Source: Streptomyces halstedii | Lineage (GTDB): Bacteria > Actinomycetota > Actinomycetes > Streptomycetales > Streptomycetaceae | Direction of reading: 5' to 3' | NCBI GenBank assembly: GCA_000720535.1 | Contig: JOAZ01000005.1 | Location: forward strand, 186,001 to 250,000 | DNA: 64,000 nucleotides | Shown here: positions 1 to 64,000 of the stretch, piece after piece | Numbering within the stretch: position 1 is the stretch's first letter | How the letters are laid out: every line of letters starts with the position of its first letter | Notes under the pieces: generated by a model | What the model saw: only the letters and a program-made list of their open reading frames with translations | What the model was told of the DNA's origin: nothing | Databases searched by the model: none | Position numbers and translations under genes: made by a program

Positions 1-150
1 TGCTTCGATGTGGGCGACCGGGTGTCGCACGACCAGTTCGGACTCGGCCGAGTCCTTGCCGTCGAGGGCGACAACGACGCAGTGCTCATCGACTTCTCGG
101 GGCGCCAGGGGAGGATTCTGAGCCCGTACTCCAAGCTGACCAAGCTCTGA
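1..150 (+). CDS. C-terminal fragment of an unidentified protein (Tudor/SH3-like tail)
   Basis: An open frame enters from the left edge and stops at TGA 148-150. The visible 49 residues begin CFDVGDRVSHDQFGLGRV and continue with a short beta-rich stretch ending SKLTKL. The GDRVSH-x-FG-x-G pattern resembles the small Tudor/SH3-like domains found at the C-terminus of some helicases and other nucleic-acid-binding proteins, such as PcrA/UvrD tails. Without the upstream part the parent protein cannot be named. A hairpin at 255-282 is placed to terminate this transcript and the convergent TerD gene. Confidence 0.6.
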   Translation, partial: CFDVGDRVSHDQFGLGRVLAVEGDNDAVLIDFSGRQGRILSPYSKLTKL

Positions 151-254
151 GGCGCCGTCCCGCCGAGGCCGTGTCCGTATGAACGGTCCCGCACTACGCC
201 CCCCAGGGGCGCGGCCCGTGCCATGGGTCGGGTGGGACGCCGCGCACACGACCT

Positions 255-282
255 CGGCCCCCGGAAGATGTTCCGGGGGCCG
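255..282. terminator. Bidirectional hairpin terminator
   Basis: A perfect 12-bp stem (255-266 with 271-282) closes on a 4-base GATG loop. It lies between the convergent ends of the gene stopping at 150 and the TerD-family gene stopping at 321, so it can serve both. There is no long T-tract, as is common in Streptomyces. Confidence 0.7.
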
Positions 283-320
283 CCAGTCGTGCTTCGGGCG
301 GCCGGGGTGCCGACAGGCCG

Positions 321-1547
321 CTACAGGGACTTCGCGGCGGGCTTCACCATGCCGCGGACGGTCCGTGACTTCACGAACTCGCCCATGGCGGTCATCTCCC
401 ACTCGCCGGAGAACTGCTTGATCAGCTTGGCCATCATCACCCCGGTCTGCGGCTCCGCACCCGTCAGGTCGAAGCGGACCAGCTCCTCGCCGGTGGTCGC
501 GTCGAGCAGCCGGCAGTAGGCCTTGGCGACCTCGGTGAACTTCTGCCCGGTGAACGAGTTGACCGTGAAGACCAGGCCCGTCGCCTCGGGCGGGATCCGG
601 CCCAGGTCGACGACGATCACCTCGTCGTCGCCCGCGCCCTCACCGGTGAGGTTGTCGCCGGAGTGCTTGATCGCGCCGTTCAGGATGGAGAGCTTGCCGA
701 AGTAGCAGCTGTCCAGGTGGCCGCGGTCGGGGCCGTAGGCGATCACCGACGCGTCCAGGTCGATGTCCTTGCCGCGGAACGCGGGCTCCCAGCCCAGGCC
801 CATCTTCACCTGGGAGAGCAGCGGACGGCCGCCCTTGACCAGCGACACGGTCTGGTTCTTCTGGAGGCTGACCCTGCCCTTGTCGAGGTTGACGCGGCCG
901 GAGGCGGCGGGGGCGGCCGCCGGGGGAGCGGGCGGGGCCGGGGGGACGGGCGGGGCGATCCGCGGGTCCAGGGGCGCGGCGGTCGGCGGGGCGGGCGGCG
1001 CGGGCGGCACCGGGGCCTGGGCGGCCGGTGCGGCGGCGGGCGCCGGCTCCTCGACCGAGACACCGAAGTCCGTGGCGATGCCCGCCAGTCCGTTCGCGTA
1101 TCCCTGGCCGACGGCGCGGGCCTTCCAGGCGCCGTTGCGCCGGTAGATCTCGATGACCAGCAGTGCCGTCTCACTGCCCAGCTGGGGCGGGGTGAACGTG
1201 GCGAGCGCCCTGCCGTCGTCCGCGTCGCGCACGGTGGCGGTGGGCTCGATGCCCTGGAAGGTCTGGCCGGCGGCGTCGGGGCTCGCGGTGACGACGACCT
1301 TCTCGATACCGGCCGGGACGGCGGCGGTGTCCACCACGATCGCGTCCGGCGCGGAGCCGCCGCCCGAGCGGTAGGTCACGCCGGGGCCCGAGGGCTGGTT
1401 GTAGAAGATGAAGTCGTCGTCGGAGCGCACCTTGCCGTCGGTGGTGAGCAGCAGGCCCGATACGTCGAGCCGCACCGGGGCGGCGACGTCCACCGCCACG
1501 CGGGCGGCGGAGAGAGGGATGTTCGAGCCGGGGGTCATTGCGGTCAT
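321..1547 (-). CDS. TerD-family stress protein with two TerD domains
   Basis: This 408-residue protein has two TerD-type domains (about residues 5-165 and 223-405) joined by a linker of about 50 residues that is almost only Pro and Ala. The first has DDDFIFYNQP and IVVDTAAVP. The second has VKMGLGWEP, DIDLDASVIAYG, DDEVIVVDLGRIP and VNSFTG, which include the acidic calcium-binding residues known in TerD/TerZ proteins. TerD proteins are cytoplasmic, bind calcium and are linked to tellurite, phage and envelope-stress resistance; Streptomyces carry many paralogues. The gene stands alone here, with no terZABC or tehB genes, so a specific tellurite role cannot be claimed. The ATG at 1547 is used; an in-frame ATG three codons further in is also possible. 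Confidence 0.9.
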   Translation of the reverse strand: MTAMTPGSNIPLSAARVAVDVAAPVRLDVSGLLLTTDGKVRSDDDFIFYNQPSGPGVTYRSGGGSAPDAIVVDTAAVPAGIEKVVVTASPDAAGQTFQGIEPTATVRDADDGRALATFTPPQLGSETALLVIEIYRRNGAWKARAVGQGYANGLAGIATDFGVSVEEPAPAAAPAAQAPVPPAPPAPPTAAPLDPRIAPPVPPAPPAPPAAAPAASGRVNLDKGRVSLQKNQTVSLVKGGRPLLSQVKMGLGWEPAFRGKDIDLDASVIAYGPDRGHLDSCYFGKLSILNGAIKHSGDNLTGEGAGDDEVIVVDLGRIPPEATGLVFTVNSFTGQKFTEVAKAYCRLLDATTGEELVRFDLTGAEPQTGVMMAKLIKQFSGEWEMTAMGEFVKSRTVRGMVKPAAKSL

Positions 1548-1657
1548 GTCCGGGGTAACGAACGACCCGGCTTTGCCGTTCCCTTACCTTTCGGGCATGA
1601 CCCGTACGGCCGCACGCCCCTCACCGGCGGGCCGCGGGGCCGGCCGGGACGCGCCCG

Positions 1658-1900
1658 TCAGGCCCGGCCCCGGGACCGGTTGCGCGGGTGGTCGCGGGCG
1701 GTGCGCTCGTTGCCGTGCTTGTACGCGCCCGTCCAGCGCGCCATCACCAGCTGGGCGTCGCCCGAGCCGGCCTCGGCCAGGAACTTCTCCGCCCGCCCGC
1801 CGCGCAGGGTGGTCGCGGGGCGGCCGTGGTGGGCGATCGTGACGCTCGCGTCGCCGTGCCGCTCGTAGGTGAATCCGGAAGGTTTCGGCATGGCGCACAT
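1658..1900 (-). CDS. Small conserved hypothetical protein
   Basis: An 80-residue frame (or 77 residues from the ATG at 1891) on the same strand as the TerD gene. The sequence (GFTYERHGDASVTIAHHGRPATTLRG, then GDAQLVMARWTGAYKHGNER) has a regular beta-strand pattern, a basic C-terminus and no signal peptide or membrane segment. It resembles small soluble proteins of unknown function common in Streptomyces. About 110 bp separate it from the TerD start, so co-transcription is possible but unproven. I cannot give it a function. Confidence 0.65.
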   Translation of the reverse strand: MCAMPKPSGFTYERHGDASVTIAHHGRPATTLRGGRAEKFLAEAGSGDAQLVMARWTGAYKHGNERTARDHPRNRSRGRA

Positions 1901-1976
1901 GGTGCCCGCCGACCGCCCGGCGCGTCGCCTGAATTACGCCGGACGCCGGGGGCGTTCGCGGGCGCGGCAGGTCCGG

Positions 1977-2786
1977 TCAGTGCGGCCAGACCGGCGGGTT
2001 CGTCACGAAGTGGCCCCCGACGCGGGCGTGGTCGGGGTTGCCGGGGTCCAGCTCCCCCTGCTCGGCGACGAGGGTGTCCGCGTACTGCTCGGAGTCGTCC
2101 TGGGGTTCGTACCCCAGCGAGCGGGCCGACGTCAGGTCCCACCACAGACGGGTGTTGGCCGAGGAGCCGTAGACGACGGTGTGTGCCACGCGCTCCGCGG
2201 TCAGCGCCGCGTGGAAGAGGCGCGCGCCGTCGCCGGGGCTCATCCAGACCGAGAGCATCCGCACCGAGGTCGGCTCCATGAAGCAGGAGCCGATGCGCAC
2301 GGAGACGGTCTCCACCCCGTGCTTGTCCCAGTAGAGCTGGGCCAGGTCCTCACCGAAGGCCTTGGACAGGCCGTAGAGGGTGTCGGGGCGGTGCGGGGTG
2401 GAGACCGGGATCAGCGGGTCGCCGTCCCGCGGGCGCGGGGTGTAGCCGATGGCGTGGTTGGAGGAGGCGAACACGATCCGCCCCACCCCCTCCTCGCGCG
2501 CGGCCTCGTACAGGTTGTACGTGCCCTCGATGTTGGAGCGCAGGATGGTGTCGAACGGGGCTTCCAGCGAGATGCCCGCGAGGTGGATGATCGCGTCGAC
2601 CCCACGCACCGCCTCGCGCACGGCGTCCCGGTCGCGGAGGTCGGCGACGACCGCGTCCGGTTCGCCCTCGATGGGGGCGACATCGAAGAGGCGCAACTCG
2701 TAGCCGTACGCGGGAAGCAGTCCCCGCATCAGGGTGCCGAGGCCGCCGGCGGCGCCGGTGAGCAGGACGGTACGGGGAGCGGGCAT
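1977..2786 (-). CDS. udh: NAD-dependent epimerase/dehydratase-family oxidoreductase, probable uronate dehydrogenase
   Basis: This 269-residue SDR protein has the nucleotide-binding motif TGAAGGLG at residues 10-17, the strand-end aspartate D35, an IIHLAG motif, SS at 108-109, and the catalytic YGLSK at 138-142. Length and pattern fit bacterial uronate dehydrogenases, which oxidise D-galacturonate or D-glucuronate to the aldaro-lactone with NAD+. Divergence from kdgD, a later step of the same oxidative pathway, and the pectinases downstream support this, but substrate choice is inferred. The ATG at 2786 was chosen because GAGGAG lies just upstream and the Rossmann motif follows directly; the frame extends further 5' without a better start. 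The promoter and operator are at 2946-2990. Confidence 0.8.
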   Translation of the reverse strand: MPAPRTVLLTGAAGGLGTLMRGLLPAYGYELRLFDVAPIEGEPDAVVADLRDRDAVREAVRGVDAIIHLAGISLEAPFDTILRSNIEGTYNLYEAAREEGVGRIVFASSNHAIGYTPRPRDGDPLIPVSTPHRPDTLYGLSKAFGEDLAQLYWDKHGVETVSVRIGSCFMEPTSVRMLSVWMSPGDGARLFHAALTAERVAHTVVYGSSANTRLWWDLTSARSLGYEPQDDSEQYADTLVAEQGELDPGNPDHARVGGHFVTNPPVWPH

Positions 2787-2945
2787 ACGGATCTCCTCGG
2801 TGAGGGACGGGGGCGCGGAACGCGGGGACGGCGGTGGCGGGCCGGGGGCGCGGCGGGGTGCGGGACGCGGCGTGCGGGATGCACGGTACGCGGGGCACGC
2901 GGACATGACACGGCTCTGCGCGGCGCGCCAAATCCGTGGCTGACA

Positions 2946-2990
2946 TTCACATGCGTGGACAAGCTAAGAAGTCCCGGCGGATCGCGTCAA
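2946..2990 (-). promoter_or_regulatory. Promoter and operator of the uronate-dehydrogenase-like gene
   Basis: Read on the minus strand, TTGACG (2990-2985), a 17-base spacer and TTAGCT (2967-2962) form a housekeeping-type promoter. The imperfect palindrome at 2946-2961 (plus strand TTCACATGCGTGGACA) abuts the -10 box. It matches 12 of 16 positions of the site in front of kdgD at 3075-3090, so one repressor probably controls both promoters. The rest of 2787-3149 holds no gene I can support. Confidence 0.6.
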
Positions 2991-3038
2991 GTGTGGCCCG
3001 GCCGGAGCTGTTCCCCGTCCGGGCCGGTCTCCCCCGCC

Positions 3039-3092
3039 TTGACCGGCGCCACACGGCTGCCTTAGCGTAACCGTGTTCATAAGTATGGACAC
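3039..3092 (+). promoter_or_regulatory. Promoter and operator of kdgD
   Basis: TTGACC (3039-3044), an 18-base spacer and TAGCGT (3063-3068) are followed at once by the near-perfect palindrome GTGTTCATAAGTATGGACAC (3073-3092), which would cover the transcription start. Its core matches the operator in front of the divergent gene. Confidence 0.65.
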
Positions 3093-3149
3093 TGATCAGA
3101 CTTGTGCACGATCGAACTGTTGACGCCGGACCTTGTCCAGGGAGCGCCC

Positions 3150-4109
3150 GTGACCCCAGCCCCCCTCGCCGCCCGACTCACCGCCGTCGCCGGGCCGCTC
3201 TTCTTCCCCGTCACCGCCTACGGGCCGGACGGCGGCGTGGACCTTGAGACCTTCCGCGCGCATGTCCGGGCCGGGGTGGACGCCGGTGCCGCCGCGGTCT
3301 TCGCCTGCTGCGGCACCGGCGAGTTCCACGCGCTGACCCCGCAGGAGTTCCGGCTGGTGGTCGCCGCCGCGGTCGAGGAGACGGCGGGGGCGGTGCCGGT
3401 CGTCGCGGGCGCCGGCTACGGCACCGCGCTCGCCGTGCAGTTCGCGCGGCTCGCCGAGGAGGCGGGCGCGGACGGGCTGCTCGCCATGCCCCCCTACCTC
3501 GTGGTGGCCGACCAGCGGGGACTGCTGGCCCACTACACCGCGCTCGCCGCCGCCACCCGGCTGGAAACGATCGTCTACCAGCGGGACAACGCCGTCTTCA
3601 CCCCCGAGACCGTCCTCGCCCTCGCGCGGACCCCGGGGATCGTCGGCCTCAAGGACGGCCACGGGGACCTCGACCTGATGCAGCGCGTCCTCGGCGCCGT
3701 GCGCACCGGAGCGCCCGACGCGGACTTCCTGTACTTCAACGGGCTGCCCACCGCCGAACTCACCGGCCTCGCCTACCGGGGAATCGGCGTCACGCTCTAC
3801 TCCTCCGCCGTCTTCGCCTTCGCCCCGGACATCGCGCTGGCGTTCTACCGGGCGCTCGCCTCCGGGGACGCGGAGCTGACCGACGCGCTGCTGGACCACT
3901 TCTACCGGCCGCTCGTCGAACTACGGGCCAAGGGCCGCGGCTACGCGGTGTCGCTGGTCAAGGCGGGCGTCCGGCTCGGCGGGCTGGACGTCGGCACCGT
4001 GCGCACCCCGCTCACCGAGCCCCCGGCCGCGCACGTCGAGGAGCTGGCCGCGATCATCGCGACGGGCCGCGCCCTGCTGGAGAAGCACCGGACGGGGGAG
4101 CGCGCGTGA
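3150..4109 (+). CDS. kdgD: 5-dehydro-4-deoxyglucarate dehydratase (DHDPS family)
   Basis: This 319-residue protein of the dihydrodipicolinate synthase/N-acetylneuraminate lyase superfamily should dehydrate and decarboxylate 5-keto-4-deoxy-glucarate to alpha-ketoglutarate semialdehyde in the cytoplasm. It has the CGTGEF loop at 54-59, the proton-relay Tyr143 (IVYQRDN) and the Schiff-base Lys168 (GLKDG). The early FFPVTAYG and the LYFNGLPTAE region are as I recall from KdgD proteins. The GTG at 3150 was chosen over an in-frame ATG at 3102 because CAGGGAG lies just upstream and because 3102 lies very close to the operator at 3073-3092. The stop overlaps the next start (ATGA). The product would be used by the semialdehyde dehydrogenase encoded at 24634. 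Confidence 0.85.
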   Translation: MTPAPLAARLTAVAGPLFFPVTAYGPDGGVDLETFRAHVRAGVDAGAAAVFACCGTGEFHALTPQEFRLVVAAAVEETAGAVPVVAGAGYGTALAVQFARLAEEAGADGLLAMPPYLVVADQRGLLAHYTALAAATRLETIVYQRDNAVFTPETVLALARTPGIVGLKDGHGDLDLMQRVLGAVRTGAPDADFLYFNGLPTAELTGLAYRGIGVTLYSSAVFAFAPDIALAFYRALASGDAELTDALLDHFYRPLVELRAKGRGYAVSLVKAGVRLGGLDVGTVRTPLTEPPAAHVEELAAIIATGRALLEKHRTGERA

Positions 4110-5287
4110 AAGCCTCCGCCTTCGTCTACCCGTGGGACGTCGTCGGCGACCCGGACGCCGCCGCCCGCCTCGCGGACCTCGGCGTCCAGCAGGTCACCCT
4201 GGCCTCCGCCTACCACTCCACCCGCGCCCTGACCCCACGTCACCCCGGCCACCGGATCGTCACCGCGGAGCACGCCGCGGTCCTCTACCCGCCCGACCCC
4301 GCGCGCTGGGAGGGCCGGGCGCTGCGCCCCTACCGGCAGTCCTGGACGACCGGCGACGACCCGTACGCCGAGGCGGCCGGGGCGCTGGCCGCCGCTGGAC
4401 TCCAGGTGCACACCTGGGTGGTGCTCGCGCACAACTCCCGGCTGGGCGCCGAGCATCCGGAGACCTCGGTGGTCAACGCCTACGGCGACCGCTACCCCTG
4501 GGCCCCCTGCGTCGCCCAGGACGCCGTGCGCGCCTACCTGGTGGACCTGGCCGCCGAGGCCGCCGTACGCCCCGGGGCCTCGGGGACCGAGCTGGAGTCC
4601 TGCGGCTGGTACGGCTTCGCCCATCTGCACGCCCACGACAAGACCTCCGGGGTCGGTCTCGGGGACGCCGCCCAGTACCTGATGTCCCTGTGCTTCTGCC
4701 CCGACTGCCGTGCCGGGTACGCCGGGAGCGGCCTGGACGCGGAGCACCTGGCCGCGGCCGTGCGCGGCGCCCTGGAACCGGTCTGGGCCGGGCAGGGCTC
4801 CGACGCCTCGGGCTGGTCCGGCGTACGGGAACTGCTCGGCGCGGAACGTGCCGACGCCACCCGCCGGTGGCGCGACCAGGTGGCCCGCCGGCTCCAGGAG
4901 GAGGCCGTCGCCGCCGTGCGGAGCGCGGCCCCCGCCCCGGACTTCCAGGTCCTGCTGCACGCCGACCCCGCCTCGTACCGCACCGGGGCCAACGCCGGGG
5001 TGGACCCCGCGCACATCCTCGCCACGGCGGACGGGGTGGTGCTGCCGTGCACCGGCGGCGACGCCGTACGCGAGGCGGTCCTCGGGCCGTTCGCCGGGCG
5101 CGGCGGGGTGCTGGCCGCCAACTTCGGTGTGGTCACCGGCATGGGCGGCAGCCCCGCCACCCTGGAGCGGGACGCGGCGCACGCCCGCTCGCTCGGCGCC
5201 GGTGAACTGCGCCTGTACCACGCGGGCCTGGCCTCCGGGCCCGACCTGGCCGCCGTCGCGCGCGCCCTCTCCCGCGTCGCCGGGTGA
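4106..5287 (+). CDS. Conserved protein of unknown function, coupled to kdgD
   Basis: A 393-residue protein whose ATG overlaps the kdgD stop by 4 bases. It is soluble, with no signal peptide. Blocks such as SAFVYPWDVVGD, QVTLASAYHSTRAL, LQVHTWVVLAHNSRLG and ELESCGWYGFAHLHAHDK alternate strands with loops rich in Tyr, Trp, His and Asp. That looks like a TIM-barrel enzyme of glycoside-hydrolase type. There is a CFCPDC cysteine pair near residue 195 that could bind metal. I do not recognise a characterised family. The coupling suggests a step in uronate or aldarate breakdown, for example lactone or unsaturated-uronate processing, but that is inference only. Transcription ends at the hairpins at 5323-5387. 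Confidence 0.7.
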   Translation: MKASAFVYPWDVVGDPDAAARLADLGVQQVTLASAYHSTRALTPRHPGHRIVTAEHAAVLYPPDPARWEGRALRPYRQSWTTGDDPYAEAAGALAAAGLQVHTWVVLAHNSRLGAEHPETSVVNAYGDRYPWAPCVAQDAVRAYLVDLAAEAAVRPGASGTELESCGWYGFAHLHAHDKTSGVGLGDAAQYLMSLCFCPDCRAGYAGSGLDAEHLAAAVRGALEPVWAGQGSDASGWSGVRELLGAERADATRRWRDQVARRLQEEAVAAVRSAAPAPDFQVLLHADPASYRTGANAGVDPAHILATADGVVLPCTGGDAVREAVLGPFAGRGGVLAANFGVVTGMGGSPATLERDAAHARSLGAGELRLYHAGLASGPDLAAVARALSRVAG

Positions 5288-5316
5288 GCCGCGCCTGAGC
5301 CCGGTGGCAGAGCGGC

Positions 5317-6555
5317 TCACAGGGAACCGGAAGGCCGGGCGGGCGCCCGCCCGGCCTTCCGCCGCCACCGCCCGGCCTTCCGGTTCCACCACCGCCCGTT
5401 CAGCCGGGCCGCGACCAGCAGGCCCGCCACCGCCGCCGCCCCGAGCAGCGGCCGGACGTCCACCGCCGTGAGCAGCCCCGCCCCGACCGCCAGGGCCACC
5501 GCGTTCGGCGCCATCAGCAGTGTGTGGGCCGCCGCGACCGTACGGCCCAGCACCCGGTCCGGTGTCTCCCGCTGCACCGCCGTCAGCGCGGCGATCAGCA
5601 CACAGGGCAGCCCGGCGCCGATCGCCACGCTCGCCCCCACGGCCACCGCGCCGCTGCCGCCGGACAGCACCCGTACGCCCACCGCCGCCGCGAACACGGC
5701 GATCCCGGCCGCCGCGAAGCGCCGTTCCCCCAGCCGCCGCAGCAGCGGCCCGGCCGTCGTCCCGGCCAGGACGGAACCGGCGCCCTGTGCCGCGTACAGC
5801 ACCCCGGCGTACGCGGGCGAGCGGGCCAGCACCTCGTCGACGACCGCGTACACCGCCGCGCCGTTGAGCCCCGCGAGCAGCATCGTCAGCGCCCCCGCGT
5901 ACACCAGGGGCCGCAGCGTGGGGGAGCCGCGCAGCCCGCGCAGGCCCGCCGCCGTGCCGCCCCGCCGGGAGGGCGCGGGGGCCGGTTCCGCGACGCGCAG
6001 CCGGGCGAAGACCAGTGCGGCCAGGGCGAAGCTCAGCGCGTCCAGCACCACCACCGGACCCGCGCCGAACCGGGCGAACAGTCCCGCCCCGGCCGCCGGG
6101 GCGACCAGCTTCACGCCCTCGTTGACCGTCGTCCGCAGCCCGTTGAAGTCGCCCAGCAGCCGGTCCTCGACCGCCCCGGCGACGACCGCCGCCTCCGCCG
6201 CGTCCAGCACGACGCCTCCGGCCCCGTAGACGAGCAGCACGGCGAACAGGGCCGGCACCCGCAGGGCGGGCCCCGTCAGCGGGAGCGCCGCCAGCAGCCC
6301 CGCCAGCAGCAGGTTCACCCCGACCAGCAAGGGTCTGCGGGGCAGCCGGTCGGCGAGGGACCCGAGCGCCGGACCGGCCAGGACCGGCGCCCACAGGGCG
6401 AACACCGTCAGCGCCGCCAGGGAGTTTGACCCGGTCAGCGACTTCACCCAGATCCCGGCGGTGAGCCACATAGCGGACGTACCGAACCCCGAGACGAGCA
6501 CCCCCGTCAGGCAGAGGACCGCCGTGCGGTCGCCCGCCACCTCCCGCACCCGCAC
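5317..6555 (-). CDS. Major facilitator superfamily transporter (drug-efflux-like)
   Basis: This 412-residue protein has about twelve hydrophobic segments and the MFS loop 2-3 signature GSLADRLPRRPLLVG. The family most resembles MFS exporters of the macrolide-efflux type, which move small hydrophobic compounds out in exchange for protons; the substrate is unknown. The C-terminal 20 or so residues are basic and repetitive (NRKAGRWRRKAGRAPARP). They are encoded by DNA that also forms the strong hairpins of 5323-5387, so the tail may have arisen by read-in to the terminator. It is convergent with the kdgD operon and divergent from the GntR gene; a link to pectin metabolism is not evident. Confidence 0.85.
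   Translation of the reverse strand: MRVREVAGDRTAVLCLTGVLVSGFGTSAMWLTAGIWVKSLTGSNSLAALTVFALWAPVLAGPALGSLADRLPRRPLLVGVNLLLAGLLAALPLTGPALRVPALFAVLLVYGAGGVVLDAAEAAVVAGAVEDRLLGDFNGLRTTVNEGVKLVAPAAGAGLFARFGAGPVVVLDALSFALAALVFARLRVAEPAPAPSRRGGTAAGLRGLRGSPTLRPLVYAGALTMLLAGLNGAAVYAVVDEVLARSPAYAGVLYAAQGAGSVLAGTTAGPLLRRLGERRFAAAGIAVFAAAVGVRVLSGGSGAVAVGASVAIGAGLPCVLIAALTAVQRETPDRVLGRTVAAAHTLLMAPNAVALAVGAGLLTAVDVRPLLGAAAVAGLLVAARLNGRWWNRKAGRWRRKAGRAPARPSGSL
5323..5387. terminator. Strong nested/alternative hairpins between convergent genes
   Basis: 5329-5360 is a perfect 32-base palindrome (16 plus 16). In addition 5323-5340 is perfectly complementary to 5370-5387, giving an alternative 18-bp stem. The two structures share the left arm and exclude each other. 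The element terminates the kdgD operon, and on the other strand lies inside the last codons of the MFS gene. Confidence 0.75.
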
Positions 6556-6726
6556 GACCGCCTCCGCGCCTCCGCAGCCCCGCGCACCCCCTCAAGAGGG
6601 CGCCTTCCGGGACATGCTGGCCACTGAGGACACCTCCGGACATCGGGCGGATGCCCTAGACGCGTTCCGGCGTCGTGCCTATCGAGGTCCCCGGCGAAGT
6701 CATCCGAACATCTTTTGTCAGAAGCG

Positions 6727-6787
6727 TTGACGAAACATTCAGGACGGCTCTAGCTTCATCGCGTCGTACTTCGTACGTCATATATGA
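6727..6787 (+). promoter_or_regulatory. Promoter and probable auto-operator of the GntR gene
   Basis: TTGACG (6727-6732), an 18-base spacer and TAGCTT (6751-6756) form a plausible promoter. Downstream are two inverted repeats, CGTAC-TTC-GTACG (6765-6777) and TCATATATGA (6778-6787), the size and AT-rich centre expected of GntR/FCD operators. They lie 35-57 bases before the start codon, consistent with autorepression. Confidence 0.5.
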
Positions 6788-6821
6788 GACGCGATACGCG
6801 AGATGCGAGAGCCCTTCACCC

Positions 6822-7478
6822 ATGACCTTTGCGCCCGCCCCGATCCCTTCCCGGACCCAGTACGTGCTGGAGGCGATCAAGCACGCGATCCTCACCGCAG
6901 GGCTGAGACCGGGACAGGCGCTCGTCGAGACCGAACTCGCCGCGCGGTTCGGGGTGTCGAAGACACCGGTGCGCGAGGCGCTGAAGACGCTCGCGGGCAC
7001 CGGGCTGGTGGTCATGAGCCAGTACAAGGGCGCCACCGTACGGCTCGTGGACGCGGCCATGGCCCGCGAGGTGTACGACGTCCGCCTGCTCCTGGAACCC
7101 GAGGCGCTGCGCCGTTCCATCACCCGTGAGGCCTCCCTCGAAGCGGCCCAGGAAGCCCTGGAACGGGCCGACTCGGCGGTGGACAAGGCCGACCGGTCGC
7201 TGGCCAACCGGGACTTCCACCGGGCGCTGTACCTGCCCTGCGGGAACCCCCTGCTGGCCCGGATGCTCGACGAGATCCGCGACCAGGCCGCACTCGTGTC
7301 GACCGTCGCCTGGTCCGCCAACCCGTCCTGGGAGCGCGAGGCGGCCGAGCACCGGGAGATTCTCGCCCTCGCGCTCGGCGCCGACGCGGAGGCCGCCGCC
7401 GCGGCTCTGCACGACCACATCGCATCGTTCGTACGCCGTGCGTTCCCCGACGACGAAGACGGGGGTGACACGGCGTGA
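6822..7478 (+). CDS. GntR-family regulator, FadR/FCD subfamily
   Basis: This 218-residue DNA-binding protein has an N-terminal winged helix (about 1-75; ETELAARFGVSKTPVREALKTLAGTGLV) and a C-terminal all-helical FCD ligand domain (about 85-215; DVRLLLEPEALR, then HREILALALGADAEAAAAALHDHI). FCD proteins commonly sense sugar acids or other carboxylates and repress their own operon. The ATG at 6822 fits the family N-terminus; a longer frame from 6675 would run through the promoter. The ribosome site is weak. The stop overlaps the next frame (GTGA at 7475), so it is the first gene of the catabolic operon and its likely local regulator. Confidence 0.9.
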   Translation: MTFAPAPIPSRTQYVLEAIKHAILTAGLRPGQALVETELAARFGVSKTPVREALKTLAGTGLVVMSQYKGATVRLVDAAMAREVYDVRLLLEPEALRRSITREASLEAAQEALERADSAVDKADRSLANRDFHRALYLPCGNPLLARMLDEIRDQAALVSTVAWSANPSWEREAAEHREILALALGADAEAAAAALHDHIASFVRRAFPDDEDGGDTA

Positions 7479-7528
7479 ACCACCCGCTGGACCTGAACCA
7501 CCAGCACCTCGACGAAAGGCCAGTCCGC

Positions 7529-8431
7529 ATGGACCTCTCCCCGCTCAAGGCGGCCCTCGCAGACGTTGTGGCGATCCCGGTGACCCCGTTCGCGGAGGAC
7601 GGGAGCATCGACACCGCGGTGCACCGCGCCCTGCTGCACAGGCTCCTCGACGGCGGTGTCCGCATCGTCACCCCGAACGGCAACACCGGGGAGTTCTACG
7701 CGCTCACCCCCGACGAGCGGCGCACCGTCACCGAGCTGACCATCGAGGAGGTCGCCGGCCGGGCCACCGTCCTGGTGGGGGTGGGCCACGACGTGCCGAC
7801 CGCCGTGGCCGCCGCCGAGCACGCCAGGGACGCCGGGGCCGAGATGGTGATGGTGCACCAGCCCGTGCACCCCTACGTCTCGCAGGACGGCTGGATCGAC
7901 TACCACCGGGCCATCGCCGAGGCCGTCCCGGAGCTCGGCGTCGTCCCCTACATCCGTAACCCGCTGCTCGCCGGCGACCGGCTCGCCGAACTGGCCGACA
8001 GCTGCCCCAACGTCATCGGCGCGAAGTACTCCGTCCCGGACGCCGCCCGCTTCGGCGCGTTCGCCCGGGACGCCGGCCTGGAGCGGTTCACCTGGGTCGC
8101 CGGACTCGCCGAGCTGTACGCCCCCTCCTACTTCGCCGGCGGCGCCACCGGATTCACCTCCGGCCTGGTCAACGTCGCCCCCGGGGTCTCGATGGCCATG
8201 CTGGAGGCACTGCGGGCCGGCGACTACCCGGCGGCCATGAAGGTCTGGGAGCAGATCCGCCGCTTCGAGGAGCTGCGCGCCGACCGGCAGTCCGCCAACA
8301 ACGTGACGGTCGTCAAGGAGGGCCTGGCCTCGCTGGGCCTGTGCCGCCGCGACGTCCGCGCCCCGAGCCGGGTGCTGCCCGAGGCGCAGCGCGCCGAGGT
8401 CGCCGAGCAGGTCGCCGGGTGGTCCATATGA
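7529..8431 (+). CDS. DHDPS-family aldolase/dehydratase for a 2-keto-3-deoxy sugar acid
   Basis: This 300-residue TIM-barrel lyase has GNTGEF at 51-56, the catalytic Tyr141 (VPYIRN) and Schiff-base Lys166 (GAKYSV). The next gene is an IlvD/Edd sugar-acid dehydratase whose product would be a 2-keto-3-deoxy acid. This enzyme should then either dehydrate it (as 2-keto-3-deoxy-L-arabinonate dehydratase does, giving alpha-ketoglutarate semialdehyde) or cleave it to pyruvate and an aldehyde. Homology alone does not decide. The ATG at 7529 has GAAAGG upstream; an in-frame GTG at 7475 overlaps the GntR stop and would add 18 residues. The stop overlaps the next start (ATGA). Confidence 0.85.
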   Translation: MDLSPLKAALADVVAIPVTPFAEDGSIDTAVHRALLHRLLDGGVRIVTPNGNTGEFYALTPDERRTVTELTIEEVAGRATVLVGVGHDVPTAVAAAEHARDAGAEMVMVHQPVHPYVSQDGWIDYHRAIAEAVPELGVVPYIRNPLLAGDRLAELADSCPNVIGAKYSVPDAARFGAFARDAGLERFTWVAGLAELYAPSYFAGGATGFTSGLVNVAPGVSMAMLEALRAGDYPAAMKVWEQIRRFEELRADRQSANNVTVVKEGLASLGLCRRDVRAPSRVLPEAQRAEVAEQVAGWSI

Positions 8432-10167
8432 CCGAGGGCACGGGCCGCCGCATCGCCCCCGAGGAGCTGCGCAGCCACCAGTGGTACGGCACGGACGGGC
8501 TCCGCTCGTTCAGCCACCGGGCCAGGACCCGCCAGCTCGGCTACCTCCCCGAGGAGCACCTGGGCAAGCCGGTCATCGCGATCCTCAACACCTGGTCCGA
8601 CATCAACCCCTGCCACGTCCACCTGCGCGACCGCGCCCAGGCCGTCAAGCGGGGAGTCTGGCAGGCGGGCGGATTCCCGCTGGAGTTCCCGGTCTCCACC
8701 CTCTCGGAGACCTTCCAGAAGCCGACCCCCATGCTCTACCGCAACATGCTGGCCATGGAGACCGAGGAGCTGCTGCGCTCCTACCCGGTCGACGGGGCCG
8801 TGCTGCTGGGCGGCTGCGACAAGTCGACGCCCGCGCTGCTGATGGGCGCCGCCACGGTGGACCTGCCGGCCGTCTTCGTGCCCGCCGGGCCGATGCTGCC
8901 CGGCCACTGGCGCAACGAGGTCCTCGGCTCCGGCACGGACATGTGGAAGTACTGGGACGACAAGCGGGCCGGACTCATCGGCGACTGCGAGATGGGCGAA
9001 CTGGAGAACGGTCTCGCCCGCTCGCCCGGCCACTGCATGACGATGGGCACCGCCTCCACCCTGACGGCCGCCGCCGAAGCCCTCGGCGTCACCGTGCCCG
9101 GCGCCTCCTCCATCCCGGCCGTCGACTCCGGGCACGACCGGATGGCCGCGCGGTCCGGCCTCCGGATCGTCGAACTGGTGTGGCAGCAACTGACGTTGTC
9201 GCGGATCCTCACCGCCGACGCCTACGAGGACGCCGTCGCCACGGTCCTCGCGCTCGGCGGCTCCACCAACGCCGTCATCCACCTCATCGCGATGGCCGGC
9301 CGCTCCGGGGTGAAGCTCACCCTGGACGACTTCGACCGGATCGCCCGCACCGTCCCCGTCCTCGCCAACCTCCGCCCCGGCGGGAAGTACCTGATGGAGG
9401 ACTTCCACTTCGCCGGCGGGCTGCCCGGATTCCTGGCACGGCTCACCGACGTCCTGCACCTGGACCGCCCCACCGTCGCGCACCCCACGATGCGCGAACA
9501 GCTCGACGGGGCGCTGGTGCACGACGCCGACGTCATCCGGGAGCGGGACGACCCGCTGGCCGAGGAGGGCGGCGTGGCGGTGCTGCGCGGCAACCTCTGC
9601 CCCGACGGCGCCGTCATCAAGCACATCGCCGCCGAGCCCCACCTGCTGCGCCACACCGGACCCGCGGTCGTCTTCGACGACTACCAGGAGATGCAGCGCA
9701 CCATCAACGACCCGGCCCTGGACCTCACCCCGGACCATGTGCTGGTCCTGCGCAACGCCGGGCCCAAGGGCGGGCCGGGCATGCCCGAGTACGGCATGCT
9801 GCCGATCCCGGACTACCTGCTGAAGCGGGGCGTACGGGACATGGTGCGGATCTCCGACGCCCGGATGAGCGGCACCAGTTACGGGGCCTGCGTGCTGCAC
9901 ATCGCCCCCGAGTCCTTCGTCGGCGGACCGCTCGCCCTGGTCCGCACCGGCGACCCCATCACCCTCGACGTCGAGGCGCGGCGGCTCCACCTCGACGTCA
10001 CCGACGAGGAACTGGAGGCCCGCAGGGCCGCGTGGACGCCGCCGCCCGCCCGCTACGGCCGCGGCTACGGCGCCCTCTACCAGGACCAGATCACCCAGGC
10101 CGACACGGGATGCGACTTCACCTTCCTGGCCCGGTCCGGAGACGTGCCCGACCCGTACGCGGGCTGA
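8428..10167 (+). CDS. IlvD/Edd-family sugar-acid dehydratase (arabinonate/xylonate type)
   Basis: A 579-residue iron-sulfur dehydratase. The expected [2Fe-2S] cysteines are Cys62 (NTWSDINPCH), Cys130 (GGCDKSTPA) and Cys203 (GHCMTMGTAS); the C-terminal domain has GPKGGPGMPEYG and DARMSGTSYG. IlvD/Edd proteins of this length and signature dehydrate aldonic acids such as L-arabinonate, D-xylonate or galactonate to 2-keto-3-deoxy acids, as well as dihydroxyacids in branched-chain amino acid synthesis. The position after a DHDPS-family gene and before sugar ABC permeases and GH43 points to an aldonic acid, with L-arabinonate the best guess. The start overlaps the previous stop (ATGA); 150 bp separate it from the next gene. 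Confidence 0.87.
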   Translation: MTEGTGRRIAPEELRSHQWYGTDGLRSFSHRARTRQLGYLPEEHLGKPVIAILNTWSDINPCHVHLRDRAQAVKRGVWQAGGFPLEFPVSTLSETFQKPTPMLYRNMLAMETEELLRSYPVDGAVLLGGCDKSTPALLMGAATVDLPAVFVPAGPMLPGHWRNEVLGSGTDMWKYWDDKRAGLIGDCEMGELENGLARSPGHCMTMGTASTLTAAAEALGVTVPGASSIPAVDSGHDRMAARSGLRIVELVWQQLTLSRILTADAYEDAVATVLALGGSTNAVIHLIAMAGRSGVKLTLDDFDRIARTVPVLANLRPGGKYLMEDFHFAGGLPGFLARLTDVLHLDRPTVAHPTMREQLDGALVHDADVIRERDDPLAEEGGVAVLRGNLCPDGAVIKHIAAEPHLLRHTGPAVVFDDYQEMQRTINDPALDLTPDHVLVLRNAGPKGGPGMPEYGMLPIPDYLLKRGVRDMVRISDARMSGTSYGACVLHIAPESFVGGPLALVRTGDPITLDVEARRLHLDVTDEELEARRAAWTPPPARYGRGYGALYQDQITQADTGCDFTFLARSGDVPDPYAG

Positions 10168-10224
10168 CCCCGGGCGGACAGAATTCCGCGCGCCGCCGCG
10201 TCCGGGATACCGAACGACATGCGG

Positions 10225-10236
10225 TAAGCGCTTGCA
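10225..10236. promoter_or_regulatory. LacI-type operator core
   Basis: TAAGCGCTTGCA is a near-palindrome around a central CG, the form typical of LacI/GalR operators. It sits 82-93 bases upstream of the first permease start, so the transporter half of the operon may have its own LacI-controlled promoter. No LacI gene adjoins it; the only one in the window is at 40638-41672. Confidence 0.45.
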
Positions 10237-10317
10237 CCACGCACCAGGAGCACGGCACCCCCAGCAGTTCCCGCACACCAGCACCTCCCCGCACTTCCCA
10301 GAGATCGGAGACGCGTC

Positions 10318-11256
10318 ATGGCCCAATCCGCAGCCGTGGCCACACCGCCGCCCAAGGAGAAGGCGCCCCGGCGCCGCTCGGCGAGCCCCCGCCGCCTGCC
10401 GTATCTGCTGATCGCTCCCGCGGGCCTGCTGATGCTGGGCTTCATCGCCTACCCGGTGATCAGCGTCTTCTACTACAGCCTCCAGCACTACAACGTCACC
10501 AAGCCGTGGCGGAACGGCTTCGCGGGGCTCGACAACTTCAAGCGGATCTTCACCGAGGACGACCAGTTCTGGTCCACGCTCGGCTTCAGCGCCCAGTGGG
10601 TCTTCACCCAGGTCAGCCTGCAACTCGTGCTCGGCCTCGCGCTCGCCCTGATCGTCAACCAGAGCTTCGTCGGCCGGGGCATCTCCCGGGCCATGGTCTT
10701 CTCACCCTGGGCCGTCTCCGGCGTCCTGACCAGCACCATCTGGATCCTGCTCTACAACTCCTCGACCGGCTTCAGCCGCTACCTCGCGGACGCCGGGATC
10801 GGCGAGTACGGCACCTCGGTGCTCTCCGACACCGGGACCGTGTTCTGGGCGGCCACCGTCTCCGAACTCTGGCGCGGCGTCCCCTTCTTCGCCATCCTCA
10901 TCCTCGCCGACCTCCAGTCCGTCTCCAAGGAGCTCTACGAGGCGGCCGCGGTCGACGGCGCGGGCCGGATGCGGCAGTTCTTCCACATCACCCTCCCGCA
11001 CCTGCGGGACGCGATCATCCTCGCCACCCTGCTCCGCGGGGTCTGGGAGTTCAACAACGTCGACCTGCTCTACACCCTCACCGGCGGCGGACCGGCCGGC
11101 GAGACCACCACCCTCCCGCTCTACGTCGCCAACACCGGCATCGAGGGCCACGACTTCGGATACGCCTCCGCGCTCACCACCGTCGCCTTCGTGATCCTCC
11201 TCTTCTGCTCGATCGTCTATCTGCGCCTGAGCAAGTTCGGAGGCGACCACAAGTGA
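10318..11256 (+). CDS. Sugar ABC transporter permease (MalF/UgpA type)
   Basis: A 312-residue membrane protein of the CUT1 carbohydrate-importer family. After a cytoplasmic N-terminus of about 25 residues it has six predicted membrane segments, starting LPYLLIAPAGLLMLGFIAYPV. The ATPase-docking EAA loop is KELYEAAAVDGAGRMRQFFHITLPHL. It would pair with the next permease and the lipoprotein at 15846 to import an oligosaccharide; the neighbouring GH43 suggests arabino- or xylo-oligosaccharides. No ATPase is encoded nearby. The gene ends in GTGA overlap with the second permease. Confidence 0.92.
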   Translation: MAQSAAVATPPPKEKAPRRRSASPRRLPYLLIAPAGLLMLGFIAYPVISVFYYSLQHYNVTKPWRNGFAGLDNFKRIFTEDDQFWSTLGFSAQWVFTQVSLQLVLGLALALIVNQSFVGRGISRAMVFSPWAVSGVLTSTIWILLYNSSTGFSRYLADAGIGEYGTSVLSDTGTVFWAATVSELWRGVPFFAILILADLQSVSKELYEAAAVDGAGRMRQFFHITLPHLRDAIILATLLRGVWEFNNVDLLYTLTGGGPAGETTTLPLYVANTGIEGHDFGYASALTTVAFVILLFCSIVYLRLSKFGGDHK

Positions 11257-12164
11257 CTGCCGCACTCGCAGAGAAGAACAGCGCCCCGGGACAGGCGGCG
11301 CGCCCCACCACCCCGCCGCCCTCCACCCCCCGCCGCACCAAGCGCGAGCGCGCCTTCGACGACGTGCCGCGCTGGCAGATCTACCTGCCGCTCGGCATCT
11401 ACCTGGTCTTCACACTCATCCCGTTCTACTGGATGTTCCTCTTCGCCGTACGGCCCGCCGGCTCCACCTCGCTGGTGCCCTGGCCCATGACCGGAGACCA
11501 CTTCTCCAAGGTCTGGAACGAACGCAGCTTCGGCCTCTTCTTCCAGAACAGCATGATCGTCGGCATCGCGACGCTGATCGCCACCACCCTCGTCGCCCTG
11601 GCCGGCGGCTACGCGCTCGCCCGCTTCGACTTCAAGATCAAGGGCGGCTTCATGCTGGCCCTGCTCTGCTCGCAGTTCATCCCCGGCGCGCTGATGCTCG
11701 TACCGCTCTTCGAGATCTTCAAGAACCTCCAGCTGATCAACTCCCTGGTGAGCGTGGTCATCGCGGAGACCGTCTTCCAGCTCCCCCTCTCGATCATCCT
11801 GATCAGCGGCTTCATCAAGAACGTCCCGGTCACCCTGGAAGAGGCCGCCTGGGTCGACGGCTGCTCCCGCTTCCGGGCGTTCTGCGCGGTCGTGCTGCCG
11901 CTGCTGCGCCCCGGGCTGATCGCGGTGGGCTCCTTCGCCTTCGTGCACAGCTGGAACCACTTCCTGTTCGCCCTGATGTTCCTCAGCGAACAGGACAAGC
12001 AGACGATCCCGGTCGGCCTCAACACCCTGATCGGCGCCGACAGCGTCGACCTCGGGGCGCTGGCCGCGGGCGGTGTGATCGCCGCGGTGCCCGTGGTGAT
12101 CGTCTTCGCCTTCATTCAGAAGTGGCTCGTCACCGGCTTCAGCGCCGGCGCCGTGAAGGGATGA
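11253..12164 (+). CDS. Sugar ABC transporter permease (MalG/UgpE type)
   Basis: A 303-residue second permease starting at GTG 11253, which overlaps the first permease's stop. A Pro/Thr-rich cytoplasmic N-terminus is followed by six membrane segments (first WQIYLPLGIYLVFTLIPFYWMFLF). The EAA loop is TLEEAAWVDGCSRFRAFCAVVLPLLRPG. It forms the heterodimeric channel with the preceding gene. The stop overlaps the oxidoreductase start (ATGA), so expression is translationally coupled along the run. Confidence 0.92.
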   Translation: MTAALAEKNSAPGQAARPTTPPPSTPRRTKRERAFDDVPRWQIYLPLGIYLVFTLIPFYWMFLFAVRPAGSTSLVPWPMTGDHFSKVWNERSFGLFFQNSMIVGIATLIATTLVALAGGYALARFDFKIKGGFMLALLCSQFIPGALMLVPLFEIFKNLQLINSLVSVVIAETVFQLPLSIILISGFIKNVPVTLEEAAWVDGCSRFRAFCAVVLPLLRPGLIAVGSFAFVHSWNHFLFALMFLSEQDKQTIPVGLNTLIGADSVDLGALAAGGVIAAVPVVIVFAFIQKWLVTGFSAGAVKG

Positions 12165-13348
12165 CGGACATGCCCGCACCCGCCACCACACCGCTGCCGA
12201 TCGTCCTCGCGGGCGCCCGGGGCCACGGCCGCTGGCACCTCGCCAACATCCGCCGCCTCCAGCACCAGGGCCTCGTCCGGCTCGCCGGAGTCTGCGAACT
12301 CGCCCCGCTGACCGACGGTGAACTCGCTCCCTTCGCCGGTGAGATGCCCGAGCAGTCCGCCGACTTCGGGGCCCTCCTGGACTCCACCGGGGCCCGCGCC
12401 GCCGTCATCTGCACCCCCATCCCCACCCACACCGCCCTGGCCCTGACCGCCGCGGCCCGCGGTGTCCACCTCCTCCTGGAGAAGCCGCCCGCCGCCACCT
12501 GGGCCGACTACGCCCGGATGGCCGACGGGGTACGGGAGGCGGGCATCGCCTGCCAGGTCGGCTTCCAGTCCTTCGGCTCGCACGCCGTGCCCGCGATCAA
12601 GGAACTCGTCCGCTCCGGAGCCCTCGGCGCGCTGCGGGGCGTCGGCGCCGCCGGTGCCTGGGTCCGCGACGACGCCTACTACCGGCGGGCGCCCTGGGCC
12701 GGCCGCCGCAGGCTCGGCGGTACGGACGTGGTGGACGGCGTCCTCACCAACCCGCTGGCCCACGCGGTCGCCACCGCCCTCGCCCTCGCCGACCGGGACA
12801 CGGCCCAGGACGTGGCGTCCGTCGAGACCGAGCTGTTCCGGGCCCACGACATCGAGGCGGACGACACCAGCTGCGTCCGGATCACCGCGACCGACGGCCT
12901 GCCCGTCACCGCCGCCGTCACCCTCTGCGCCGAACAGGCCGGCGAACCGTACGTGATCGTGCACGGCGAACGCGGCCGGGTCACCTTCTGGTACAAGCAG
13001 GACCGCGTCCTCGTCCAGCGCGCCGGACACGGCCCCGAGGAGGCGGTGCACGGGCGGACCGACCTCCTGGAGAACCTCGTCGGCCACCTCGCCCACGGCA
13101 CACCGCTGCTCGTACCCCCCGAGCGCACCGGCGCCTTCATGCGGGTCGTCGAGGCCGTGCGCACCGCACCCGAGCCCACCGCCCTGCCCCCGGACGCCTG
13201 GTACACCCGGCCCGCCGACAGCGGCGACGGCGTACGGCGCGTGGTGCGCGGCATCGACGCCACCGTCGCCGCCGGGGCAGACACCCTCTCCCTCTTCTCC
13301 GAACTAGGCGTCCCCTGGGCGCGTACCAGCGAGGTGAGCACCCCATGA
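12161..13348 (+). CDS. Gfo/Idh/MocA-family NAD(P)-dependent sugar oxidoreductase
   Basis: A 395-residue protein with an N-terminal Rossmann fold (VLAGARGHGRWHLANI, residues about 13-28) and the conserved EKPPA motif (LLLEKPPAATWADY) that carries the family's catalytic lysine, followed by a C-terminal alpha/beta domain. Members oxidise or reduce sugars and inositols with NAD(P). One possibility, by analogy with the bacterial L-arabinose 1-dehydrogenases that belong to this family, is the first step feeding the aldonate dehydratase upstream; an oligosaccharide-modifying role is equally open. It starts with ATGA overlap and ends with ATGA overlap to the next gene. An internal ATG at 12170 is an alternative start. 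Confidence 0.85.
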   Translation: MTDMPAPATTPLPIVLAGARGHGRWHLANIRRLQHQGLVRLAGVCELAPLTDGELAPFAGEMPEQSADFGALLDSTGARAAVICTPIPTHTALALTAAARGVHLLLEKPPAATWADYARMADGVREAGIACQVGFQSFGSHAVPAIKELVRSGALGALRGVGAAGAWVRDDAYYRRAPWAGRRRLGGTDVVDGVLTNPLAHAVATALALADRDTAQDVASVETELFRAHDIEADDTSCVRITATDGLPVTAAVTLCAEQAGEPYVIVHGERGRVTFWYKQDRVLVQRAGHGPEEAVHGRTDLLENLVGHLAHGTPLLVPPERTGAFMRVVEAVRTAPEPTALPPDAWYTRPADSGDGVRRVVRGIDATVAAGADTLSLFSELGVPWARTSEVSTP

Positions 13349-14172
13349 CCAGCACCGCGCTCCTCAGCTGCGCCGGCCGCCCCGTCGGCCGCTACACCTG
13401 CCCGTCCGGTCCGGGCCCCCGCCCCTACCTCCACCCCGTCACCACCCTCGCGGGCATCCCCGTCACCGAGGAACGCCCCGCCGACCACCTTCACCACCTC
13501 GGTGCCGGTGTCGCCGTCCCCGACGTCGCCGGACACAACTTCTGGGGCGGCCGCACCTACGTCCGCGACCAGGGGCCCACCGCACTCGACAACCACGGCA
13601 CGCAGCGCCACCTCGGCTGGAAGCTCCGCGACCCGGACGGCTTCGTCCAGGAGCTCGGCTGGGAGGCCGACGGCACCGAACTGCTCCGCGAGCACCGCAC
13701 GGTCGCCGTCGTCGAACTCTCCGACACCGCCTGGGCGCTGGACTTCTCCTTCTCCCTGACCAACCGCGGCGAGCGCGACCTGTCGATCGGCAGTCCCGCC
13801 ACCAACGGCCGCCCCGGCGCCGGATACGGCGGCTTCTTCTGGCGGGCCCCCAAGGAGCCCGCCGCCCCCGCCGTGTTCACCGCGACCCACGACGGCGAGG
13901 AGGCGGTGCACGGGCGGACGGCCGACTGGCTGGCCCTGGCCGGTGACGGCTGGACGCTCGTCTTCGCCGGGGCCACCGAGGAGACCCGGCGCGACCCGTG
14001 GTTCACGCGCACCACCGAGTACCCGGGCGTCGGTTCCTGTCTGGCCGCCGAGCGGCGGCTCCCGGTGCCCGCCGGGGCCACCGTCGTACGCCGGGTCGTC
14101 ACCGTCGTCGCCGACGGCCGCCTCGACCGGGACACCGCCGCCGCCCTCGCCCGCAAGGTGGCCACGGCATGA
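13345..14172 (+). CDS. DUF6807 (PmoA-annotated) family protein
   Basis: A 275-residue soluble protein with no signal peptide. The motifs RPYLHPVTTLAG, ADHLHHLG, NFWGGRTYV and NDGR-like histidine/aspartate patches fit the DUF6807 family, often labelled PmoA but unrelated in function to methane oxidation. Such genes are frequently found next to Gfo/Idh/MocA oxidoreductases and sugar importers in actinobacteria, as here, and are thought to act in sugar metabolism; the reaction is unknown to me. It is coupled by ATGA overlaps to both neighbours. Confidence 0.8.
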   Translation: MTSTALLSCAGRPVGRYTCPSGPGPRPYLHPVTTLAGIPVTEERPADHLHHLGAGVAVPDVAGHNFWGGRTYVRDQGPTALDNHGTQRHLGWKLRDPDGFVQELGWEADGTELLREHRTVAVVELSDTAWALDFSFSLTNRGERDLSIGSPATNGRPGAGYGGFFWRAPKEPAAPAVFTATHDGEEAVHGRTADWLALAGDGWTLVFAGATEETRRDPWFTRTTEYPGVGSCLAAERRLPVPAGATVVRRVVTVVADGRLDRDTAAALARKVATA

Positions 14173-15725
14173 GCCTGCCCTGGACCGCCGACCTCGGCGA
14201 CGGCACCTACCGCAACCCGGTGCTGCACGCCGACTGGTCCGACCCCGACGTCGTGACGGTCGGCGAGGACCACTACCTCACCGCCTCCAGCTTCGGCCGG
14301 TTCCCGGGGCTGCCCCTGCTGCACTCCCGCGACCTGGTCAACTGGACCCTGGCCGGCCACGCCCTGGACCGTCTGGAGCCCGCCTCCGACCACGTCGTAC
14401 CCCGTCACGACCGCGGGGTCTGGGCCCCCTCGATACGCCACCACGCCGGACGCTTCTGGATCTTCTGGGGCGACCCCGACCACGGCGTCCAGCAGGTCAA
14501 CGCCGAGCGCGTCGAGGGCCCGTGGACCGCCCCGCACCTGGTCAAGGCCGGGAAGGGGCTCATCGACGCCTGCCCCCTGTGGGACGAGGAGACCGGCGAG
14601 GCCTACCTGGTGCACGCCTGGGCCAAGTCCCGCTCCGGCATCAAGAACCGGCTGACCGGCCACCGGATGAGCCCCGACGGCCGCACCCTGCTCGACGAGG
14701 GCACCACCTTGATCGACGCGGACACCCTCCCCGGCTGGTTCACCCTCGAAGGCCCCAAGCTCCACCGGCACGACGGCTGGTTCTGGATCCTCGCCCCCGC
14801 CGGGGGAGTGGAGACCGGCTGGCAGGGCGCCTTCCGCTCCCGGGACTTCTTCGGACCGTACGAGGAACGCGTCGTCCTCGAACAGGGCCGCACCGACGTC
14901 AACGGCCCCCACCAGGGCGCCTGGGTGCGGACCGCGGCGGGCGAGGACTGGTTCCTGCACTTCCAGTCCAAGGGCGCGTACGGCAGGGTCGTCCACCTCC
15001 AGCCGATGCGCTGGGACGGCTCCGGCCCGGACGGAGCCGGGAGCGTGGGAGGCTGGCCGGTCATCGGGGACGCGGGCGAACCGGTCCCGGTCCACCGCAA
15101 GCCCGCCGCCCCCGAGCAGCCCGTGACGGCACCCGCCTGCGACGACGACTTCCCCGGCGGCCGGTACGGGACGCAGTGGCAGTGGACCGCCGCCCCCCGG
15201 CCCGAGTGGACCACCACCCACCCCGGCGACGGACTGCGGCTCACCTGCGTCCGCACCGCGTACGCCCACGACCTGCGGGTCCTGCCGAACATCCTGGTCC
15301 AGCGGCTGCCGGCCGAGGAGTTCACCGTCGAGGTGGACCTCGCCCTGCGCGGCGGCGTCCCCGGGGCCGGCGCCGGACTGGCCGTACTGGGCGACGCCTT
15401 CAGCTGGATCGGGCTGGAGGCGGGCGAGGACGGCACCCCCCTGCTCGTCCACCGCTACGCCGAAGGCGTCGCCGAACACGAACGGGACGCGGCGCACCCC
15501 CGCGCGGCCCCCTCGGGCACGGCACGGCTGCGCGTCGAGGTCACCGCGGGCGCCCGCTGCCGCTTCCACGCGGACACCGGCGACGGCTTCCGGCCCTCCG
15601 GCCAGGTCTTCGCCGCCACGCCGTGGCGCTGGGTGGGCGCCCTGCTGGGCCTCTTCGCCACCGCGCCGCCGGGCACCGGACCCGCCGGAACCGCCCACTT
15701 CACCGCCTTCCGCACCGGAGCCTGA
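14169..15725 (+). CDS. Intracellular glycoside hydrolase family 43 (arabinofuranosidase/xylosidase type)
   Basis: A 518-residue enzyme with an N-terminal five-bladed propeller and a C-terminal concanavalin-like domain (about 330-515). Likely catalytic residues are the base Asp in WSDPDVV, the pKa-modulating Asp in LIDACPLWD and the acid Glu in LEGPKL. There is no signal peptide, so it should act on oligosaccharides after import by the adjacent ABC system, releasing arabinose or xylose. GH43 enzymes with this second domain are usually beta-xylosidases or alpha-L-arabinofuranosidases; which one cannot be read from sequence. The start overlaps the DUF6807 stop (ATGA). Confidence 0.88.
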   Translation: MSLPWTADLGDGTYRNPVLHADWSDPDVVTVGEDHYLTASSFGRFPGLPLLHSRDLVNWTLAGHALDRLEPASDHVVPRHDRGVWAPSIRHHAGRFWIFWGDPDHGVQQVNAERVEGPWTAPHLVKAGKGLIDACPLWDEETGEAYLVHAWAKSRSGIKNRLTGHRMSPDGRTLLDEGTTLIDADTLPGWFTLEGPKLHRHDGWFWILAPAGGVETGWQGAFRSRDFFGPYEERVVLEQGRTDVNGPHQGAWVRTAAGEDWFLHFQSKGAYGRVVHLQPMRWDGSGPDGAGSVGGWPVIGDAGEPVPVHRKPAAPEQPVTAPACDDDFPGGRYGTQWQWTAAPRPEWTTTHPGDGLRLTCVRTAYAHDLRVLPNILVQRLPAEEFTVEVDLALRGGVPGAGAGLAVLGDAFSWIGLEAGEDGTPLLVHRYAEGVAEHERDAAHPRAAPSGTARLRVEVTAGARCRFHADTGDGFRPSGQVFAATPWRWVGALLGLFATAPPGTGPAGTAHFTAFRTGA

Positions 15726-15845
15726 GCCTTTCGCACCGGCGCCCGGGCGCACACCCCACAGACCGCCCCCCACGGCACGGACGTACCGAACAGCACGTGC
15801 GACACCAGCGATTCCACCGACAGTACCGAGAGAGAAGAGCCGACG

Positions 15846-17180
15846 ATGACCATCTCGAAGACGCAGCGGGGGCGTGCCGCGGCAGCGGTGTCCCTCACGG
15901 CGGTGCTCGCCCTGACGGCGACCGCGTGCGGTGACGACGGCAGCGGTTCCGGCGGCGAGGGCAGCGGAAAGGGCGAGATCACCTTCTGGGACAACAACGG
16001 TGGTCCGCGCACCGCCATCTGGACCGAGATCATCAAGGACTTCGAGAAGAAGTACCCGGACATCAAGGTCAAGTACGTCCCGATCCCGATCGCCGACGTC
16101 CAGTCGAAGTACGACACGGCCATCGCGGGCGGCGGACTGCCCGACGTCGGCGGTGTCGGCACCGCCTACCTCGCCAACATGGTGTCGCAGGAGGCCCTCG
16201 AACCGCTCAACAAGCGGCTGGAGGGCTCCACGCTCAAGGGCAAGCTGGTCGACGGCATGGTGCAGAGCGTCACGGCCGCCGCCGGGCGGGGCGACGACCT
16301 CTACTCCATCCCGACCTCCGCCAACAACGGCGTCCTGTGGTACCGCACCGACCTGTTCAAGGCCGCGGGGCTGGAGGCACCCAGCACCTGGCCGAAGTTC
16401 TACGAGGCCGCGGAGAAGCTCACCGACGCGAAGAACAACAAGTTCGGCTACACCATCCGCGGCGGCGCCGGCTCCATCGCGCAGGCACTCGACGCGATCT
16501 ACGGCCAGAGCGGCATCACGTCGTTCTGGGACGGCGACACGACGACGCTCAACGACCCGAAGAACGTCGAGGCGCTGGAGAAGTACGCCGCCCTCTTCAA
16601 GAAGACGACGCCCGCCGCCGACGTCAACAACGACTTCACGAAGATGGTCGCCCAGTGGGACACCGGCACCATCGGCATGCTGAGCCACAACCTCGGCTCC
16701 CAGCAGGACCACCTCAAGGCCCTGGGCGCGGACAAGTTCGCCGGCATCCCCGCCCCCATCGGGGAGAGCGGCACCCGCGTCCAGGTCTCCAACCCCGTGG
16801 ACGGGCTCGGCCTCTTCCGGTCCGGCGACAACAAGGAGGCGGCCTGGAAGTTCATCGAGTTCGCCGCCTCGCACGAGTCGAACAGCAAGTGGAACGAGTC
16901 CGCGGGGGCCATCCCGGCCAACACCGAGGCCGCCAAGGACCCGTGGATCAACCAGACCGAGTCCACCTCACTGGCCGCCAAGGCCCTCACCGACGGCTCC
17001 ACCACCATCGTGGACCTGCCGTACTACCTGCCGGACTGGAACAACATCAGCAAGGCCGACAACGAGCCGGAGTTCCAGAAGGTGATGCTCGGAAAGATCA
17101 CGGCCAAGGCCTTCCTGGACAAGATGGCCAAGGAGCTCAACGAGGCCAACAAGGAGTGGCAGGAGCTGGGCAACGGCTGA
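15846..17180 (+). CDS. Sugar ABC transporter substrate-binding lipoprotein
   Basis: A 444-residue extracellular solute-binding protein. The N-terminal signal ends in a lipobox, LTATAC at about residues 22-27, so it would be lipid-anchored outside the membrane. The mature part begins with a flexible Gly/Ser/Asp stretch and then ITFWDNNGGPRTAIW, with RGGAGSIAQALDAIYGQSG further on; this is the CUT1 sugar-binder fold. It is the last gene of the importer operon, 120 bp after GH43, behind a GAGAGAAGAG ribosome site, and would bind the oligosaccharide carried by the permeases at 10318-12164. Confidence 0.92.
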   Translation: MTISKTQRGRAAAAVSLTAVLALTATACGDDGSGSGGEGSGKGEITFWDNNGGPRTAIWTEIIKDFEKKYPDIKVKYVPIPIADVQSKYDTAIAGGGLPDVGGVGTAYLANMVSQEALEPLNKRLEGSTLKGKLVDGMVQSVTAAAGRGDDLYSIPTSANNGVLWYRTDLFKAAGLEAPSTWPKFYEAAEKLTDAKNNKFGYTIRGGAGSIAQALDAIYGQSGITSFWDGDTTTLNDPKNVEALEKYAALFKKTTPAADVNNDFTKMVAQWDTGTIGMLSHNLGSQQDHLKALGADKFAGIPAPIGESGTRVQVSNPVDGLGLFRSGDNKEAAWKFIEFAASHESNSKWNESAGAIPANTEAAKDPWINQTESTSLAAKALTDGSTTIVDLPYYLPDWNNISKADNEPEFQKVMLGKITAKAFLDKMAKELNEANKEWQELGNG

Positions 17181-17364
17181 TCCCGCTTCGCCACCGCCCT
17201 CACCCCGATGACCGGGGGACCGGCGGCGGTCCGGGTCGCGCCCCGCCGCCGGTCCCTCTCCCCCTTCTTCACCCCTTTCCCACCCCCGTCCCCTCCCTCC
17301 CCGCGCACCTCAGCACCGCAGTACCTCCAGAGATTTCGCGAGATTTCGAGAGAGGCAGTTCCCC

Positions 17365-18204
17365 GTGTCCCTGACGCGCAGACAGACGGCGGCCGCGCTC
17401 CTCGCGCTGCCCCTCGCCCTCACCGCCACACCCGCGCTCGCCCACGGAGGCGGCGGCCCCCGCGGAGGCGGGCAGCGGCCCCGCACCCTGCACCTCGCGG
17501 GCGACTCGACGGCCGCCCGGAAATACGCCGACGCCGCGCCCGAGACCGGCTGGGGCATGGCCCTGCCGTTCTTCCTCGGCCCGCACCTCGATGTCGCCAA
17601 CCACGCGGTCAACGGCCGCAGTTCGAAGAGCTTCGTGGACGAGGGGCGGCTGACCGCCCTGCTCGACGGGGTACGCCCCGGGGACCTCGTCCTGATCCAG
17701 TTCGGGCACAACGACGAGAAGACCGAGGACCCGGCGCGCGGCACCGACCCCTGGACCACCTACCAGCAGTACCTGCGGCTGTACCTGAAGGGGGCCCGTG
17801 AACGGCGGGCGCGCCCCGTCCTGATCACCCCCGTGGAGCGCCGCCGGTTCGCCGACGACGGCACCGCCCGGCCCACCCACGGTCAGTACCCGGCGGCGAT
17901 GCGCGCCCTGGCCGCCGAGGAGCGCGTCCCGGTCCTCGACGCCCAGGCGCTCTCCCTCGCCCGCTGGCAGCGGCTCGGCCCGGACGGGACCCAACCCCTC
18001 TTCAACTGGCTGGAGCCGGGCGAGTCCCCCAACTACCCCGACGGCAGGCAGGACAACACCCACTTCCGGCCCGCGGGCGCCGTCGAGGTGGCCAGGATGA
18101 CGGCCCGCGCGCTCCTGGAGGCGCGGGTGCTCGCCCCGCGCGACGTGCGCCGCCTCGACGCGCCGGTCCCCGAGCACCTGATCACCTGGCCGCAGCCGGT
18201 CTGA
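17365..18204 (+). CDS. Secreted rhamnogalacturonan acetylesterase-like SGNH hydrolase (CE12)
   Basis: A 279-residue secreted esterase. A signal peptide of about 26 residues (RRQTAAALLALPLALTATPALA) contains a twin-arginine-like start. Catalytic blocks are GDSTAA (Ser48), the GxND block FGHND (113-117) and DNTH (Asp230, His233), the pattern of CE12 rhamnogalacturonan acetylesterases. It would remove acetyl groups from pectin outside the cell and so open the polymer to the lyase and methylesterase encoded next. GTG at 17365 follows GAGAGAGG. The 10-base direct repeat AGATTTCGCG/AGATTTCGAG just upstream (17331-17350) may be regulatory. Confidence 0.87.
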   Translation: MSLTRRQTAAALLALPLALTATPALAHGGGGPRGGGQRPRTLHLAGDSTAARKYADAAPETGWGMALPFFLGPHLDVANHAVNGRSSKSFVDEGRLTALLDGVRPGDLVLIQFGHNDEKTEDPARGTDPWTTYQQYLRLYLKGARERRARPVLITPVERRRFADDGTARPTHGQYPAAMRALAAEERVPVLDAQALSLARWQRLGPDGTQPLFNWLEPGESPNYPDGRQDNTHFRPAGAVEVARMTARALLEARVLAPRDVRRLDAPVPEHLITWPQPV

Positions 18205-18320
18205 CCGCGCCGCCCCCGCGCGCCCGCCACGCACCGCGTCCGGTGCGCGCCCCGTACCGCACCACCCTGTTCACCCCTCTGTTCCACCCATCCCCGCCGA
18301 ACGACAGCTAAGGAACCGCC

Positions 18321-19655
18321 ATGTCCGCACGCATGCGCCACCTCCGTGCCACCGCCGTGGTCCTGGGCACCGCCTCGCTCGCCCTCGCGGTGAGCGTCCC
18401 CGCCCAGGCCACCTCCCGCCCCGCCCCCGGCAAGGGCATCGAGCGCGCCGTCCTGCCGGCGGGTGACGGCTGGGCCTCCGCCGAGGGCTCCACCACCGGC
18501 GGCGCCGACGCCACCCCGGACCACGTGTACACCGTCACCAACCGGGCCGAGCTGATCGCCGCCTTCGCGGACGCCGGTGACGCGCCCAAGATCGTCAGGA
18601 TCGCCGGCACCATCCACGGCAACGCCGACGCCGCGGGCACCCCGATCGGCTGCGAGGAGTACCAGCGGGACGGCTACACCCTGGAGAAGTACCTCACCGC
18701 CTACGACCCGGAGGTCTGGGGCATGGACGAGGTCCCCTCCGGCCCGCTGGAGGACGCCCGGGTGGCCTCCGCGAAGCTCCAGGCCGCCGCGGTCAACGTG
18801 AAGGTCCCGTCCAACACCACGCTCGTCGGCGTCGGCAGGAACGCGACGGTCGTCGGCGCCAGCCTCCAGGTGAAGAACGTCTCCAACGTCATCGTCCGCA
18901 ACATCTCCTTCGAGGACACCTACGACTGCTTCCCCCAGTGGGACCCCACCGACGGGGACACCGGCCACTGGAACTCCGAGTACGACAACCTCGTCGTCTA
19001 CGGCTCCGACCACGTCTGGGTGGATCACAACACCTTCAGCGACGGCGACCGCCCCGACGCCGACCAGCCCTCCTACTTCGACGAGCTGTTCCAGCAGCAC
19101 GACGGCCTCTTCGACATCGTGCGCGGCGCCGACCTGGTCACCGTCTCCTACAACGTCCTCAAGGACCACGACAAGACGATGCTGATCGGCAACAGCGACG
19201 GCGCCGGGGCCGACGACCGGGGCAAGCTCCGGGTCACCCTGCACCACAACCTCTTCAAGGACGTCAACGAGCGCGCGCCCCGCGTCCGCTTCGGGCAGGT
19301 CGACTCGTACAACAACCACTTCGTCTCCACCAAGGGCAGTGCCTACGGCTACTCGTACGGCATCGGCGCGGAGTCCCAGCTCGTCGCCGAGCACAACGCC
19401 TTCACCCTCCACTCCGGTGTCGACAAGGCCACCATCCTCAAGAAGTGGTCCGAGTCCTCCCTCACGGCGGGGGACAACTACGTCAACGGCCGCAAGACCG
19501 ACCTGATCGCCGTGCACAACGCGGGCGTGCCCGCCGAGCACCTCACCGAGGGCGCCGGCTGGAAGCCGAAGCTGCGCACCACGGTGGACCACCCGCTGGT
19601 CGTGCCGCTGGTCGTCGCCCTGAAGGCCGGCGCGGGCCGCACGCTGATCGGCTGA
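18321..19655 (+). CDS. Secreted pectate lyase, polysaccharide lyase family 1
   Basis: A 444-residue secreted enzyme with a signal peptide of about 30 residues (ends SVPAQA). The parallel beta-helix core shows the PL1 hallmarks: NTTLVGVGRNATVVG, NVIVRNISFED, the WVDHNTFSDG motif and the arginine-bearing RAPRVRFG with YNNHF. It should cleave alpha-1,4-galacturonan by beta-elimination with calcium. An insertion with YDCFPQWDPTDGD sits at the usual calcium site. A good AAGGAA ribosome site precedes the ATG. The CE12 and CE8 genes on each side make a compact extracellular pectinolytic set. Confidence 0.93.
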   Translation: MSARMRHLRATAVVLGTASLALAVSVPAQATSRPAPGKGIERAVLPAGDGWASAEGSTTGGADATPDHVYTVTNRAELIAAFADAGDAPKIVRIAGTIHGNADAAGTPIGCEEYQRDGYTLEKYLTAYDPEVWGMDEVPSGPLEDARVASAKLQAAAVNVKVPSNTTLVGVGRNATVVGASLQVKNVSNVIVRNISFEDTYDCFPQWDPTDGDTGHWNSEYDNLVVYGSDHVWVDHNTFSDGDRPDADQPSYFDELFQQHDGLFDIVRGADLVTVSYNVLKDHDKTMLIGNSDGAGADDRGKLRVTLHHNLFKDVNERAPRVRFGQVDSYNNHFVSTKGSAYGYSYGIGAESQLVAEHNAFTLHSGVDKATILKKWSESSLTAGDNYVNGRKTDLIAVHNAGVPAEHLTEGAGWKPKLRTTVDHPLVVPLVVALKAGAGRTLIG

Positions 19656-19791
19656 CCCGCCCCCGGCAGCCGATCCCGTAGCTGCCCCGCCCCTCCCATC
19701 TCCCCCATACCGGCCGGAGCGGCACCGCACGCTTCCACCACCCCGGAACGCGCCGCTCCGGCCCCCTTTCCTCCCCGTAAGGAGTACCGCC

Positions 19792-20895
19792 ATGCCCAGC
19801 AGACGCGGCGCCCTGTCCCTGCTCGCGGGCGCGGGCGCCGCCCTCGCCGTCGGTGCCCCCGCCGCCCACGCCCGGCCCGCGCGTCCGGGCCCCTTCGGCC
19901 GCCACGGCTCACCGTCCCGCCGCCTCGACGCCGGCACGCTCTACGTCGATCCGCACGGCAGGGGCGACCACACCGACGTACGGTCCGCGCTTGACGCCGC
20001 CACCGGCACCGGCCGCACCCTGGTGATCGCCCCCGGCACCTACCGCGGCCCCCTCTCGGTGGGCGCCGACCGGGCGGGGATCACCCTCATCGGCGCGAGC
20101 GGCGACGCCCGCGACACCGTCCTCGTCCACGACAACGCGGCCGGCACCCCCAAGCCCGACGGCTCCGGCACCCTGGGCACCAGCGGATCGGCCACCGTCA
20201 CCGTCCAGGCCGCCGGATTCACCGCCCGCGACCTGACCTTCGCCAACGACTGGCTGCGCTCGGACAACCCCGAGTACACCGGCACCCAGGCCGTCGCGAT
20301 CAAGGTCCAGGGCGACCGCTCGGCGTTCTACGGCTGCCGCTTCCTCGGCCACCAGGACACCCTGTACGCCGACTCCCTCTCGCTGACCGCGTTCGCCCGG
20401 CAGTACTACCGCGACTGCTACGCGGAGGGGGACGTGGACTTCGTGTTCGGCCGCGCCACCGCCGTCTACGACCGCTGCCACTTCCGCACCCTGAACCGCA
20501 CCGACCTGGCCGCGGCCCCGTACGGCTTCGTCTTCGCGCCCAGCACCGCCGGGACCGACCCGCACGGCTTCCTGGTCCTGCGCTCCCGCGTCACCAGCAC
20601 CGCCCCCGCCGCCCACTACAAGCTGGCCCGCCCCTGGGTGCCGTCCTCCGACCCCACCGCGTACCCGATGCTGACGGTCCGCGACAGCCACCTCGGCGCG
20701 GGCATCGACGCGGCCACGCCGTACGCCTCCATGTCCGCCGACCACCCCTGGCAGGACCAGCGCTTCGCCGAACACCACAACACCGGCCCCGGCGCCCGCG
20801 TCACGGTCCCGGCCAACCGCCCCCAGCTCAGCGCCTCGACGGCCCGCGCGCACACCCCGGCCGCCTGGCTGGGGGACTGGCGCCCGTACGCGTGA
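19792..20895 (+). CDS. Secreted pectin methylesterase (CE8)
   Basis: A 367-residue secreted enzyme with a twin-arginine-like signal (SRRGALSLLAGAG ending AAHA). The CE8 catalytic motifs are present: GHQDTLY with Asp189, DVDFVFG with Asp216 as nucleophile, and KLARPW with the conserved Arg. It would demethylate pectin, making it a substrate for the PL1 lyase upstream. The start has AAGGAG at ideal distance. Read-through to the opposite-strand sigma fragment would meet only 20896-21144, where I see no clear terminator. Confidence 0.92.
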   Translation: MPSRRGALSLLAGAGAALAVGAPAAHARPARPGPFGRHGSPSRRLDAGTLYVDPHGRGDHTDVRSALDAATGTGRTLVIAPGTYRGPLSVGADRAGITLIGASGDARDTVLVHDNAAGTPKPDGSGTLGTSGSATVTVQAAGFTARDLTFANDWLRSDNPEYTGTQAVAIKVQGDRSAFYGCRFLGHQDTLYADSLSLTAFARQYYRDCYAEGDVDFVFGRATAVYDRCHFRTLNRTDLAAAPYGFVFAPSTAGTDPHGFLVLRSRVTSTAPAAHYKLARPWVPSSDPTAYPMLTVRDSHLGAGIDAATPYASMSADHPWQDQRFAEHHNTGPGARVTVPANRPQLSASTARAHTPAAWLGDWRPYA

Positions 20896-21144
20896 GCGGC
20901 GGGCGGTGACGCCGTTCGGCGCGACTTGTCGCTGATGAGCAGCCGCGCGGCCGCCGACGTGTCCGCCAGATACGCGGGGGGATGCGGCTCGTACCCTCAT
21001 GCCGGGTGTTCCGTTCCTCGTGGGTGGGGGAGTGCCGCGCTCCTTGGCCGCCGCCGGGGAGGGGGTTGCCGGGAATCCCGACCGATTTCCCGCCGGGTGC
21101 GAAGCGGCGGCCGCGCGCAACCGCTTCCGCAGGCCCCCCGTCCG

Positions 21145-21531
21145 TCAGCGCCTTCCTCCGGTGCGCTGCGCCGCGACGGCCACCTGGAAGCGCACGGCCG
21201 GGCCCTCGGGCTCCAGCAGCCTGTGCAACTCCGCCATCGCGCGCGAGGTCTGACTCTTCACCGTACCGACCGATATCCCCAGGACCAGGGAGGTGTCCCG
21301 CTCCGAGAGGTCGAAGGCGTGCCGCAGCACCACGCACGCCCGCTTGCGGAACGGCAGCCGGCGCAGGGCCCCTTGGACGTCCACCACCGCCGACACGTCC
21401 GGGTCCTCCACGGCGTACCCGTCCCCGCCGCCGCGCGGTGCCCAGAACAGCGCGATCCTGCGGCGCTCCCGGACGGCGCCGCGGATGCGCGTACGGGCCA
21501 GGTTGGCGACCACCCCGCGCGCGTACGCCAC
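21145..21531 (-). pseudogene. N-terminally truncated SigE-family ECF sigma factor
   Basis: The translated 128 residues begin AYARGVVANLARTRIRG, which corresponds to the end of sigma region 2, and continue through region 4 with a helix-turn-helix (LSERDTSLVLGISVGTVKSQTSRAMAEL). Region 2.1-2.3, needed for core binding and promoter melting, is missing. The open frame reaches back only to the stop codon of the penicillin-binding protein gene (21550-21552), with HPVAYARG readable just before the GTG at 21531. The likeliest explanation is a deletion that joined the sigma gene to the PBP gene. A functional short protein is possible but would not be a normal sigma factor. Confidence 0.6.
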
Positions 21532-21549
21532 CGGGTGGTCGGCGCCCCG

Positions 21550-23001
21550 TCACCGGCCCAGCGCCGCCGCCATCATCTTCTGGGCGATCGGTGCCGCCAG
21601 GCCGTTGCCGCTGACCTCCGAGCGGGCCGCGCCGGAGTCCTCGACGACCACGGCGACCGCCACCTGCTTGCCGGTGGAGGCGTCCTTGGCGTACGAGGTG
21701 AACCAGGCGTACGGGGTGTTGCTGTTGTCCACACCGTTCTGCGCGGTGCCCGTCTTGCCGCCGACCTCGGCGCCGGGGATCCGGGCGTTGGTGCCCGTGC
21801 CCTCCTCCACCACCGTGACCATCGCGCTGCTCAGCTGCTCGGCCGTCCGCTCGGAGACGACCCGCTCGGTGTCACCGTCCTCGTACGTCTGGAGGGCCGT
21901 GCCGCCGGAGTCCGTCACCTTCGAGACCATGTGCGGGGCCGCCAGCTCGCCGCCGTTGGCCAGGGCCGCCGAGACCATCGCCATCTGCATCGGCGTCGCG
22001 GTCACCTCGAACTGGCCGATGCCGGTCAGCGCGGTCTGCGCCTTGTCCATGCCGGTGGGGTAGACGCTCTTGGACGCCCGCACCGGGACGTCCAGCTTCT
22101 CGGTGTCGAAGCCGAACGCGTCCGCCATCGCCTTCACCTTGTCCTGGCCGAGGTCGGCCGCGGCCTTCGCGAAGACGTTGTTGCAGGAGTACTGGAGCGC
22201 GGTGCGCAGGGTGGCGTTCTCGCAGGGGGCCGAGGCGCTCTCGTTGGACAGGACCGTCGTCGTGCCCGGCAGGGTGTAGGGGTTGGGGCTGTCCGTCGGC
22301 TCGTCCACCGACGCGTACAGGCCGTCCTCCAGCGCGGCCGACGCCACCACCAGCTTGAACGTGGAGCCTGGCGCGAGCGGTTGCCGCAGCGCCCGGTTGA
22401 CCAGGGGTTTGTCCTCGGCGTCGAGGAGCTTCCGCCAGGCCTCGCCGTCCGTCGTCCCGCTGATCGTGGACGGGTCGTACGACGGGGACGAGACCATGCC
22501 CAGGATCCGCCCGGTCACCGGGTCCATCGCGACCGCCGCGCCCCGGTCGTCGCCGAGCGCGTCGGCGGCCGCCTTCTGGACGTCCGGGTCGATGGTCGTC
22601 ACCACGGCACCCGGGTCCGCCCGCTTGCCGGTCAGCAGGTCCGTGGGGCTGCCCAGCCGGTCGTCCGTGCCGTCGAGCACATCGCCGTAGATGCCCTCCA
22701 GCTGGGTGGCCCCGTACGCCTGGGAGCTGTAGCCGGTGACGGACGCGTACAGCTCGCCCTGGGTGTAGGTGCGCTTGTACCGCAGGTCGTCGCCCTGTGT
22801 CTCCTTCGAACCGGTGACCGGGGAACCGGCCACGATGATGTCTCCGAGCGGCTGCGCGTACCGCGCGATGGTGTGCCGCCGGTTGTGTTCGTCGTCCGCG
22901 AGCGCCCGTGCCTCGTACGCCTGCACCCAGGTCGCCCGCACCAGCAGGGCGAGGACCATCAGCAGGCAGAAGACCGAGGCGCGCCTGATCGTCTTGTTCA
23001 T
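21550..23001 (-). CDS. Class B penicillin-binding protein (PbpA/FtsI-like transpeptidase)
   Basis: A 483-residue peptidoglycan transpeptidase with an N-terminal membrane anchor (residues 9-22) and an extracellular dimerisation domain. The penicillin-binding motifs are complete: STFK (Ser213, Lys216), SCN (272-274) and KTGTA (416-420). It resembles Streptomyces PbpA, which normally sits beside rodA and serine/threonine kinase genes; none of these is here, so it is an orphan paralogue. The ATG is preceded by no strong ribosome site. It may be needed for growth or sporulation under particular conditions. The gene ends exactly at the truncated sigma factor frame. Confidence 0.92.
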   Translation of the reverse strand: MNKTIRRASVFCLLMVLALLVRATWVQAYEARALADDEHNRRHTIARYAQPLGDIIVAGSPVTGSKETQGDDLRYKRTYTQGELYASVTGYSSQAYGATQLEGIYGDVLDGTDDRLGSPTDLLTGKRADPGAVVTTIDPDVQKAAADALGDDRGAAVAMDPVTGRILGMVSSPSYDPSTISGTTDGEAWRKLLDAEDKPLVNRALRQPLAPGSTFKLVVASAALEDGLYASVDEPTDSPNPYTLPGTTTVLSNESASAPCENATLRTALQYSCNNVFAKAAADLGQDKVKAMADAFGFDTEKLDVPVRASKSVYPTGMDKAQTALTGIGQFEVTATPMQMAMVSAALANGGELAAPHMVSKVTDSGGTALQTYEDGDTERVVSERTAEQLSSAMVTVVEEGTGTNARIPGAEVGGKTGTAQNGVDNSNTPYAWFTSYAKDASTGKQVAVAVVVEDSGAARSEVSGNGLAAPIAQKMMAAALGR

Positions 23002-23174
23002 CCCGCTGTGGGACGAAGGGGGCCACCCCGGGCGTTCCCGTTCGTGGCCCTTCTCACCGGTTTCTCACGTTCCGGGCCCGGGATCTTCCCACGGTGACGC
23101 TCGCGCCCACGCCGGGCGTCCAGCCGGAACGGTCGTGCCGTCGTGCCGACGCCGGGCCGGCCGGACCGTCGTGC

Positions 23175-23654
23175 CTATGCCTGGCCGTCCAGCCGGAACA
23201 GCAGCTCGTCGGTCTCCTCGCCCCGCGCCTCGGCGTACCCCCGGTCCGTACCGGTCACCGTGAACCCGCACTTTTCGAGGACCCGCACCGAGCCCGCGTT
23301 GTCCGCCGCGGCCCGTGCGTGCAGGGGCCGCTCCGGTACGTCCTCCAGCAGCGCCCGCAGCGCGGCGGTCGCCAGGCCCCGGCCCCAGTGCGCCCGGTCG
23401 ATCCAGTAGGTGACCTCGCGCTCGGCCGGCGGACCGTAGACACCGGCGTTCCCCACCACCACGCCGTCCGCGAGCACCGTGCGCATGACGACGGCCTCCG
23501 CCATCCGGATGCGCTGCCAGTGGGCGTTGAACATGGCGCGGTCGGCCGGATCGGCGCTGGTGAAGGCCGCCACCCGGGTCGCCTCGGGGTCGCTCATGAA
23601 CGCGAAGAAGAGGGGCAGGTCACCGTCCCGCACCTCGCGCAGTATGACGTGCAT
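23175..23654 (-). CDS. GNAT-family N-acetyltransferase
   Basis: A 159-residue protein with GNAT order: REVRDGDLPLFFAFMSDP at the start, the acetyl-CoA loop HWGRGLATAAL (Q/RxxGxG/A-type) near residue 100, then the NAGSVRVLEKCGF motif and a C-terminal strand. It resembles RimJ/RimL-like enzymes that acetylate amino groups of proteins or small molecules. The substrate is unknown. The start lies 4 bp from the end of the IclR gene, so the two are probably transcribed together. A partial copy of its 3' end lies downstream at 23112-23130. Confidence 0.87.
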   Translation of the reverse strand: MHVILREVRDGDLPLFFAFMSDPEATRVAAFTSADPADRAMFNAHWQRIRMAEAVVMRTVLADGVVVGNAGVYGPPAEREVTYWIDRAHWGRGLATAALRALLEDVPERPLHARAAADNAGSVRVLEKCGFTVTGTDRGYAEARGEETDELLFRLDGQA

Positions 23655-23658
23655 GGGA

Positions 23659-24429
23659 TCAGAGCCTCCGGGTCGCGAGGGTGAGCCGGTCGCGGGCGTC
23701 GAACAGGGCGTCCTTGACCATCTGCTCGTGCGCGGGCGTGAGCCGGGCGACCGGCACCGAGCAGCTGATCGCGTCGCGCGCCGGGGTGCGGTAGGGGATG
23801 GCGACGCCGAAGCAGCGCAGTCCGAGGGTGTTCTCCTCGCGGTCCACCGCGTATCCCTGCTCGCGGACGGCGTGCAGCTCCTCGATGAGCTCCTCGCGGT
23901 CGGTCAGGGTGTGTTCCGTCAGCGCGGGCAGCGTCTTCGGAAGCATCGCGCGGACCTGCTCGTCGCTGTGGGTGGCCAGCAGCGCCTTGCCGAGCGAGGT
24001 GGAGTGCGCGGGCAGCCGGCGGCCGACCCGGGTGAAGGGGCGCAGATAGTGCTGGGACTGCCGGGTGGCCAGGTACACCACGTTCGTCCCGTCCAGACGG
24101 GCCAGGTGGATGGTCTCCGTGGTGTCGTCGGAGAGCCGGTCCAGGGTGGGGCGGGCGGCGGCGACCACCTCGTCGCCGTCGATGTAGGAGGTGCCGACCA
24201 GCAGCGCCCGCACCCCGATCCCGTACCGGGTGCCCGTCGCGTCGGTCTCCACCCAGCCGAGCTCGACCAGGGTGCGCAGCAGCATGTAGAGGCTGGACTT
24301 GGGGTAACCGACGGCCTCCTGTACGGCGGCCAGCGAGTGCATGCCGGGACGCCCCGCGAAGTACTCCAGGAGCTCCACCGTGCGTACCGCTGACTTGACC
24401 TGTGTCCCACCGGCCTCGGCAACCGCCAT
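23659..24429 (-). CDS. IclR-family transcriptional regulator
   Basis: A 256-residue regulator with an N-terminal winged helix (about 10-75; SAVRTVELLEYF, then VQEAVGYPKSSLYMLLRTLVELGWVE) and a C-terminal effector domain (DGTNVVYLATRQSQHYLRPF, then AHSTSLGKALLA and the IPYRTPARDAISCSVPVARL segment). IclR proteins often govern aromatic or sugar-acid catabolism and bind GTTC/GAAC palindromes. It diverges from the semialdehyde dehydrogenase gene and three such motifs lie between them (24550-24594), so it likely controls that gene and itself. ATG 24429 has GGAAGGGG upstream; a longer frame to 24531 would run through the intergenic control region. Confidence 0.9.
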   Translation of the reverse strand: MAVAEAGGTQVKSAVRTVELLEYFAGRPGMHSLAAVQEAVGYPKSSLYMLLRTLVELGWVETDATGTRYGIGVRALLVGTSYIDGDEVVAAARPTLDRLSDDTTETIHLARLDGTNVVYLATRQSQHYLRPFTRVGRRLPAHSTSLGKALLATHSDEQVRAMLPKTLPALTEHTLTDREELIEELHAVREQGYAVDREENTLGLRCFGVAIPYRTPARDAISCSVPVARLTPAHEQMVKDALFDARDRLTLATRRL

Positions 24430-24521
24430 CGTCCTGTGCCCCTTCCGACTGCTTCTCGTACGACCTGCTCGTGTTACCCGCTTCCACGGCTCCGCGCAAC
24501 GCCGTGGCGTCCCGCCACTTC

Positions 24522-24594
24522 TTGCCAACACGGAACGCCCGCAAATAGAGTTCCGGTGTATTCACGTTCAGGAACGCTGTTCAGAATACCGAAC
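24522..24594 (+). promoter_or_regulatory. Promoter with clustered IclR-type operators
   Basis: TTGCCA (24522-24527), 18 bases and TAGAGT (24546-24551) make a promoter for the dehydrogenase. Overlapping or following it are GTTCCGG (24550-24556), the perfect inverted repeat GTTCAGGAAC (24566-24575) and the near-palindrome GTTCAGAATACCGAAC (24579-24594). This fits repression, or activation released by a ligand, through the divergent IclR protein. Confidence 0.55.
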
Positions 24595-24633
24595 AACTCC
24601 TGGATGTGTGGCAGTGGACCGGAAGGAAACACG

Positions 24634-26154
24634 GTGGCAGCAGCACCAGTCTGGAGTGTCGACCCCCGAACCGGGAACCCGCGCGAGCAGGTCGCGGTGG
24701 AGGCCACGGCGGAGGAGGTCGACCGCGCGGTCCGGGCGGCGCACGCCGTACGCGACGCCCTGGCCGACCGCACCGTACGCGCCGCGTTCCTGCGTACCGC
24801 GGCCGAGCTGCTCTCCGGGGCCGAGGAGCACGTCGTCGAGGCCGCCGACGCGGAGACCGCCCTCGGTCCCGCCCGCCTCACCGGCGAACTCGCCCGCACG
24901 GCAGCGCAGTTGAGGGCCTTCGCGGAGGTCGTCGAAGAAGGCGCCTACCTCGACATCCACATCGACCACGAGGACGGCACCAGGACCCCGCCGTGGCCGG
25001 ACCTGCGCCGCGTCAAGATCCCGCTGGGTGTCGTCGCCGTCTACGCCGCCAGCAACTTCCCGCTCGCCTTCTCGGTGCCCGGCGGCGACACGGCCAGCGC
25101 GCTCGCCGCGGGCTGCCCGGTCGTCGTCAAGGCGCACCCCGATCACCCCGCCACCTCCGAGCTCTGCGCCTCGCTCCTGCGCAGGGCGGCCGCCCGGCAC
25201 GGTCTGCCCGAGGACGTCGTGAGCGTGGTGCACGGCTTCGACGCCGGGGTCGAGCTGGTGAAGCACCCGCTCGTCGCCGCCGCCGGATTCACCGGCTCCG
25301 TCCGCGGCGGCCGCGCGCTCTTCGACGCGGCGGCCGCCCGCCCGGTGCCGATCCCCTTCCACGGCGAACTCGGCTCGCTCAACCCGGTCGTCGTCACCGA
25401 GGCCGCCGCCGCCGAGCGCGGCGAGCAGATCGGCGCGGGACTGGGCGGCTCCATGACCATGGGGTCCGGACAGTTCTGCACCAAGCCCGGCTTCGTCCTC
25501 GCCCCCTCCGGCGAGGCGGGCGACCGGCTGCTGAAGTCCCTCACCGAGACCGTCAGCGGCACCGGCTCCGGGGTCATGCTCGACCACCGGATGCGGGACG
25601 CCTTCGTCGCGGGGGTCGCCGAACGCGCCGCCCTGCCCGACGTGGACGCGCCCGTCACCCCCGGCGCGGGCGGCGAGCACACCGTCTCCGCGGGCTTCCT
25701 CACCGTGCCCGCCTCGCGCCTGGCCGAGGCCGGACCGCACGACGCCCTCCTGGAGGAGTGCTTCGGCCCGGTCACCGTCGTCGCCCGCTACGACTCCGAG
25801 GCCGAGATCACCGCCGTACTCTCCCGGCTCCCCGGCAACCTCACCGCGACCCTCCAGATCGCCACCGAGGAGGCCGACGGGAGTGCGGCCGGACTGCTCG
25901 CGGAACTCACCCCGCTGGCCGGCCGGATCCTGGTCAACGGCTGGCCCACCGGTGTGGCGGTCGCCCCCGCCCAGCACCACGGCGGCCCCTACCCGGCGAC
26001 CACCTCCACCTCCACCTCCGTCGGCGCCACGGCCGTCGAACGCTGGCTGCGCCCGGTCAGCTACCAGTCGACCCCCGAGGCCCTGCTGCCCCCGGAACTA
26101 CGCGAGGACAACCCGCTGGGTCTGCCCCGCCGGGTCGACGGGCGGCTGAAGTGA
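24634..26154 (+). CDS. Alpha-ketoglutarate semialdehyde (2,5-dioxovalerate) dehydrogenase
   Basis: A 506-residue aldehyde dehydrogenase. The catalytic Cys282 lies in MGSGQFCTKPG, Glu245 in FHGELGSLNPV acts as base, and Asn141 is in ASNFP. This form of the Cys motif is typical of type III alpha-ketoglutarate semialdehyde dehydrogenases, which oxidise the shared end product of the galactarate, glucarate and arabinonate pathways to alpha-ketoglutarate with NAD(P)+. It thus completes the routes begun by kdgD (3150) and possibly by the dehydratase pair at 7529-10167. GTG 24634 is preceded by GGAAGGAAA. It overlaps the next gene by GTGA. Confidence 0.9.
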   Translation: MAAAPVWSVDPRTGNPREQVAVEATAEEVDRAVRAAHAVRDALADRTVRAAFLRTAAELLSGAEEHVVEAADAETALGPARLTGELARTAAQLRAFAEVVEEGAYLDIHIDHEDGTRTPPWPDLRRVKIPLGVVAVYAASNFPLAFSVPGGDTASALAAGCPVVVKAHPDHPATSELCASLLRRAAARHGLPEDVVSVVHGFDAGVELVKHPLVAAAGFTGSVRGGRALFDAAAARPVPIPFHGELGSLNPVVVTEAAAAERGEQIGAGLGGSMTMGSGQFCTKPGFVLAPSGEAGDRLLKSLTETVSGTGSGVMLDHRMRDAFVAGVAERAALPDVDAPVTPGAGGEHTVSAGFLTVPASRLAEAGPHDALLEECFGPVTVVARYDSEAEITAVLSRLPGNLTATLQIATEEADGSAAGLLAELTPLAGRILVNGWPTGVAVAPAQHHGGPYPATTSTSTSVGATAVERWLRPVSYQSTPEALLPPELREDNPLGLPRRVDGRLK

Positions 26155-26762
26155 GCCGCGAGCTGCCCGAACTCCCTTTCACGCTTGAGGAGTTCGGGCC
26201 GGACGGACACTGGGCCTACGCGGACGGCGCGCTGACCGGCCGAGCGGGTGCCCGGCAGGACCGCTTCGTCCCGCCGGGCGGCGACAGCCTGGAATCCGCC
26301 TCGGACGCGCCGCGCCTGCTGGGCGCCCTGCCGGAGGGTGACTTCCGGCTCGCGGCCCGGGTGACGGTGGGCTTCGAGGCCGCCTTCGACGCGGGCGTGC
26401 TCTACCTGCACGTGGGGGAGCGGGAGTGGGCGAAGCTCTGCCTGGAGCTCTCCCCGGCCCACCCCACCGTCTGCACGGTCGTCACCCGCGGCCAGTCGGA
26501 CGACGTCAACTCCTTCGTGGTGGACGGCGACAGCCTCTGGCTGCGGCTCAGCCGCACCGGCGACGCGTTCGCCTTCCACGCCTCGGAGGACGGCGAGAAG
26601 TGGACCTTCGTCCGCTTCTTCACCCTCGGCACGGCCCCCGAGCGGGCCACGGCGTACGCCGGGTTCCTCGTCCAGTCACCGACCGGAGAGGGCTGCGAGG
26701 TCTCCTTCGACCACATCTCCTTCCTGCCGGGCGGCCCGGCCGACCTCCGCGACGGCAGCTGA
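26151..26762 (+). CDS. DUF1349 family concanavalin-like protein
   Basis: A 203-residue soluble protein starting at GTG 26151, which overlaps the dehydrogenase stop. The pattern DGDFRLAARVTVGFEAAFDAGVLYLHVGEREWAKLCLE, then VTRGQSDDVNSF and the SEDGEKWTFVRFF segment, is that of DUF1349 (regulation-of-enolase-like, jelly-roll fold). Such proteins bind carbohydrates or are appended to glycosidases. Translational coupling suggests a role in the same sugar-acid pathway, perhaps lactone or sugar binding, but none is established. A strong terminator follows at 26816-26853. Confidence 0.85.
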   Translation: MSRELPELPFTLEEFGPDGHWAYADGALTGRAGARQDRFVPPGGDSLESASDAPRLLGALPEGDFRLAARVTVGFEAAFDAGVLYLHVGEREWAKLCLELSPAHPTVCTVVTRGQSDDVNSFVVDGDSLWLRLSRTGDAFAFHASEDGEKWTFVRFFTLGTAPERATAYAGFLVQSPTGEGCEVSFDHISFLPGGPADLRDGS

Positions 26763-26815
26763 GGACGGACACCGGTCCGCCGCCCCACGGCCGTGCCGGT
26801 CTCCCGCCCACGGCC

Positions 26816-26853
26816 GCCCGCGCCCTCCGGTTCGCCAACCGGAGGGCGCGGGC
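26816..26853. terminator. Strong hairpin terminator
   Basis: A perfect 17-bp stem (26816-26832 with 26837-26853) with a 4-base CGCC loop, 54 bp after the DUF1349 gene. It marks the end of the cell-wall-sugar region. Confidence 0.8.
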
Positions 26854-27021
26854 ACCGGCCCACTCCCGCGCTCGCGGCCTCCGCCTCGGTACCCAGGTGC
26901 GGGGCGCGGATACGGGCTTCCTGCCCTTCCGCCACGGGCAGGCGCTGCGGGCCCCGCCATGGGCGGGCGCCGCGTGGGAAATCCTGTCGCCCGGCCCCCG
27001 GCGGTCCGGCATCCTCTGCGC

Positions 27022-28131
27022 ATGACCACACCGCCGTTCATCCCCGGCCTGGAGCTGTCCCGCCGCTTCCACCTCGACGCCGTGCGGCCCCTGCTGGAGG
27101 ATGCCTGCCCCGGGATCGCGTACTCCGCCGCCCGGCTCGGCAGCGGTTCGGAGGTGCTGGGGTTCGACACCCCCCGCTCCGCCGACCACGAGTGGGGCCC
27201 CCGTCTGACGGTCTTCCTGCACCCCCGGGACCGCGCGCGTCTCGGCACGGGGATCGAGGTACTGCTCGCCGAACACCTGCCGAAGACCTTCTGCGGATAC
27301 CCGACCCACTTCGCCGGGACCGACGACGGAGGAATCGGGGTCATGCGGGAGACGGACGGGCCGGTCCACCACCGCGTCGAGGTCACGGACCCGGGGACCT
27401 GGTTCACCGAGCGGCTGGGCTTCGATCCGTGCGGGGGAGAGGTGACCACGGCCGACTGGCTGGCCACCCCCAGCCAGCGGCTCGCCGAGGTCACCGGCGG
27501 AGCGGTCTTCCACGACGGGCTCGGCGTGATCGCCCCGGCCCGCGCCCGGCTCGACCGGTACCCCCACGACCTCTGGCTCCACCTGCTCGCTTGCCAGTGG
27601 CAGCGCGTCTCCCAGGAAGAAGCGTTCGTCGGCCGGTGCGGCGAGGTGGGCGACGAACTGGGAGCCGCGGTCGTCGCGGCCCGCCTGGCCCGCGATCTGA
27701 TGCGGCTCTGCCTGCTGATGGACCGCCGCTACCCGCCGTACACCAAGTGGCTGGGCAGTGCCTTCGCCCGGACACCCTGGGCGGCCGGCCTCACACCGGT
27801 ACTCACCGCAGCCCTCGCCGCCACCGGACGGCACGCCCGGGAGCAGCACATGGCCCGCGCCTACGAGACCGTGGCGGCCGCCCACAACGCACTCGGACTC
27901 ACCGACCCGGTCGATCCCACGACCCGCCCGTACCACAGCCGGCCCTTCCAGGTGCTGCACGCCGAACGCTTCACCGAGGCGCTGCTCGCCCGCGTTGGCG
28001 ACCCTGCCGTCCGCGCCCTGCCGCTGACGGGCGCCGTCGACCAGTTCGCCGACAGCACCGAGGTCCTCGACCGGCCCGAACTCGCGCGAGCGATGACGTG
28101 GGCGGTGACCCGGGCGGGTCAGGAGGGCTGA
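27022..28131 (+). CDS. DUF4037 domain protein (nucleotidyltransferase-like)
   Basis: A 369-residue soluble protein matching the DUF4037 pattern: an N-terminal FIPGLELSRRFHLDAVRPLLE, a GSGSEVLGFDTPRSADHEWGPRL segment resembling the GS-x-D...D-x-E nucleotidyltransferase core, then a helical C-terminal half (CGEVGDELGAAVVAARLARDLMRLCLLMDRRYPPYTKWLGSAF). The nucleotidyltransferase fold is known for the family; the substrate is not. ATG 27022 follows a long intergenic region. The flanking terminator suggests it is transcribed alone. Confidence 0.8.
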   Translation: MTTPPFIPGLELSRRFHLDAVRPLLEDACPGIAYSAARLGSGSEVLGFDTPRSADHEWGPRLTVFLHPRDRARLGTGIEVLLAEHLPKTFCGYPTHFAGTDDGGIGVMRETDGPVHHRVEVTDPGTWFTERLGFDPCGGEVTTADWLATPSQRLAEVTGGAVFHDGLGVIAPARARLDRYPHDLWLHLLACQWQRVSQEEAFVGRCGEVGDELGAAVVAARLARDLMRLCLLMDRRYPPYTKWLGSAFARTPWAAGLTPVLTAALAATGRHAREQHMARAYETVAAAHNALGLTDPVDPTTRPYHSRPFQVLHAERFTEALLARVGDPAVRALPLTGAVDQFADSTEVLDRPELARAMTWAVTRAGQEG

Positions 28132-28314
28132 CATCAACCCCATGGCACGCGGAGATCATCCAGGGATCGTTCGAGGGGGTGCGCACCACGGTGCGGCCGA
28201 CCCGGACGCCGTGTCGCACGCGGCCCGGGTCCGGAGCAGTAGGCCCCGGCGTCCGTGCGCCCGCCGGGGAAAGTTCGGTGAGCCGACCGCCGAGCCGCTC
28301 GGCGCCGGCCGTGC

Positions 28315-28809
28315 TCAGTCGGCGGGAAGGACGGCGAACCCGGACTCGCCCCGGTCGAACCGCGCGAACAACTCCGCGAGCGTCGTCGGGCCCTCGTGTT
28401 CGACGAGGAGCACCGGCTGCTTCCCGTCCTCGCTCCCGGCGGGACGGAAGCCGGTCACGATCTCACGGTGGATCAGCGTGACCCGGTCGTCGTCGCCGGG
28501 TCCGCCGGGGAGGGCGGCCAGGTGCTCGTCCAGCGCGTCCGGGTGGTCCGCCAGGTCGTGGGCGAGCACCTGCCGGGAGGCCGTGACGTCGACCGCCAGC
28601 CTCTCGCCATGGCGTTCGTAACGGGCCGAGAGGTCCGAGGCCAGCAGGTGGAACACCCCTTCCTGGCCCTCGTGCCCCCGGTTCAGCAGGACGCCGGCCA
28701 TCCGCTCGGCGGGATCCTCGGACGTCAGGTCCACGCCCAGGAGCACCCCGGACTCGTCGGGGCCGAACGGCGGGACCGGGGTGATCCATATACGCGTCGA
28801 GTCGTCCAT
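28315..28809 (-). CDS. Hypothetical protein
   Basis: A 164-residue acidic soluble protein starting MDDSTRIWITPVPPFGP. It has no signal peptide, membrane segment or motif I recognise. DESGVLLGVDLTSEDPAERMAGVLLNRGHEGQEGVFHLLA and the C-terminal half look like a mixed alpha/beta fold with codon use typical of the genome. The gene is isolated between opposite-strand genes. ATG 28809 is chosen because the longer frame to 29025 has poor coding character; an ATG at 28818 is an alternative. Confidence 0.6.
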   Translation of the reverse strand: MDDSTRIWITPVPPFGPDESGVLLGVDLTSEDPAERMAGVLLNRGHEGQEGVFHLLASDLSARYERHGERLAVDVTASRQVLAHDLADHPDALDEHLAALPGGPGDDDRVTLIHREIVTGFRPAGSEDGKQPVLLVEHEGPTTLAELFARFDRGESGFAVLPAD

Positions 28810-29120
28810 GGCAGGCATCCAAGCACGGCCAGCCGACACGGCGTGCGGGTACTCCCGGTCGGGCGGTCGGCCGAGGAAGGCCCCGCCCGTGCTCCACGGG
28901 GAAGGCACACGGGCCAGGCGGTCCCGCGGTCGGCCGTCCACGGGGCGGGCGAGCTGACCGGTACGGCTGAGGGCCGCGGCCAGTGGCCGGGCCCCACGTC
29001 CGCCCGGTCGCACCGCGACGCGCACGCGCTTCCCCGGGAATCTCCCGCCCCCGCCGGACGTTCACCCGTCGGCGGAGGCTCCCTCCGCACCGTACGGCAG
29101 AGCTGGAGAGTAGAAGAGTC
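28810..29120. other. Intergenic region with the upstream copy of a repeat
   Basis: 311 bp between divergent genes. The only notable content is the segment 29072-29120, including the ribosome site of the DsbA/FrnE-like gene, which recurs at 35334-35382. I see no gene and no clear promoter hexamers. Confidence 0.5.
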
Positions 29121-29135
29121 ATGCGCGTCGAGATC
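29072..29135 (+). repeat. Direct-repeat copy 1 (5' end of the frnE-like gene)
   Basis: This segment, with the leader, the GCAGAGCTGGAGAG ribosome site and the first codons of the DsbA-family gene, recurs with about five of six bases identical at 35334-35395. The two copies are in direct orientation 6.3 kb apart. Confidence 0.75.
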
Positions 29136-29858
29136 TGGAGCGACATCGCCTGTCCCTGGTGCTACATCGGGAAGGCCCGCTTCGAGAAGGGCCTGGCCGG
29201 GTTCGCGCACCGCGGAGAGGTCGAGGTGGTCCACCGTTCCTTCGAGCTCGACCCCGGGCGTGCCAAGGGCGACACCGAGCAGGTGATCGACATGCTGGCC
29301 CAGAAGTACGGGCGCACCCCCGAGGAGGCCCGCTCCATGGAGGCCAACGTGGCGGCGAACGCGCAGGCCGAAGGGCTCGGTTACCGCGCCGAGGGGCGCG
29401 ACCACGGCAACACCTTCGACATGCACCGGCTGCTGCACCTGGCCAAGGCGCGCGGGCGCCAGGACGAGCTGCTGAGCCTCCTCTACCGGGCGAACTTCGC
29501 CGAGGAGCGGTCGGTCTTCGACGACACCGTGCTGGCCGACCTCGCCGTGGAGGCGGGACTGGACGCCGACGAGGCGCGTACGGTGCTGGCCGACCCCGGG
29601 GCGTACGCGGACGACGTACGGGCGGACGAGCGCGAGGCGGCCGAACTCGGCGCGACCGCCGTCCCGTTCTTCGTGTTCGACCGACGCTACGGCATCTCCG
29701 GCGGCCAGCCGTCCGAGGTGTTCGGCCAGGCCCTGGAACAGGCGTGGAAGGACCGCCAGGTGACGGGGCTCATCCCGGTGGGAGGCGACGCGGCGGCCTG
29801 CGACGCGGACGGTTCCTGCGAGGTGCCCGGGGCGGACTCACCCGGGCGGGGCGTGTAG
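29121..29858 (+). CDS. DsbA-family oxidoreductase, FrnE-like
   Basis: A 245-residue cytoplasmic protein with no signal peptide. The thioredoxin-fold active site CPWC is at residues 11-14 (DIACPWCYIGK), followed by a helical insertion and the cis-Pro region TAVPFFVFD. These are hallmarks of FrnE-type DsbA relatives, which act as thiol-disulphide oxidoreductases or isomerases and were named from frenolicin biosynthesis. The C-terminus adds a CDADGSC pair. The gene stands alone. Its leader and first five codons are duplicated at 35334-35395. Confidence 0.9.
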   Translation: MRVEIWSDIACPWCYIGKARFEKGLAGFAHRGEVEVVHRSFELDPGRAKGDTEQVIDMLAQKYGRTPEEARSMEANVAANAQAEGLGYRAEGRDHGNTFDMHRLLHLAKARGRQDELLSLLYRANFAEERSVFDDTVLADLAVEAGLDADEARTVLADPGAYADDVRADEREAAELGATAVPFFVFDRRYGISGGQPSEVFGQALEQAWKDRQVTGLIPVGGDAAACDADGSCEVPGADSPGRGV

Positions 29859-29926
29859 GTCCCGTCCGCCGTGGCGGCCACGGGCGGGCCCGCGGACCAC
29901 GTGCGGGGCCCCGCCGTGTCGGCGGC

Positions 29927-31471
29927 TCACCCGGGCGTCCGGCAGGTCAGGTCCCTGGCCGGGAGCCGGCCCGTGGTCAGGTAGGTGTTGGCGACCTCGT
30001 CCGCGCAGGACCCCGCGCCGTAGACCCCGTGGCCCTCTCCGCCCGCGACGGTGACCATCCGGGAGCCCCGCAGCGCCCGGTGCATGTTCCGGGCGGCTGC
30101 CAGGGGCGTCTGCGGGTCCCACTCGTTCTGCAGTATCAGCGCCTTGACGCCGTTGTTCACGGTGGTCGGGTGTTCGCCGCCGGGCTTCCAGAAGGCACAC
30201 GGTTTGATGGTGGACGCGAAGTCGCCGTACAGCGGATACCGGGCCTTGTCGCGGACGGCGTCGCGCCGGTACTGCTCGGGGTCGCGCGGCCACGCGGCGG
30301 AGGTGTCACCGCACATGACCGCCCAGAGGCCCGCTATCTCGTTCTCCGGGGGAAGTCCGGGGTCGGGTGCCGGCGTGGCGGGCTCGTCCCCCTCAGCGGC
30401 CTTCTTCAGCTCGGCGACCCAGGCGGCGGCCCTCTGTTCCTGGAAGAAGACGTCGCGCGCGGAGCGGATGTCGTCACCGGTGAGGAGCCCGTCGGCGGTG
30501 GCGACGGGCTCACGGTTCGCCTGGGCGACGATGTCCCAGAAGGTCCTGCGGACCTCGGCCGGGGTCGTGCCGAGCTGATAGACCGTGTGGCGGCGGGCGG
30601 TCCACTCGCTCCACCGCGTGAACGCGGGTTCGGTCCCCTCCGCCATGTCCTGGAAGGTGCCGCGTCCGTACCGCACGGGGTCGACCGCGCTGTCCAGCAC
30701 GAACCGGTCGGCGCGCCGGGGAAACATCTGCATGTACACGGCCCCGAGATAGGTGCCGTACGAGCCCGCGTAGTAGGAGATCTTCGGCTCCCCCAGTGCG
30801 GCGCGCATGACGTCCATGTCGCGTGCCGTGTCGCGGGTGGTGATGTGCCGCAGCCTGTCACCCTCTTCGGCCGCGCACTTGCGGGCCACGTCGCGTGCCC
30901 ACCGCACGTCCTTCGCGAAGGTCTCGGCGTGGTACGCGCGGTCGAAGTCCAGTTCGTCGAAGGACAGACCGCAGCTGAGCGGAGAGCTCCGCCCGATGCC
31001 CCTCGGGTCGAACCCGATGAGGTCGTACCGCTCTTTCACCGCCTGGGGAAGGTACGTCTCCAAGGCGACGGGAAGGTCCAGGCCCGGCGCGCCGGGACCG
31101 CCGGGGTTGAACAGCAGTACGCCACGGCGTTCCTCCGGACTGCTCGCCTTCAAGCGGTTCACCGCGATGTCGAGTCGCTTCCCGCCCGGGTGTTCGTAGT
31201 CCAGCGGCACCTTGAGAGTCGCGCACTGGAACGTGACGGGCGTCTTCGCGTCGCAGTGCCGCCAGTGGAGCTTCTGCTGTGTGTACGGCCGCAGGGGATC
31301 CTTGGCGGAAGCCCCGGAAGCCCCGGAAGCCCCGGAAGCCCCGGAAGCCCCGGAAGCCCCGGAAGCCGCGAAGGCCGTCCCGGATGTCAGCGTCGCGGCC
31401 AGGGCCGCAGCGGTGCAGGCGGCCAGAAGGGGCGCCATGCGCCTGTCGCGCTTCTTGCGTGTGTTTTGCAC
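29927..31471 (-). CDS. Secreted alpha/beta-hydrolase, tripeptidyl aminopeptidase (Tap/SlpD-like)
   Basis: A 514-residue secreted peptidase with the order of Streptomyces tripeptidyl aminopeptidases: oxyanion motif NPGGPGAPG, nucleophile Ser in AGSYGTYLG, Asp in NEWDPQTP and His in GEGHGVY. These enzymes release N-terminal tripeptides, for instance from propeptides. GTG 31471 is preferred because it gives a basic n-region (TRKKRDRR) and a hydrophobic core ending AFA; an upstream frame to 31525 is less signal-like. The mature protein starts with seven Ala-Ser-Gly units encoded by a 9-bp tandem repeat (31307-31369), probably a length-variable spacer. Confidence 0.88.
   Translation of the reverse strand: MQNTRKKRDRRMAPLLAACTAAALAATLTSGTAFAASGASGASGASGASGASGASAKDPLRPYTQQKLHWRHCDAKTPVTFQCATLKVPLDYEHPGGKRLDIAVNRLKASSPEERRGVLLFNPGGPGAPGLDLPVALETYLPQAVKERYDLIGFDPRGIGRSSPLSCGLSFDELDFDRAYHAETFAKDVRWARDVARKCAAEEGDRLRHITTRDTARDMDVMRAALGEPKISYYAGSYGTYLGAVYMQMFPRRADRFVLDSAVDPVRYGRGTFQDMAEGTEPAFTRWSEWTARRHTVYQLGTTPAEVRRTFWDIVAQANREPVATADGLLTGDDIRSARDVFFQEQRAAAWVAELKKAAEGDEPATPAPDPGLPPENEIAGLWAVMCGDTSAAWPRDPEQYRRDAVRDKARYPLYGDFASTIKPCAFWKPGGEHPTTVNNGVKALILQNEWDPQTPLAAARNMHRALRGSRMVTVAGGEGHGVYGAGSCADEVANTYLTTGRLPARDLTCRTPG
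31307..31369 (+). repeat. 9-bp tandem repeat (coding Ala-Ser-Gly)
   Basis: Six perfect copies of GGAAGCCCC and a seventh with one change, inside the peptidase gene just after its signal peptide. Copy number change would alter the protein by whole triplets without frameshift. Confidence 0.9.
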
Positions 31472-31592
31472 GGTGATGCACTTTCTTGTCGGTGACGGGG
31501 CGGGTGCCTGTCGGTGCCGGGGCACGGGGCACGGGGCGCGGCTTCGCCGCCGCTCGGTTCGCGAGGTGCTGTCAGTTCACGGCGAGGTGCCG

Positions 31593-32024
31593 TCAGTGCG
31601 CGGCGAGGTGCCGGCGGACGCACCGCGCGTATTCCTGGAGGCTGTCGGGCTGGTAGCACGCCTGCGTCCTGTTCGCGTACCAGGCCAGGAAGAGGGCGAA
31701 CAGTACGGACACCACGATCGCGAGGACCGACGTCAGCACGCCGGTCACGGCCTTGCCCCGGCCGGCCCCGGTCCGCCCGGCCGTCCTCAGGCCCAAGGCG
31801 CCCAGGACCACGCCGACGGCGCCGAGCAGCCCGCCGACGAGGACGACCGAGGTGAACAGGCCGGTGACGCCCAGCGTCACGGCCGCCGTGGCCGGACCGT
31901 TCCCGGCGGACGGAGGCCGTGTGCCGGCCACGGGGCCCGCGGGTGGCTCCGACGTCGTCCTCGCCGGCACGGCTCCGGCCGTCGCCATGTACCGCGGCAC
32001 CGCCGCCGTCCTTCGCGTCTTCAT
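31593..32024 (-). CDS. Small DUF4190-like membrane protein
   Basis: A 143-residue protein with a disordered N-terminal 45 residues rich in Pro, Ala, Thr and Gly, two membrane segments (GLFTSVVLVGGLLGAVGVVLGALGL and AVTGVLTSVLAIVVSVLFALFLAWY) separated by a short loop, and a C-terminal tail with two cysteines (CYQPDSLQEYARCVRRH). The GxVLGxLGL segment is that of DUF4190. ATG 32024 has GGGAGG upstream. Function is unknown. It sits 121 bp from the peptidase and diverges from the histidine kinase. Confidence 0.75.
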   Translation of the reverse strand: MKTRRTAAVPRYMATAGAVPARTTSEPPAGPVAGTRPPSAGNGPATAAVTLGVTGLFTSVVLVGGLLGAVGVVLGALGLRTAGRTGAGRGKAVTGVLTSVLAIVVSVLFALFLAWYANRTQACYQPDSLQEYARCVRRHLAAH

Positions 32025-32163
32025 CCGCTGTCCTCCCGTTTCGACTGGGCAGGACACGATCATGGAAGCGGGGGGTGGGCGGGCGCATCGCGAGAGGGAG
32101 TGGGAAAGTCCTCCCCCGATCGGGGGAGGGCTTCCGCGCACCGGCCCGCCATACTTGCCGACT

Positions 32164-33465
32164 ATGAACAGGGCAATCCGGCCGGTCCTGCACGGCTCCA
32201 CATATTCGGGCGCGCTGTTCGCCTTCCTCGGCGCGACGGCGAGTGCTCCGCTGCTGCTTCTCGCCGTGCTCCCCGCTCTGATGTGGGGTGCCGCGCCGTA
32301 TGGAGTGCGGGCTGCTCTGGCCCTGCTGGTCTGGGCGGCCCTGATCGCCGCGGTCGGCCTCGTCCCCGCCGTGCGGCGGGTGCTGATCGTGTCCGCCCGC
32401 CGCCTGCTGAAGGTGCGGCTGCCGGACCCGGTGCCGGTACGCGGACCTGTGGGCCCACCCGGTGCCGGCCCGGTTCCCGCTGTGCCGGACCATGCCGTGC
32501 CGTCCGGTGCCGACCGCCTGCGGACCCCCGCCTGGCTGCTGCTGCACGTGGCCCTCGGGTGGACGGGGACACTGGCGAGCGGCGTGCTGTTCCTCATGGG
32601 GCTGGCCCTCCCGGAGGACTGGACGGGCGGCGACACGGAGATCGCCCTGCTCGGCTGGACGCTGCGTCCGGAGCACGGCTGGCAGAGCTGGGTGACGGCG
32701 GCCGTCTGCGTGCTGCTGGCGGTGCTCGTGTGCGTGGCGATGTCGGGCGCTCTGCGGTGGCTGGCGCCACGCCTGCTGGGGCCGTCGCCCGCCGAGCGCC
32801 TCACGCTGGCGGCCGAACGGGAGCGGCGTCTGGCCGAACGCAACCGCCTCGCCCACGAGTTGCACGATTCGATAGGGCACACACTGACGGCGGCGACGAT
32901 CCAGGCGGCCGTGGCGGGAGAGGTGCTCGCCGCCGACCCGGTGGCGGCCCGAGCCGCCCTGCGCAGCATCGAGGAGTCGACCCGGGCCGCGCTTGAGGAC
33001 CTGGACTACGTGCTGGGCGTACTGCGTGAGGAGAAGGCGGAGACGGCGCCGGTACGGACACTGGCCGACCTGCCCGAACTGCTCGACCGGTTGCGGCACA
33101 CGGGCGCCAGGATCGAGCCGGACCTGACCGGTGACCTGGCACAGGTGCAGGGCACGCTGTCCCGCGCGGCGTACCGGATCCTCCAGGAGGGGCTGACGAA
33201 CGCGCTCCGGCACGGGGGCGGCGGTCCGATCCAGGTCGAGTTGGCCGCCGCACCCGACGGGCTGCGGCTCAGCGTGGTCAACCGGACCGGCCACCGGACG
33301 AGCACGGGCGCAGCCGTGGACCGGGGCGTCTTTCCGACGTCCGGGCACGGTCTGCCCGGCCTCGCCGAGCGCATACGGCTGCTTCACGGCGAGTTCGAGG
33401 CGGGCCCGCACGGGGCGGAGCACTGGCGGCTCGCGGTCCGCCTGCCGGTACGGGTGCCGGCATGA
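32164..33465 (+). CDS. Two-component sensor histidine kinase (NarL/HisKA_3 type)
   Basis: A 433-residue kinase with about four N-terminal membrane segments (two before and two after a Pro-rich loop at 90-125), the HisKA_3 box RLAHELHDSIGHTL with phospho-acceptor His234, and a C-terminal ATPase (N box GLTNALRHG, G box GHGLPGLAERIRLL). The family senses envelope or small-molecule signals; the short loops give no clear extracellular sensor domain. The stop overlaps the response-regulator start (ATGA), so the two are a cognate pair. Targets are unknown. Confidence 0.92.
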   Translation: MNRAIRPVLHGSTYSGALFAFLGATASAPLLLLAVLPALMWGAAPYGVRAALALLVWAALIAAVGLVPAVRRVLIVSARRLLKVRLPDPVPVRGPVGPPGAGPVPAVPDHAVPSGADRLRTPAWLLLHVALGWTGTLASGVLFLMGLALPEDWTGGDTEIALLGWTLRPEHGWQSWVTAAVCVLLAVLVCVAMSGALRWLAPRLLGPSPAERLTLAAERERRLAERNRLAHELHDSIGHTLTAATIQAAVAGEVLAADPVAARAALRSIEESTRAALEDLDYVLGVLREEKAETAPVRTLADLPELLDRLRHTGARIEPDLTGDLAQVQGTLSRAAYRILQEGLTNALRHGGGGPIQVELAAAPDGLRLSVVNRTGHRTSTGAAVDRGVFPTSGHGLPGLAERIRLLHGEFEAGPHGAEHWRLAVRLPVRVPA

Positions 33466-34181
33466 CCGGCCCGGACTCGGCCGTCGCTGCCGAGACCGAC
33501 ACCGCCACCACCGGGCCTGCCGCCGCCCCGGTCACCCTCCTGATCGCGGACGACGACGAGGTGACCCGGAGCGGTCTGCGCACACTGCTCGTGGCCCAGC
33601 CACAGATCACGGTCGTCGGGGAGGCCGCCGACGGTGTGGAGGCGGTCGAACAGGCCCGGCTGCTGCGGCCGGACGTGATCCTGATGGATGTGCGCATGCC
33701 GCGCCGCAACGGGATCGAAGCCACCCGGCAACTCCTCGCCGAGTCACTCGACCCCCCGAAGGTCGTGGTGATCACCACCTTCGAGAACGACGACTACGTC
33801 ACCGCCGCGCTCAGCGCGGGGGCCAGCGGCTTCGTGCTCAAACGGCGTCCGGTCCGGCAGATCGCGGAAGCGGTGCGGGTCGTGGCGGCGGGGGAGACGA
33901 TTCTCTTCCCGGCGGCCCTGCGCCGGATGGTCACCGCCCGCCCCCTGAGCTCGGCCGAGGCGTTGCCGAGGGCGGCCTTGACGGGGCGGGAGGAGGCGGT
34001 GCTGCGGATGATGGCCACCGGACAGTCCAACGCCGAGATCGCCCGGGCGCTCACGGTGAGCCTGGAGACCGTGAAGACGCACGTGGGGAACGTCCTGAGC
34101 AAACTCGGCGCGCAGAACCGGACCCACGCGGTGGTGATCGCGTACGAATCCGGCCTGGTGATGCCGGGCTTCACCACCTGA
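33462..34181 (+). CDS. Two-component response regulator, NarL/LuxR family
   Basis: A 239-residue regulator. The receiver domain (about 25-145) has the acidic pocket at Asp30-32 and phospho-acceptor Asp76 (VILMDVRMP); the LuxR helix-turn-helix (about 170-232) reads LTGREEAVLRMMATGQSNAEIARALTVSLETVKTHVGNVLSKL. It starts inside the kinase stop codon. An unusual Ala/Thr-rich 22-residue extension precedes the receiver; the valine-rich core starts at about residue 24, so a later start is possible. It probably acts in the control of nearby or distant genes in response to the partner kinase. Confidence 0.92.
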   Translation: MTGPDSAVAAETDTATTGPAAAPVTLLIADDDEVTRSGLRTLLVAQPQITVVGEAADGVEAVEQARLLRPDVILMDVRMPRRNGIEATRQLLAESLDPPKVVVITTFENDDYVTAALSAGASGFVLKRRPVRQIAEAVRVVAAGETILFPAALRRMVTARPLSSAEALPRAALTGREEAVLRMMATGQSNAEIARALTVSLETVKTHVGNVLSKLGAQNRTHAVVIAYESGLVMPGFTT

Positions 34182-34277
34182 CCTCCGGAGGCGGCCGTAC
34201 GCGCACCGGTGGCTGAGACCTGATCGTGCGAGTCGGCGCGGTCGCGTACGAAGAGCCGGTGAACGGCGCCCGGATGC

Positions 34278-34294
34278 TCGCGCCCCGGGCGCGA
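34278..34294. terminator. Possible short hairpin between convergent genes
   Basis: An 8-bp GC-rich inverted repeat (34278-34285 with 34287-34294) in the 158-bp gap between the convergent response regulator and VOC genes. It is the only structure seen there; weak evidence. Confidence 0.35.
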
Positions 34295-34339
34295 CCACGG
34301 TCTTCGGGGACCGGTGATCCTCCGGTGGCGTGGGGTGTG

Positions 34340-34708
34340 TCAGGCGCGGTCGTGGAGGGTGATCTGGTAGCCGTCGGGGTCGGCGAAGGTGAAGGTCCGG
34401 CCGAAGGGGCCGTCAACCGGCGCGGAGACGATGGTGTGACCGTCGGCGACGAGAGCGTCGTGGATGGCCTGGACGTCTGTGGCGTGAAGCCAGATCGCGG
34501 CACCGATGCCGGGCTGGGCGACGGACGCGAGATCGGGGCCGGGCAGGACGTCGCGCAGCGCGAACGCGATCGGCTGCGTCTCGAAGACGACGGCATGCGG
34601 AGGCCCGGCCTGTGAGCGGACGAGGCCGAGGTACCGCTCGTAGAACGCCTGCGAAACGTCGAGGTCGCGCGCCTGGAGCGAGATGAAGTCGGGGCCGGTC
34701 GCGGGCAT
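34340..34708 (-). CDS. VOC-family (glyoxalase/bleomycin-resistance-like) protein
   Basis: A 122-residue protein with the paired beta-alpha-beta-beta-beta modules of the vicinal-oxygen-chelate superfamily: FISLQARDLDVSQAFYERYLGL, then GAAIWLHATDVQAIHDALVADGHTIV and FTFADPDGYQITLHD. Metal-ligand positions (start His/Gln, Glu) are only partly conserved: the N-terminal ligand is Ser or Gln, and the C-terminal position reads Thr. It may therefore bind rather than turn over its ligand. ATG 34708 has AGAAGGAGC. It diverges from the MarR gene with two operators between, so it is probably the regulator's target and may protect against a small toxic molecule. Confidence 0.88.
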   Translation of the reverse strand: MPATGPDFISLQARDLDVSQAFYERYLGLVRSQAGPPHAVVFETQPIAFALRDVLPGPDLASVAQPGIGAAIWLHATDVQAIHDALVADGHTIVSAPVDGPFGRTFTFADPDGYQITLHDRA

Positions 34709-34728
34709 GCTGGTGCTCCTTCTCTTCG

Positions 34729-34772
34729 TGTCAGCTTTCTGACACGGATCAACGTATGTCAGAATCCTGACA
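34729..34772. promoter_or_regulatory. Two 16-bp MarR operators
   Basis: TGTCAGCTTTCTGACA (34729-34744) and TGTCAGAATCCTGACA (34757-34772) share perfect TGTCAG/CTGACA arms and differ only in the 4-base centre. Their centres are 28 bp apart. The second ends on the A of the marR ATG, so the regulator can block its own transcription or translation start; the first lies 20 bp in front of the VOC gene start. Confidence 0.8.
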
Positions 34773-35230
34773 TGAGTCAAAGCGGTGTCGGTATCGACCT
34801 GGACAAATCACTGGGCTACCTGCTGAAAGAGGCTTCGAGCGCTCTGCGCGCGGCCATGGAGGAGGTGCTGCGACCACTCGGGATGAGCGTGACGCACTAC
34901 TCCTGCCTGGAGCTGCTGGCGCAACGGCCCGGCTTGTCGAACTCCGAGCTCGCGCGTGGCGCCTTCGTGACCCGGCAGTCGATGAACGTGCTGCTCCAGG
35001 CCCTCGAACGGGACGGCTACGTGACCAGGCCCGCGGAGGCACCCGTGGGGAAGGTCCTCCCCGCGCGGCTGACTCCTCGTGGCCGGCGGAGCCTGGCGGA
35101 GGCGACCGTGGCGGTCCGGTCCGTCGAGGTCAGAATGCTGGCCGGTATGACGGAGGCCGAGCAGTCAGGCGCGTTCCTGATCCTGCGGAACATGATTCAC
35201 TCCCTGCGCGATGGCAACGACGGTACATAG
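34772..35230 (+). CDS. MarR-family transcriptional regulator
   Basis: A 152-residue winged-helix protein (helix-turn-helix about 45-90: LAQRPGLSNSELARGAFVTRQSMNVLLQALERDGYVTRPAE, wing with LTPRGRR). MarR proteins bind palindromes as dimers and release them on binding phenolics or oxidants. Its ATG lies at the edge of the second operator with no ribosome site in front, which suggests a leaderless transcript and tight autoregulation. The VOC protein diverging from it is the likely target. After the stop at 35230 only the decayed repeat follows. Confidence 0.9.
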   Translation: MSQSGVGIDLDKSLGYLLKEASSALRAAMEEVLRPLGMSVTHYSCLELLAQRPGLSNSELARGAFVTRQSMNVLLQALERDGYVTRPAEAPVGKVLPARLTPRGRRSLAEATVAVRSVEVRMLAGMTEAEQSGAFLILRNMIHSLRDGNDGT

Positions 35231-35333
35231 CCCGCGCCCCGGCACACGTCTCGCCGCGCCCGGCCACCGGACAGGAGTGCGGCCGAGCGTGAAAATCCGT
35301 GCGGGCGGCCTCGAAATCCGGCAGCCCCCGGTC

Positions 35334-35395
35334 GCGGAGGCTCTTCCGCGCCGGTGCGGCAGAGCTGGAGAGAGAAAGAGCTGTGCGCGTCGAGA
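35334..35395 (+). pseudogene. Decayed copy of the 5' end of the frnE-like gene
   Basis: This segment repeats 29072-29135: the same leader, the same GCAGAGCTGGAGAG ribosome site, then GTG-CGC-GTC-GAG-ACC-TGA where the intact gene reads ATG-CGC-GTC-GAG-ATC-TGG. The frame stops after five codons. Nothing further of the gene follows; the next feature is the convergent NUDIX gene ending at 35407. It is a remnant of a duplication or a recombination scar and marks the edge of the accessory patch. Confidence 0.75.
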
Positions 35396-35406
35396 CCTGA
35401 GGCGGG

Positions 35407-35949
35407 CTATCGGAGCGATGCGATGACCCGTGCCCGCAGCGTCTCGTCAGTGATGGTGTCCACGCCTCGCCACGCGTAGCCGTTCACTTCCTCCTCCTGG
35501 AGCGTCACGGCCTGGTCTCCGGTCGCGCGGAAGACGTACCGGAAGTCCGCGTGCCAGTGGGCGCCCTCGCCCTTGCTGTCGTTCGCGGGGATCGCGTGCA
35601 CATCGATGTGTACGGGCGCGGGCTGGACGGGGGCGAGGCTGAGCGTCACCCCCGTTTCCTCGACCAGTTCGCGTAGTGCCGCGCCCAACAGGTTCGTGTC
35701 CTCCGGCTCAAGGTGTCCGCCCGGGGTCAGCCACTTGCCGAGCGCGTTGTGATGAATGAACAGAGCCTCGCCCCGGTCGTTGACGAGAACGGCGCCCGCG
35801 GTGACGTGTCCGCGGAACTCCTTCCTGCTGGTCACGTCGGCCCCCTGATCCAGTAGTTCAGTCAGCGGGGCGAGTGCGTGCTTGTCCTCGGGGTACGTGG
35901 CTGCGTACGCGGCCAGGGTCGTGTGGATGTGGTCTGCCGCGATGGGCAT
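35407..35949 (-). CDS. NUDIX hydrolase
   Basis: A 180-residue protein with a Nudix box at about residues 78-101 (GHLEPEDTNLLG, then RELVEETGV). It is one residue longer than the classic GX5EX7REUXEEXGU spacing, as occurs in some Streptomyces subfamilies; the RE-EE metal ligands are intact. Such enzymes hydrolyse nucleoside-diphosphate-linked compounds. FRGHVTAGAVLVNDRGEALFIHH begins the core; about 45 helical residues precede it. The start lies 4 bp after the stop of the SAH-hydrolase-like gene, so they form one unit; the substrate could be a nucleotide derivative related to that gene's product. The 3' end converges with the frnE remnant. Confidence 0.88.
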   Translation of the reverse strand: MPIAADHIHTTLAAYAATYPEDKHALAPLTELLDQGADVTSRKEFRGHVTAGAVLVNDRGEALFIHHNALGKWLTPGGHLEPEDTNLLGAALRELVEETGVTLSLAPVQPAPVHIDVHAIPANDSKGEGAHWHADFRYVFRATGDQAVTLQEEEVNGYAWRGVDTITDETLRARVIASLR

Positions 35950-35953
35950 CGGA

Positions 35954-37075
35954 TCACCTGTTGTAGTAGTGCAGCCAGGTAGCCGCGATGGCTTCCCGGT
36001 CGGCGGTGGGGACCTCGTACATGGCAGGGTCGAGCCCGCCGCGAGCCAGCAGGGCCGCACCCGCGAGGATCTCGGCCTGGACGAGGAAGATGAACGGTCC
36101 GACGCTCGCGCCGTGGATGAAGTTGACGGCCTCGCCGCCATTCAGCAGATAGAAGTAGTGCCCGGTCGTGCTGTAGCGGCTCACGTGCGTGCCGGCGCTG
36201 TCACGGATGTAGCCCGAGGGCAGTCCGCGCAACTCCAACTCGTCCTCCGAGCTGGTCACGCTCGCTACATAGGCCCCGTTCTTGAGCTGCGGGAAGTCCT
36301 CGCCGCGCAGCGACAGGGCCCCTGTGGCGCACAGGACGAGTCCGGCCGTGGCTATGGCCTGGTCGCGGTCGCGGGCTACCTCGAATCCCCGTGACATGGC
36401 CTGTGCGCGCCGTACGGGGTCGATGTCGTAGACGATGACCCGTACGCCCTTGACGTGCAGCAGACGGGCGATGCTGGACCCGAGTTTGCCGAACCCGAGG
36501 ACGAGTGCCGGGCGACCGTGCAGGATGTCCCCGCGCTGCCGTAGCAGCGCTTCGGCGGAGAACACGACGGACTGTCCGACCAGAAAGTCTTCTGGGTCTT
36601 TGAGGGGTGAGCGAGCCACGGACACGACGGGGCACGGCAGCTTGTCCCGTTCGGCGTACCGCTTGTGTCCGTTCTCGGTGTCCTCCACCACGCCGAGGAC
36701 GGTCCCCGAGAACCGTTCACACAAGGCTTCCAGGCAGGGAGCGAAGTACCCGCCCACGTCGAGCAGAACGACACGCTCGCCGGCTGCCCTGGTCTCCAGG
36801 TAGGTCACGGCGGTATCGGGGTCGCTGAACGTATCGCGGGACAGCACGTCGCATGCCACGGTCCGCTCGATCTCCCGGCGGGCACTCGCGTGGATGGACT
36901 TGGGCTTGGGCAGAACGGCGCGCAGACGCGACACCGTGCCCACGGCTCCGACGAACGCGGGCCGTTCGGGCAGCACATGAGTGATCAGCAGCGAGGACGG
37001 ACGTTCGGTCGGCGTGAACCTGTCGGCGACCTTGCCGAAATACGCGTCGAGCCGCGCACGGTCGGTGGTTTCCAT
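35954..37075 (-). CDS. S-adenosylhomocysteine-hydrolase-like NAD-binding protein
   Basis: A 373-residue protein with the adenosylhomocysteinase layout: an N-terminal substrate domain, then a Rossmann NAD domain with GFGKLG at 194-199 (VLGFGKLGSSIARLL) and VIVYDIDP. It is shorter than true enzymes (about 430-480 residues). The active-site loops are changed: the family LDDGGD reads LDVGGY (105-110), the EET motif reads EDT (131-133), and the cysteine near the C-terminal side of the site is Gln. Lys159 and Asp163 seem to match the catalytic Lys/Asp pair. It may act on another adenosyl or nucleoside thioether. ATG 37075 has AAGAAGGGG; a GTG at 37081 is too close to it. Confidence 0.82.
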   Translation of the reverse strand: METTDRARLDAYFGKVADRFTPTERPSSLLITHVLPERPAFVGAVGTVSRLRAVLPKPKSIHASARREIERTVACDVLSRDTFSDPDTAVTYLETRAAGERVVLLDVGGYFAPCLEALCERFSGTVLGVVEDTENGHKRYAERDKLPCPVVSVARSPLKDPEDFLVGQSVVFSAEALLRQRGDILHGRPALVLGFGKLGSSIARLLHVKGVRVIVYDIDPVRRAQAMSRGFEVARDRDQAIATAGLVLCATGALSLRGEDFPQLKNGAYVASVTSSEDELELRGLPSGYIRDSAGTHVSRYSTTGHYFYLLNGGEAVNFIHGASVGPFIFLVQAEILAGAALLARGGLDPAMYEVPTADREAIAATWLHYYNR

Positions 37076-37100
37076 GGGCACCCCTTCTTGGTGTCGCCGG

Positions 37101-37349
37101 TTACTGGACGCGCTCCGGCACGGCTACTTCTGAGAACTCCCGCACGAACGTCAAGTGCCGGGTTCGGCCCTCGTGCGCGATGGACGGCTCGCCGAACTCG
37201 TCGGCGCTGCCGGTGGGCGCGGTAGCCCGTTGGCAGTCGCGGTCAAGGCAACGAGCGTTCGCCGTGGTCCCGACCGCAGCGCGGTGGCGCATACAGAAGC
37301 GAGCGGATCGGAAAGAACCGCCCGCCCACTCGTCGCGTCTCCCTCGCAT
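37101..37349 (-). CDS. Small protein, possible zinc-ribbon-like DUF
   Basis: An 82-residue frame ending 25 bp before the SAH-hydrolase-like gene. From about residue 16 the sequence (RFCMRHRAAVGTTANARCLDRDC, then AHEGRTRHLTFVREFSEV) has Cys19, Cys34 and Cys39 with a C-terminal His, and resembles small Streptomyces proteins with a degenerate metal-ribbon and a GHxxF-type end. Codon use is good from there on. The first 15 residues overlap the preceding frame in another phase and have no ribosome site, so the true start is uncertain, perhaps inside. No function assigned. Confidence 0.45.
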   Translation of the reverse strand: MRGRRDEWAGGSFRSARFCMRHRAAVGTTANARCLDRDCQRATAPTGSADEFGEPSIAHEGRTRHLTFVREFSEVAVPERVQ

Positions 37350-37506
37350 TGCCGGCGAACGCGGTGCGGCTCGGCCGAGACGGTGGGAAGCGGTTCTGCG
37401 GATCGAACGGCACGATGATCTGCGGGCCGTACGTCCTTCCGCTGTCCCGGGAGGCTCGCGGCGTCATCGCGCCGCTCCTGGTGATGCTCCCGCTGTCGTG
37501 GTTCAC
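37243..37506 (-). CDS. Small hypothetical protein overlapping the next gene
   Basis: An 87-residue frame from GTG 37506 (GAAGGGCGGG just upstream). The first 60 codons have high GC third positions, and the protein contains RTYGPQIIVPFDPQNRFPPSRPS, a plausible folded segment. The last third overlaps the following small gene and is rich in Arg. It lies 78 bp from the end of the XRE regulator gene on the same strand and reads into the SAH-hydrolase-like operon. I do not recognise a family; it may be a shorter protein than drawn. Confidence 0.4.
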   Translation of the reverse strand: MNHDSGSITRSGAMTPRASRDSGRTYGPQIIVPFDPQNRFPPSRPSRTAFAGNARETRRVGGRFFPIRSLLYAPPRCGRDHGERSLP

Positions 37507-37584
37507 CGTCCCGCCCTTCACATCTGGCTCCGTGTGCCAGAACCTTAGGTACGTCAGGAGGAGAGGGGGCGGCCGTATTCGCGG

Positions 37585-38430
37585 CTATTCTCGCGGGATC
37601 ACAGTCCGCTTGGCCCGCATGAGCGCACGATGGGCCCCGGCTCCGTAGAGCGCGTTCCTCTCCAGTGCTTCCCACGCCCGGACGTGCAGTGCGACGTCCT
37701 CGGAACCGTCCAGCCACATCTCCGCGTGCCATGTCTCGGTGATCACCAGGCTGTCGTCGTGGACGGAGAACCCGACACCGGCCGGTAGGTTCATGTCCGC
37801 TTCGAACGGCACGATTCCTACCCTCACGTTTCCCGGACCGAGCCGCCCGACAATCCGGTCGAGCTGCGCTGAGAGCACAGCGGGCCGGCAGGGACGGGCC
37901 CGCAGGGCTCCCTCCCAGACGAGGAAGTGAAACGACCGGGTCTGATCCATGAGGATGTCCTGTCGCCCCATGCGCGCCCGCACGGCGGCTTCTATGTCCC
38001 TGGGGGCGGTATGGAGCGTGGAGTACCGGGTCAGGACGGAACGCGCATAGTCCGCGGTCTGCAAGAGGCCCGGTATCAGCGAGGGATCGAAACTGCGGCG
38101 GAAACGCGTTCTCTGAGCTTGTGCCCGGTGCGCGTCCTGCACGGCACGATATCCGCCCGCCAGTTGTCGCCGCCAGGATCGGTACTGCGTCTCCAGCCCA
38201 CGCAGGCGCCCGATCAGCTCTCCTGTCGCCCCCGGGTTCCCGGTTCCCTCGGCCCATGCCGTGAGATCGGCGACGGTCGGTGTCTGCTTGCCGTTCTCCA
38301 GCTTGCTGACCTTGGACTGTCCCCACGCAAGCCGACCGGCCAGTTCGCGGCCGGTGAGCCCGCCCTCGGCACGCAGCTCCCGCAGACGCGCACCGAGGGA
38401 GACCCGGGCTTGCTGAAAGTCCGTACTCAC
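37585..38430 (-). CDS. XRE-family regulator, Scr1-type antitoxin-like
   Basis: A 281-residue protein with an N-terminal helix-turn-helix (about 14-65; LGARLRELRAEGGLTGRELAGRLAWGQSKVSKLENGKQTPTVADLTAW) and the C-terminal domain of Streptomyces Scr1/DUF5753 proteins (FDPSLIPGLLQTADYARSVL, then MGRQDILMD, SFHFLVWEGALR and GNVRVGIVPFEAD). Scr1 proteins normally act with a small DUF397 partner in a toxin-antitoxin-like pair. None is adjacent here; instead the GTG start overlaps the stop of a DUF6879 gene (GTGA). It probably regulates this cassette. Confidence 0.9.
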   Translation of the reverse strand: MSTDFQQARVSLGARLRELRAEGGLTGRELAGRLAWGQSKVSKLENGKQTPTVADLTAWAEGTGNPGATGELIGRLRGLETQYRSWRRQLAGGYRAVQDAHRAQAQRTRFRRSFDPSLIPGLLQTADYARSVLTRYSTLHTAPRDIEAAVRARMGRQDILMDQTRSFHFLVWEGALRARPCRPAVLSAQLDRIVGRLGPGNVRVGIVPFEADMNLPAGVGFSVHDDSLVITETWHAEMWLDGSEDVALHVRAWEALERNALYGAGAHRALMRAKRTVIPRE

Positions 38431-39167
38431 CCAGCGGACGGTACCTGAGCCGTGAACTCCCGGTACGGGACCGCGTGGTGCCATGCGGCATCCCGGGTCT
38501 GGCAGGCCCGGAGCACTTCGGCCGGGTCGGTGACCAGCTCCATGCCGATGGTGCGCTCTCCTTCGAAATGGAAGCGCGCCACGGTGCGGGAGTCGAACAG
38601 CCAGAAGTCCGAGAGGTTCACGCCGTAGCGCTCGGCATCGTCGCGCCACAGGTGGCGGATGTCCTCACCGGCCGCGACGTTCGTCCGAGCGCACGCGAGG
38701 AGGTACCGCTGTCCGGTGGTCGGCGGGTCGTCCACGATCCGTGCCCGCTCGAACCGCTTGCCGCCTTCCACCATGCGCCGCACGTTGGCGAACCACGGGT
38801 GCCCGACTTCCCCGGCGGTGTCCCCGGTCCGTAGGAACTCCTGATACGACGGCATCGCTTGATCGGACGCGTACCCGCTCCGGGTCTCCAGCCTCCACGC
38901 GGTGTGCTCGAACCCGTCGTTGATCTTCTGCTGCGGAACGAACTCCGGCACGTGCGTGACCTCCTTCGGGGAGAAGTTCGCCAGCAGCTCCCGGGGGACG
39001 ACCACGAACGCTTCTCCCTCTTTGACGTGTGTGAGCTGTGCCACGTCCGTGGGGTCGGTCACCGCATCCCCTTGTACGAGCACTTCCCCGGTGTCCAGGT
39101 CCTCGTACAGCGTCGGGCAGTCGCCGACTCCGGACGTGCTCCCGAGAACCCGCAGTCGCCTGGCCAT
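38427..39167 (-). CDS. DUF6879 family protein
   Basis: A 246-residue protein. The N-terminal 65 residues (MARRLRVLGSTSGVGDCPTLY, EVLVQGDAVTD, EGEAFVVVPRELLANF) form a small module often seen in front of DUF6879. The rest (FEHTAWRLETRSGY, KRFERARIVDDPPTTGQRYLL, NVAAGEDIRHL, DFWLFDSR, VARFHFEGE) is the DUF6879 domain known from Streptomyces accessory loci beside XRE regulators. No activity is known. ATG 39167 has AGGGGAA. The stop overlaps the XRE start, so the two are produced in fixed ratio, as in toxin-antitoxin-type pairs. Confidence 0.82.
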   Translation of the reverse strand: MARRLRVLGSTSGVGDCPTLYEDLDTGEVLVQGDAVTDPTDVAQLTHVKEGEAFVVVPRELLANFSPKEVTHVPEFVPQQKINDGFEHTAWRLETRSGYASDQAMPSYQEFLRTGDTAGEVGHPWFANVRRMVEGGKRFERARIVDDPPTTGQRYLLACARTNVAAGEDIRHLWRDDAERYGVNLSDFWLFDSRTVARFHFEGERTIGMELVTDPAEVLRACQTRDAAWHHAVPYREFTAQVPSAG

Positions 39168-39441
39168 GGCTGTTCCCCTCGTCGTCGGACACATCAGCGC
39201 GAGCATGATGATCCGGAGGGGGCCCTGTCCGGGGTGATTCTCGATTATTCGCGGACATCCGCTCCCGGGATCAGTCGCGCCGTCCGATACCACGGCCCGG
39301 CGACTATGTCCTCCCTGCGTCTCGGGCACGGGAAGGGGCGCTCCGGCCACGCCCTGAGCTGTGGGAACAAGCAGTCCTTGAGGCAACCGCACAGCTTCCC
39401 GTGATTGACGCCGCCACCGGGTGACGGTCAGGCTGGGCCGT

Positions 39442-40509
39442 ATGGAGACCTCTTCGCTCGATCAGGTCAGGGCCGCCGAGTTCGCCTCGGGTGGAGCCAC
39501 CGCGTACCTCGCCACCGCCAGTTGTGGGCTGCTGCCCCGCAGGGCCGTCGAGGCGGTCACCGCGCTGGCCGAGCAGAACGCCACGGGCAGCCGCGGCGGG
39601 GCGGGCAGTTTCGACGCGGTGGACCGGGCCAGGGCCGGCTTCGCCCGGATCGCCGGGGTCGATCCCGGCCGGGTGGCCACCGGTGGTTCGGTCGCCGTCC
39701 ATGTGGCCCTGGTCGCGGCGTCGCTGCCCGCCGGGGCCGAAGTCCTGGCCCCGGAGGGTGAGTTCTCCTCGGTCGTCAGCCCGTTCGCCGTGCGCGGCGA
39801 CCTGAGGACGCGGTACGTGCCGCTGGCCGGCCTGGCCGAAGCCGTACGGCCCGAAACCGCGCTCGTCGCCCTCTCGGCCGCCCAGTCCTCCGACGGCAGG
39901 GTGGCCGACCTGGACGCGGTACGCGCGGCGGCCGCCGCGCACGGGGCCCGCACGCTCCTGGACGCCAGCCAGTCGGCGGGCTGGCTGCCGCTGGACGCCG
40001 GAGCGTACGACTACACCGTCACCGGCGCGTTCAAGTTCCTGATGTGCCCCCGTGGTACGTCGTTCCTGACCGTCACCGAGGAGGCGCAGGAGACCCTGCC
40101 CGTCCTGTACGCGGGCTGGCTGTCCGCCGAGGACCGGTGGAACAGCAACTACGGCCCGGTACGGCGACTCGCCGCCGGTGCCCGGCGCTACGACGAGCCG
40201 GTGGCGTTCCTCGCGTACCACGGGGCGGAACACTCGCTCGACCTGGTGGCCGAGGCCGGCGTCGACGCCTTGTACGAGCACGCCACCGGCCTCGCCGCCC
40301 GCTTCCGGGAGGGCCTGGGCGCCCTCGGCCACCCGGCGGTGCCCGGTACGTCCGCGATCGTCGCCGTACCCGGACTCGGCGCCCGGGAGCCCGAGCTGGC
40401 CGACGCCGGGGTCCTGGTCTCGAACCGGGCCGGGAACCTGCGCGCGGCCTTCCACCTGTACAACACCGAGGCCGACGTCGACCGCGCGCTGGAGGTGCTC
40501 GCCCGCTGA
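39442..40509 (+). CDS. Class V aminotransferase-fold PLP enzyme
   Basis: A 355-residue fold-type I PLP enzyme. PLP-lysine Lys198 lies in TVTGAFKFLMCPRG and the ring-nitrogen Asp174 in LLDASQSAGW, the CsdA/isopenicillin-epimerase-like class V pattern. Members include cysteine desulfurases, kynureninases and epimerases. It lacks a partner SufE or a cysteine in the usual desulfurase loop, so a desulfurase role is unlikely. The substrate is unknown. ATG 39442 was chosen over a GTG 21 bases upstream since the family N-terminus matches; the ribosome site is weak for both. Confidence 0.85.
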   Translation: METSSLDQVRAAEFASGGATAYLATASCGLLPRRAVEAVTALAEQNATGSRGGAGSFDAVDRARAGFARIAGVDPGRVATGGSVAVHVALVAASLPAGAEVLAPEGEFSSVVSPFAVRGDLRTRYVPLAGLAEAVRPETALVALSAAQSSDGRVADLDAVRAAAAAHGARTLLDASQSAGWLPLDAGAYDYTVTGAFKFLMCPRGTSFLTVTEEAQETLPVLYAGWLSAEDRWNSNYGPVRRLAAGARRYDEPVAFLAYHGAEHSLDLVAEAGVDALYEHATGLAARFREGLGALGHPAVPGTSAIVAVPGLGAREPELADAGVLVSNRAGNLRAAFHLYNTEADVDRALEVLAR

Positions 40510-40637
40510 CGTACGGGCCGCGCGTACGGGCCGCGCGGGACGGGCCGCGTGGGACGGGCCGCCGAGTGGTCACGGCCGTCGCGGGGCGGGCGCGGGCCGT
40601 GCCGCCGGGGCCTCAGGACGGCCCGGCCCCAGGCCGC

Positions 40638-41672
40638 CTACGCCGAGTCCCGGCGCACCAGTTCGGTGGGGAGGATCACCGCGGCCGGGTCCTCCCCGCC
40701 GATCTGCGCCAGCAGCACCCGTACCATCTCCGCGCTGATCCGGTCCCACGGCTGGCGGACCGTCGTCAGCTCGGGGCGGGCGGCGAGCGCGGCGGGAGAG
40801 TCGTCGAAGCCGCCGACCGCGATGTCCCCCGGCACCCGCCGGCCCGCCCGTTCCAGCGTGGTCAGCACACCCTGGGCCATCAGGTCGGACCCGACGAACA
40901 CCGCGTCGATGTCCGGTGCCCGCTCCAGCAGCAGCGAGGCCGCCGCCTCCCCGCCCGCCCGGCTGTAGTCGCCCGGCACGACCAGCGCCTCGTCGTAGGG
41001 CAGCCCGCACTCCGCGAGGGTCGCCCGGTAGCCGGCCAGCCGTTCCACACCGCCCGGGGTGTCCAGCGGCCCGCTGACCGTGGCGATCCGGCGCCGCCCC
41101 GACGCGTACAGATAGCGGACCATGTCCCGGGCGCCGCCCAGGTCGTCCGCCGCGACGTAACTGACCTTCGACCCCTGCCCGAGCGGCTTGCCGCAGGCCA
41201 CCAGCGGGACACCGGCCTCGTGGAGCTGGGCCGCGACCGGGTCGCCGGAGTGGCTGGAGACCAGCAGCACCCCGTCCACGTGCCCGGCGATGTACCGCAT
41301 GTTCCGGCGGCGTTCGGCCTCCGTCCCGGCGATCATCAGCAGCAGCGGGATGTCGTGCGCGGCCAGCGCGGCGGTGCAACCGCGCAGCAGCACGTTGAAG
41401 TTGGGGTCCTCGAAGAACCGCTCCTGCGGCTCGGTCAGCAGGAACGCCACGGAGTCGGAGCGGCCGGTGATCAGCGACCGGGCGTGCCGGTTGACGGTGT
41501 ACCCGGTCCGGCGGATGGCGGACCGGACCGCGTCGAGGGCGGCCGGGCTGACGTGGTGACCGCCGTTGAGCACCCGGGAGACGGTGCCCCGGGAGACCCC
41601 GGCCTCCCGGGCGACGTCATGGATCGTCGGCGGCCGGCGGCGTCCCGTGCCGTTGTGTTCTGTGCGGCTCAT
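40638..41672 (-). CDS. LacI-family transcriptional repressor
   Basis: A 344-residue repressor with an N-terminal LacI headpiece (TIHDVAREAGVSRGTVSRVLNGGHHVSPAALDAVRSAI, residues about 15-55) and a periplasmic-binding-like core (VDGVLLVSSHSGDP, DDLGGARDMVRYL, VFVGSDLMAQGVL, VGGFDDSPAA). It lies in front of the ABC importer operon that ends at 41715, on the same strand but after it, and near the GH42 gene. The imperfect palindrome CTGTGAGCGTTCACAG at 44864-44879 next to the ABC promoter is the best candidate operator. The likely inducer is a galactoside or its breakdown product. Confidence 0.92.
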   Translation of the reverse strand: MSRTEHNGTGRRRPPTIHDVAREAGVSRGTVSRVLNGGHHVSPAALDAVRSAIRRTGYTVNRHARSLITGRSDSVAFLLTEPQERFFEDPNFNVLLRGCTAALAAHDIPLLLMIAGTEAERRRNMRYIAGHVDGVLLVSSHSGDPVAAQLHEAGVPLVACGKPLGQGSKVSYVAADDLGGARDMVRYLYASGRRRIATVSGPLDTPGGVERLAGYRATLAECGLPYDEALVVPGDYSRAGGEAAASLLLERAPDIDAVFVGSDLMAQGVLTTLERAGRRVPGDIAVGGFDDSPAALAARPELTTVRQPWDRISAEMVRVLLAQIGGEDPAAVILPTELVRRDSA

Positions 41673-41714
41673 GGTGCGTGATCTTTCATCAAGGGGAGCC
41701 CTGGTGAGGAGCTG

Positions 41715-42572
41715 TCAGGACTTTACGGCGCCGGAGAGCAGGTCGAGACTCCAGAACCGCTGGATCACCAGGAACAGGGCGATCAGCGGGATGATCGCCA
41801 GCAGTGCGCCGGTGATGACCAGCGTGTAGAGCGCCGGGGTGGTGGCGCCCTGCTGGAGCAGCGTGTACAGCCCCAGCGTGACCGGGAACTTCTCGTCGTC
41901 GCCCAGCATGATGTACGGCAGCAGGAAGTTGTTCCAGACCGCGACGAACTGGAACAGGAACACCGTCACCAGCCCCGGCAGCATCATCGGCAGCGCGAGG
42001 GTGCGGAAGATCCGCCACTCGCCGCCGCCGTCCATCCGCCCGGCCTCGATCACGTCGGCGGGCACGGCCGCCGACGCGTAGATCCGGGCCAGGTAGACGC
42101 CGTACGGGGAGAGGATCGCCGGCAGCAGCACCGAGAGGTAGGAGTCGGTCAGATCGGCCTTGGCCAGCAGCAGGTACTGCGGAACGGCCAGGATCACCGG
42201 AGGCATCAGCACCCCGGCGAGCAGGATGTTGAAGACGGTCTCCTTCCCGCGGAAGCGGTACACGGCCAGCGCGTACCCCGAGACCGCCGACACCGCCGTG
42301 GACAGCAGGGCGCCCACCCCCGCGTAGAAGGCGGAGTTGGCCATCCACCTCCAGTACACGCCGTCGCGGTACGCCGAGAGGTCGGCGACGTTGTCGGCGA
42401 AGCCGGAGCCGGGCAGGAAGGTGAAGGTGGAGAACAGCTCGCCGCCGGACTTGGTCGAGGCGACCAGGACCCAGGCCACCGGCAGCAGGCAGTAGACGGC
42501 ACCGCACAGCAGGACGGCGGTCGGCACCAGCGGGAAACGGCGGCGGCCGGCCGCGAGGGACGGAGTGCTCAT
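41715..42572 (-). CDS. Sugar ABC transporter permease (MalG type)
   Basis: A 285-residue CUT1 permease with six membrane segments. The EAA loop is VPADVIEAGRMDGGGEWRIFRTLALPMMLPG. It is the last gene of the importer operon; its ATG overlaps the preceding permease's stop (ATGA). The C-terminus (IQRFWSLDLLSGAVKS) is as usual for the family. Together with the permease and lipoprotein upstream it would import the substrate of the divergently encoded GH42 enzyme. Confidence 0.92.
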   Translation of the reverse strand: MSTPSLAAGRRRFPLVPTAVLLCGAVYCLLPVAWVLVASTKSGGELFSTFTFLPGSGFADNVADLSAYRDGVYWRWMANSAFYAGVGALLSTAVSAVSGYALAVYRFRGKETVFNILLAGVLMPPVILAVPQYLLLAKADLTDSYLSVLLPAILSPYGVYLARIYASAAVPADVIEAGRMDGGGEWRIFRTLALPMMLPGLVTVFLFQFVAVWNNFLLPYIMLGDDEKFPVTLGLYTLLQQGATTPALYTLVITGALLAIIPLIALFLVIQRFWSLDLLSGAVKS

Positions 42573-43495
42573 CGGGACTCTCCCCGCTTCGTACGGGAGT
42601 TGGCCGCCTTGAGGAAGCCGAAGGACAGGGCGAGCGTGGCCAGCGCGATGATCACGGCCTGCGCCGCCGCCGCGTGGATGTCGTTGTTGACGAAGGCGTC
42701 CTGATAGACCTTCATCAGCGGACTCCAGGTGGTGGAAAGCGAGTTGGTGAGCGGCTTCAGGGTGGTCGGCTCGCTGAACACCTGGAGCGTGGCGATGACC
42801 GAGAAGAAGAACGTCAGCACCAGCGAGGGTGCCACCATCGGGATCTTGATCCGCAGGGCGATCTGGAGCTGCGAGCAGCCGTCCAGCCGGGCCGCCTCGA
42901 AGATCTCGGCGGGGATCGCCCGCAGCGAGGTGTAGATGACGATCATGTTGAAGCCGGTGCCGCCCCAGACCGCGATGTTCGCCAGCGCCAGGTACAGCGG
43001 TCCGCCGTCCAGCAGGTCGGGCCGCGGCAGCCCCGCCTTGTCGAGCAGGAAGTGGAAGGGGCTGACGTCGGGCAGGTACAGGAAGCCCCACATCAGCGCG
43101 GCGACGACACCGGGGATGGCGTACGGCAGGAAGATCGCCAGCCTGCTGAAGCCGCGCAGCCGCAGCCGGTCGGTGTCCAGGAGCAGCGCGAACAGCAGGG
43201 CGAGCCCCAGCATCACGGGGACGACGATCAGGCCGTAGCCGAGGATCCGCAGCGTCCCGTGGAGCAGTTCGGAGTCGGAGAGCGCGTCCGTGTAGTTGGC
43301 CAGGCCCGCCCAGATCTCGTCGCGGGCGCCCTTGCCGAGGCCGAGTCCCCTGACCCGCGTCCTGCGGAAGCTGAGGTGGACGGCGTATCCGATGGGCAGC
43401 GCGAAGAAGAGCAGGAAGAGGACGGCGGCGGGGACCAGGAAGGCGTACGGGGCGCTCTTGACCCCGTACGGCCTCCTGCGGGGTGCGCGTGTCAC
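42569..43495 (-). CDS. Sugar ABC transporter permease (MalF type)
   Basis: A 308-residue CUT1 permease starting at GTG 43495, which overlaps the lipoprotein stop. It has a short basic cytoplasmic start, then six membrane segments (first APYAFLVPAAVLFLLFFALPIGYAV). The EAA loop reads IPAEIFEAARLDGCSQLQIALRIKIPMVAPS. No ATPase gene adjoins; in Streptomyces such CUT1 systems usually share MsiK. Confidence 0.92.
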   Translation of the reverse strand: MTRAPRRRPYGVKSAPYAFLVPAAVLFLLFFALPIGYAVHLSFRRTRVRGLGLGKGARDEIWAGLANYTDALSDSELLHGTLRILGYGLIVVPVMLGLALLFALLLDTDRLRLRGFSRLAIFLPYAIPGVVAALMWGFLYLPDVSPFHFLLDKAGLPRPDLLDGGPLYLALANIAVWGGTGFNMIVIYTSLRAIPAEIFEAARLDGCSQLQIALRIKIPMVAPSLVLTFFFSVIATLQVFSEPTTLKPLTNSLSTTWSPLMKVYQDAFVNNDIHAAAAQAVIIALATLALSFGFLKAANSRTKRGESR

Positions 43496-44808
43496 TCCGA
43501 GACCCCGAAGCCCTGCTTCTTCAGGTCCGCGACGGTGGCGTCCTGCATCGCGCTCAGCGCCGCGCCGAAGTCCGACTTGTTCTTGGCCGCCGCCGCGAAG
43601 CCGTCCTTGAACGCGGAATAGGCGACGTTGACGTTCGGGCCCCAGGCGGCGGGGGCGGTGCCCTGGGCGATCTTGGCGGCCTCGGTGTAGAAGCCGGGCT
43701 GGTTGGAGAAGTAGTCCGGGGCCGCCGAGAGGGCGCCGCCGGTCTGCGCCGCCGTCGCGGCGGGGTAGACGCCGCTCTCCTTCACCAGGGCGGCGAGGGC
43801 GGTGGGGTCGGTGTTCAGCCACTTCGCGAAGGTGGCGGCGGCCTTCTTGTTCCTGGAGTCGTTGGTGACGGCGGTGGAGGAGCCGCCCCAGCTGCCGGTG
43901 GTGTTCTCGCCGGCCGTCCACTGGGGGAGCGGGGCCATGGCCCACTTGCCCTTGGTGCCGGGCGCCGCGGTGGTCAGGGTGCCGGGCGCCCACACGGCGC
44001 TGACCCAGGCGATCTGCTTGCCGGTGTCGAGCGCCTTGTTCCAGGCGGGGGTGTACATCGGCTGGTTGTCGACGGCGCCCTCCTTGACCAGGCCGCCCCA
44101 GAAGTCGGCGACCTTGCGGGTGGCCGGGTCGTCGATCGCGACCTTCCACGTGTCGCCGTCCGTGGTCCACCACCGGGCGCCCGCCTGCTGGGCGAGCCCG
44201 GCGAAGAGGCCGGAGTCGTTGGCGGAGAAGGTGGTGAGGTCCTTGTCCGGGGCCTTCTTCTTCAGCGCGCGGGCGGTGTCGGCGAACTCCTCCCACGTGG
44301 TGGGCACCGTCAGGCCGTACTTCTCGAAGAGGTCCTCGCGGTAGTAGAACATCAGCGGGCCGGAGTCCTGCGGCAGCGCGTACAGGGCGTCGGACCCCAG
44401 GGTCGTCTGCTGCCAGACCCCCTCGGCGTACTGCCCCTTCGCGTCGCCCGCCTCCTTCGATATGTCCGCGAGCACGTCGTTGGAGACCAGGGTGGGGAGC
44501 GCCTGGTACTCGGCCTGGACCAGGTCGGGGGCCTTGTGCGCCTTCGCCGCCGTGATGATCTTGGTGACCAGGTCGTCGCCCGACGCCTGCTTCTTCACCG
44601 TGACCGTGATGCCGGCCTCCTTGCCGGGGCCCTTGTTCCAGATGTCCGCGACCTTGTCCAGGCCGGGCGCCCAGGCCCAGTAGGTCAGCGAGGCGGGGCC
44701 GGAAGCGGCCGGCTCGTCGCCCCCGTCGTCCGGCGAACCGCAGCCCGAGAGCAGGGCGGTGGCGGCGAGAGCTGCGGCGGTGGACACCGCGACAGTGCGG
44801 TATTGCAT
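43492..44808 (-). CDS. Sugar ABC transporter substrate-binding lipoprotein
   Basis: A 438-residue extracellular solute-binding protein. The signal peptide ends in the lipobox LLSGC (residues about 19-23); a Ser/Asp/Glu-rich linker leads to the binding domain (LTYWAWAPGLDKVADIWN, LPQDSGPLMFYYREDLFEKYGL). It is first in the operon, behind GGGGAGAAA, with a TTGACA promoter and palindrome upstream (44864-44906). It would deliver a galactoside or other oligosaccharide to the two permeases; the sugar is inferred from the divergent GH42. Confidence 0.93.
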   Translation of the reverse strand: MQYRTVAVSTAAALAATALLSGCGSPDDGGDEPAASGPASLTYWAWAPGLDKVADIWNKGPGKEAGITVTVKKQASGDDLVTKIITAAKAHKAPDLVQAEYQALPTLVSNDVLADISKEAGDAKGQYAEGVWQQTTLGSDALYALPQDSGPLMFYYREDLFEKYGLTVPTTWEEFADTARALKKKAPDKDLTTFSANDSGLFAGLAQQAGARWWTTDGDTWKVAIDDPATRKVADFWGGLVKEGAVDNQPMYTPAWNKALDTGKQIAWVSAVWAPGTLTTAAPGTKGKWAMAPLPQWTAGENTTGSWGGSSTAVTNDSRNKKAAATFAKWLNTDPTALAALVKESGVYPAATAAQTGGALSAAPDYFSNQPGFYTEAAKIAQGTAPAAWGPNVNVAYSAFKDGFAAAAKNKSDFGAALSAMQDATVADLKKQGFGVSE

Positions 44809-44863
44809 GGTTTCTCCCCTGACGAGACGGCCGAGCGCATCGGCCCCACTGGCCGGAATGACG

Positions 44864-44906
44864 CTGTGAGCGTTCACAGTAGAGAAACGAAACCGACACT
44901 TGTCAA
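44864..44906 (-). promoter_or_regulatory. Promoter and LacI-type operator of the ABC operon
   Basis: On the minus strand TTGACA (44906-44901), exactly 17 bases, then TCTACT (44883-44878) form a consensus-like promoter. The palindrome CTGTGAGCGTTCACAG (44864-44879, 7 of 8 arm bases paired) overlaps the end of the -10 box and the start point, a classic repressor position. Confidence 0.75.
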
Positions 44907-44929
44907 TGGTTGTTGCTGTGCGGTTATGT
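44900..44929 (+). promoter_or_regulatory. Likely promoter of the GH42 gene
   Basis: TTGTCA (44900-44905), 18 bases and TTATGT (44924-44929) read toward the GH42 gene. The -35 boxes of the two divergent promoters share the same few bases, so one polymerase would exclude the other, and a repressor at 44864-44879 could affect both. The remaining 5' leader to 45129 has no gene. Confidence 0.5.
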
Positions 44930-45011
44930 TGGCTCAAGCCGGTACGGCACAACGCACGCCGGACGGCCGCGTCAGCGTGTGGCTGTGTGCACGTTCCCAG
45001 ATTTCGTCCCA

Positions 45012-45120
45012 CCGAGCCAGCCCCGAGCCATTCCCGGCCACCCCGAGCCACCCCCTTCGATCCCCGAGCCACCCCCCTCGACCCACGAGATCCCCTCGAC
45101 CTACGAGATCCCCGAGCCAG
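45012..45120 (+). repeat. Degenerate short repeats in the GH42 leader
   Basis: Five copies of CGAGCCA and two of ACGAGATCCCC occur within about 110 bp ending at the ribosome site. The strand is very C-rich and would be unstructured as RNA. No function is evident; slippage or a leader-binding site are possible. Confidence 0.5.
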
Positions 45121-45129
45121 GAGACGTCC

Positions 45130-47175
45130 ATGCCGCACCCACAGCCCGCTCCCACCCCGCTCGGCCTGCGAGGGCCGGCCTTCGGCGGCGACTACAACCC
45201 CGAGCAGTGGCCCGAGGAGGTCTGGCACGAGGACGTGCGCCTCATGCGGGAGGCGGGTGTGACCATGGTCAGCGTCGGGATCTTCTCCTGGGCGCTGCTG
45301 GAACCCGAACCGGGCCGCTACGACTTCGGCTGGCTGGACCGCCTGCTGGACCTGCTGCACGTCAACGGCGTCCGCGTCGACCTCGGCACCCCCACCGTCG
45401 CCCCGCCGGCCTGGTTCTACCGCGCCCACCCCGACGCCCTCCCGGTCACCGCCGACGGGGTCAGGTACGCCTTCGGCTCACGCGGCGCGATCTGCCACAG
45501 CTCGCCCGCCTACCGCCGGGCCGCCGCCGGTATCACCGAGCGGCTCGCCCGCCGGTACGCCAAGCACCCGGCCCTCGCCATGTGGCACGTCCACAACGAG
45601 TACGGCGTCCCCGTCAGCGCCTGCTACTGCGACACCTGCGCAGCCCACTTCCGCCGCTGGCTGGCCGCCCGCCACGGCACGGTCGAGGCCGTCAACGAGG
45701 CCTGGGGCACCGCCTTCTGGGGCCAGCGCTACCACGGCCTCGACGAGATCCAGCCGCCCCGCGCCACGCCCACCGTCGGCAACCCGGCCCAGCAGCTGGA
45801 CTACGCCCGCTTCGCCGACGCCACGATGCGCGAGAACTTCACCGCCGAACGCGACATCCTGCACCGGCTCGCCCCCGGCGTCCCCGTCACCACCAACTTC
45901 ATGACCGCGCTCAGCCAGTGCGAGTCGGTCGACTACTGGGCCTGGGGCCGCGAGGTCGATCTCGTCACGAACGACCACTACCTGATCACCGACGGCCGCC
46001 GCACCCACGTCAACCTCGCCATGGCCGCCGACCTCACCCGCTCGGTCGCGGGCGGCGCGCCCTGGCTGCTGCTGGAGCACTCCGCCGGAGGCGTCAACTG
46101 GCAGCCCCGCAACCCGGCCAAACTCCCCGGCGAGATGGCCCGCAACAGCCTCGCCCATGTGGCTCGGGGCTCCGAGGGCGCGATGTTCTTCCAGTGGCGG
46201 CAGTCCCGGCGCGGCGCCGAGAAGTTCCACTCCGCGATGGTGCCGCAGGCCGGCACCGACTCCCGGATCTGGCGTGAGGTGAGCGCCCTGGGGGCCGACC
46301 TCGGCCGGCTGGAGGGGATCCGCGGCACCCGTACCGTCGCCGACGTGGCGATGCTGTGGGACTGGCAGTCCTGGTGGGCGCAGCGGCTGGAGTGGCGCCC
46401 CAGCGAGGACCACGACGCCCGTGAGCGCGCCGACACCTTCTACGCCTCGCTCTACGACCACCACCTCACCGTCGACTTCGCCCACCCCGACGCCGACCTG
46501 TCCGCGTACCCCCTGGTCGTCGTCCCCGCCCTCTACCTCGCCACCGAGGAGACCGGCCGCAACCTGCGCCGCTACGTCGAGGGCGGCGGCACCCTCGTCG
46601 TCTCGTACTTCTCCGGGATCGTCGACGCCGACGACGCGGTGCACCCCGGCCCCTACCCCGGCGCCCTGCGCGACGTCCTGGGCCTGACCGTCGAGGAGTT
46701 CTCCCCGCTCCTGGACGGCGGCACGGTCCGCCTGACGACCCCCGAGGGCGCGCCGGAAGGACCCGAGCTGACCGGTGACGTGTGGTCGGACGTGGTGGTC
46801 CCGCGCGGCGCCGAGACCCTCTGGTCGTACGCCGACGGCCTCCCCGCCGGCCGCCCCGCGATCACCCGCAACCGGCTCGGCGAGGGCACCGCCTGGTACG
46901 TCTCCACACGGCTCAGCGGCCCGGACCTGGACACCGTGCTGGGCCGGGCCCTGGCCGACGCGGGCGTGACCCCGCGCACCGGCCTCGCCCACGACGTCGA
47001 GGTCGTACGCCGGGCGGGGGAGACCGGGACCTACCTCTTCGCGATCAACCACACGGACGCCGCGGCCGACGTGGAACTCGACGCGCCCGGCACCGAACTC
47101 CTCACCGGTCAGGGAGTGGTGGAGAAGCTCACCGTGCCCGCGGGCGCGGTCCGCGTCGTACGGCTCGACGGCTGA
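45130..47175 (+). CDS. Beta-galactosidase, glycoside hydrolase family 42
   Basis: A 681-residue enzyme with no signal peptide, so cytoplasmic. The family order is complete: TIM barrel (GGDYNPEQW start), acid/base Glu157 in WHVHNEYG, a zinc-type cysteine cluster (Cys165, Cys167, Cys170), nucleophile Glu316 in LLLEHSAGGVNW, a trimerisation domain and a C-terminal beta domain. GH42 enzymes cleave terminal beta-D-galactose from oligosaccharides, such as galactan side chains of pectin. The divergent ABC importer and LacI repressor form its regulon. ATG 45130 has AGGAGAC upstream. Confidence 0.95.
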   Translation: MPHPQPAPTPLGLRGPAFGGDYNPEQWPEEVWHEDVRLMREAGVTMVSVGIFSWALLEPEPGRYDFGWLDRLLDLLHVNGVRVDLGTPTVAPPAWFYRAHPDALPVTADGVRYAFGSRGAICHSSPAYRRAAAGITERLARRYAKHPALAMWHVHNEYGVPVSACYCDTCAAHFRRWLAARHGTVEAVNEAWGTAFWGQRYHGLDEIQPPRATPTVGNPAQQLDYARFADATMRENFTAERDILHRLAPGVPVTTNFMTALSQCESVDYWAWGREVDLVTNDHYLITDGRRTHVNLAMAADLTRSVAGGAPWLLLEHSAGGVNWQPRNPAKLPGEMARNSLAHVARGSEGAMFFQWRQSRRGAEKFHSAMVPQAGTDSRIWREVSALGADLGRLEGIRGTRTVADVAMLWDWQSWWAQRLEWRPSEDHDARERADTFYASLYDHHLTVDFAHPDADLSAYPLVVVPALYLATEETGRNLRRYVEGGGTLVVSYFSGIVDADDAVHPGPYPGALRDVLGLTVEEFSPLLDGGTVRLTTPEGAPEGPELTGDVWSDVVVPRGAETLWSYADGLPAGRPAITRNRLGEGTAWYVSTRLSGPDLDTVLGRALADAGVTPRTGLAHDVEVVRRAGETGTYLFAINHTDAAADVELDAPGTELLTGQGVVEKLTVPAGAVRVVRLDG

Positions 47176-47208
47176 GGCGCAGCACGTCCGGGGAGGCCCC
47201 CGTACCGC

Positions 47209-48222
47209 TCAGCCGGCCAGAGGCGCCCCGTGCCACTTCCAGGAGGTGACCCGCTCACGGCCCGGGAGATCCGCGCGGCCGGTGGACCAGAGCAGGACGG
47301 TCCACCGGTCGGCGTCGTCCGGGGCGTCCGGGAAGAGCCGGGCCAGCACCCGGTCGCACAGACCGGTGGGCGGGGTCCAGGAGAGCGACAGCCCGGCGGC
47401 GACGTCGTGGGTGTGCACGAGGGTCTCCACCACCCCCATCGCGGCGAAGCCCTCCGGGTCGGAGACGCCGTGCGAGTGGAAGGAACGCAGAGCGGGCGAG
47501 GCCGTCCGCACCATCGCGGCCAGGAGGGCCCCGCTCGCCTCCAGGGTCTGGAGCAGCCCGGCGGGCCCCGCCTCCGGGTCCGCGAAGACCGCGTTCCAGG
47601 GACCGCCCTCGCGCTCCGGGGCCCAGCGGTAGGGCACATCGGCCTGAGTGGGGGGAGTGCGCGGGCCGAGCTGGACGGCGTACGCGAAGAGGTCGTCGCT
47701 CAGATGCTCCATGGTCTCCCAGCAGTCCCACGTCAACGACCCCGCCGGGACACGCCAGTCGGCCGCCGGGGACGCCGCGAGCGTGTCGGCCGCGAGCCGC
47801 ACCGCCAGCGTCACGTCGTCGGCGGTGACCGGCAGCCGCGTACCGGTCAGCGCCGCGCGTTCCGCGGCACCGACCTCCACGCAGAACTCGTTGCCCTCGG
47901 GGTCGGCCAGGGTCGCCCAGCCCCGCCCGTTCGGCTTGCGGTGGTCGGCGACCAGGGTGGCACCCAGACCGAGCAGCCGCTCGACCTCCTCGTCCCGGGT
48001 GCGGTCCTCGGGGCGTACGTCCAGGTGCACACGGTTCTTGGCCCGCTTGGGCTCGGGCACCGTGACGAAGAGCAGCGCCGCCCTCCCGGTCTCCACGAGC
48101 GCCTCGGGATCGCCGGGCGCGTCGTCGTCCGACACGGACGAGCCGAGCACCTCCGCCCAGAAGAGGGCCAGTTCATAGGCGTCGGCGCAGTCGATGGTGA
48201 TGTGCTGTACGAGGGAGGTCAT
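47209..48222 (-). CDS. Fusion of VOC/glyoxalase-like and DinB/maleylpyruvate-isomerase-like domains
   Basis: A 337-residue protein. Residues 1-115 are a VOC module (HITIDCADAYELALFWAEVLG, RVHLDVRPEDR, WATLADPEGNEFCVEVG). Residues about 125-335 resemble the mycothiol-dependent maleylpyruvate isomerase/DinB-like helical fold (LTWDCWETMEHLSDDLFAYAVQLG, then VVETLVHTHDVAAGL), with the His-rich HxxxxHxxD metal-site pattern HTHDV. Both halves suggest a thiol- or metal-dependent small-molecule reaction, perhaps detoxification using mycothiol. ATG 48222 has GGGGAGAG. The gene stands alone. Confidence 0.8.
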   Translation of the reverse strand: MTSLVQHITIDCADAYELALFWAEVLGSSVSDDDAPGDPEALVETGRAALLFVTVPEPKRAKNRVHLDVRPEDRTRDEEVERLLGLGATLVADHRKPNGRGWATLADPEGNEFCVEVGAAERAALTGTRLPVTADDVTLAVRLAADTLAASPAADWRVPAGSLTWDCWETMEHLSDDLFAYAVQLGPRTPPTQADVPYRWAPEREGGPWNAVFADPEAGPAGLLQTLEASGALLAAMVRTASPALRSFHSHGVSDPEGFAAMGVVETLVHTHDVAAGLSLSWTPPTGLCDRVLARLFPDAPDDADRWTVLLWSTGRADLPGRERVTSWKWHGAPLAG

Positions 48223-48315
48223 GGCGACACTCTCCCCGCCGGACCGGCGCGCGGTCCAGCGAGTTGTCGACCGCACCGACGGCGCCGCCGTCCCGGAGCC
48301 GCCGTCCCCCGAGCC

Positions 48316-49086
48316 TCAGACGGGCAGCCGCGGCACGGCGTCCAGGAGACGGCGGGTGTACGGGTGCGCGGGGGCGCCCAGCACCCGCGCCGTGTCCCCC
48401 TGTTCGACGACGCGGCCGCCCTCCAGGACGGCGGTGCGTTCGCACAGGGACGCCACGACCGACAGGTCGTGGGAGACCATGACGACGGTCAGTCCCCGCT
48501 CCCGCTTCAGCTCGGCGATCAGATCGACCACGGCCACACGCGTCGTGACGTCCAGCGCGCTGACGGGTTCGTCGGCCAGGAGCACCCGGGGATGGCACAC
48601 CGTCGCACGGGCGATGGCGACGCGCTGGCGCTGGCCGCCGGAGAACTCGTGCGGATAGCGCCGTACCGCGTCCGCCGGAAGGCCCACCCGCTCCAGGGCC
48701 TCGGCGACCTTGGGGGCCGCGGTGGCCTTCGTGTCGAGGCCCAGGGAGCGCAGCGGCTCGGCGACGATGTCACCGACGCGCCTGCGGGGGTCGAGCGAGG
48801 AGTACGGGTCCTGGAAGACGCACTGCACACTGCGCCGGAAGGCCCGCATCTGCCGGCGGTCGCGCGGCGCGAGTTCGGTGCCGTCGAAGGCGACCGTTCC
48901 CCGGGTCGGCCTGCCGAGGCCCAGCAGGAGCCGCAGCAGGGTCGTCTTGCCCGCGCCGGACTCGCCGACGAGGGCGAGACTGCCGCCGGTCTCGACGGTG
49001 AGGGAGACGTCCTGGACGGCGGGGGTGTCGCTGCCCCGGTGGTGCAGCGACACGTCCCTCAGTTCCAGTACCGGCGGAGGTGTCAT
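48316..49086 (-). CDS. Peptide ABC transporter ATP-binding protein (OppF/DppF type)
   Basis: A 256-residue ATPase with Walker A GESGAGKTT (residues about 38-46), signature FSGGQRQRVAIARA, Walker B VLLADEPVSALD and the switch HDLSVV. It is the last gene of a dipeptide/oligopeptide importer operon; its ATG overlaps the preceding ATPase stop. It is slightly shorter than some relatives because the C-terminal oligopeptide-specific extension is brief. Its partner ATPase is encoded next, and together they power the two permeases. Confidence 0.93.
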   Translation of the reverse strand: MTPPPVLELRDVSLHHRGSDTPAVQDVSLTVETGGSLALVGESGAGKTTLLRLLLGLGRPTRGTVAFDGTELAPRDRRQMRAFRRSVQCVFQDPYSSLDPRRRVGDIVAEPLRSLGLDTKATAAPKVAEALERVGLPADAVRRYPHEFSGGQRQRVAIARATVCHPRVLLADEPVSALDVTTRVAVVDLIAELKRERGLTVVMVSHDLSVVASLCERTAVLEGGRVVEQGDTARVLGAPAHPYTRRLLDAVPRLPV

Positions 49087-49883
49087 CGGGGGTCTCCCAG
49101 GTTCAGTGCGGACTCCAGCCGCCGGGCACTGCCCACCAGCGCCCTGGTGTAGGCGTGGGCCGGTGAGCGGACGAGGCCGAGGACGGTGCCCTCCTCGACG
49201 GCACGGCCCTGGCGCATGACCACCGCGCGGTCGGCGATCCGGGCGACGACGGCGAGGTCGTGGCTGACGAAGACGACGGCCATGTCGCGTTCCCGGACGA
49301 GCGTGTCGATCAGATCGAGCATCTCGGCCTGTACGGACACGTCGAGCGCCGTGGTCGGCTCGTCCGCGATGAGCAGCTTCGGTTCGCAGGCCAGTGCCAT
49401 GGCGAGCGCGACCCGCTGGCGCTGACCGCCGGAGATCTCGTGCGGGAAGGACCGGGCGATGCGGTCGGGTTCCGCCAGCCGGACCCGTTCCAGCGCGTCG
49501 AGGACCGCCCGCTTCAGCGCGGGGCCCCGGAGCCCGTGCCGTCTGCGCAGGGGTTCGGCCAGCTGGCGGCCGGCCCGCATCAGCGGGTCCAGGGCGGTGA
49601 GCGGTTCCTGGAAGACGACGGCGGCGTCCCGCCCGCGCACCCGTGTGAGCTGTTCCTCCCGCGCGCCGACGATCTGCGTCCCGGCCAGTTCGACGCTTCC
49701 GGTGGCGGTGATGCCCTCCGGCAGGAGGCCGAGGACCGCCAGCGCGGTCAGCGACTTGCCGGAGCCCGATTCGCCGATGAGCCCGAGCCGTTCGCCGGGC
49801 GCGAGCGTCAGCGACAGGTCGTCCACGAGCGTGGTTCCGTCCGTGGTGCGGAGGGTGAGGCCGCTCAGGTCGAGGAGGGTCAT
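49083..49883 (-). CDS. Peptide ABC transporter ATP-binding protein (OppD/DppD type)
   Basis: A 266-residue ATPase: Walker A GESGSGKSLT, Q-loop FQEPLTALDP, signature ISGGQRQRVALAMA, Walker B LLIADEPTTALD, switch HDLAVV, and a RSPAHAYTRALVG C-terminal tail as in OppD proteins. ATG 49883 overlaps the stop of the permease gene. It belongs to the peptide importer operon 48316-53276. Confidence 0.93.
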   Translation of the reverse strand: MTLLDLSGLTLRTTDGTTLVDDLSLTLAPGERLGLIGESGSGKSLTALAVLGLLPEGITATGSVELAGTQIVGAREEQLTRVRGRDAAVVFQEPLTALDPLMRAGRQLAEPLRRRHGLRGPALKRAVLDALERVRLAEPDRIARSFPHEISGGQRQRVALAMALACEPKLLIADEPTTALDVSVQAEMLDLIDTLVRERDMAVVFVSHDLAVVARIADRAVVMRQGRAVEEGTVLGLVRSPAHAYTRALVGSARRLESALNLGDPR

Positions 49884-50797
49884 GTGCGCCGCCGCCGGGT
49901 CGTCGGGTCGAGGGTGTCGCGCAGGCCGTCCGCGATGAGGTTCACGCCCACGACCAGCATGACGAGCAGGATGCCGGGGGCGAGCGCTCCGGCCGGCGCG
50001 GTGGTGAAGGTGGCCTGCGCCTCCTGGAGCATGCCGCCCCACGAGGCGTTCGGCGGGGGTACGCCCAGACCCAGGTAGGACAGGCCGGCCTCCGCCAGGA
50101 CGGCGAGACCGAACTGCAGGGCCAGGTTGACCACGAGCGTCGGCCAGATGTTGGGGAGGACGTGCTGGGCCACCGTGCGCGGCCAGGACGTGCCGGAGGT
50201 GCGGGCGGCGGTGATGTAGTCCTGGGTGAGGACCCGTTTGACCAGGATCCGGGTCAGCCGGGCCACGACCGCGCTCTGGGCGAGTCCGATGGCCAGCACG
50301 GCGGAGCCGAGCGTGGCCGAGTGCGCCGCGACGATGAGCATCGCCAGCAGCAGGGTCGGGAAGGCGATCAGGATGTCGAGGAACGCGGAGAGGGTGTCGT
50401 CGAGCCAGCCCTGCGCGAAGGCGGTGAGCAGCCCCAGCAGGATTCCGAGGACCGCGGCGATCAGCACCGAGCCCAGGCCCGCCTCGACGGCGATCCGCGC
50501 GCCGGTCATCACCTGGGTGAACAGATCGCGCCCGAGCTTGTCGGTGCCCAGCAGATGGCCGGAGCCGGGTCCGGCGAGCCGTCCGCCGGAGGTGTCGTCG
50601 GCCGCGTACGGGGACCACACCAGCGAGACGAGCGCGAGCAGCACGATGAGACCGGCCAGCACGCACCCGGCGAGCAGGGTGTACGAGCGCACGGGGCGGC
50701 GGCGTCCGGTGGTCCGCTCGGTGGTCGGTTCGGTCGCGCGTCCGGTGGTCGGTTCGGCCGGACGTCCGGTGGTCCGTCCGGTGGCACGTTCGGTCAA
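49880..50797 (-). CDS. Peptide ABC transporter permease (OppC/DppC type), TTG start
   Basis: A 305-residue permease. The TTG at 50797 is chosen because it overlaps the previous stop (TTGA) and GGGAGGC lies 6 bases upstream; no ATG is available in frame before the first membrane segment. The N-terminal 35 residues are a hydrophilic Thr/Gly/Arg repeat (TTGR-type units) encoded by repeated DNA at 50703-50785. Then come RSYTLLAGCVLAGLIVLLALVSLVW and about five more membrane segments with the LGTDKLGRDLFTQV and LGLGVPPPNASWGGML motifs typical of OppC. Confidence 0.9.
   Translation of the reverse strand: MTERATGRTTGRPAEPTTGRATEPTTERTTGRRRPVRSYTLLAGCVLAGLIVLLALVSLVWSPYAADDTSGGRLAGPGSGHLLGTDKLGRDLFTQVMTGARIAVEAGLGSVLIAAVLGILLGLLTAFAQGWLDDTLSAFLDILIAFPTLLLAMLIVAAHSATLGSAVLAIGLAQSAVVARLTRILVKRVLTQDYITAARTSGTSWPRTVAQHVLPNIWPTLVVNLALQFGLAVLAEAGLSYLGLGVPPPNASWGGMLQEAQATFTTAPAGALAPGILLVMLVVGVNLIADGLRDTLDPTTRRRRT
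50703..50785 (-). repeat. Coding repeat in the N-terminus of the OppC-like permease
   Basis: The 12-base core CGTCCGGTGGTC (or a one-end variant) occurs four times (50703, 50739, 50763, 50775), spaced irregularly by 12-36 bases. It encodes the TGR/TTGR units of the cytoplasmic tail. Confidence 0.75.
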
Positions 50798-51759
50798 CGG
50801 GTGCCTCCCGAGAGACGGTCGCGCAGCCGGGGGTCGATGACCCGCTGCACGAGGTCGGCGGCGAAGCCGATGAGCAGGACGGCCAGGGTGGACACGAACA
50901 GCACGCCCTGCACGACCGGGTAGTCGTGCTGGGCGATCCCGGTGACGAGCATCGATCCGAGGCCCGGCAGGGCGAACACCGACTCCACCACCACCGCGCC
51001 GAGCAGGGTGGAGGCCAGCTCGATACCGAGGACGGAGACCACGGGGACCGAGGCGTTGCGGAGCCCGTGGCGCCACATGGCCTGCCCGAACGAGGACCCC
51101 AGCGCCCGTGCCGTGCGCAGGTAGTCGCTGCCCAGCACGTCCAGGGTCGCCGAGCGGACGTACCGGATCAGCGAGGCGCTCATCACCAGGGCGATGGTCA
51201 CCACGGGCAGGACCAGCGAACGGACCGCCTCACCGGGTACCGCCCAGCCGTCCGGGGGGAAGCCGCCGGCCGGCAGCCAGCCCGCGTTCAGCGCGAAGAC
51301 GGCGACGAGGATCATGCCCAGCCAGAACACCGGTACGGCGATGCCCAGTTGTGAGACGCCACTGAGCAGCGCGCCGTACCAGGTGTGCCGTTTGTACGCG
51401 GCCACGAATCCGGCCGGTACCGCGATCAGGACCGCGAGGACGAACGCGGCCAGGGTCAGCGGGATCGTCAGGTCGAGCCGGGAGGCCACCTCGGGGCCGA
51501 CCGGCAGCGTGCTGACGAACGACGTCCCCAGGTCCCCGCTCACCAGCTGCCCGAGCCAGTGGGTGAACTGCTCGGGCAGCGGCTGGTCGGAGCCGATCGA
51601 GTGCCGGGCCGCCGCGATCTGCTCGGGGCTCGCGCCGACCGAGGTGAGCGCGTTGGCGGGGTCGCCGGGCAGCAGGCGCAGCAGGGCGAAGAGCACCACG
51701 CTCGCGAGCGCCAGCGACACCAGGAGGAAGACGAAGCGGCGCAGGAGGTACCGCGCCAT
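50794..51759 (-). CDS. Peptide ABC transporter permease (OppB/DppB type)
   Basis: A 321-residue permease with the N-terminal membrane segment LLRRFVFLLVSLALASVVLFALLRLLPGDPA, which carries the family LPGDPA motif, five more membrane segments, and the SYLRTARALGSSFGQAMWRHGLRNA coupling helix. ATG 51759 overlaps the stop of the binding protein. It pairs with the OppC-like permease to form the channel. Confidence 0.93.
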   Translation of the reverse strand: MARYLLRRFVFLLVSLALASVVLFALLRLLPGDPANALTSVGASPEQIAAARHSIGSDQPLPEQFTHWLGQLVSGDLGTSFVSTLPVGPEVASRLDLTIPLTLAAFVLAVLIAVPAGFVAAYKRHTWYGALLSGVSQLGIAVPVFWLGMILVAVFALNAGWLPAGGFPPDGWAVPGEAVRSLVLPVVTIALVMSASLIRYVRSATLDVLGSDYLRTARALGSSFGQAMWRHGLRNASVPVVSVLGIELASTLLGAVVVESVFALPGLGSMLVTGIAQHDYPVVQGVLFVSTLAVLLIGFAADLVQRVIDPRLRDRLSGGTR

Positions 51760-53276
51760 CAGCTCTTCTTCTTGATGTCGTACGCGAAGAACTGGGAGTT
51801 GAGGCCGTTGAGCGGGTAGCCGGACACCTTGGTGTTCGCGACGACGATCTGCGGGTAGAGGTAGAGCCACTCGCTCGCCGCGTCCTCGGCGGTCTTGCGG
51901 TTGACCTTCTTCAGCAGCTCGGTCTGCTCGGCCTCGGTGGCGGCCGCCTCCGCCTGCTCGACCCAGCGCGTGACCTGCGGGTTGTCGTAGCCCCAGTAGA
52001 AGTCGGGGTTGCCGTACCAGACCAGGTCACGGTCGTTGACGTGCTCCTGGAGCGTGGCCGTGAAGTCGTGGTTCTGGTAGACCTTCGTGTACCACTCGTC
52101 CGGCGTGATCGTGTTGATCTTCACCGTGACGCCGACCTTGGCCAGCTCCGACTTGATGAAGGTCGCGGCGGTCGGGTGCGGGTCGTAGTTGGGGGTGTCG
52201 AGGGTGAAGCTGAAGCCGTCGGCGTAACCGGCCTCCTTCAGCAGCTTCTTGGCCCGCGCGGGGTCGTGGGTGTCGGTCTTGGTGAGGTCCTCGTACCACG
52301 GGTCGGTGGGCGGGACCATCGAGCCGATCTCCTTGCCGTAGCCGTCCCAGACGGACTCCAGCAGCTTCTTGTCGTCGATCGCGGCGGAGACGGCCTGGCG
52401 CACCTTGACGTCGGTGAAGGGCTTGGCCTTGTCGTTGAAGGCGAGCAGCAGCTTGGTGGTGGAGTCGCCGTCGTTGACCTTGTACTTCGCGTTCGAGGTG
52501 AACTGGCCCAGCGCGTCGGGCGACTGCTCGCTCGTGACGACGTCGACGGCGTCGGTGAGGAGCGCGTTGTTCAGCGCGGTCGCGTCCTTGTAGTAGTGGA
52601 AGACGACCTGGCGGCTCGCGGCCGCGTCGCCCCAGTAGCCCGGGAACCGGTCGAGGCTCAGGGCCGAGCCGCGCGTCCACTTCTTCAGCGTGAACGGCCC
52701 GGTGCCGTCCTCGCTCGTCTTCAGGTTCTTCGCCTCGGAGTTGATGACCCAGACGTAGGAGAGGTTGTAGACGAAGGAGATCGACCTCTTCGAGAGGGTG
52801 ACCTCAAGGGTCCGCGCGTCGGGTGTGGCGATGTCCTTGACCACGTCGAGGCTGCTCTTGCGGGCGGACTGGGAGTCGTCCGCGAGCACCTTCTCCAGGC
52901 TGTACTTGACGTCTTCGCTGGTGAGCTTCTTGCCGCTGTGGAACGTCACCCCGTCCCGCAGTGTGAAGGTGTAGGTGAGCCCGTCCTCGCTGACGGTGTG
53001 CTCCTGGGCGAGCAGCGGCTCGACCTCGCCGTCGTCGGTGAGCTTGAACAGCCCTTCGTAGACGTTGCCGTTGAGGGCCTCGGTGACGCCCTGGCCGCCG
53101 CCCGCGGTGTTGTCCAGGTTCTGCGGCTCGTAGAGGGAGCCGATGTTGACCGTGGCGTCCTTGTCGTACGTGCCGCCCGCGGCGGAGCCGCCGCCCGATC
53201 CGCCGCACGCGGAGAGGGCCAGTGCGCAGGTGATCGCGGTGGCGGTGCCGTACAGGGAGGTCTTCTTGATGTTCAT
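51759..53276 (-). CDS. Peptide-binding lipoprotein of ABC importer (family 5)
   Basis: A 505-residue extracellular binding protein with a short signal peptide and lipobox ALSAC (residues about 20-24), then a Gly/Ser linker. The family-5 pattern is clear: SLYEPQNLDNT, EPLLAQEHTVSEDGLTYTFTLRDGVTFHSGKKLTSEDVKYSLEK, and AVSAAIDDKKLLESVWDGYG. It would capture peptides or a similar cationic/peptide-like ligand. A 63-bp gap separates it from the DUF1684 gene, which heads the operon. Confidence 0.93.
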   Translation of the reverse strand: MNIKKTSLYGTATAITCALALSACGGSGGGSAAGGTYDKDATVNIGSLYEPQNLDNTAGGGQGVTEALNGNVYEGLFKLTDDGEVEPLLAQEHTVSEDGLTYTFTLRDGVTFHSGKKLTSEDVKYSLEKVLADDSQSARKSSLDVVKDIATPDARTLEVTLSKRSISFVYNLSYVWVINSEAKNLKTSEDGTGPFTLKKWTRGSALSLDRFPGYWGDAAASRQVVFHYYKDATALNNALLTDAVDVVTSEQSPDALGQFTSNAKYKVNDGDSTTKLLLAFNDKAKPFTDVKVRQAVSAAIDDKKLLESVWDGYGKEIGSMVPPTDPWYEDLTKTDTHDPARAKKLLKEAGYADGFSFTLDTPNYDPHPTAATFIKSELAKVGVTVKINTITPDEWYTKVYQNHDFTATLQEHVNDRDLVWYGNPDFYWGYDNPQVTRWVEQAEAAATEAEQTELLKKVNRKTAEDAASEWLYLYPQIVVANTKVSGYPLNGLNSQFFAYDIKKKS

Positions 53277-53339
53277 GAGGGATGCGCGCCTTCGTGCCGC
53301 TGGGATGCGTGCCGCTGGGAGGGGAGAGGAGGGGAGCGA

Positions 53340-54092
53340 TCAGTGCTGGGCGGGGAAGCCGTCGCGGAAGAGGGGGAGCTTCTCGCCTGCCTCGACGGGC
53401 AGGTGGAAACGGTTCTGCCGCGGCGGCATCGGACAGTTGTACTGATCGGAGAACCCGCAGGGCGGGACGAAGGCGCGGTTGAAGTCGAGGACGACCCGGC
53501 TGTCGTCGTGTTCCGCCCGCCGTACGAACAGGAAGCGCCCGGCCCCGTAGGTGGTGGTGCCGTTGGTCGGGTCGCCGAAGACGAGCAGCAGGGTGCCGTC
53601 GTCGTCGAAGGCGCTGAGCGTGTACGTGTGCCCGTCCAGCGTGAGCACGATGTCCTCCGGGACCACCAGGTCGCGGGTGCCGCCGTTGTCGCGGATGTGC
53701 TCGAAGGGGACGCGCCGGTCGGCCGGTGCCGGTGTGCGGGACGCTTCCAGGACCCAGCGCGGGTCGTAGGGGAAGGCGGCCGTGTCCTCGAAGTGGCGGA
53801 GGGCCGGCGACGCGGAGTCCCAGAACCGCAGCCCGTGCTCGGGTTCCCCGGTGACGAGGTCGGTCCGCTCCAGCGCGGTCACGGTCACGGTGTCGGGCTG
53901 TCCCGCGCGGGCCGCCTCGATGCCGGGGCGTTCCCCGGCGGGCAGCCAGCGGGTCTCGACGAGGGCCAGGTTCCCGGTCGGTGAGGTGAGCGCCTGACGG
54001 CGTTCGGCGCGCCAGGCGTCCCAGTCCGCCGCGGGGCCGGAGTCGCTGGTCGGCGGGAGGGGTACGGCCGGGAGTGTCACGGTCTGGCTCAT
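53340..54092 (-). CDS. DUF1684 family protein heading the peptide importer operon
   Basis: A 250-residue soluble protein with the DUF1684 hallmarks: DWDAWRAERRQALTSPTGNLALVETRWL near the N-terminus and the conserved DFNRAFVPPCGFSDQYNCPMPPRQNRF near the C-terminus, with a GTTTYGAGRFLF core. No enzyme activity has been established. Its place before a peptide importer suggests that it processes the imported compound, but that is inference. The upstream region 54093-54193 contains three palindromes and a TTGACA box. A weak ribosome site precedes ATG 54092. Confidence 0.88.
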   Translation of the reverse strand: MSQTVTLPAVPLPPTSDSGPAADWDAWRAERRQALTSPTGNLALVETRWLPAGERPGIEAARAGQPDTVTVTALERTDLVTGEPEHGLRFWDSASPALRHFEDTAAFPYDPRWVLEASRTPAPADRRVPFEHIRDNGGTRDLVVPEDIVLTLDGHTYTLSAFDDDGTLLLVFGDPTNGTTTYGAGRFLFVRRAEHDDSRVVLDFNRAFVPPCGFSDQYNCPMPPRQNRFHLPVEAGEKLPLFRDGFPAQH

Positions 54093-54121
54093 TCACGTAG
54101 GGGGACGGAAGCGATCGCGCC

Positions 54122-54193
54122 GCGTGACGTCACGCCGCGTGAATCCATGCTCAAAGCATGCCCTATAGGACCTATAAAGCTATCTAATGTCAA
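54122..54193 (-). promoter_or_regulatory. Promoter region with three palindromes
   Basis: On the minus strand TTGACA lies at 54193-54188 and AT-rich DNA follows (possible -10 TATAGG or TCCTAT at 54162-54170). Inverted repeats are TATAGG-A-CCTATA (54164-54176), CATGCT-CAA-AGCATG (54146-54160) and the perfect 14-base GCGTGACGTCACGC (54122-54135). They are spaced about 15-20 bp apart, as if several dimers bind side by side. Confidence 0.6.
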
Positions 54194-54280
54194 ATGGCGT
54201 CTCGTCCTCTGAGAAGTCGCGGGTGCGAAGGAGGCGTCCGGGCACCGCCCGCACGCGGGCCGTCGGCTCCCCGCGTACGG

Positions 54281-54328
54281 CACAGGTCAGGGGCGGGACG
54301 CATCATGCGTCCCGCCCCTGACCCGTGC
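54281..54328. terminator. Long hairpin terminator after ectD
   Basis: 54285-54303 is perfectly complementary to 54305-54323, so a stem of about 17 bp with a small CATCATG-type loop forms; with one mismatch it can extend outward to about 54281-54328. It ends the ectABCD transcript. Confidence 0.8.
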
Positions 54329-54339
54329 CCTGCTACGCC

Positions 54340-55233
54340 CTACTTCACCGGCGTGAAGTCGCGCGCCCCGATGAACTCCGGGCGGCGGATCGGAGCCGCG
54401 AAGGGCTCCTGGGCCGTGTTCTCCACACTGTTGAACACGATGAACACGTTGCTGCGCGCGTACGGGGTGATGTTGTCCCCCGAACCGTGCATCGCGTTGC
54501 AGTCGAACCAGGTGCCCGAACCGGGCTTGCCCGTGAAGAGCTTGATGCCGTGCCGGTCGGCCATCGCCGTCAGCGCCTCGTCGGACGGGGTGCCGGCGTC
54601 CTGCATCTGGAGCGACTTCTTGTAGTTGTCCTTCGGCGTCTCACCCGCGCAGCCGAGGAACGTCTTGTGCGAGCCGGGCATGATCATCAGCCCGCCGTTG
54701 GTGTCGAAGTTCTCGGTCAGCGCGATCGAGACCGACACGGTCCGCATGTTCGGCAGGCCGTCCTCGGCGTGCCAGGTCTCGAAGTCCGAGTGCCAGTAGA
54801 AGCCCGAGGCCCCGAAGCCCGGCTTGACGTTGATCCGGGACTGGTGGACGTACACGTCGGAGCCGAGGATCTGGCGGGCCCGGCCCACCACGCGCTCGTC
54901 GCTGACGAGCCGCGCGAAGACCTCGCTGATCTTGTGGACCTCGAAGACCGACCGTACGCTCTGGGACTTCGGCTCGATGATCGAACGCTCGTCGGCGCGC
55001 ACCGCCGGGTCGGCGACGAGGCGGTCCAGCTCGGCGTGGTAGCCGGCCACCTCCTCCGGCGCGATGAGCTGTTCGACGGCGAGGAAGCCGTCGTGCTCGA
55101 AGGACTGGAGGTCCTTCGCGGAGATCGGCCCGGGCGCGCCCGGCGCGGACCAGATGACCGGGTCCTGGCGGGGAGTGGTCATCTCGGCGGCGCCGCGCGT
55201 GGGGTAGAGGTCGGTTCGCACCTCGGTGGTCAT
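54340..55233 (-). CDS. ectD: Ectoine hydroxylase
   Basis: A 297-residue non-haem iron and 2-oxoglutarate-dependent dioxygenase that converts ectoine to 5-hydroxyectoine. The EctD signature GFYWHSDFETWHAEDGLPNMR is at residues about 144-164 and supplies metal ligands His148 and Asp150; the third ligand is His249 (NAMHGSGDN). Length equals the family norm. It ends the ect operon, 3 bp after ectC. An in-frame ATG at residue 18 is a shorter alternative start. Confidence 0.96.
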   Translation of the reverse strand: MTTEVRTDLYPTRGAAEMTTPRQDPVIWSAPGAPGPISAKDLQSFEHDGFLAVEQLIAPEEVAGYHAELDRLVADPAVRADERSIIEPKSQSVRSVFEVHKISEVFARLVSDERVVGRARQILGSDVYVHQSRINVKPGFGASGFYWHSDFETWHAEDGLPNMRTVSVSIALTENFDTNGGLMIMPGSHKTFLGCAGETPKDNYKKSLQMQDAGTPSDEALTAMADRHGIKLFTGKPGSGTWFDCNAMHGSGDNITPYARSNVFIVFNSVENTAQEPFAAPIRRPEFIGARDFTPVK

Positions 55234-55236
55234 GGT

Positions 55237-55635
55237 TCAGCCCTCCTCGGTCAGCAGCGGATAGACACCGTTCTCGTCATGGTCCTCCCGTCCGGTGACG
55301 GGAGGGTTGAAGACGCAGACGCAGCGGAAGTCGGTCTTGGGCCGCAGCGTGTGGTGCTCGTGTCCGTCCAGCAGGTACATCGTTCCCGGCGAGATCCAGT
55401 GCGTCTCGCCGGTCTCGTCGTTGGTGAGTTCGGCCTCACCCTCGGTGCAGAGCACCGCCTCGATGTGGTTGGCGTACCACATGGAGGTCTCCGTGCCCGC
55501 GTACAGCACGGTCTCGTGGAGCGAGAAGCCGACCTTCTCCTTGGCGAGCACGATGCGCTTGCTCTCCCAGGTCCCGGAAGCGGACCTGATGTGCCGGTCG
55601 GTGTTCTCGATGTCACTGAACGATCGGACGATCAC
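55237..55635 (-). CDS. ectC: Ectoine synthase
   Basis: A 132-residue cupin that cyclises N-gamma-acetyl-diaminobutyrate to ectoine. Sequence and length match Ect[50 protein letters not shown], and [16 protein letters not shown], with the iron-binding His/Glu/Tyr positions visible. It is third in ectABCD, 63 bp after ectB. Confidence 0.97.
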
Positions 55636-55698
55636 GGTGGGATGGTGCCTTTCTCTTCTGTCCTGCTCAATCGGTGCCTGTCCCGGGCGCTGCCCGGG

Positions 55699-56961
55699 TC
55701 AGACGGTCTCGCGGACGCAGCGGGCCAGCGTGCGCAGGCCCTCGTCCAGCTCTTCGGGGGTGATGGTCAGCGGCGGCAGCAGCTTCACGACCTCGCTCTG
55801 CGGGCCCGAGGTCTCCAGCAGCAGGCCCAGCTCGAAGGCGCGCGCGCAGACGGCGGACGCGCGTGCCGGGTCGGCGAACTCCAGGCCCCAGACCAGGCCG
55901 CGGCCGCGGAACTGGGCGCTGGAGTCCTCGCCGCAGATCGCCAGCAGCGTCTGCTCCACCTGCTCGCCGCGGGCCAGGGTCTGCTTCTCCATCTGGCCGT
56001 CCGCCCAGTAGGCGTCGAGCGTGGCGGCGGCGGTGACGAACGCCGGGTTGTTGCCGCGGAAGGTGCCGTTGTGCTCACCGGGCTCCCAGATGTCCAGCTC
56101 GCCCTTGAAGAGGCAGAGCGACATCGGCAGGCCGTACCCGCTGATGGACTTCGACAGCGTGACGATGTCCGGGACGATGCCGGCCTCCTCGAAGGAGAAG
56201 AAGCCGCCGGTGCGCCCGCAGCCCATCTGGATGTCGTCGACGATCAGCAGCATGTCCTGGCGGTGGCACAGGTCCTGGAGCGCGCGCAGCCACTCGGCGC
56301 GGGCCACGTTGATGCCGCCCTCGCCCTGCACGGTCTCCACGATCACCGCGGCGGGCTTGTTCAGGCCGGAGCCCTGGTCCTCCAGGAGCCGTTCGAACCA
56401 GAGGAAGTCGGGGACCGTGCCGTCGAAGTAGTTGTCGAACGGCATCGGGGTGCCGTGCACCAGTGGGATGCCCGCGCCGGCGCGCTTGAAGGCGTTGCCG
56501 GTCACGGCGAGTGACCCCAGCGACATGCCGTGGAAGGCGTTGGTGAAGGAGACGACGGACTCGCGGCCCTTGACCTTGCGGGCGAGCTTCAGCGCGGACT
56601 CGACGGCGTTCGTGCCGGTCGGGCCGGGGAACATCACCTTGTACGGCAGGTCCCGCGGGCGCAGGATCACGTTCTCGAACGTCTCCAGGAACGCGCGTTT
56701 GGCGGTCGTGGCCATGTCCAGGGCGTGGGTGATGCCGTCACGCTCGATGTAGTCGATCAGCGCGCGTTTCAGCACCGGGTTGTTGTGGCCGTAGTTGAGC
56801 GAGCCGGCTCCGGCGAAGAAGTCGAGGTACGAGTGGCCGTCCTCGTCGGTCAGCCGGGCGCCCTGCGCGCGGTCGAACACGGCGGGCCAGCCGCGGCAGT
56901 AGCTGCGTACTTCCGATTCGAGGCTCTCGAAGACACTCAGGGCGGGCGGGGTGATGGTCAC
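55699..56961 (-). CDS. ectB: Diaminobutyrate-2-oxoglutarate transaminase
   Basis: A 420-residue class III aminotransferase making L-2,4-diaminobutyrate from aspartate semialdehyde and glutamate. Conserved features: GAGSLNYGHN, FPGPTGTNAVESALKLA, NAFHGMSLGS, VETVQGEGG, Asp242 in VDDIQMGCGR and PLP-lysine Lys271 in TLSKSISGYG. GTG 56961 is preceded by CAGGAGA. It follows ectA by 134 GC-rich bases that contain hairpins. Confidence 0.97.
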   Translation of the reverse strand: MTITPPALSVFESLESEVRSYCRGWPAVFDRAQGARLTDEDGHSYLDFFAGAGSLNYGHNNPVLKRALIDYIERDGITHALDMATTAKRAFLETFENVILRPRDLPYKVMFPGPTGTNAVESALKLARKVKGRESVVSFTNAFHGMSLGSLAVTGNAFKRAGAGIPLVHGTPMPFDNYFDGTVPDFLWFERLLEDQGSGLNKPAAVIVETVQGEGGINVARAEWLRALQDLCHRQDMLLIVDDIQMGCGRTGGFFSFEEAGIVPDIVTLSKSISGYGLPMSLCLFKGELDIWEPGEHNGTFRGNNPAFVTAAATLDAYWADGQMEKQTLARGEQVEQTLLAICGEDSSAQFRGRGLVWGLEFADPARASAVCARAFELGLLLETSGPQSEVVKLLPPLTITPEELDEGLRTLARCVRETV

Positions 56962-57057
56962 AGCGGGTCTCCTGCGTTGGGGGTGACGGGAGGCGGGTGG
57001 GCGTGTGCCCCGGACGGGGCGGGGCCGGGCGCGCGCCCCGGGCGGGGGCGGGGTCCG

Positions 57058-57076
57058 GTCCGGGGGCCGCCCGGAC
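57058..57076. other. Hairpin in the ectA-ectB gap
   Basis: GTCCGGG (57058-57064) pairs with CCCGGAC (57070-57076) around a 5-base loop, in a run of more than 80% G/C that also holds CGGGCGCGCGCCCCGGG-like self-complementary sequence. It may tune the ratio of ectA to ectBCD messages; there is no direct evidence. Confidence 0.4.
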
Positions 57077-57095
57077 GGGCGGACCGGAGGGGCCC

Positions 57096-57626
57096 TTACG
57101 CGTGGAACGGGCCGATGCGGTACAGCACCTCCGGCAGGTGTGTCCCCTCGGGGAACAGCCCGCCGTCGAAGAGCACCTCGCGCTCCAGGCCCACGCCGTG
57201 GCGCTCGGCGTAGGAGGTGAACAGCCGGTCGGACGCGGTGTTGTCCGGGGTGACGGTCGTCTCCAGGGAGACCAGGTCCCCCTCGGCCGCGACCCGTGCG
57301 GTCAGCGCGTCCAGCAGCTTCGCCGCCAGACCGTTCCCGCGGTGGGCCTCGTCCACGGCGACCTGCCAGACGACGAGCGTCTCGGGCCGGTCGGGCCGGA
57401 TGTACCCCGTCACGAACGCGATGGCCTCGCCCTTCTCGTCGCGGGCGACCACGGAGGTCGCCGCGAAGTCACGGCACCACAGCAGGTAGCTGTACGAGGA
57501 GTTGAGGTCCAGGACCTCGGAGTCGCGGGCGATGCGCCAGATCGCGGCTCCGTCCTCCACTCGCGGGGCGTCGATGGTAAGGAATTCGCTTCGGGCACGG
57601 GCAAAATCTGCTGGTGCGGCGGTCAT
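57096..57626 (-). CDS. ectA: Diaminobutyrate acetyltransferase
   Basis: A 176-residue GNAT enzyme that acetylates 2,4-diaminobutyrate at the gamma-amino group, the second step of ectoine synthesis. Typical EctA segments: DGAAIWRIARDSEVLDLNSSYSYLLWCRDFAATSVVA, the CoA loop DEAHRGNGLAAKLLDAL, and TTVTPDNTASDRLFTSYAERHG. ATG 57626 is chosen by family length; the frame extends upstream without homology. It heads the ectABCD operon; the promoter lies in the AT-rich leader upstream. Confidence 0.96.
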   Translation of the reverse strand: MTAAPADFARARSEFLTIDAPRVEDGAAIWRIARDSEVLDLNSSYSYLLWCRDFAATSVVARDEKGEAIAFVTGYIRPDRPETLVVWQVAVDEAHRGNGLAAKLLDALTARVAAEGDLVSLETTVTPDNTASDRLFTSYAERHGVGLEREVLFDGGLFPEGTHLPEVLYRIGPFHA

Positions 57627-57887
57627 GCGAATTGAATTTACCCAGCAAAAATCGAAATTGCATCGCCGCGAGGGGTTGGGTGACGGAGGCGTCTGTGTTA
57701 TCACGCGGGCGTGAGCCGCGCCGAAATCGACGGCGTTTTCTCACCCTTTGACCGGAATTTATGGTGCATAACGCCCTCCCTGTGGAGTCGGTCACAGGGT
57801 TGTAACTCTCCTGGCGCATGTCCGGATTACGTAGAACTGGCATCCCTCGAAAGTGTGGCGTTTAGGTCCGGGGATTGCGGGCAAAAG
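57627..57887. other. AT-rich control region upstream of ectA
   Basis: The base composition drops clearly, with AT-rich runs next to ectA (57630-57665) and around 57745-57775. In Streptomyces the ect operon is induced by salt or temperature. I cannot pick out an unambiguous promoter or operator, and there is no gene in this gap. Confidence 0.5.
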
Positions 57888-57927
57888 AATGCGGGGAGCT
57901 GCTCTCGATAAAGCAGCTCCCCGCATT
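57888..57927 (-). terminator. Hairpin terminator after the class V aminotransferase gene
   Basis: A perfect 16-bp stem (57888-57903 with 57912-57927), loop CTCGATAA. On the minus strand it is followed by TTCTTTTGCC, the T-rich stretch of a factor-independent terminator. It ends the gene stopping at 57967 and insulates ectA. Confidence 0.88.
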
Positions 57928-57966
57928 AATTGGAATATATGAGCCGGACCGTCCGGCGTATTCCGA

Positions 57967-59073
57967 TCAGTCGTTCGGCCAGACTTCCGCGACCGCGTCG
58001 CGAGCGGCGTCCAGGTCGGTGGTCCGGCCCGCGTCCGTGAGCGCGGACCCCAGGGCGGCCAGCGAGGAGAGCACCGCGTCCCGGGTCGCGTCCGCGCCGT
58101 AGTGGTTGACGCGGATCATCTCCGCGGCGAGCGCCCCGCCGCCCGCCACCAGCGGCAGCGACGGGTCGACGGCGAGCGCGCCCCGCACGAGCGCGGTGGC
58201 GTCGGTCCCGGCCGGCACCCGCAGCGTCGTGGCGACCGGCGCTGCGTCCCGCGCCTCGTGGACGTACGGCTCCAGGCCGCCGCCGAGGGCCACCGCCCCC
58301 GCCCGGGTGGCCGCCGCCGCCGCGGCGTGCCGGGCCGTCACCGTGGCCAGGCCCTCCGCCTCGATCCGCTCCAGGCAGGCTTCCAGCGCCAGCATCTCCA
58401 ACTGCGCCGGGGCGTGCGGCAGCGCCGTGCGGCCCGCGTCGATCCACCGGGACTTCCAGTCCAGCAGCGAGAGGTAGGACCGGCGCGGCGCCCGCGGGTT
58501 GTCCGCCAGCCGCTCCCACGCCCGCTCGCTCACCGACACCGCGGAGACACCCGCCGGGCCGCCCATCGCCTTCTGCGCGCCGATCACACACAGGTCCACG
58601 CCCCAGACGTCCGGCAGCAGCGGCTCGGCGCCGACCGACGCGACGGCGTCCAGCATGAAGAGGGCGCCGTGCGCCCGGACCGCCTCGCCGATCTCCGCGA
58701 CCGGATTGGTGTTGCCGGTCGCCGCCTCGGCGTGCACCAGCGACACGAAGTCGATCTCCGGGTGCGCGGCCAGCGCCTGCTCGACCTGCTCGGCGGTGAC
58801 CGCGGCGTGGAAGGGCACCACCAGGTCGACCACCTCGGCGCCGCAGTCCCGCAGCCAGTTGCCGAAGGTCTGCCCGTACGGGCCGGTCACCACGTTCAGC
58901 GCGGTCGAACCGGGCCGGGCGCCACCCCGGACGCAGCCTTCCAGCGGCAGCAGCGCCTCGCCCTGGGTGATGACGACGTCCTGCTCGGTGGCGAGGAGGC
59001 CGGCCACCCTCCGCTCGATCGCCGCGAAGTGTGCGGCGGTGAGCGGCGGGAGGTCGAGGAAGGGGTGTGTCAC
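57967..59073 (-). CDS. Class V aminotransferase, alanine-glyoxylate aminotransferase-like
   Basis: A 368-residue PLP enzyme. Lys168 in GAQKAMGGPAG binds PLP; Asp142 in LFMLDAVASVGAEPL contacts the ring; the fold-specific ALNVVTGPYGQTFGNWL is at 58-74. This is the AGT/serine-pyruvate aminotransferase group, which uses alanine or serine with glyoxylate or hydroxypyruvate. It lies beside ect genes in Streptomyces, in line with nitrogen or aspartate-semialdehyde supply or general salvage, but no direct role is shown. ATG 59073 diverges from the amidohydrolase by 112 bp. Confidence 0.9.
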   Translation of the reverse strand: MTHPFLDLPPLTAAHFAAIERRVAGLLATEQDVVITQGEALLPLEGCVRGGARPGSTALNVVTGPYGQTFGNWLRDCGAEVVDLVVPFHAAVTAEQVEQALAAHPEIDFVSLVHAEAATGNTNPVAEIGEAVRAHGALFMLDAVASVGAEPLLPDVWGVDLCVIGAQKAMGGPAGVSAVSVSERAWERLADNPRAPRRSYLSLLDWKSRWIDAGRTALPHAPAQLEMLALEACLERIEAEGLATVTARHAAAAAATRAGAVALGGGLEPYVHEARDAAPVATTLRVPAGTDATALVRGALAVDPSLPLVAGGGALAAEMIRVNHYGADATRDAVLSSLAALGSALTDAGRTTDLDAARDAVAEVWPND

Positions 59074-59185
59074 GGGGTGCTCTCTTCAGGTGTGCCGTCG
59101 GCGGTCGGCGCTCGGGAGCGCGTGCGTCCGAGCGTACCGAGCACACCCGTCGGCCCCGGGCGCGGTGCCTCGTACAGTGCTGTGC

Positions 59186-60286
59186 ATGAGCGATCACGAG
59201 GCGGCGCGGATACTGCGGATCAAGGGGCGGGTGCTGCTCGGCCCCGACGACGTCAGGGACGAGATCTGGGCCGTGGACGGCCGGATCACCCACGAGCGGC
59301 CGCCGGGCGGGGACGGGGCGCCGGTCCTCACCGGCTGGGCGCTGCCCGGCCTCGTCGACGCGCACTGCCACGTCGGCCTCGACCGGCACGGGCCGGTGGA
59401 CGCGGCGACCGCCGAGAAGCAGGCGCTCACCGAGCGGGAGGCCGGGACCCTCCTGGTCCGGGACGCCGGATCCCCGTCCGACACCCGGTGGACGGACGAC
59501 CGGGAGGACCTGCCGAAGATCATCAGGGCGGGCCGGCACATCGCCCGGACCCGCCGGTACATCCGCAACTACGCCCACGAGATCGAGCCCGGCGACCTGG
59601 TCGCCTACGTGGCCCGGGAGGCGCGGCGCGGTGACGGCTGGGTGAAGCTCGTGGGCGACTGGATCGACCGGGACGCCGGGGACCTGACCGGCTGCTGGCC
59701 GCGCGGTGAGGTCGAGGCCGCCATCGCCGAGGCGCACCGTCTCGGCGCGCGGGTCACCGCGCACTGCTTCGCCGAGGCCGCCCTGCGCGACCTGGTGGAG
59801 GCGGGGATCGACTGTATCGAGCACGCGACGGGGCTCACCGAGGACACGATCCCGCTCTTCGCGGAGCGCGGTGTGGCGATCGTCCCGACGCTGGTCAACA
59901 TCGCGACCTTCCCGGACCTCGCGGCGGGCGGCGAGGCCAAGTTCCCCCGCTGGTCGGCCCATATGCGGCAGCTGTACGAGCGCCGCTACGACACCGTGCG
60001 GGCGGCCTACGACGCGGGCGTCCCCGTCTTCGTCGGGACCGACGCGGGCGGCTCGCTGCCCCACGGGCTGGTGGCCGCCGAGGTGGCCGAGCTGGTGAAG
60101 GCGGGCATCCCGCCCCTGGAGGCGCTCTCCGCGACGACCTGGGGCGCACGGAGCTGGCTGGGCCGCCCGGCGCTGGAGGAGGGGGCCCCGGCGGACCTGG
60201 TGGTGTACGACGAGGACCCGCGCGCCGACGTACGCGTCCTGGCGGGGCCCCGCAGCGTGGTGCTGAACGGCCGCGTCGTCGGCTGA
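59186..60286 (+). CDS. Amidohydrolase-superfamily protein
   Basis: A 366-residue metal-dependent hydrolase: HxH at His60/His62 (LVDAHCHVGLD), a candidate carboxylated Lys in GWVKLVGDW, His in ARVTAHCF, the EHATG motif and the final Asp in FVGTDAGGS. It resembles imidazolonepropionase/prolidase-like members that open cyclic amides or dipeptides. Substrate unknown. TACAGT lies 8-13 bases upstream of the ATG, so the transcript may be leaderless. It is divergent from the aminotransferase, and the pair is typical of the ect neighbourhood in Streptomyces as I recall. Confidence 0.87.
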   Translation: MSDHEAARILRIKGRVLLGPDDVRDEIWAVDGRITHERPPGGDGAPVLTGWALPGLVDAHCHVGLDRHGPVDAATAEKQALTEREAGTLLVRDAGSPSDTRWTDDREDLPKIIRAGRHIARTRRYIRNYAHEIEPGDLVAYVAREARRGDGWVKLVGDWIDRDAGDLTGCWPRGEVEAAIAEAHRLGARVTAHCFAEAALRDLVEAGIDCIEHATGLTEDTIPLFAERGVAIVPTLVNIATFPDLAAGGEAKFPRWSAHMRQLYERRYDTVRAAYDAGVPVFVGTDAGGSLPHGLVAAEVAELVKAGIPPLEALSATTWGARSWLGRPALEEGAPADLVVYDEDPRADVRVLAGPRSVVLNGRVVG

Positions 60287-60651
60287 CCGCCCGCGTCCGC
60301 CGTGCGGCGGGCGGGTGGGCGCGATGTTGACCGGCGGTGACCTATGGCCTCCCCGGCTCGTTGAGCCCTTCTGTACGTTGGACACCTTTCTGTAGGCGGA
60401 TCTGTACACGGACGGGCCGATCCCGGCTCCGCGCCGTCCACGCTCGGCGAAACGGGTGACTGGGGGGAACTCCCGTGCCGAAAGATTCGAATACGCACAC
60501 GGAAACCCCCCTTTGGAGTGAACTGACGCCAGGTGTCTGTCAGTTCACCCTCCGTGCGTAAAGATTCACGGAGTCGAGGCCACCGGCGCCCGCGATGTCC
60601 CCCATTGGACGGCGCCGGTGGCTCCATGTCTCTTGTGGGGGTTCCACCATC
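60287..60651 (+). other. Structured leader of the LAETG protein gene
   Basis: 365 bp with no gene. Two stems can form: GTGAACTGAC with GTCAGTTCAC (60518-60527 and 60539-60548, 11-base loop) and a 12-bp GC stem (60579-60590 with 60611-60622, 20-base loop), the second ending 29 bases before the start codon. They could be an attenuator, an upstream terminator or a leader; which is unresolved. Confidence 0.5.
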
Positions 60652-61761
60652 TTGAACAGCAACACCTTCCGTCTGGCTGCCCTGGCGGTCGCCGCCGCAC
60701 CCGTCGCTCTGCTGGTCGCCGTCCCCGCGCAGGCCGCCACCGCGACCGTCCCGGCGACCCCGGACACCGCCCACGGAAAGGCGAGCGCCGTCGTGCTGCG
60801 CACCGGCCTGGACGTCTCGCTCCTGAACAAGGCGGTCGACGTACCGCTCAAGGTCACGCTCAACGAGGTGCACGCGCCGGCCAGCGCGGAGAAGACCGCG
60901 CTCAGCGTGAAGCTCGACGAGGTCGAACAGGGCCAGCCGGTCGAGGTGCTCCGGGCGGACGTCGCCACGGCGGAGGCCACCGCGGACGCGCACAAGGCCG
61001 AGGGCCGCGCCAACCTCGTGAAGGCCCGGGTGCACGTGCCCGGACTGCCCAGGCTCTCCCTGATCGAGGTCGAGGAGGTCACGTCCAAGGCGCTGTGCGA
61101 GGCGGGCAAGAAGCCTGTCGCCGAGTCGAACGTACTGGGCCACGTCTCGGTGCTCGGCAAGCGGATCAGCCTCTCGTCGGGCGGCACGACGAACATCGAG
61201 GTCCCGGGCGTCGGTTCGGTCACCCTCGACCTGTCGAAGACCAGCACCACCACGCGCACGGCCGCCGCGACGGCGCTCCAGCTCCGGGTCTCGGTGAACC
61301 CGCTGAAGCTCAACGTCGCCGAGGTGGAGGGAGAAGTCACGCTGGCCGAGGCGACCTGCGAGACCCCGAAGGGCGGCGGTTCCGGCAACGGGGGTTCGGA
61401 GAACGGCGGCTCGGGCAACGCGGGTTCCGAGAACGGCGGTTCGGGCAACGGGGGTTCGGAGAACGGTGGCTCGGGCAACGGCGGTTCGGGGAACGGCGGT
61501 TCGGGGAACGGCGGTGCGACCGGAGGTGACGACGGCTCCGGCCACGAGGGCGGCACGGGCGGCGACGGTTCCGGCAAGGGCGAGGGGATCAGCGACGTGA
61601 AGCCCCAGACGGGCACCGACAACCCCCAGGCCTCCGGAACCGGCGACCTCGCCGAGACGGGCTCCAGCTCCTCCACCCCGTACATCGCGGGAGGCGCGGC
61701 CGTCCTGCTGGCCGCCGGCGTCGGAGCCACGGTCATTGCCCGCAGGCGCGCCCGGAGCTGA
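60652..61761 (+). CDS. Secreted cell-surface protein with LAETG sorting signal (SCO1860-like)
   Basis: A 369-residue secreted protein. Features in order: signal peptide of about 30 residues (ending VPAQA), an alpha/beta extracellular domain (about 45-240) with two cysteines (ALCEAGK and ATCETPK), a repeat region of GGSGN/GGSEN units (15-base repeat, 61381-61515), an LAETG motif, a hydrophobic helix and an RRRARS tail. This is a class E sortase substrate, covalently attached to peptidoglycan. The TTG at 60652 is the only plausible start; the ribosome site is GGGGG. It lies near ect genes, as SCO1860 does in S. coelicolor as I recall. Function unknown. Confidence 0.85.
   Translation: MNSNTFRLAALAVAAAPVALLVAVPAQAATATVPATPDTAHGKASAVVLRTGLDVSLLNKAVDVPLKVTLNEVHAPASAEKTALSVKLDEVEQGQPVEVLRADVATAEATADAHKAEGRANLVKARVHVPGLPRLSLIEVEEVTSKALCEAGKKPVAESNVLGHVSVLGKRISLSSGGTTNIEVPGVGSVTLDLSKTSTTTRTAAATALQLRVSVNPLKLNVAEVEGEVTLAEATCETPKGGGSGNGGSENGGSGNAGSENGGSGNGGSENGGSGNGGSGNGGSGNGGATGGDDGSGHEGGTGGDGSGKGEGISDVKPQTGTDNPQASGTGDLAETGSSSSTPYIAGGAAVLLAAGVGATVIARRRARS
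61381..61515 (+). repeat. 15-bp tandem repeat coding SGNGG/SENGG
   Basis: Nine units of 15 bases. In the first six, SGN and SEN types alternate, giving a 30-base higher-order period; the last three are all SGN. The region links the extracellular domain to the sorting signal. Confidence 0.9.
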
Positions 61762-61821
61762 CCCCGAGCGGGGCCCGGGGAGCGGAGGCACAGGAGGGCG
61801 GGGGAAGAACGGGGGAGGGGG

Positions 61822-61849
61822 AGCGGTGCTCTCGCATCTGAGCACCGCT
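61822..61849. terminator. Bidirectional hairpin terminator
   Basis: A 10-bp stem (61822-61831 with 61840-61849) with an 8-base loop, between the convergent ends of the LAETG gene (61761) and the binding-protein gene (61918). Confidence 0.7.
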
Positions 61850-61917
61850 TCCGCCATGTCTGGCCTCCGTACGGTCCCGCAAGCCGGCTGCCGGAAACGC
61901 CTGCCGCCCGCGTGCGG

Positions 61918-62874
61918 CTATGCCGGGCAGTACGCGGGCGCCTCGGCGACGTTGTCCGCGGTGACCAGGGTGAGGGGAACGTCGGTGATCTTGGCGCTGT
62001 CCTTCTTCCCGTCGAGGAGATCCACCGCGCTCGCCACCGCCGTCTTCCCGATCAGCCCGGGGGAGTTGGCGACGGTGGCGGCGAAACGTCCGTCCTCGAC
62101 AGCCGCCAGGCCCTTCGCGGTGCCGTTCTCCGTGACGATCTCGGCGTCGCCGGCACCCGCCGCGTCGAAGGCCTTCCGGACGGCGAAGGCCATCTCCTCG
62201 TTCGCGACGAAGACGTAGTCCAGATCGGGATGGGCCTGGATCATGTTCTCGGCCACGTCCTGCGCCTTGGCCGGGTTGAACATGCCGGACTGGTTGGCCA
62301 CCGTCTTCGCGTTGCCGGGCAGCGCTTCGGTGAAGCCGGACACCATCAGGTCGGAAGCGGCTCCGGGGGAGCCGGCCACGATGCCCACCTTCACCTGACG
62401 GCCGTTCGCGTCCTTCTCGATCCATCCGGCGTCCAGGGCGCCCAGCTTCTTCAGATCGACGACGGCGGCACCGAGGATGTCCGACGTGTCGGCCGTGGCG
62501 AGTGACGTCAGGTAGAGGGGCACGCCCGCTTGCCGTGCCTTGCCGACACCAGCCTTGAGCGCGTCCATGTTGACGGTCTGGACGATCAGGGCATCGACCT
62601 TGCGGGTGAGCATGTCCTCGACGTTGGACAGCTCCTTCGCCGCGTCCATCTGCGAGTTCGCCGTCCGGACCGTCACCCCTCGGGCCTCGGCCTCTCGTTC
62701 GACGGCCTTCTGGAGACACGTGGCGAACTCGCTGGTGTCCCCGTTGACGAATCCGAAGGTGCGTAGGGGGTCATCGGCGGAGCCGGAGGCGTTGCCGCAA
62801 CCGGTGACGGCAGCGGCCGTTGTGATGACGACGGCGACGGCCGCCTCTCTGAGAGGGCGAGCGGAGGGAATCAT
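61918..62874 (-). CDS. Orphan sugar-binding lipoprotein (periplasmic-binding type I)
   Basis: A 318-residue exported protein with a signal peptide ending in lipobox VTGC (residues about 23-26) and a ribose-binding/LacI-like fold: TFGFVNGDTSEFATCLQKAVEREA, DALIVQTVNMDALKAGVGKARQAGVPL, VGIVAGSPGAASDL, LDYVFVANEEMAFAVRKAF, GRFAATVANSPGLIG. Such proteins serve CUT2 sugar importers, but no ATPase or permease gene adjoins within the window, so it may work with a distant transporter or in signalling. Confidence 0.88.
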   Translation of the reverse strand: MIPSARPLREAAVAVVITTAAAVTGCGNASGSADDPLRTFGFVNGDTSEFATCLQKAVEREAEARGVTVRTANSQMDAAKELSNVEDMLTRKVDALIVQTVNMDALKAGVGKARQAGVPLYLTSLATADTSDILGAAVVDLKKLGALDAGWIEKDANGRQVKVGIVAGSPGAASDLMVSGFTEALPGNAKTVANQSGMFNPAKAQDVAENMIQAHPDLDYVFVANEEMAFAVRKAFDAAGAGDAEIVTENGTAKGLAAVEDGRFAATVANSPGLIGKTAVASAVDLLDGKKDSAKITDVPLTLVTADNVAEAPAYCPA

Positions 62875-63257
62875 GGGGAAGGTGCCTTTCGCTGGAAGAG
62901 GGACTCACCTGAGGGAGAGATCTCGCACGGTCGGGCATCCGCCAGGGGAGTGACGGGGCATCGGCCCGACGAGTGCGGGAGCGATGCGGGGTAGGGCTTG
63001 CGCGGCGCAGTCGTGGGTCACGAGCGCCGTACTGTCGGCCGTCCGCCCGGTGGCAAGGGCGGAGGGAAGCGGAGCCCGAGGGGGAGGGAAGCGCGCGTGT
63101 CGCCGTGCCCGGCCGGGCACGAGGTCCGCGCATGCGGAACACCCGGCGGGACGAGGTGCCGACCGCCTCCTTGTCTCGTCACGAGAGCCGGCGGGACGCG
63201 CGGCCACGACCGCACGGCCGCCGACGGAACTCCGTCCGCTGACGAGGGTGGCGGGCT
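62875..63257. other. Intergenic region, no feature seen
   Basis: 383 bp between the binding-protein start and the monooxygenase stop, both on the minus strand. I see neither a convincing gene nor a clear hairpin here. The GC-rich frames in both directions lack a ribosome site and homology. Confidence 0.5.
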
Positions 63258-64000
63258 TCAGATCGGCTGGATCATCGATTCGAGAACGTGCTGCGTGAGC
63301 CCGGCGTGGTCGAAGTCCGGGTGGCCCGCCGGGTCCATCTCGTACTCGCCGATGGCCACCGACGACTCCACGATGAGCTTGCAGCGCTCGTACCGACGCT
63401 CGCTGTACTCCTCGAACGCCGCCGCGTGATCGTTATGGGTGGACAGGCATTCGGCGAGGACGACTCCGTCCTCGATCGCCTGGGCCGCTCCCTGGCCGAG
63501 ATGCGGAGTGACGGCGTGGACGGCGTCACCGATCAGTACGACGCGCCCGTTGTGCCAGGGGGCCGGGGCTATCAGCCACTCCTCCGGACGGAAGACGATC
63601 TGGGCGGAGTCGTTGATGTACGTGTCGCGAATCCGCCCGGCGAGACCGCCGAACGGCGCCATCCGGGCCCGCAGTTCGTCGGCCATCGTGCTCTGCTCCA
63701 GCCAGCGGCCCTCCTCCCAGGTGGTGTTGTAGAAGAGGTAGGCGAGATCGGGACCGATCGGTACGAAGCCCGCCAGCCCGTCGGGGCCGTGCTGCAGGAT
63801 GATCCGGTCGATCTCGGGCTCGCGGGGGATGTTGAGGCGGAAGGCGGACTGGCCGAGGTAGACCGGCTTCAGCTCCTCGGACAGGACGTAGGGGCGGACC
63901 GTGGAGTAGACACCGTCCGCGCCGACCACGACGTCGTAGGAGCCGGTGGTTCCGTCGGTGAAGACGACCGCGACCTCCTCAGGGCCGTCTTCGAGCGTGG
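63258..64000 (-). CDS. FAD-dependent monooxygenase, C-terminal part (start beyond window)
   Basis: The frame is open to the right edge, so only the last 247 residues are seen. VVVGADGVYSTVRP is the conserved DG motif and VVLIGDAVHAVTPHLGQGAAQAIEDGVVLAE is the GD motif of the PHBH/TetX-type flavin monooxygenases; the N-terminal FAD-binding GxGxxG lies outside. Such enzymes hydroxylate aromatic or polyketide compounds with NAD(P)H and O2. The substrate-binding centre (YLGQSAFRLNIP, LAYLFYNTTWEEG) gives no closer identity. Its neighbours upstream are unseen, so pathway context is missing. Confidence 0.88.
   Translation of the reverse strand, partial: TLEDGPEEVAVVFTDGTTGSYDVVVGADGVYSTVRPYVLSEELKPVYLGQSAFRLNIPREPEIDRIILQHGPDGLAGFVPIGPDLAYLFYNTTWEEGRWLEQSTMADELRARMAPFGGLAGRIRDTYINDSAQIVFRPEEWLIAPAPWHNGRVVLIGDAVHAVTPHLGQGAAQAIEDGVVLAECLSTHNDHAAAFEEYSERRYERCKLIVESSVAIGEYEMDPAGHPDFDHAGLTQHVLESMIQPI

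Follow-up and report, generated by a model that had tools for sequence, protein, structure and literature searches.

What is the group of genes that lies upstream of amtV in a stretch of Streptomyces halstedii DNA, 64,000 nucleotides long and here called the window, and do its regulator and enzyme genes belong to one system? A sequence-only reading had described six genes packed on one strand. Pfam searches confirmed four of them, all on the minus strand: a DUF6879 protein (38427..39167, 246 aa; PF21806, 166 bits over residues 84-239), an XRE-type regulator with DUF5753 of the Scr1/WhiJ type (37585..38430; HTH_31 53 bits, DUF5753 121 bits), a SAH-hydrolase-like (SAHH-like) NAD-binding enzyme (35954..37081, 375 aa; AdoHcyase_NAD 54 bits) and its partner, a NUDIX hydrolase (35407..35949, 180 aa; NUDIX 56 bits). 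The reported GTGA overlap between DUF6879 and XRE is present at 38427-38430, at the stop of DUF6879, and the SAHH-like and NUDIX genes are indeed 4 bp apart. The two small frames and the packing did not hold, because with frames 37243-37521 and 37101-37349 unconfirmed the gap between XRE and the SAHH-like gene widens to 503 bp (37082..37584), leaving two gene pairs instead of six packed genes. The SAHH-like gene more likely starts at the ATG at 37075 (product then 373 aa), where many homologues begin. The block appears to consist of two cargo modules that travel independently of each other, one a sensor-regulator pair and the other a pair of nucleotide-directed enzymes, stranded after inserting into another gene.

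The two small frames within 37082-37584 are probably not genes. They overlap one another in different frames and score -0.16 (37243-37521) and -0.12 (37101-37349) per codon in codon use; DUF6879, SAHH and NUDIX each score about +0.2, and XRE itself only +0.02. No Pfam, NCBIfam or PADLOC family matched them up to E 0.1, and tblastn (E 1e-3) found no match in 73 loci except the window's own copies (L007, L044), so that they were rejected as genes for want of relatives and for poor codon use. The 503-bp gap would hold the promoter and operator of the enzyme pair. A search for operator repeats returned one 11-nt pair, 91% alike, within 37082-37600 and no pair within 39150-39430, hence no clear operator repeat overall, and an Rfam search of 35000-39500, covering the SAH riboswitch and other RNAs, returned nothing up to E 1.

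The sequence-only reading also held that the block begins at a decayed gene copy and arose by insertion or rearrangement, and both points are supported. At the left edge, 35334..35399 on the plus strand is 82% identical to window 29072-29137, where an intact gene that we take to be frnE-like (29121-29858) has its ribosome-binding site and opening codons; the remnant stops after the codons for V-R-V-E. In four relatives (G029, G052, G053, G057) the frnE-like gene directly precedes amtV with gaps of 69-96 bp, while in the window about 9.5 kb separate the two and the frnE fragment sits at the cassette edge. One of these relatives, G029, carries amtV-LacI-ABC contiguously without the cassette, and its match to amtV starts at window 39427, just beyond the right insertion edge (39168..39420), a segment with no protein or DNA match and no relative among the loci compared. 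GC content is 0.67-0.69 over 34.2-39.4 kb and 0.72 for the window. The insertion point lies near the fifth codon of an old frnE-like copy that preceded amtV.

By analogy with its relatives, the source of the inserted block was presumably a mobile element. In viral contigs, relatives of both modules neighbour phage late genes and/or an integrase. In L196 a SAHH-NUDIX pair has tail and endolysin genes on one side and an integrase on the other; in L195 the pair follows endolysin and holin where the contig ends, and in L194 it adjoins a serine integrase. DUF6879 relatives come from 15 viral contigs, all of which have one or more markers of tail, lysis or integrase, although some seeds came from these contigs and a single sequence accounts for L198-L200, L210 and L211. 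Phage Kromp has matches to the small protein (gene 31), DUF6879 (gene 30) and XRE (gene 29), flanked by the lysis genes and the integrase, a position shared by the relatives in L196, L198, L206 and L212; in L202 and L203 the DUF6879 module is on the opposite strand, facing phage late genes. Genome G012 has a serine integrase, a terminase small subunit and the run small protein-DUF6879-XRE-SAHH-NUDIX inside a split aminotransferase gene. Of 20 chromosomal DUF6879 loci scanned, only four had such a marker. One of 50,697 phage records matched DUF6879, and three gave matches to the SAHH-like protein, none spanning more than 62%. The window itself, scanned at 1-34200, 28000-47000 and 45001-64000, shows no phage or integrase marker and its copy is not in a prophage, so that a phage origin for this copy is argued by analogy with relatives.

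Within the block, the SAHH-like/NUDIX pair is the stable unit. Counting the window, 52 of 54 close-clade loci have a NUDIX gene adjoining the SAHH-like gene, as do 9 of 10 loci of a second clade, the NUDIX not being found in locus L082 of that clade. The NUDIX box R-E-L-x-E-E-x-G is conserved at 97% or more in 53 rows (which may repeat the same sequence), with its first glutamate replaced by aspartate in most of eight rows looked at; searches against plasmids, phages and the PDB revealed wide NUDIX kinship and indicated no function. In the regulator module, an XRE match adjoins DUF6879 in 37 of 37 loci (L001-L008, L143-L171). As the sequence-only reading had it, the regulator's partner is DUF6879 and not DUF397, for which Pfam gave no match among the six cassette frames scanned. 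Residues 1-80 of the DUF6879 protein are the fused form of a small protein (about 63-90 aa) that is usually encoded by a separate gene upstream of DUF6879; the fusion occurs in the window, L174, L179, L182 and L185. The DUF6879 model weakly resembles the TrmB sensor and the phospholipase D fold (E 0.01-0.09). Neither DUF6879 nor, by titles and the starts of abstracts, the SAHH-NUDIX pair was found described in the literature searched, which covered few subscription papers.

The proposal of a regulator pair beside nucleotide enzymes survives in that DUF6879-XRE lies upstream of the pair in five of 47 loci (window, L032, L035, L074, L077), in the same order and on the same strand; a single fixed system does not survive, since in the other 42 DUF6879 was not found within 3 kb upstream of the pair. 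Two other putative XRE-type regulators occur at the pair in 19 other loci of the 47. Conversely, DUF6879 yielded 211 matches in 61 genomes, at least three of which lie at a SAHH-NUDIX pair (G000, G012, G055) when the matches listed are set against the places and surroundings of SAHH-like genes in the same genomes, leaving out G028, in which the contig ends at the SAHH-like gene. The two modules are therefore largely apart, an outcome that the sequence-only reading had named as one that would refute it, and a fixed six-gene system was rejected on the distribution of the 211 matches and the 42 pairs without DUF6879.

This distribution also feeds the strongest rival, which is less probable than our reading and still a serious contender: the two modules may be unrelated cargo, brought side by side by the same kinds of mobile element, with DUF6879-XRE exerting no control over the enzymes. 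The scarcity of co-location from both sides, the phage cargo positions of relatives of both modules and the 503 bp between XRE and SAHH all favour it. Against it stand the five loci of identical order and strand, which occupy four places on the tree. On a quick tree the DUF6879-XRE label required four changes (gains or losses), all four forced by well supported branches. Weighing against our reading, shuffled labels gave a count as low as the tree's in 84 of 500 trials. A uniform spread of 211 copies over 61 genomes of about 8.4 Mb each would put about 0.06 such loci within 3 kb among 47, although this null ignores shared mobile habitats. Chance neighbours are further opposed by the comparison with G012, where a DNA match of 89% spans window 35380-37086, the enzyme pair and little else: SAHH is 94% and NUDIX 89% identical but XRE only 34%, the DUF6879-XRE genes belonging to two different subfamilies beside nearly identical enzymes. 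These identities point to an exchange of regulators, which makes control by XRE-DUF6879 directly testable.

Our preferred explanation is a stranded mobile cargo in which a sensor-regulator controls an NAD-dependent nucleotide-modifying pair to the benefit of its carrier; taken whole, we give it an even chance, and its parts differ in strength. That the block is mobile cargo in two modules is highly probable. Module A, the small protein fused to DUF6879 together with the XRE/DUF5753 DNA-binding protein, would be a regulator in which DUF6879 senses a signal and modulates XRE, and XRE would control its own operon and an enzyme promoter in the 503-bp gap; the predicted control of module B could go either way. 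In module B, fold and residues suggest that NUDIX may release a 5'-nucleotide by cleaving a substrate of the nucleoside-diphosphate type, and that the SAHH-like enzyme, with bound NAD+, may act on a nucleoside or nucleotide by oxidising its 3'-hydroxyl, a 3'-oxidation chemistry for which we see the chances as balanced. The most likely beneficiary would be a lysogen or element carrier, with a nucleoside-type toxin or signal disarmed or modified, yet detoxification or immunity as the purpose is rather doubtful.

The enzyme chemistry can be judged further from its residues. The AlphaFold2 model of the SAHH-like protein (pLDDT 88) matches SAHH 3x2f by Foldseek at E 5.2e-20 and TM 0.79, so that the SAHH fold with its NAD domain is present. 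Catalysis in SAHH involves, in rat numbering, H54, D130, E155, K185, D189 and H300, and a C-terminal tail ending K-P-D-H-Y-R-Y reaches the partner subunit. Aligned with rat SAHH, the window protein keeps K185 (K161) and D189 (D165) and replaces E155 (D134), D130 (V109) and H300 (S277); the counterpart of H54 is probably H35, outside the aligned part. The protein ends ...AATWLHYYNR, without the tail. The absence of equivalents of rat D130 and H300 leaves the chemistry unsure, and with the missing tail it argues that this is no ordinary SAHH. Some SAHH-like relatives are annotated in records as adenosylhomocysteinase or SAH hydrolase. Separately, an MFS - HD phosphohydrolase - SAHH-like trio was seen on the two Lactiplantibacillus plasmids viewed.

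Two further readings are each improbable. One is a self-regulated anti-phage or exclusion module, whose enzymes would make or destroy a modified nucleotide and whose regulator pair would switch them on in lysogens. It is favoured by the phage late genes and integrases next to relatives, by the role of the NUDIX protein Pif of pSAM2 in conjugal immunity and by an HD-Nudix-XRE cluster of actinobacterial integrative elements (PMC3218068). PADLOC, however, matched no defence-system protein to the cassette, XRE drawing HTH matches alone and NUDIX a single hit at E 0.011, and relatives of the pair also occur in a biosynthesis-like gene cluster. The other reading would make the enzymes a piece of a nucleoside-natural-product pathway, tailoring a nucleoside made elsewhere in the cell. 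Its support is that in the six loci viewed (L037, L078-L082) the second-clade pair, 54-57% identical, belongs to a conserved gene run with thymidylate-synthase-like, carbamoyltransferase, epimerase and cytidylyltransferase genes (the cytidylyltransferase cluster in four of the six), and that AgmF, described as a SAHH-type NAD-dependent dehydratase of angustmycin biosynthesis that does not use SAH, dehydrates angustmycin C (PMC8599513). Among the loci clustered, though, these pathway genes are confined to the six second-clade loci and hence absent from the window and the close-clade loci. Two of the residues given there as essential to AgmF (H56, D129, K184, D188, H299; PMC8599513), namely D129 and H299, also lack a counterpart here, judged through rat D130 and H300, and an AgmF-type dehydratase is for that reason not favoured. 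Last, an ordinary S-adenosylhomocysteine hydrolase paralogue in methyl-cycle clean-up with a housekeeping NUDIX would suit the SAHH fold, the NAD domain and the annotation of some relatives but is very improbable given a TIGR00936 (ahcY) score of 69.8 bits where the cut-off is 497.6, the replaced residues, the missing tail and a phylum-wide sample of 396 genomes in which only two had matches at E <= 1e-35.

Stranded two-module cargo remains our preferred reading. The finding draws attention to an enzyme pair that is conserved and moves horizontally, and to a regulator of three parts, DUF6879 among them. Should the enzymes act on nucleotides in lysogens, phages would have in them a new way to change Streptomyces metabolism or immunity. 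At its most speculative, and with a low likelihood in our view, SAHH-like/NUDIX may be an undescribed nucleotide-based immunity or detoxification module of Streptomyces temperate phages and integrative elements, in which NUDIX would free a nucleotide, the SAHH-like enzyme would oxidise its ribose and the sensor-regulator would be swappable, with DUF6879 serving XRE proteins as a sensor of a new type.

Several known systems resemble parts of this block. Like prophage accessory (moron) genes, its relatives adjoin phage late genes and integrase; unlike them, the window copy lacks neighbouring phage genes. As in the HD - Nudix - XRE cluster and Pif of pSAM2 (PMC3218068), mobile-element cargo here combines a NUDIX enzyme with an XRE regulator, whereas SAHH-like replaces the HD enzyme, no cassette protein having an HD match in Pfam. 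The window enzyme differs from AgmF in that V109 and S277 stand for D129 and H299 (a correspondence drawn through rat SAHH, AgmF itself not being aligned) and in that its family pairs with NUDIX. XRE-DUF397 pairs (Scr1/Scr2, WhiJ/BldB) are described as present in many copies per Streptomyces genome, often beside a HATPase gene (abaA type), and WhiJ9 as activating a neighbouring gene (PMC10294661, PMC10364602). A toxin-antitoxin reading of the XRE pair is not favoured because fourteen overexpressed XRE-DUF397 pairs behaved as regulators (PMC10364602). The window shares with Scr1/Scr2 and WhiJ/BldB an XRE regulator with N-terminal HTH, C-terminal DUF5753 and a partner gene, but while their partner is a downstream DUF397, that of the window is DUF6879, placed upstream and fused to another small protein.

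The cassette lies in a 7.74 Mb genome of 105 contigs (G000) and consists of four minus-strand genes, for a DUF6879 protein (38427-39167), an XRE/DUF5753 regulator (37585-38430), an S-adenosylhomocysteine-hydrolase-like (SAHH-like) protein (35954-37081) and a NUDIX protein (35407-35949). The GTGA overlap of the first two and the 4-bp gap between the last two, both described in the sequence-only reading, are borne out by the sequence. The two small frames that it counted as genes (37243-37521 and 37101-37349) are not upheld; because they overlap each other and have neither relatives nor codon bias, the XRE and SAHH-like genes are separated by a 503-bp gap. The SAHH-like structure model has the SAHH fold, and the sequence scores far under the SAHH cut-offs. 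Aligned residue by residue to rat SAHH, the protein keeps K185 (K161) and D189 (D165), and replaces E155 by D134, D130 by V109 and H300 by S277. In 25 sequences of the family, K59, P60 and S62 are invariant. Apart from those named for AgmF, the catalytic roles of these SAHH residues are general background. We infer that 3'-hydroxyl oxidation would be retained and later steps altered. Residue roles for AgmF are named in PMC8599513.

The enzyme pair is the most constant part of the cassette's relatives. Genome-collection searches returned 35 loci with SAHH-like relatives, those with names being mostly Streptomyces records; matches occurred in 48/199 genomes of the genus at E <= 1e-15, ordinary SAHHs probably being among the weak ones, and in 2/396 genomes of the phylum at E <= 1e-35, both from the window's genus. 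We pooled 87 loci, including the window and three viral contigs, whose SAHH genes collapsed at 99.9% identity to 65, namely 55 close (at least 64% identical) and 10 of a second clade (54-57%). Of 54 close loci that extend 300 bp or more downstream, 52 have NUDIX next to the SAHH-like gene; the exceptions are L030, which has a short NUDIX piece, and L097, whose match to NUDIX begins at residue 35. In the second clade the two genes are adjacent in 9/10 loci (exception L082). Among more distant relatives, NUDIX lies on the other side of the gene in Paraburkholderia (L043), and none was seen alongside it in Agrobacterium and Aeromonas. Lactiplantibacillus has an SAHH-like match in 40 plasmid records, and the two plasmids viewed carry an MFS transporter, HD phosphohydrolase and SAHH-like trio (L094 5969-9161, L095 6928-10125). 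Two Streptomyces plasmids (L214 5001-6776, L215 4001-5470) hold the matching NUDIX domain inside longer annotated proteins of about 490-590 aa. Six second-clade loci (L037, L078-L082) share a conserved run of thymidylate-synthase-like, carbamoyltransferase, glycosyltransferase-like, methyltransferase, histidine phosphatase, epimerase and SAHH-like genes, usually with NUDIX and in 4/6 with a cytidylyltransferase, which looks like a nucleoside-type biosynthesis cluster.

The regulators upstream are far more variable. DUF6879 is found in 52/61 genus genomes with 211 matches (summed rows), at least 3 of which lie at the enzyme pair (G000, G012, G055), the others being judged via SAHH-like places in the same genomes and their surroundings, with G028 left out. 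In a set of 47 loci, made up of the window and 46 distinct close loci that extend 2.9 kb or more upstream, DUF6879-XRE precedes the pair in 5. Gene-call clusters placed a second class with a putative XRE regulator in 10 (L017, L020, L022, L023, L028, L034, L040, L090, L195, L196; the last two assigned through phrog_5823), and a third, with a putative XRE regulator and DUF218 neighbour, occurs in 9 (L024, L025, L039, L042, L085, L088, L089, L092, L093); members of both given to Pfam matched HTH models below cut-offs only. The other 23 loci, read by eye, are left unclassified. The DUF6879-XRE label requires four changes on a quickly built tree, each of them forced by well supported branches; label shuffles gave a count as low in 84/500, and L035 is a long branch. 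Between the window and G012 the enzymes are 94% (SAHH-like) and 89% (NUDIX) identical versus 34% for the XREs, which shows that the regulator was exchanged.

Most DUF6879 relatives are preceded by a small gene, about 63-90 codons long. Its product is a separate match in 31/37 loci (L001-L008, L143-L171; tblastn, E 0.01), and the same search left it undetected in L006, L146, L153, L162 and L164. It is fused to DUF6879 in the window. L174, L179, L182, L185 and several viral contigs likewise encode fused forms, 246-252 aa long, and the two are separate in L173, L175, L176, L178 and L180. Fusion of this kind suggests a joint function of the two parts. The structure model of the window's DUF6879 protein (pLDDT 84.6) has a weak likeness to the TrmB sensor domain and to phospholipase D (best E 0.0097, TM 0.35); because the likeness is weak, a possible sensor role is taken as a lead. 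In L184 (6056-7857), three tandem DUF6879 copies precede one XRE.

The cassette's site points to insertion. In four relatives (G029, G052, G053, G057; loci L139-L142, gene calls made with our own script), a frnE-like gene lies 69-96 bp before amtV. In the window an intact frnE-like gene occupies 29121-29858 and amtV 39421-40509, and the decayed gene copy proposed at the cassette edge proved real: 35334-35399 is an 82% copy of the frnE-like 5' end, with the ribosome-binding site and codons V-R-V-E, then a break. In G029, amtV and LacI-ABC, which in the window lie to the right of the cassette, are contiguous and the cassette is absent. We conclude that an older frnE-like copy received the cassette at about its fifth codon; the remainder of that copy was sought and not found. 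The surroundings are a mosaic: 34276-35330 (glyoxalase-MarR) matches G011 at 89% and 34311-35330 matches G003 at 86%, while G012 has an 89% match to 35380-37086 and G025 an 82% match to 35407-37086, each located elsewhere in the genome concerned. The stretch between frnE-like gene and cassette (29859-35330; hydrolase, two-component pair, glyoxalase, MarR) is likewise missing between frnE and amtV in the four relatives; segments of this stretch have matches elsewhere in other genomes.

Relatives of both modules reside on mobile elements. In viral contig L196 the enzyme pair has tail and endolysin genes on one side and an integrase on the other. In L195 it comes after endolysin and holin genes, where the contig ends, and in L194 it adjoins a serine integrase. 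DUF6879 relatives occur in 15 viral contigs, 11 once copies are removed (L198-L200, L210 and L211 are one sequence), each carrying one or more markers of tail, lysis or integrase type, with some of the marker seeds taken from these contigs; in L202 and L203 the module is on the opposite strand. Streptomyces phage Kromp has matches to the small protein (gene 31, E 5e-21), to DUF6879 (gene 30, E 5e-19) and to XRE (gene 29, E 2e-36), and these three genes (L193 4766-6405) are situated between its lysis genes and the integrase. Yet among 50,697 phage records, one has a DUF6879 match; three phage records match the SAHH-like protein, each covering at most 62% of it. In G012, an aminotransferase gene is split near codon 205 by a stretch of ~9.6 kb with a serine integrase, a terminase small subunit and small protein-DUF6879-XRE-SAHH-NUDIX genes. 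Relative to the SAHH-like gene, this small element (locus L074) reaches from about -7.8 kb to +1.8 kb; inspection by eye showed neither a capsid nor a portal gene in it, so that it is possibly a phage satellite or else a prophage remnant. Of the 46 close loci, 43 were scanned up to about 9 kb per side, and 12 of these had a phage or integrase match (L010, L017, L021, L023, L027, L029, L032, L039, L087, L090, L091, L093), as did L038 outside the 46; some marker seeds were drawn from the scanned loci themselves. Among 20 chromosomal DUF6879 loci, 4 had a marker. Such markers were found in 0/6 second-clade loci, 0/7 control stretches and nowhere in the window slice.

We propose a cassette in which the DUF6879-XRE pair would sense a signal and control a putatively nucleotide-directed NUDIX and SAHH-like pair, carried perhaps to the benefit of element and host. 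The analysis demonstrates the gene content, the insertion, the mobility of relatives and the exchange of regulators, while control, substrate and purpose are inferred. Decay and varied cargo are known for Streptomyces integrative elements, according to PMC9513070. We file the cassette as a variant of already known prophage and integrative-element cargo.
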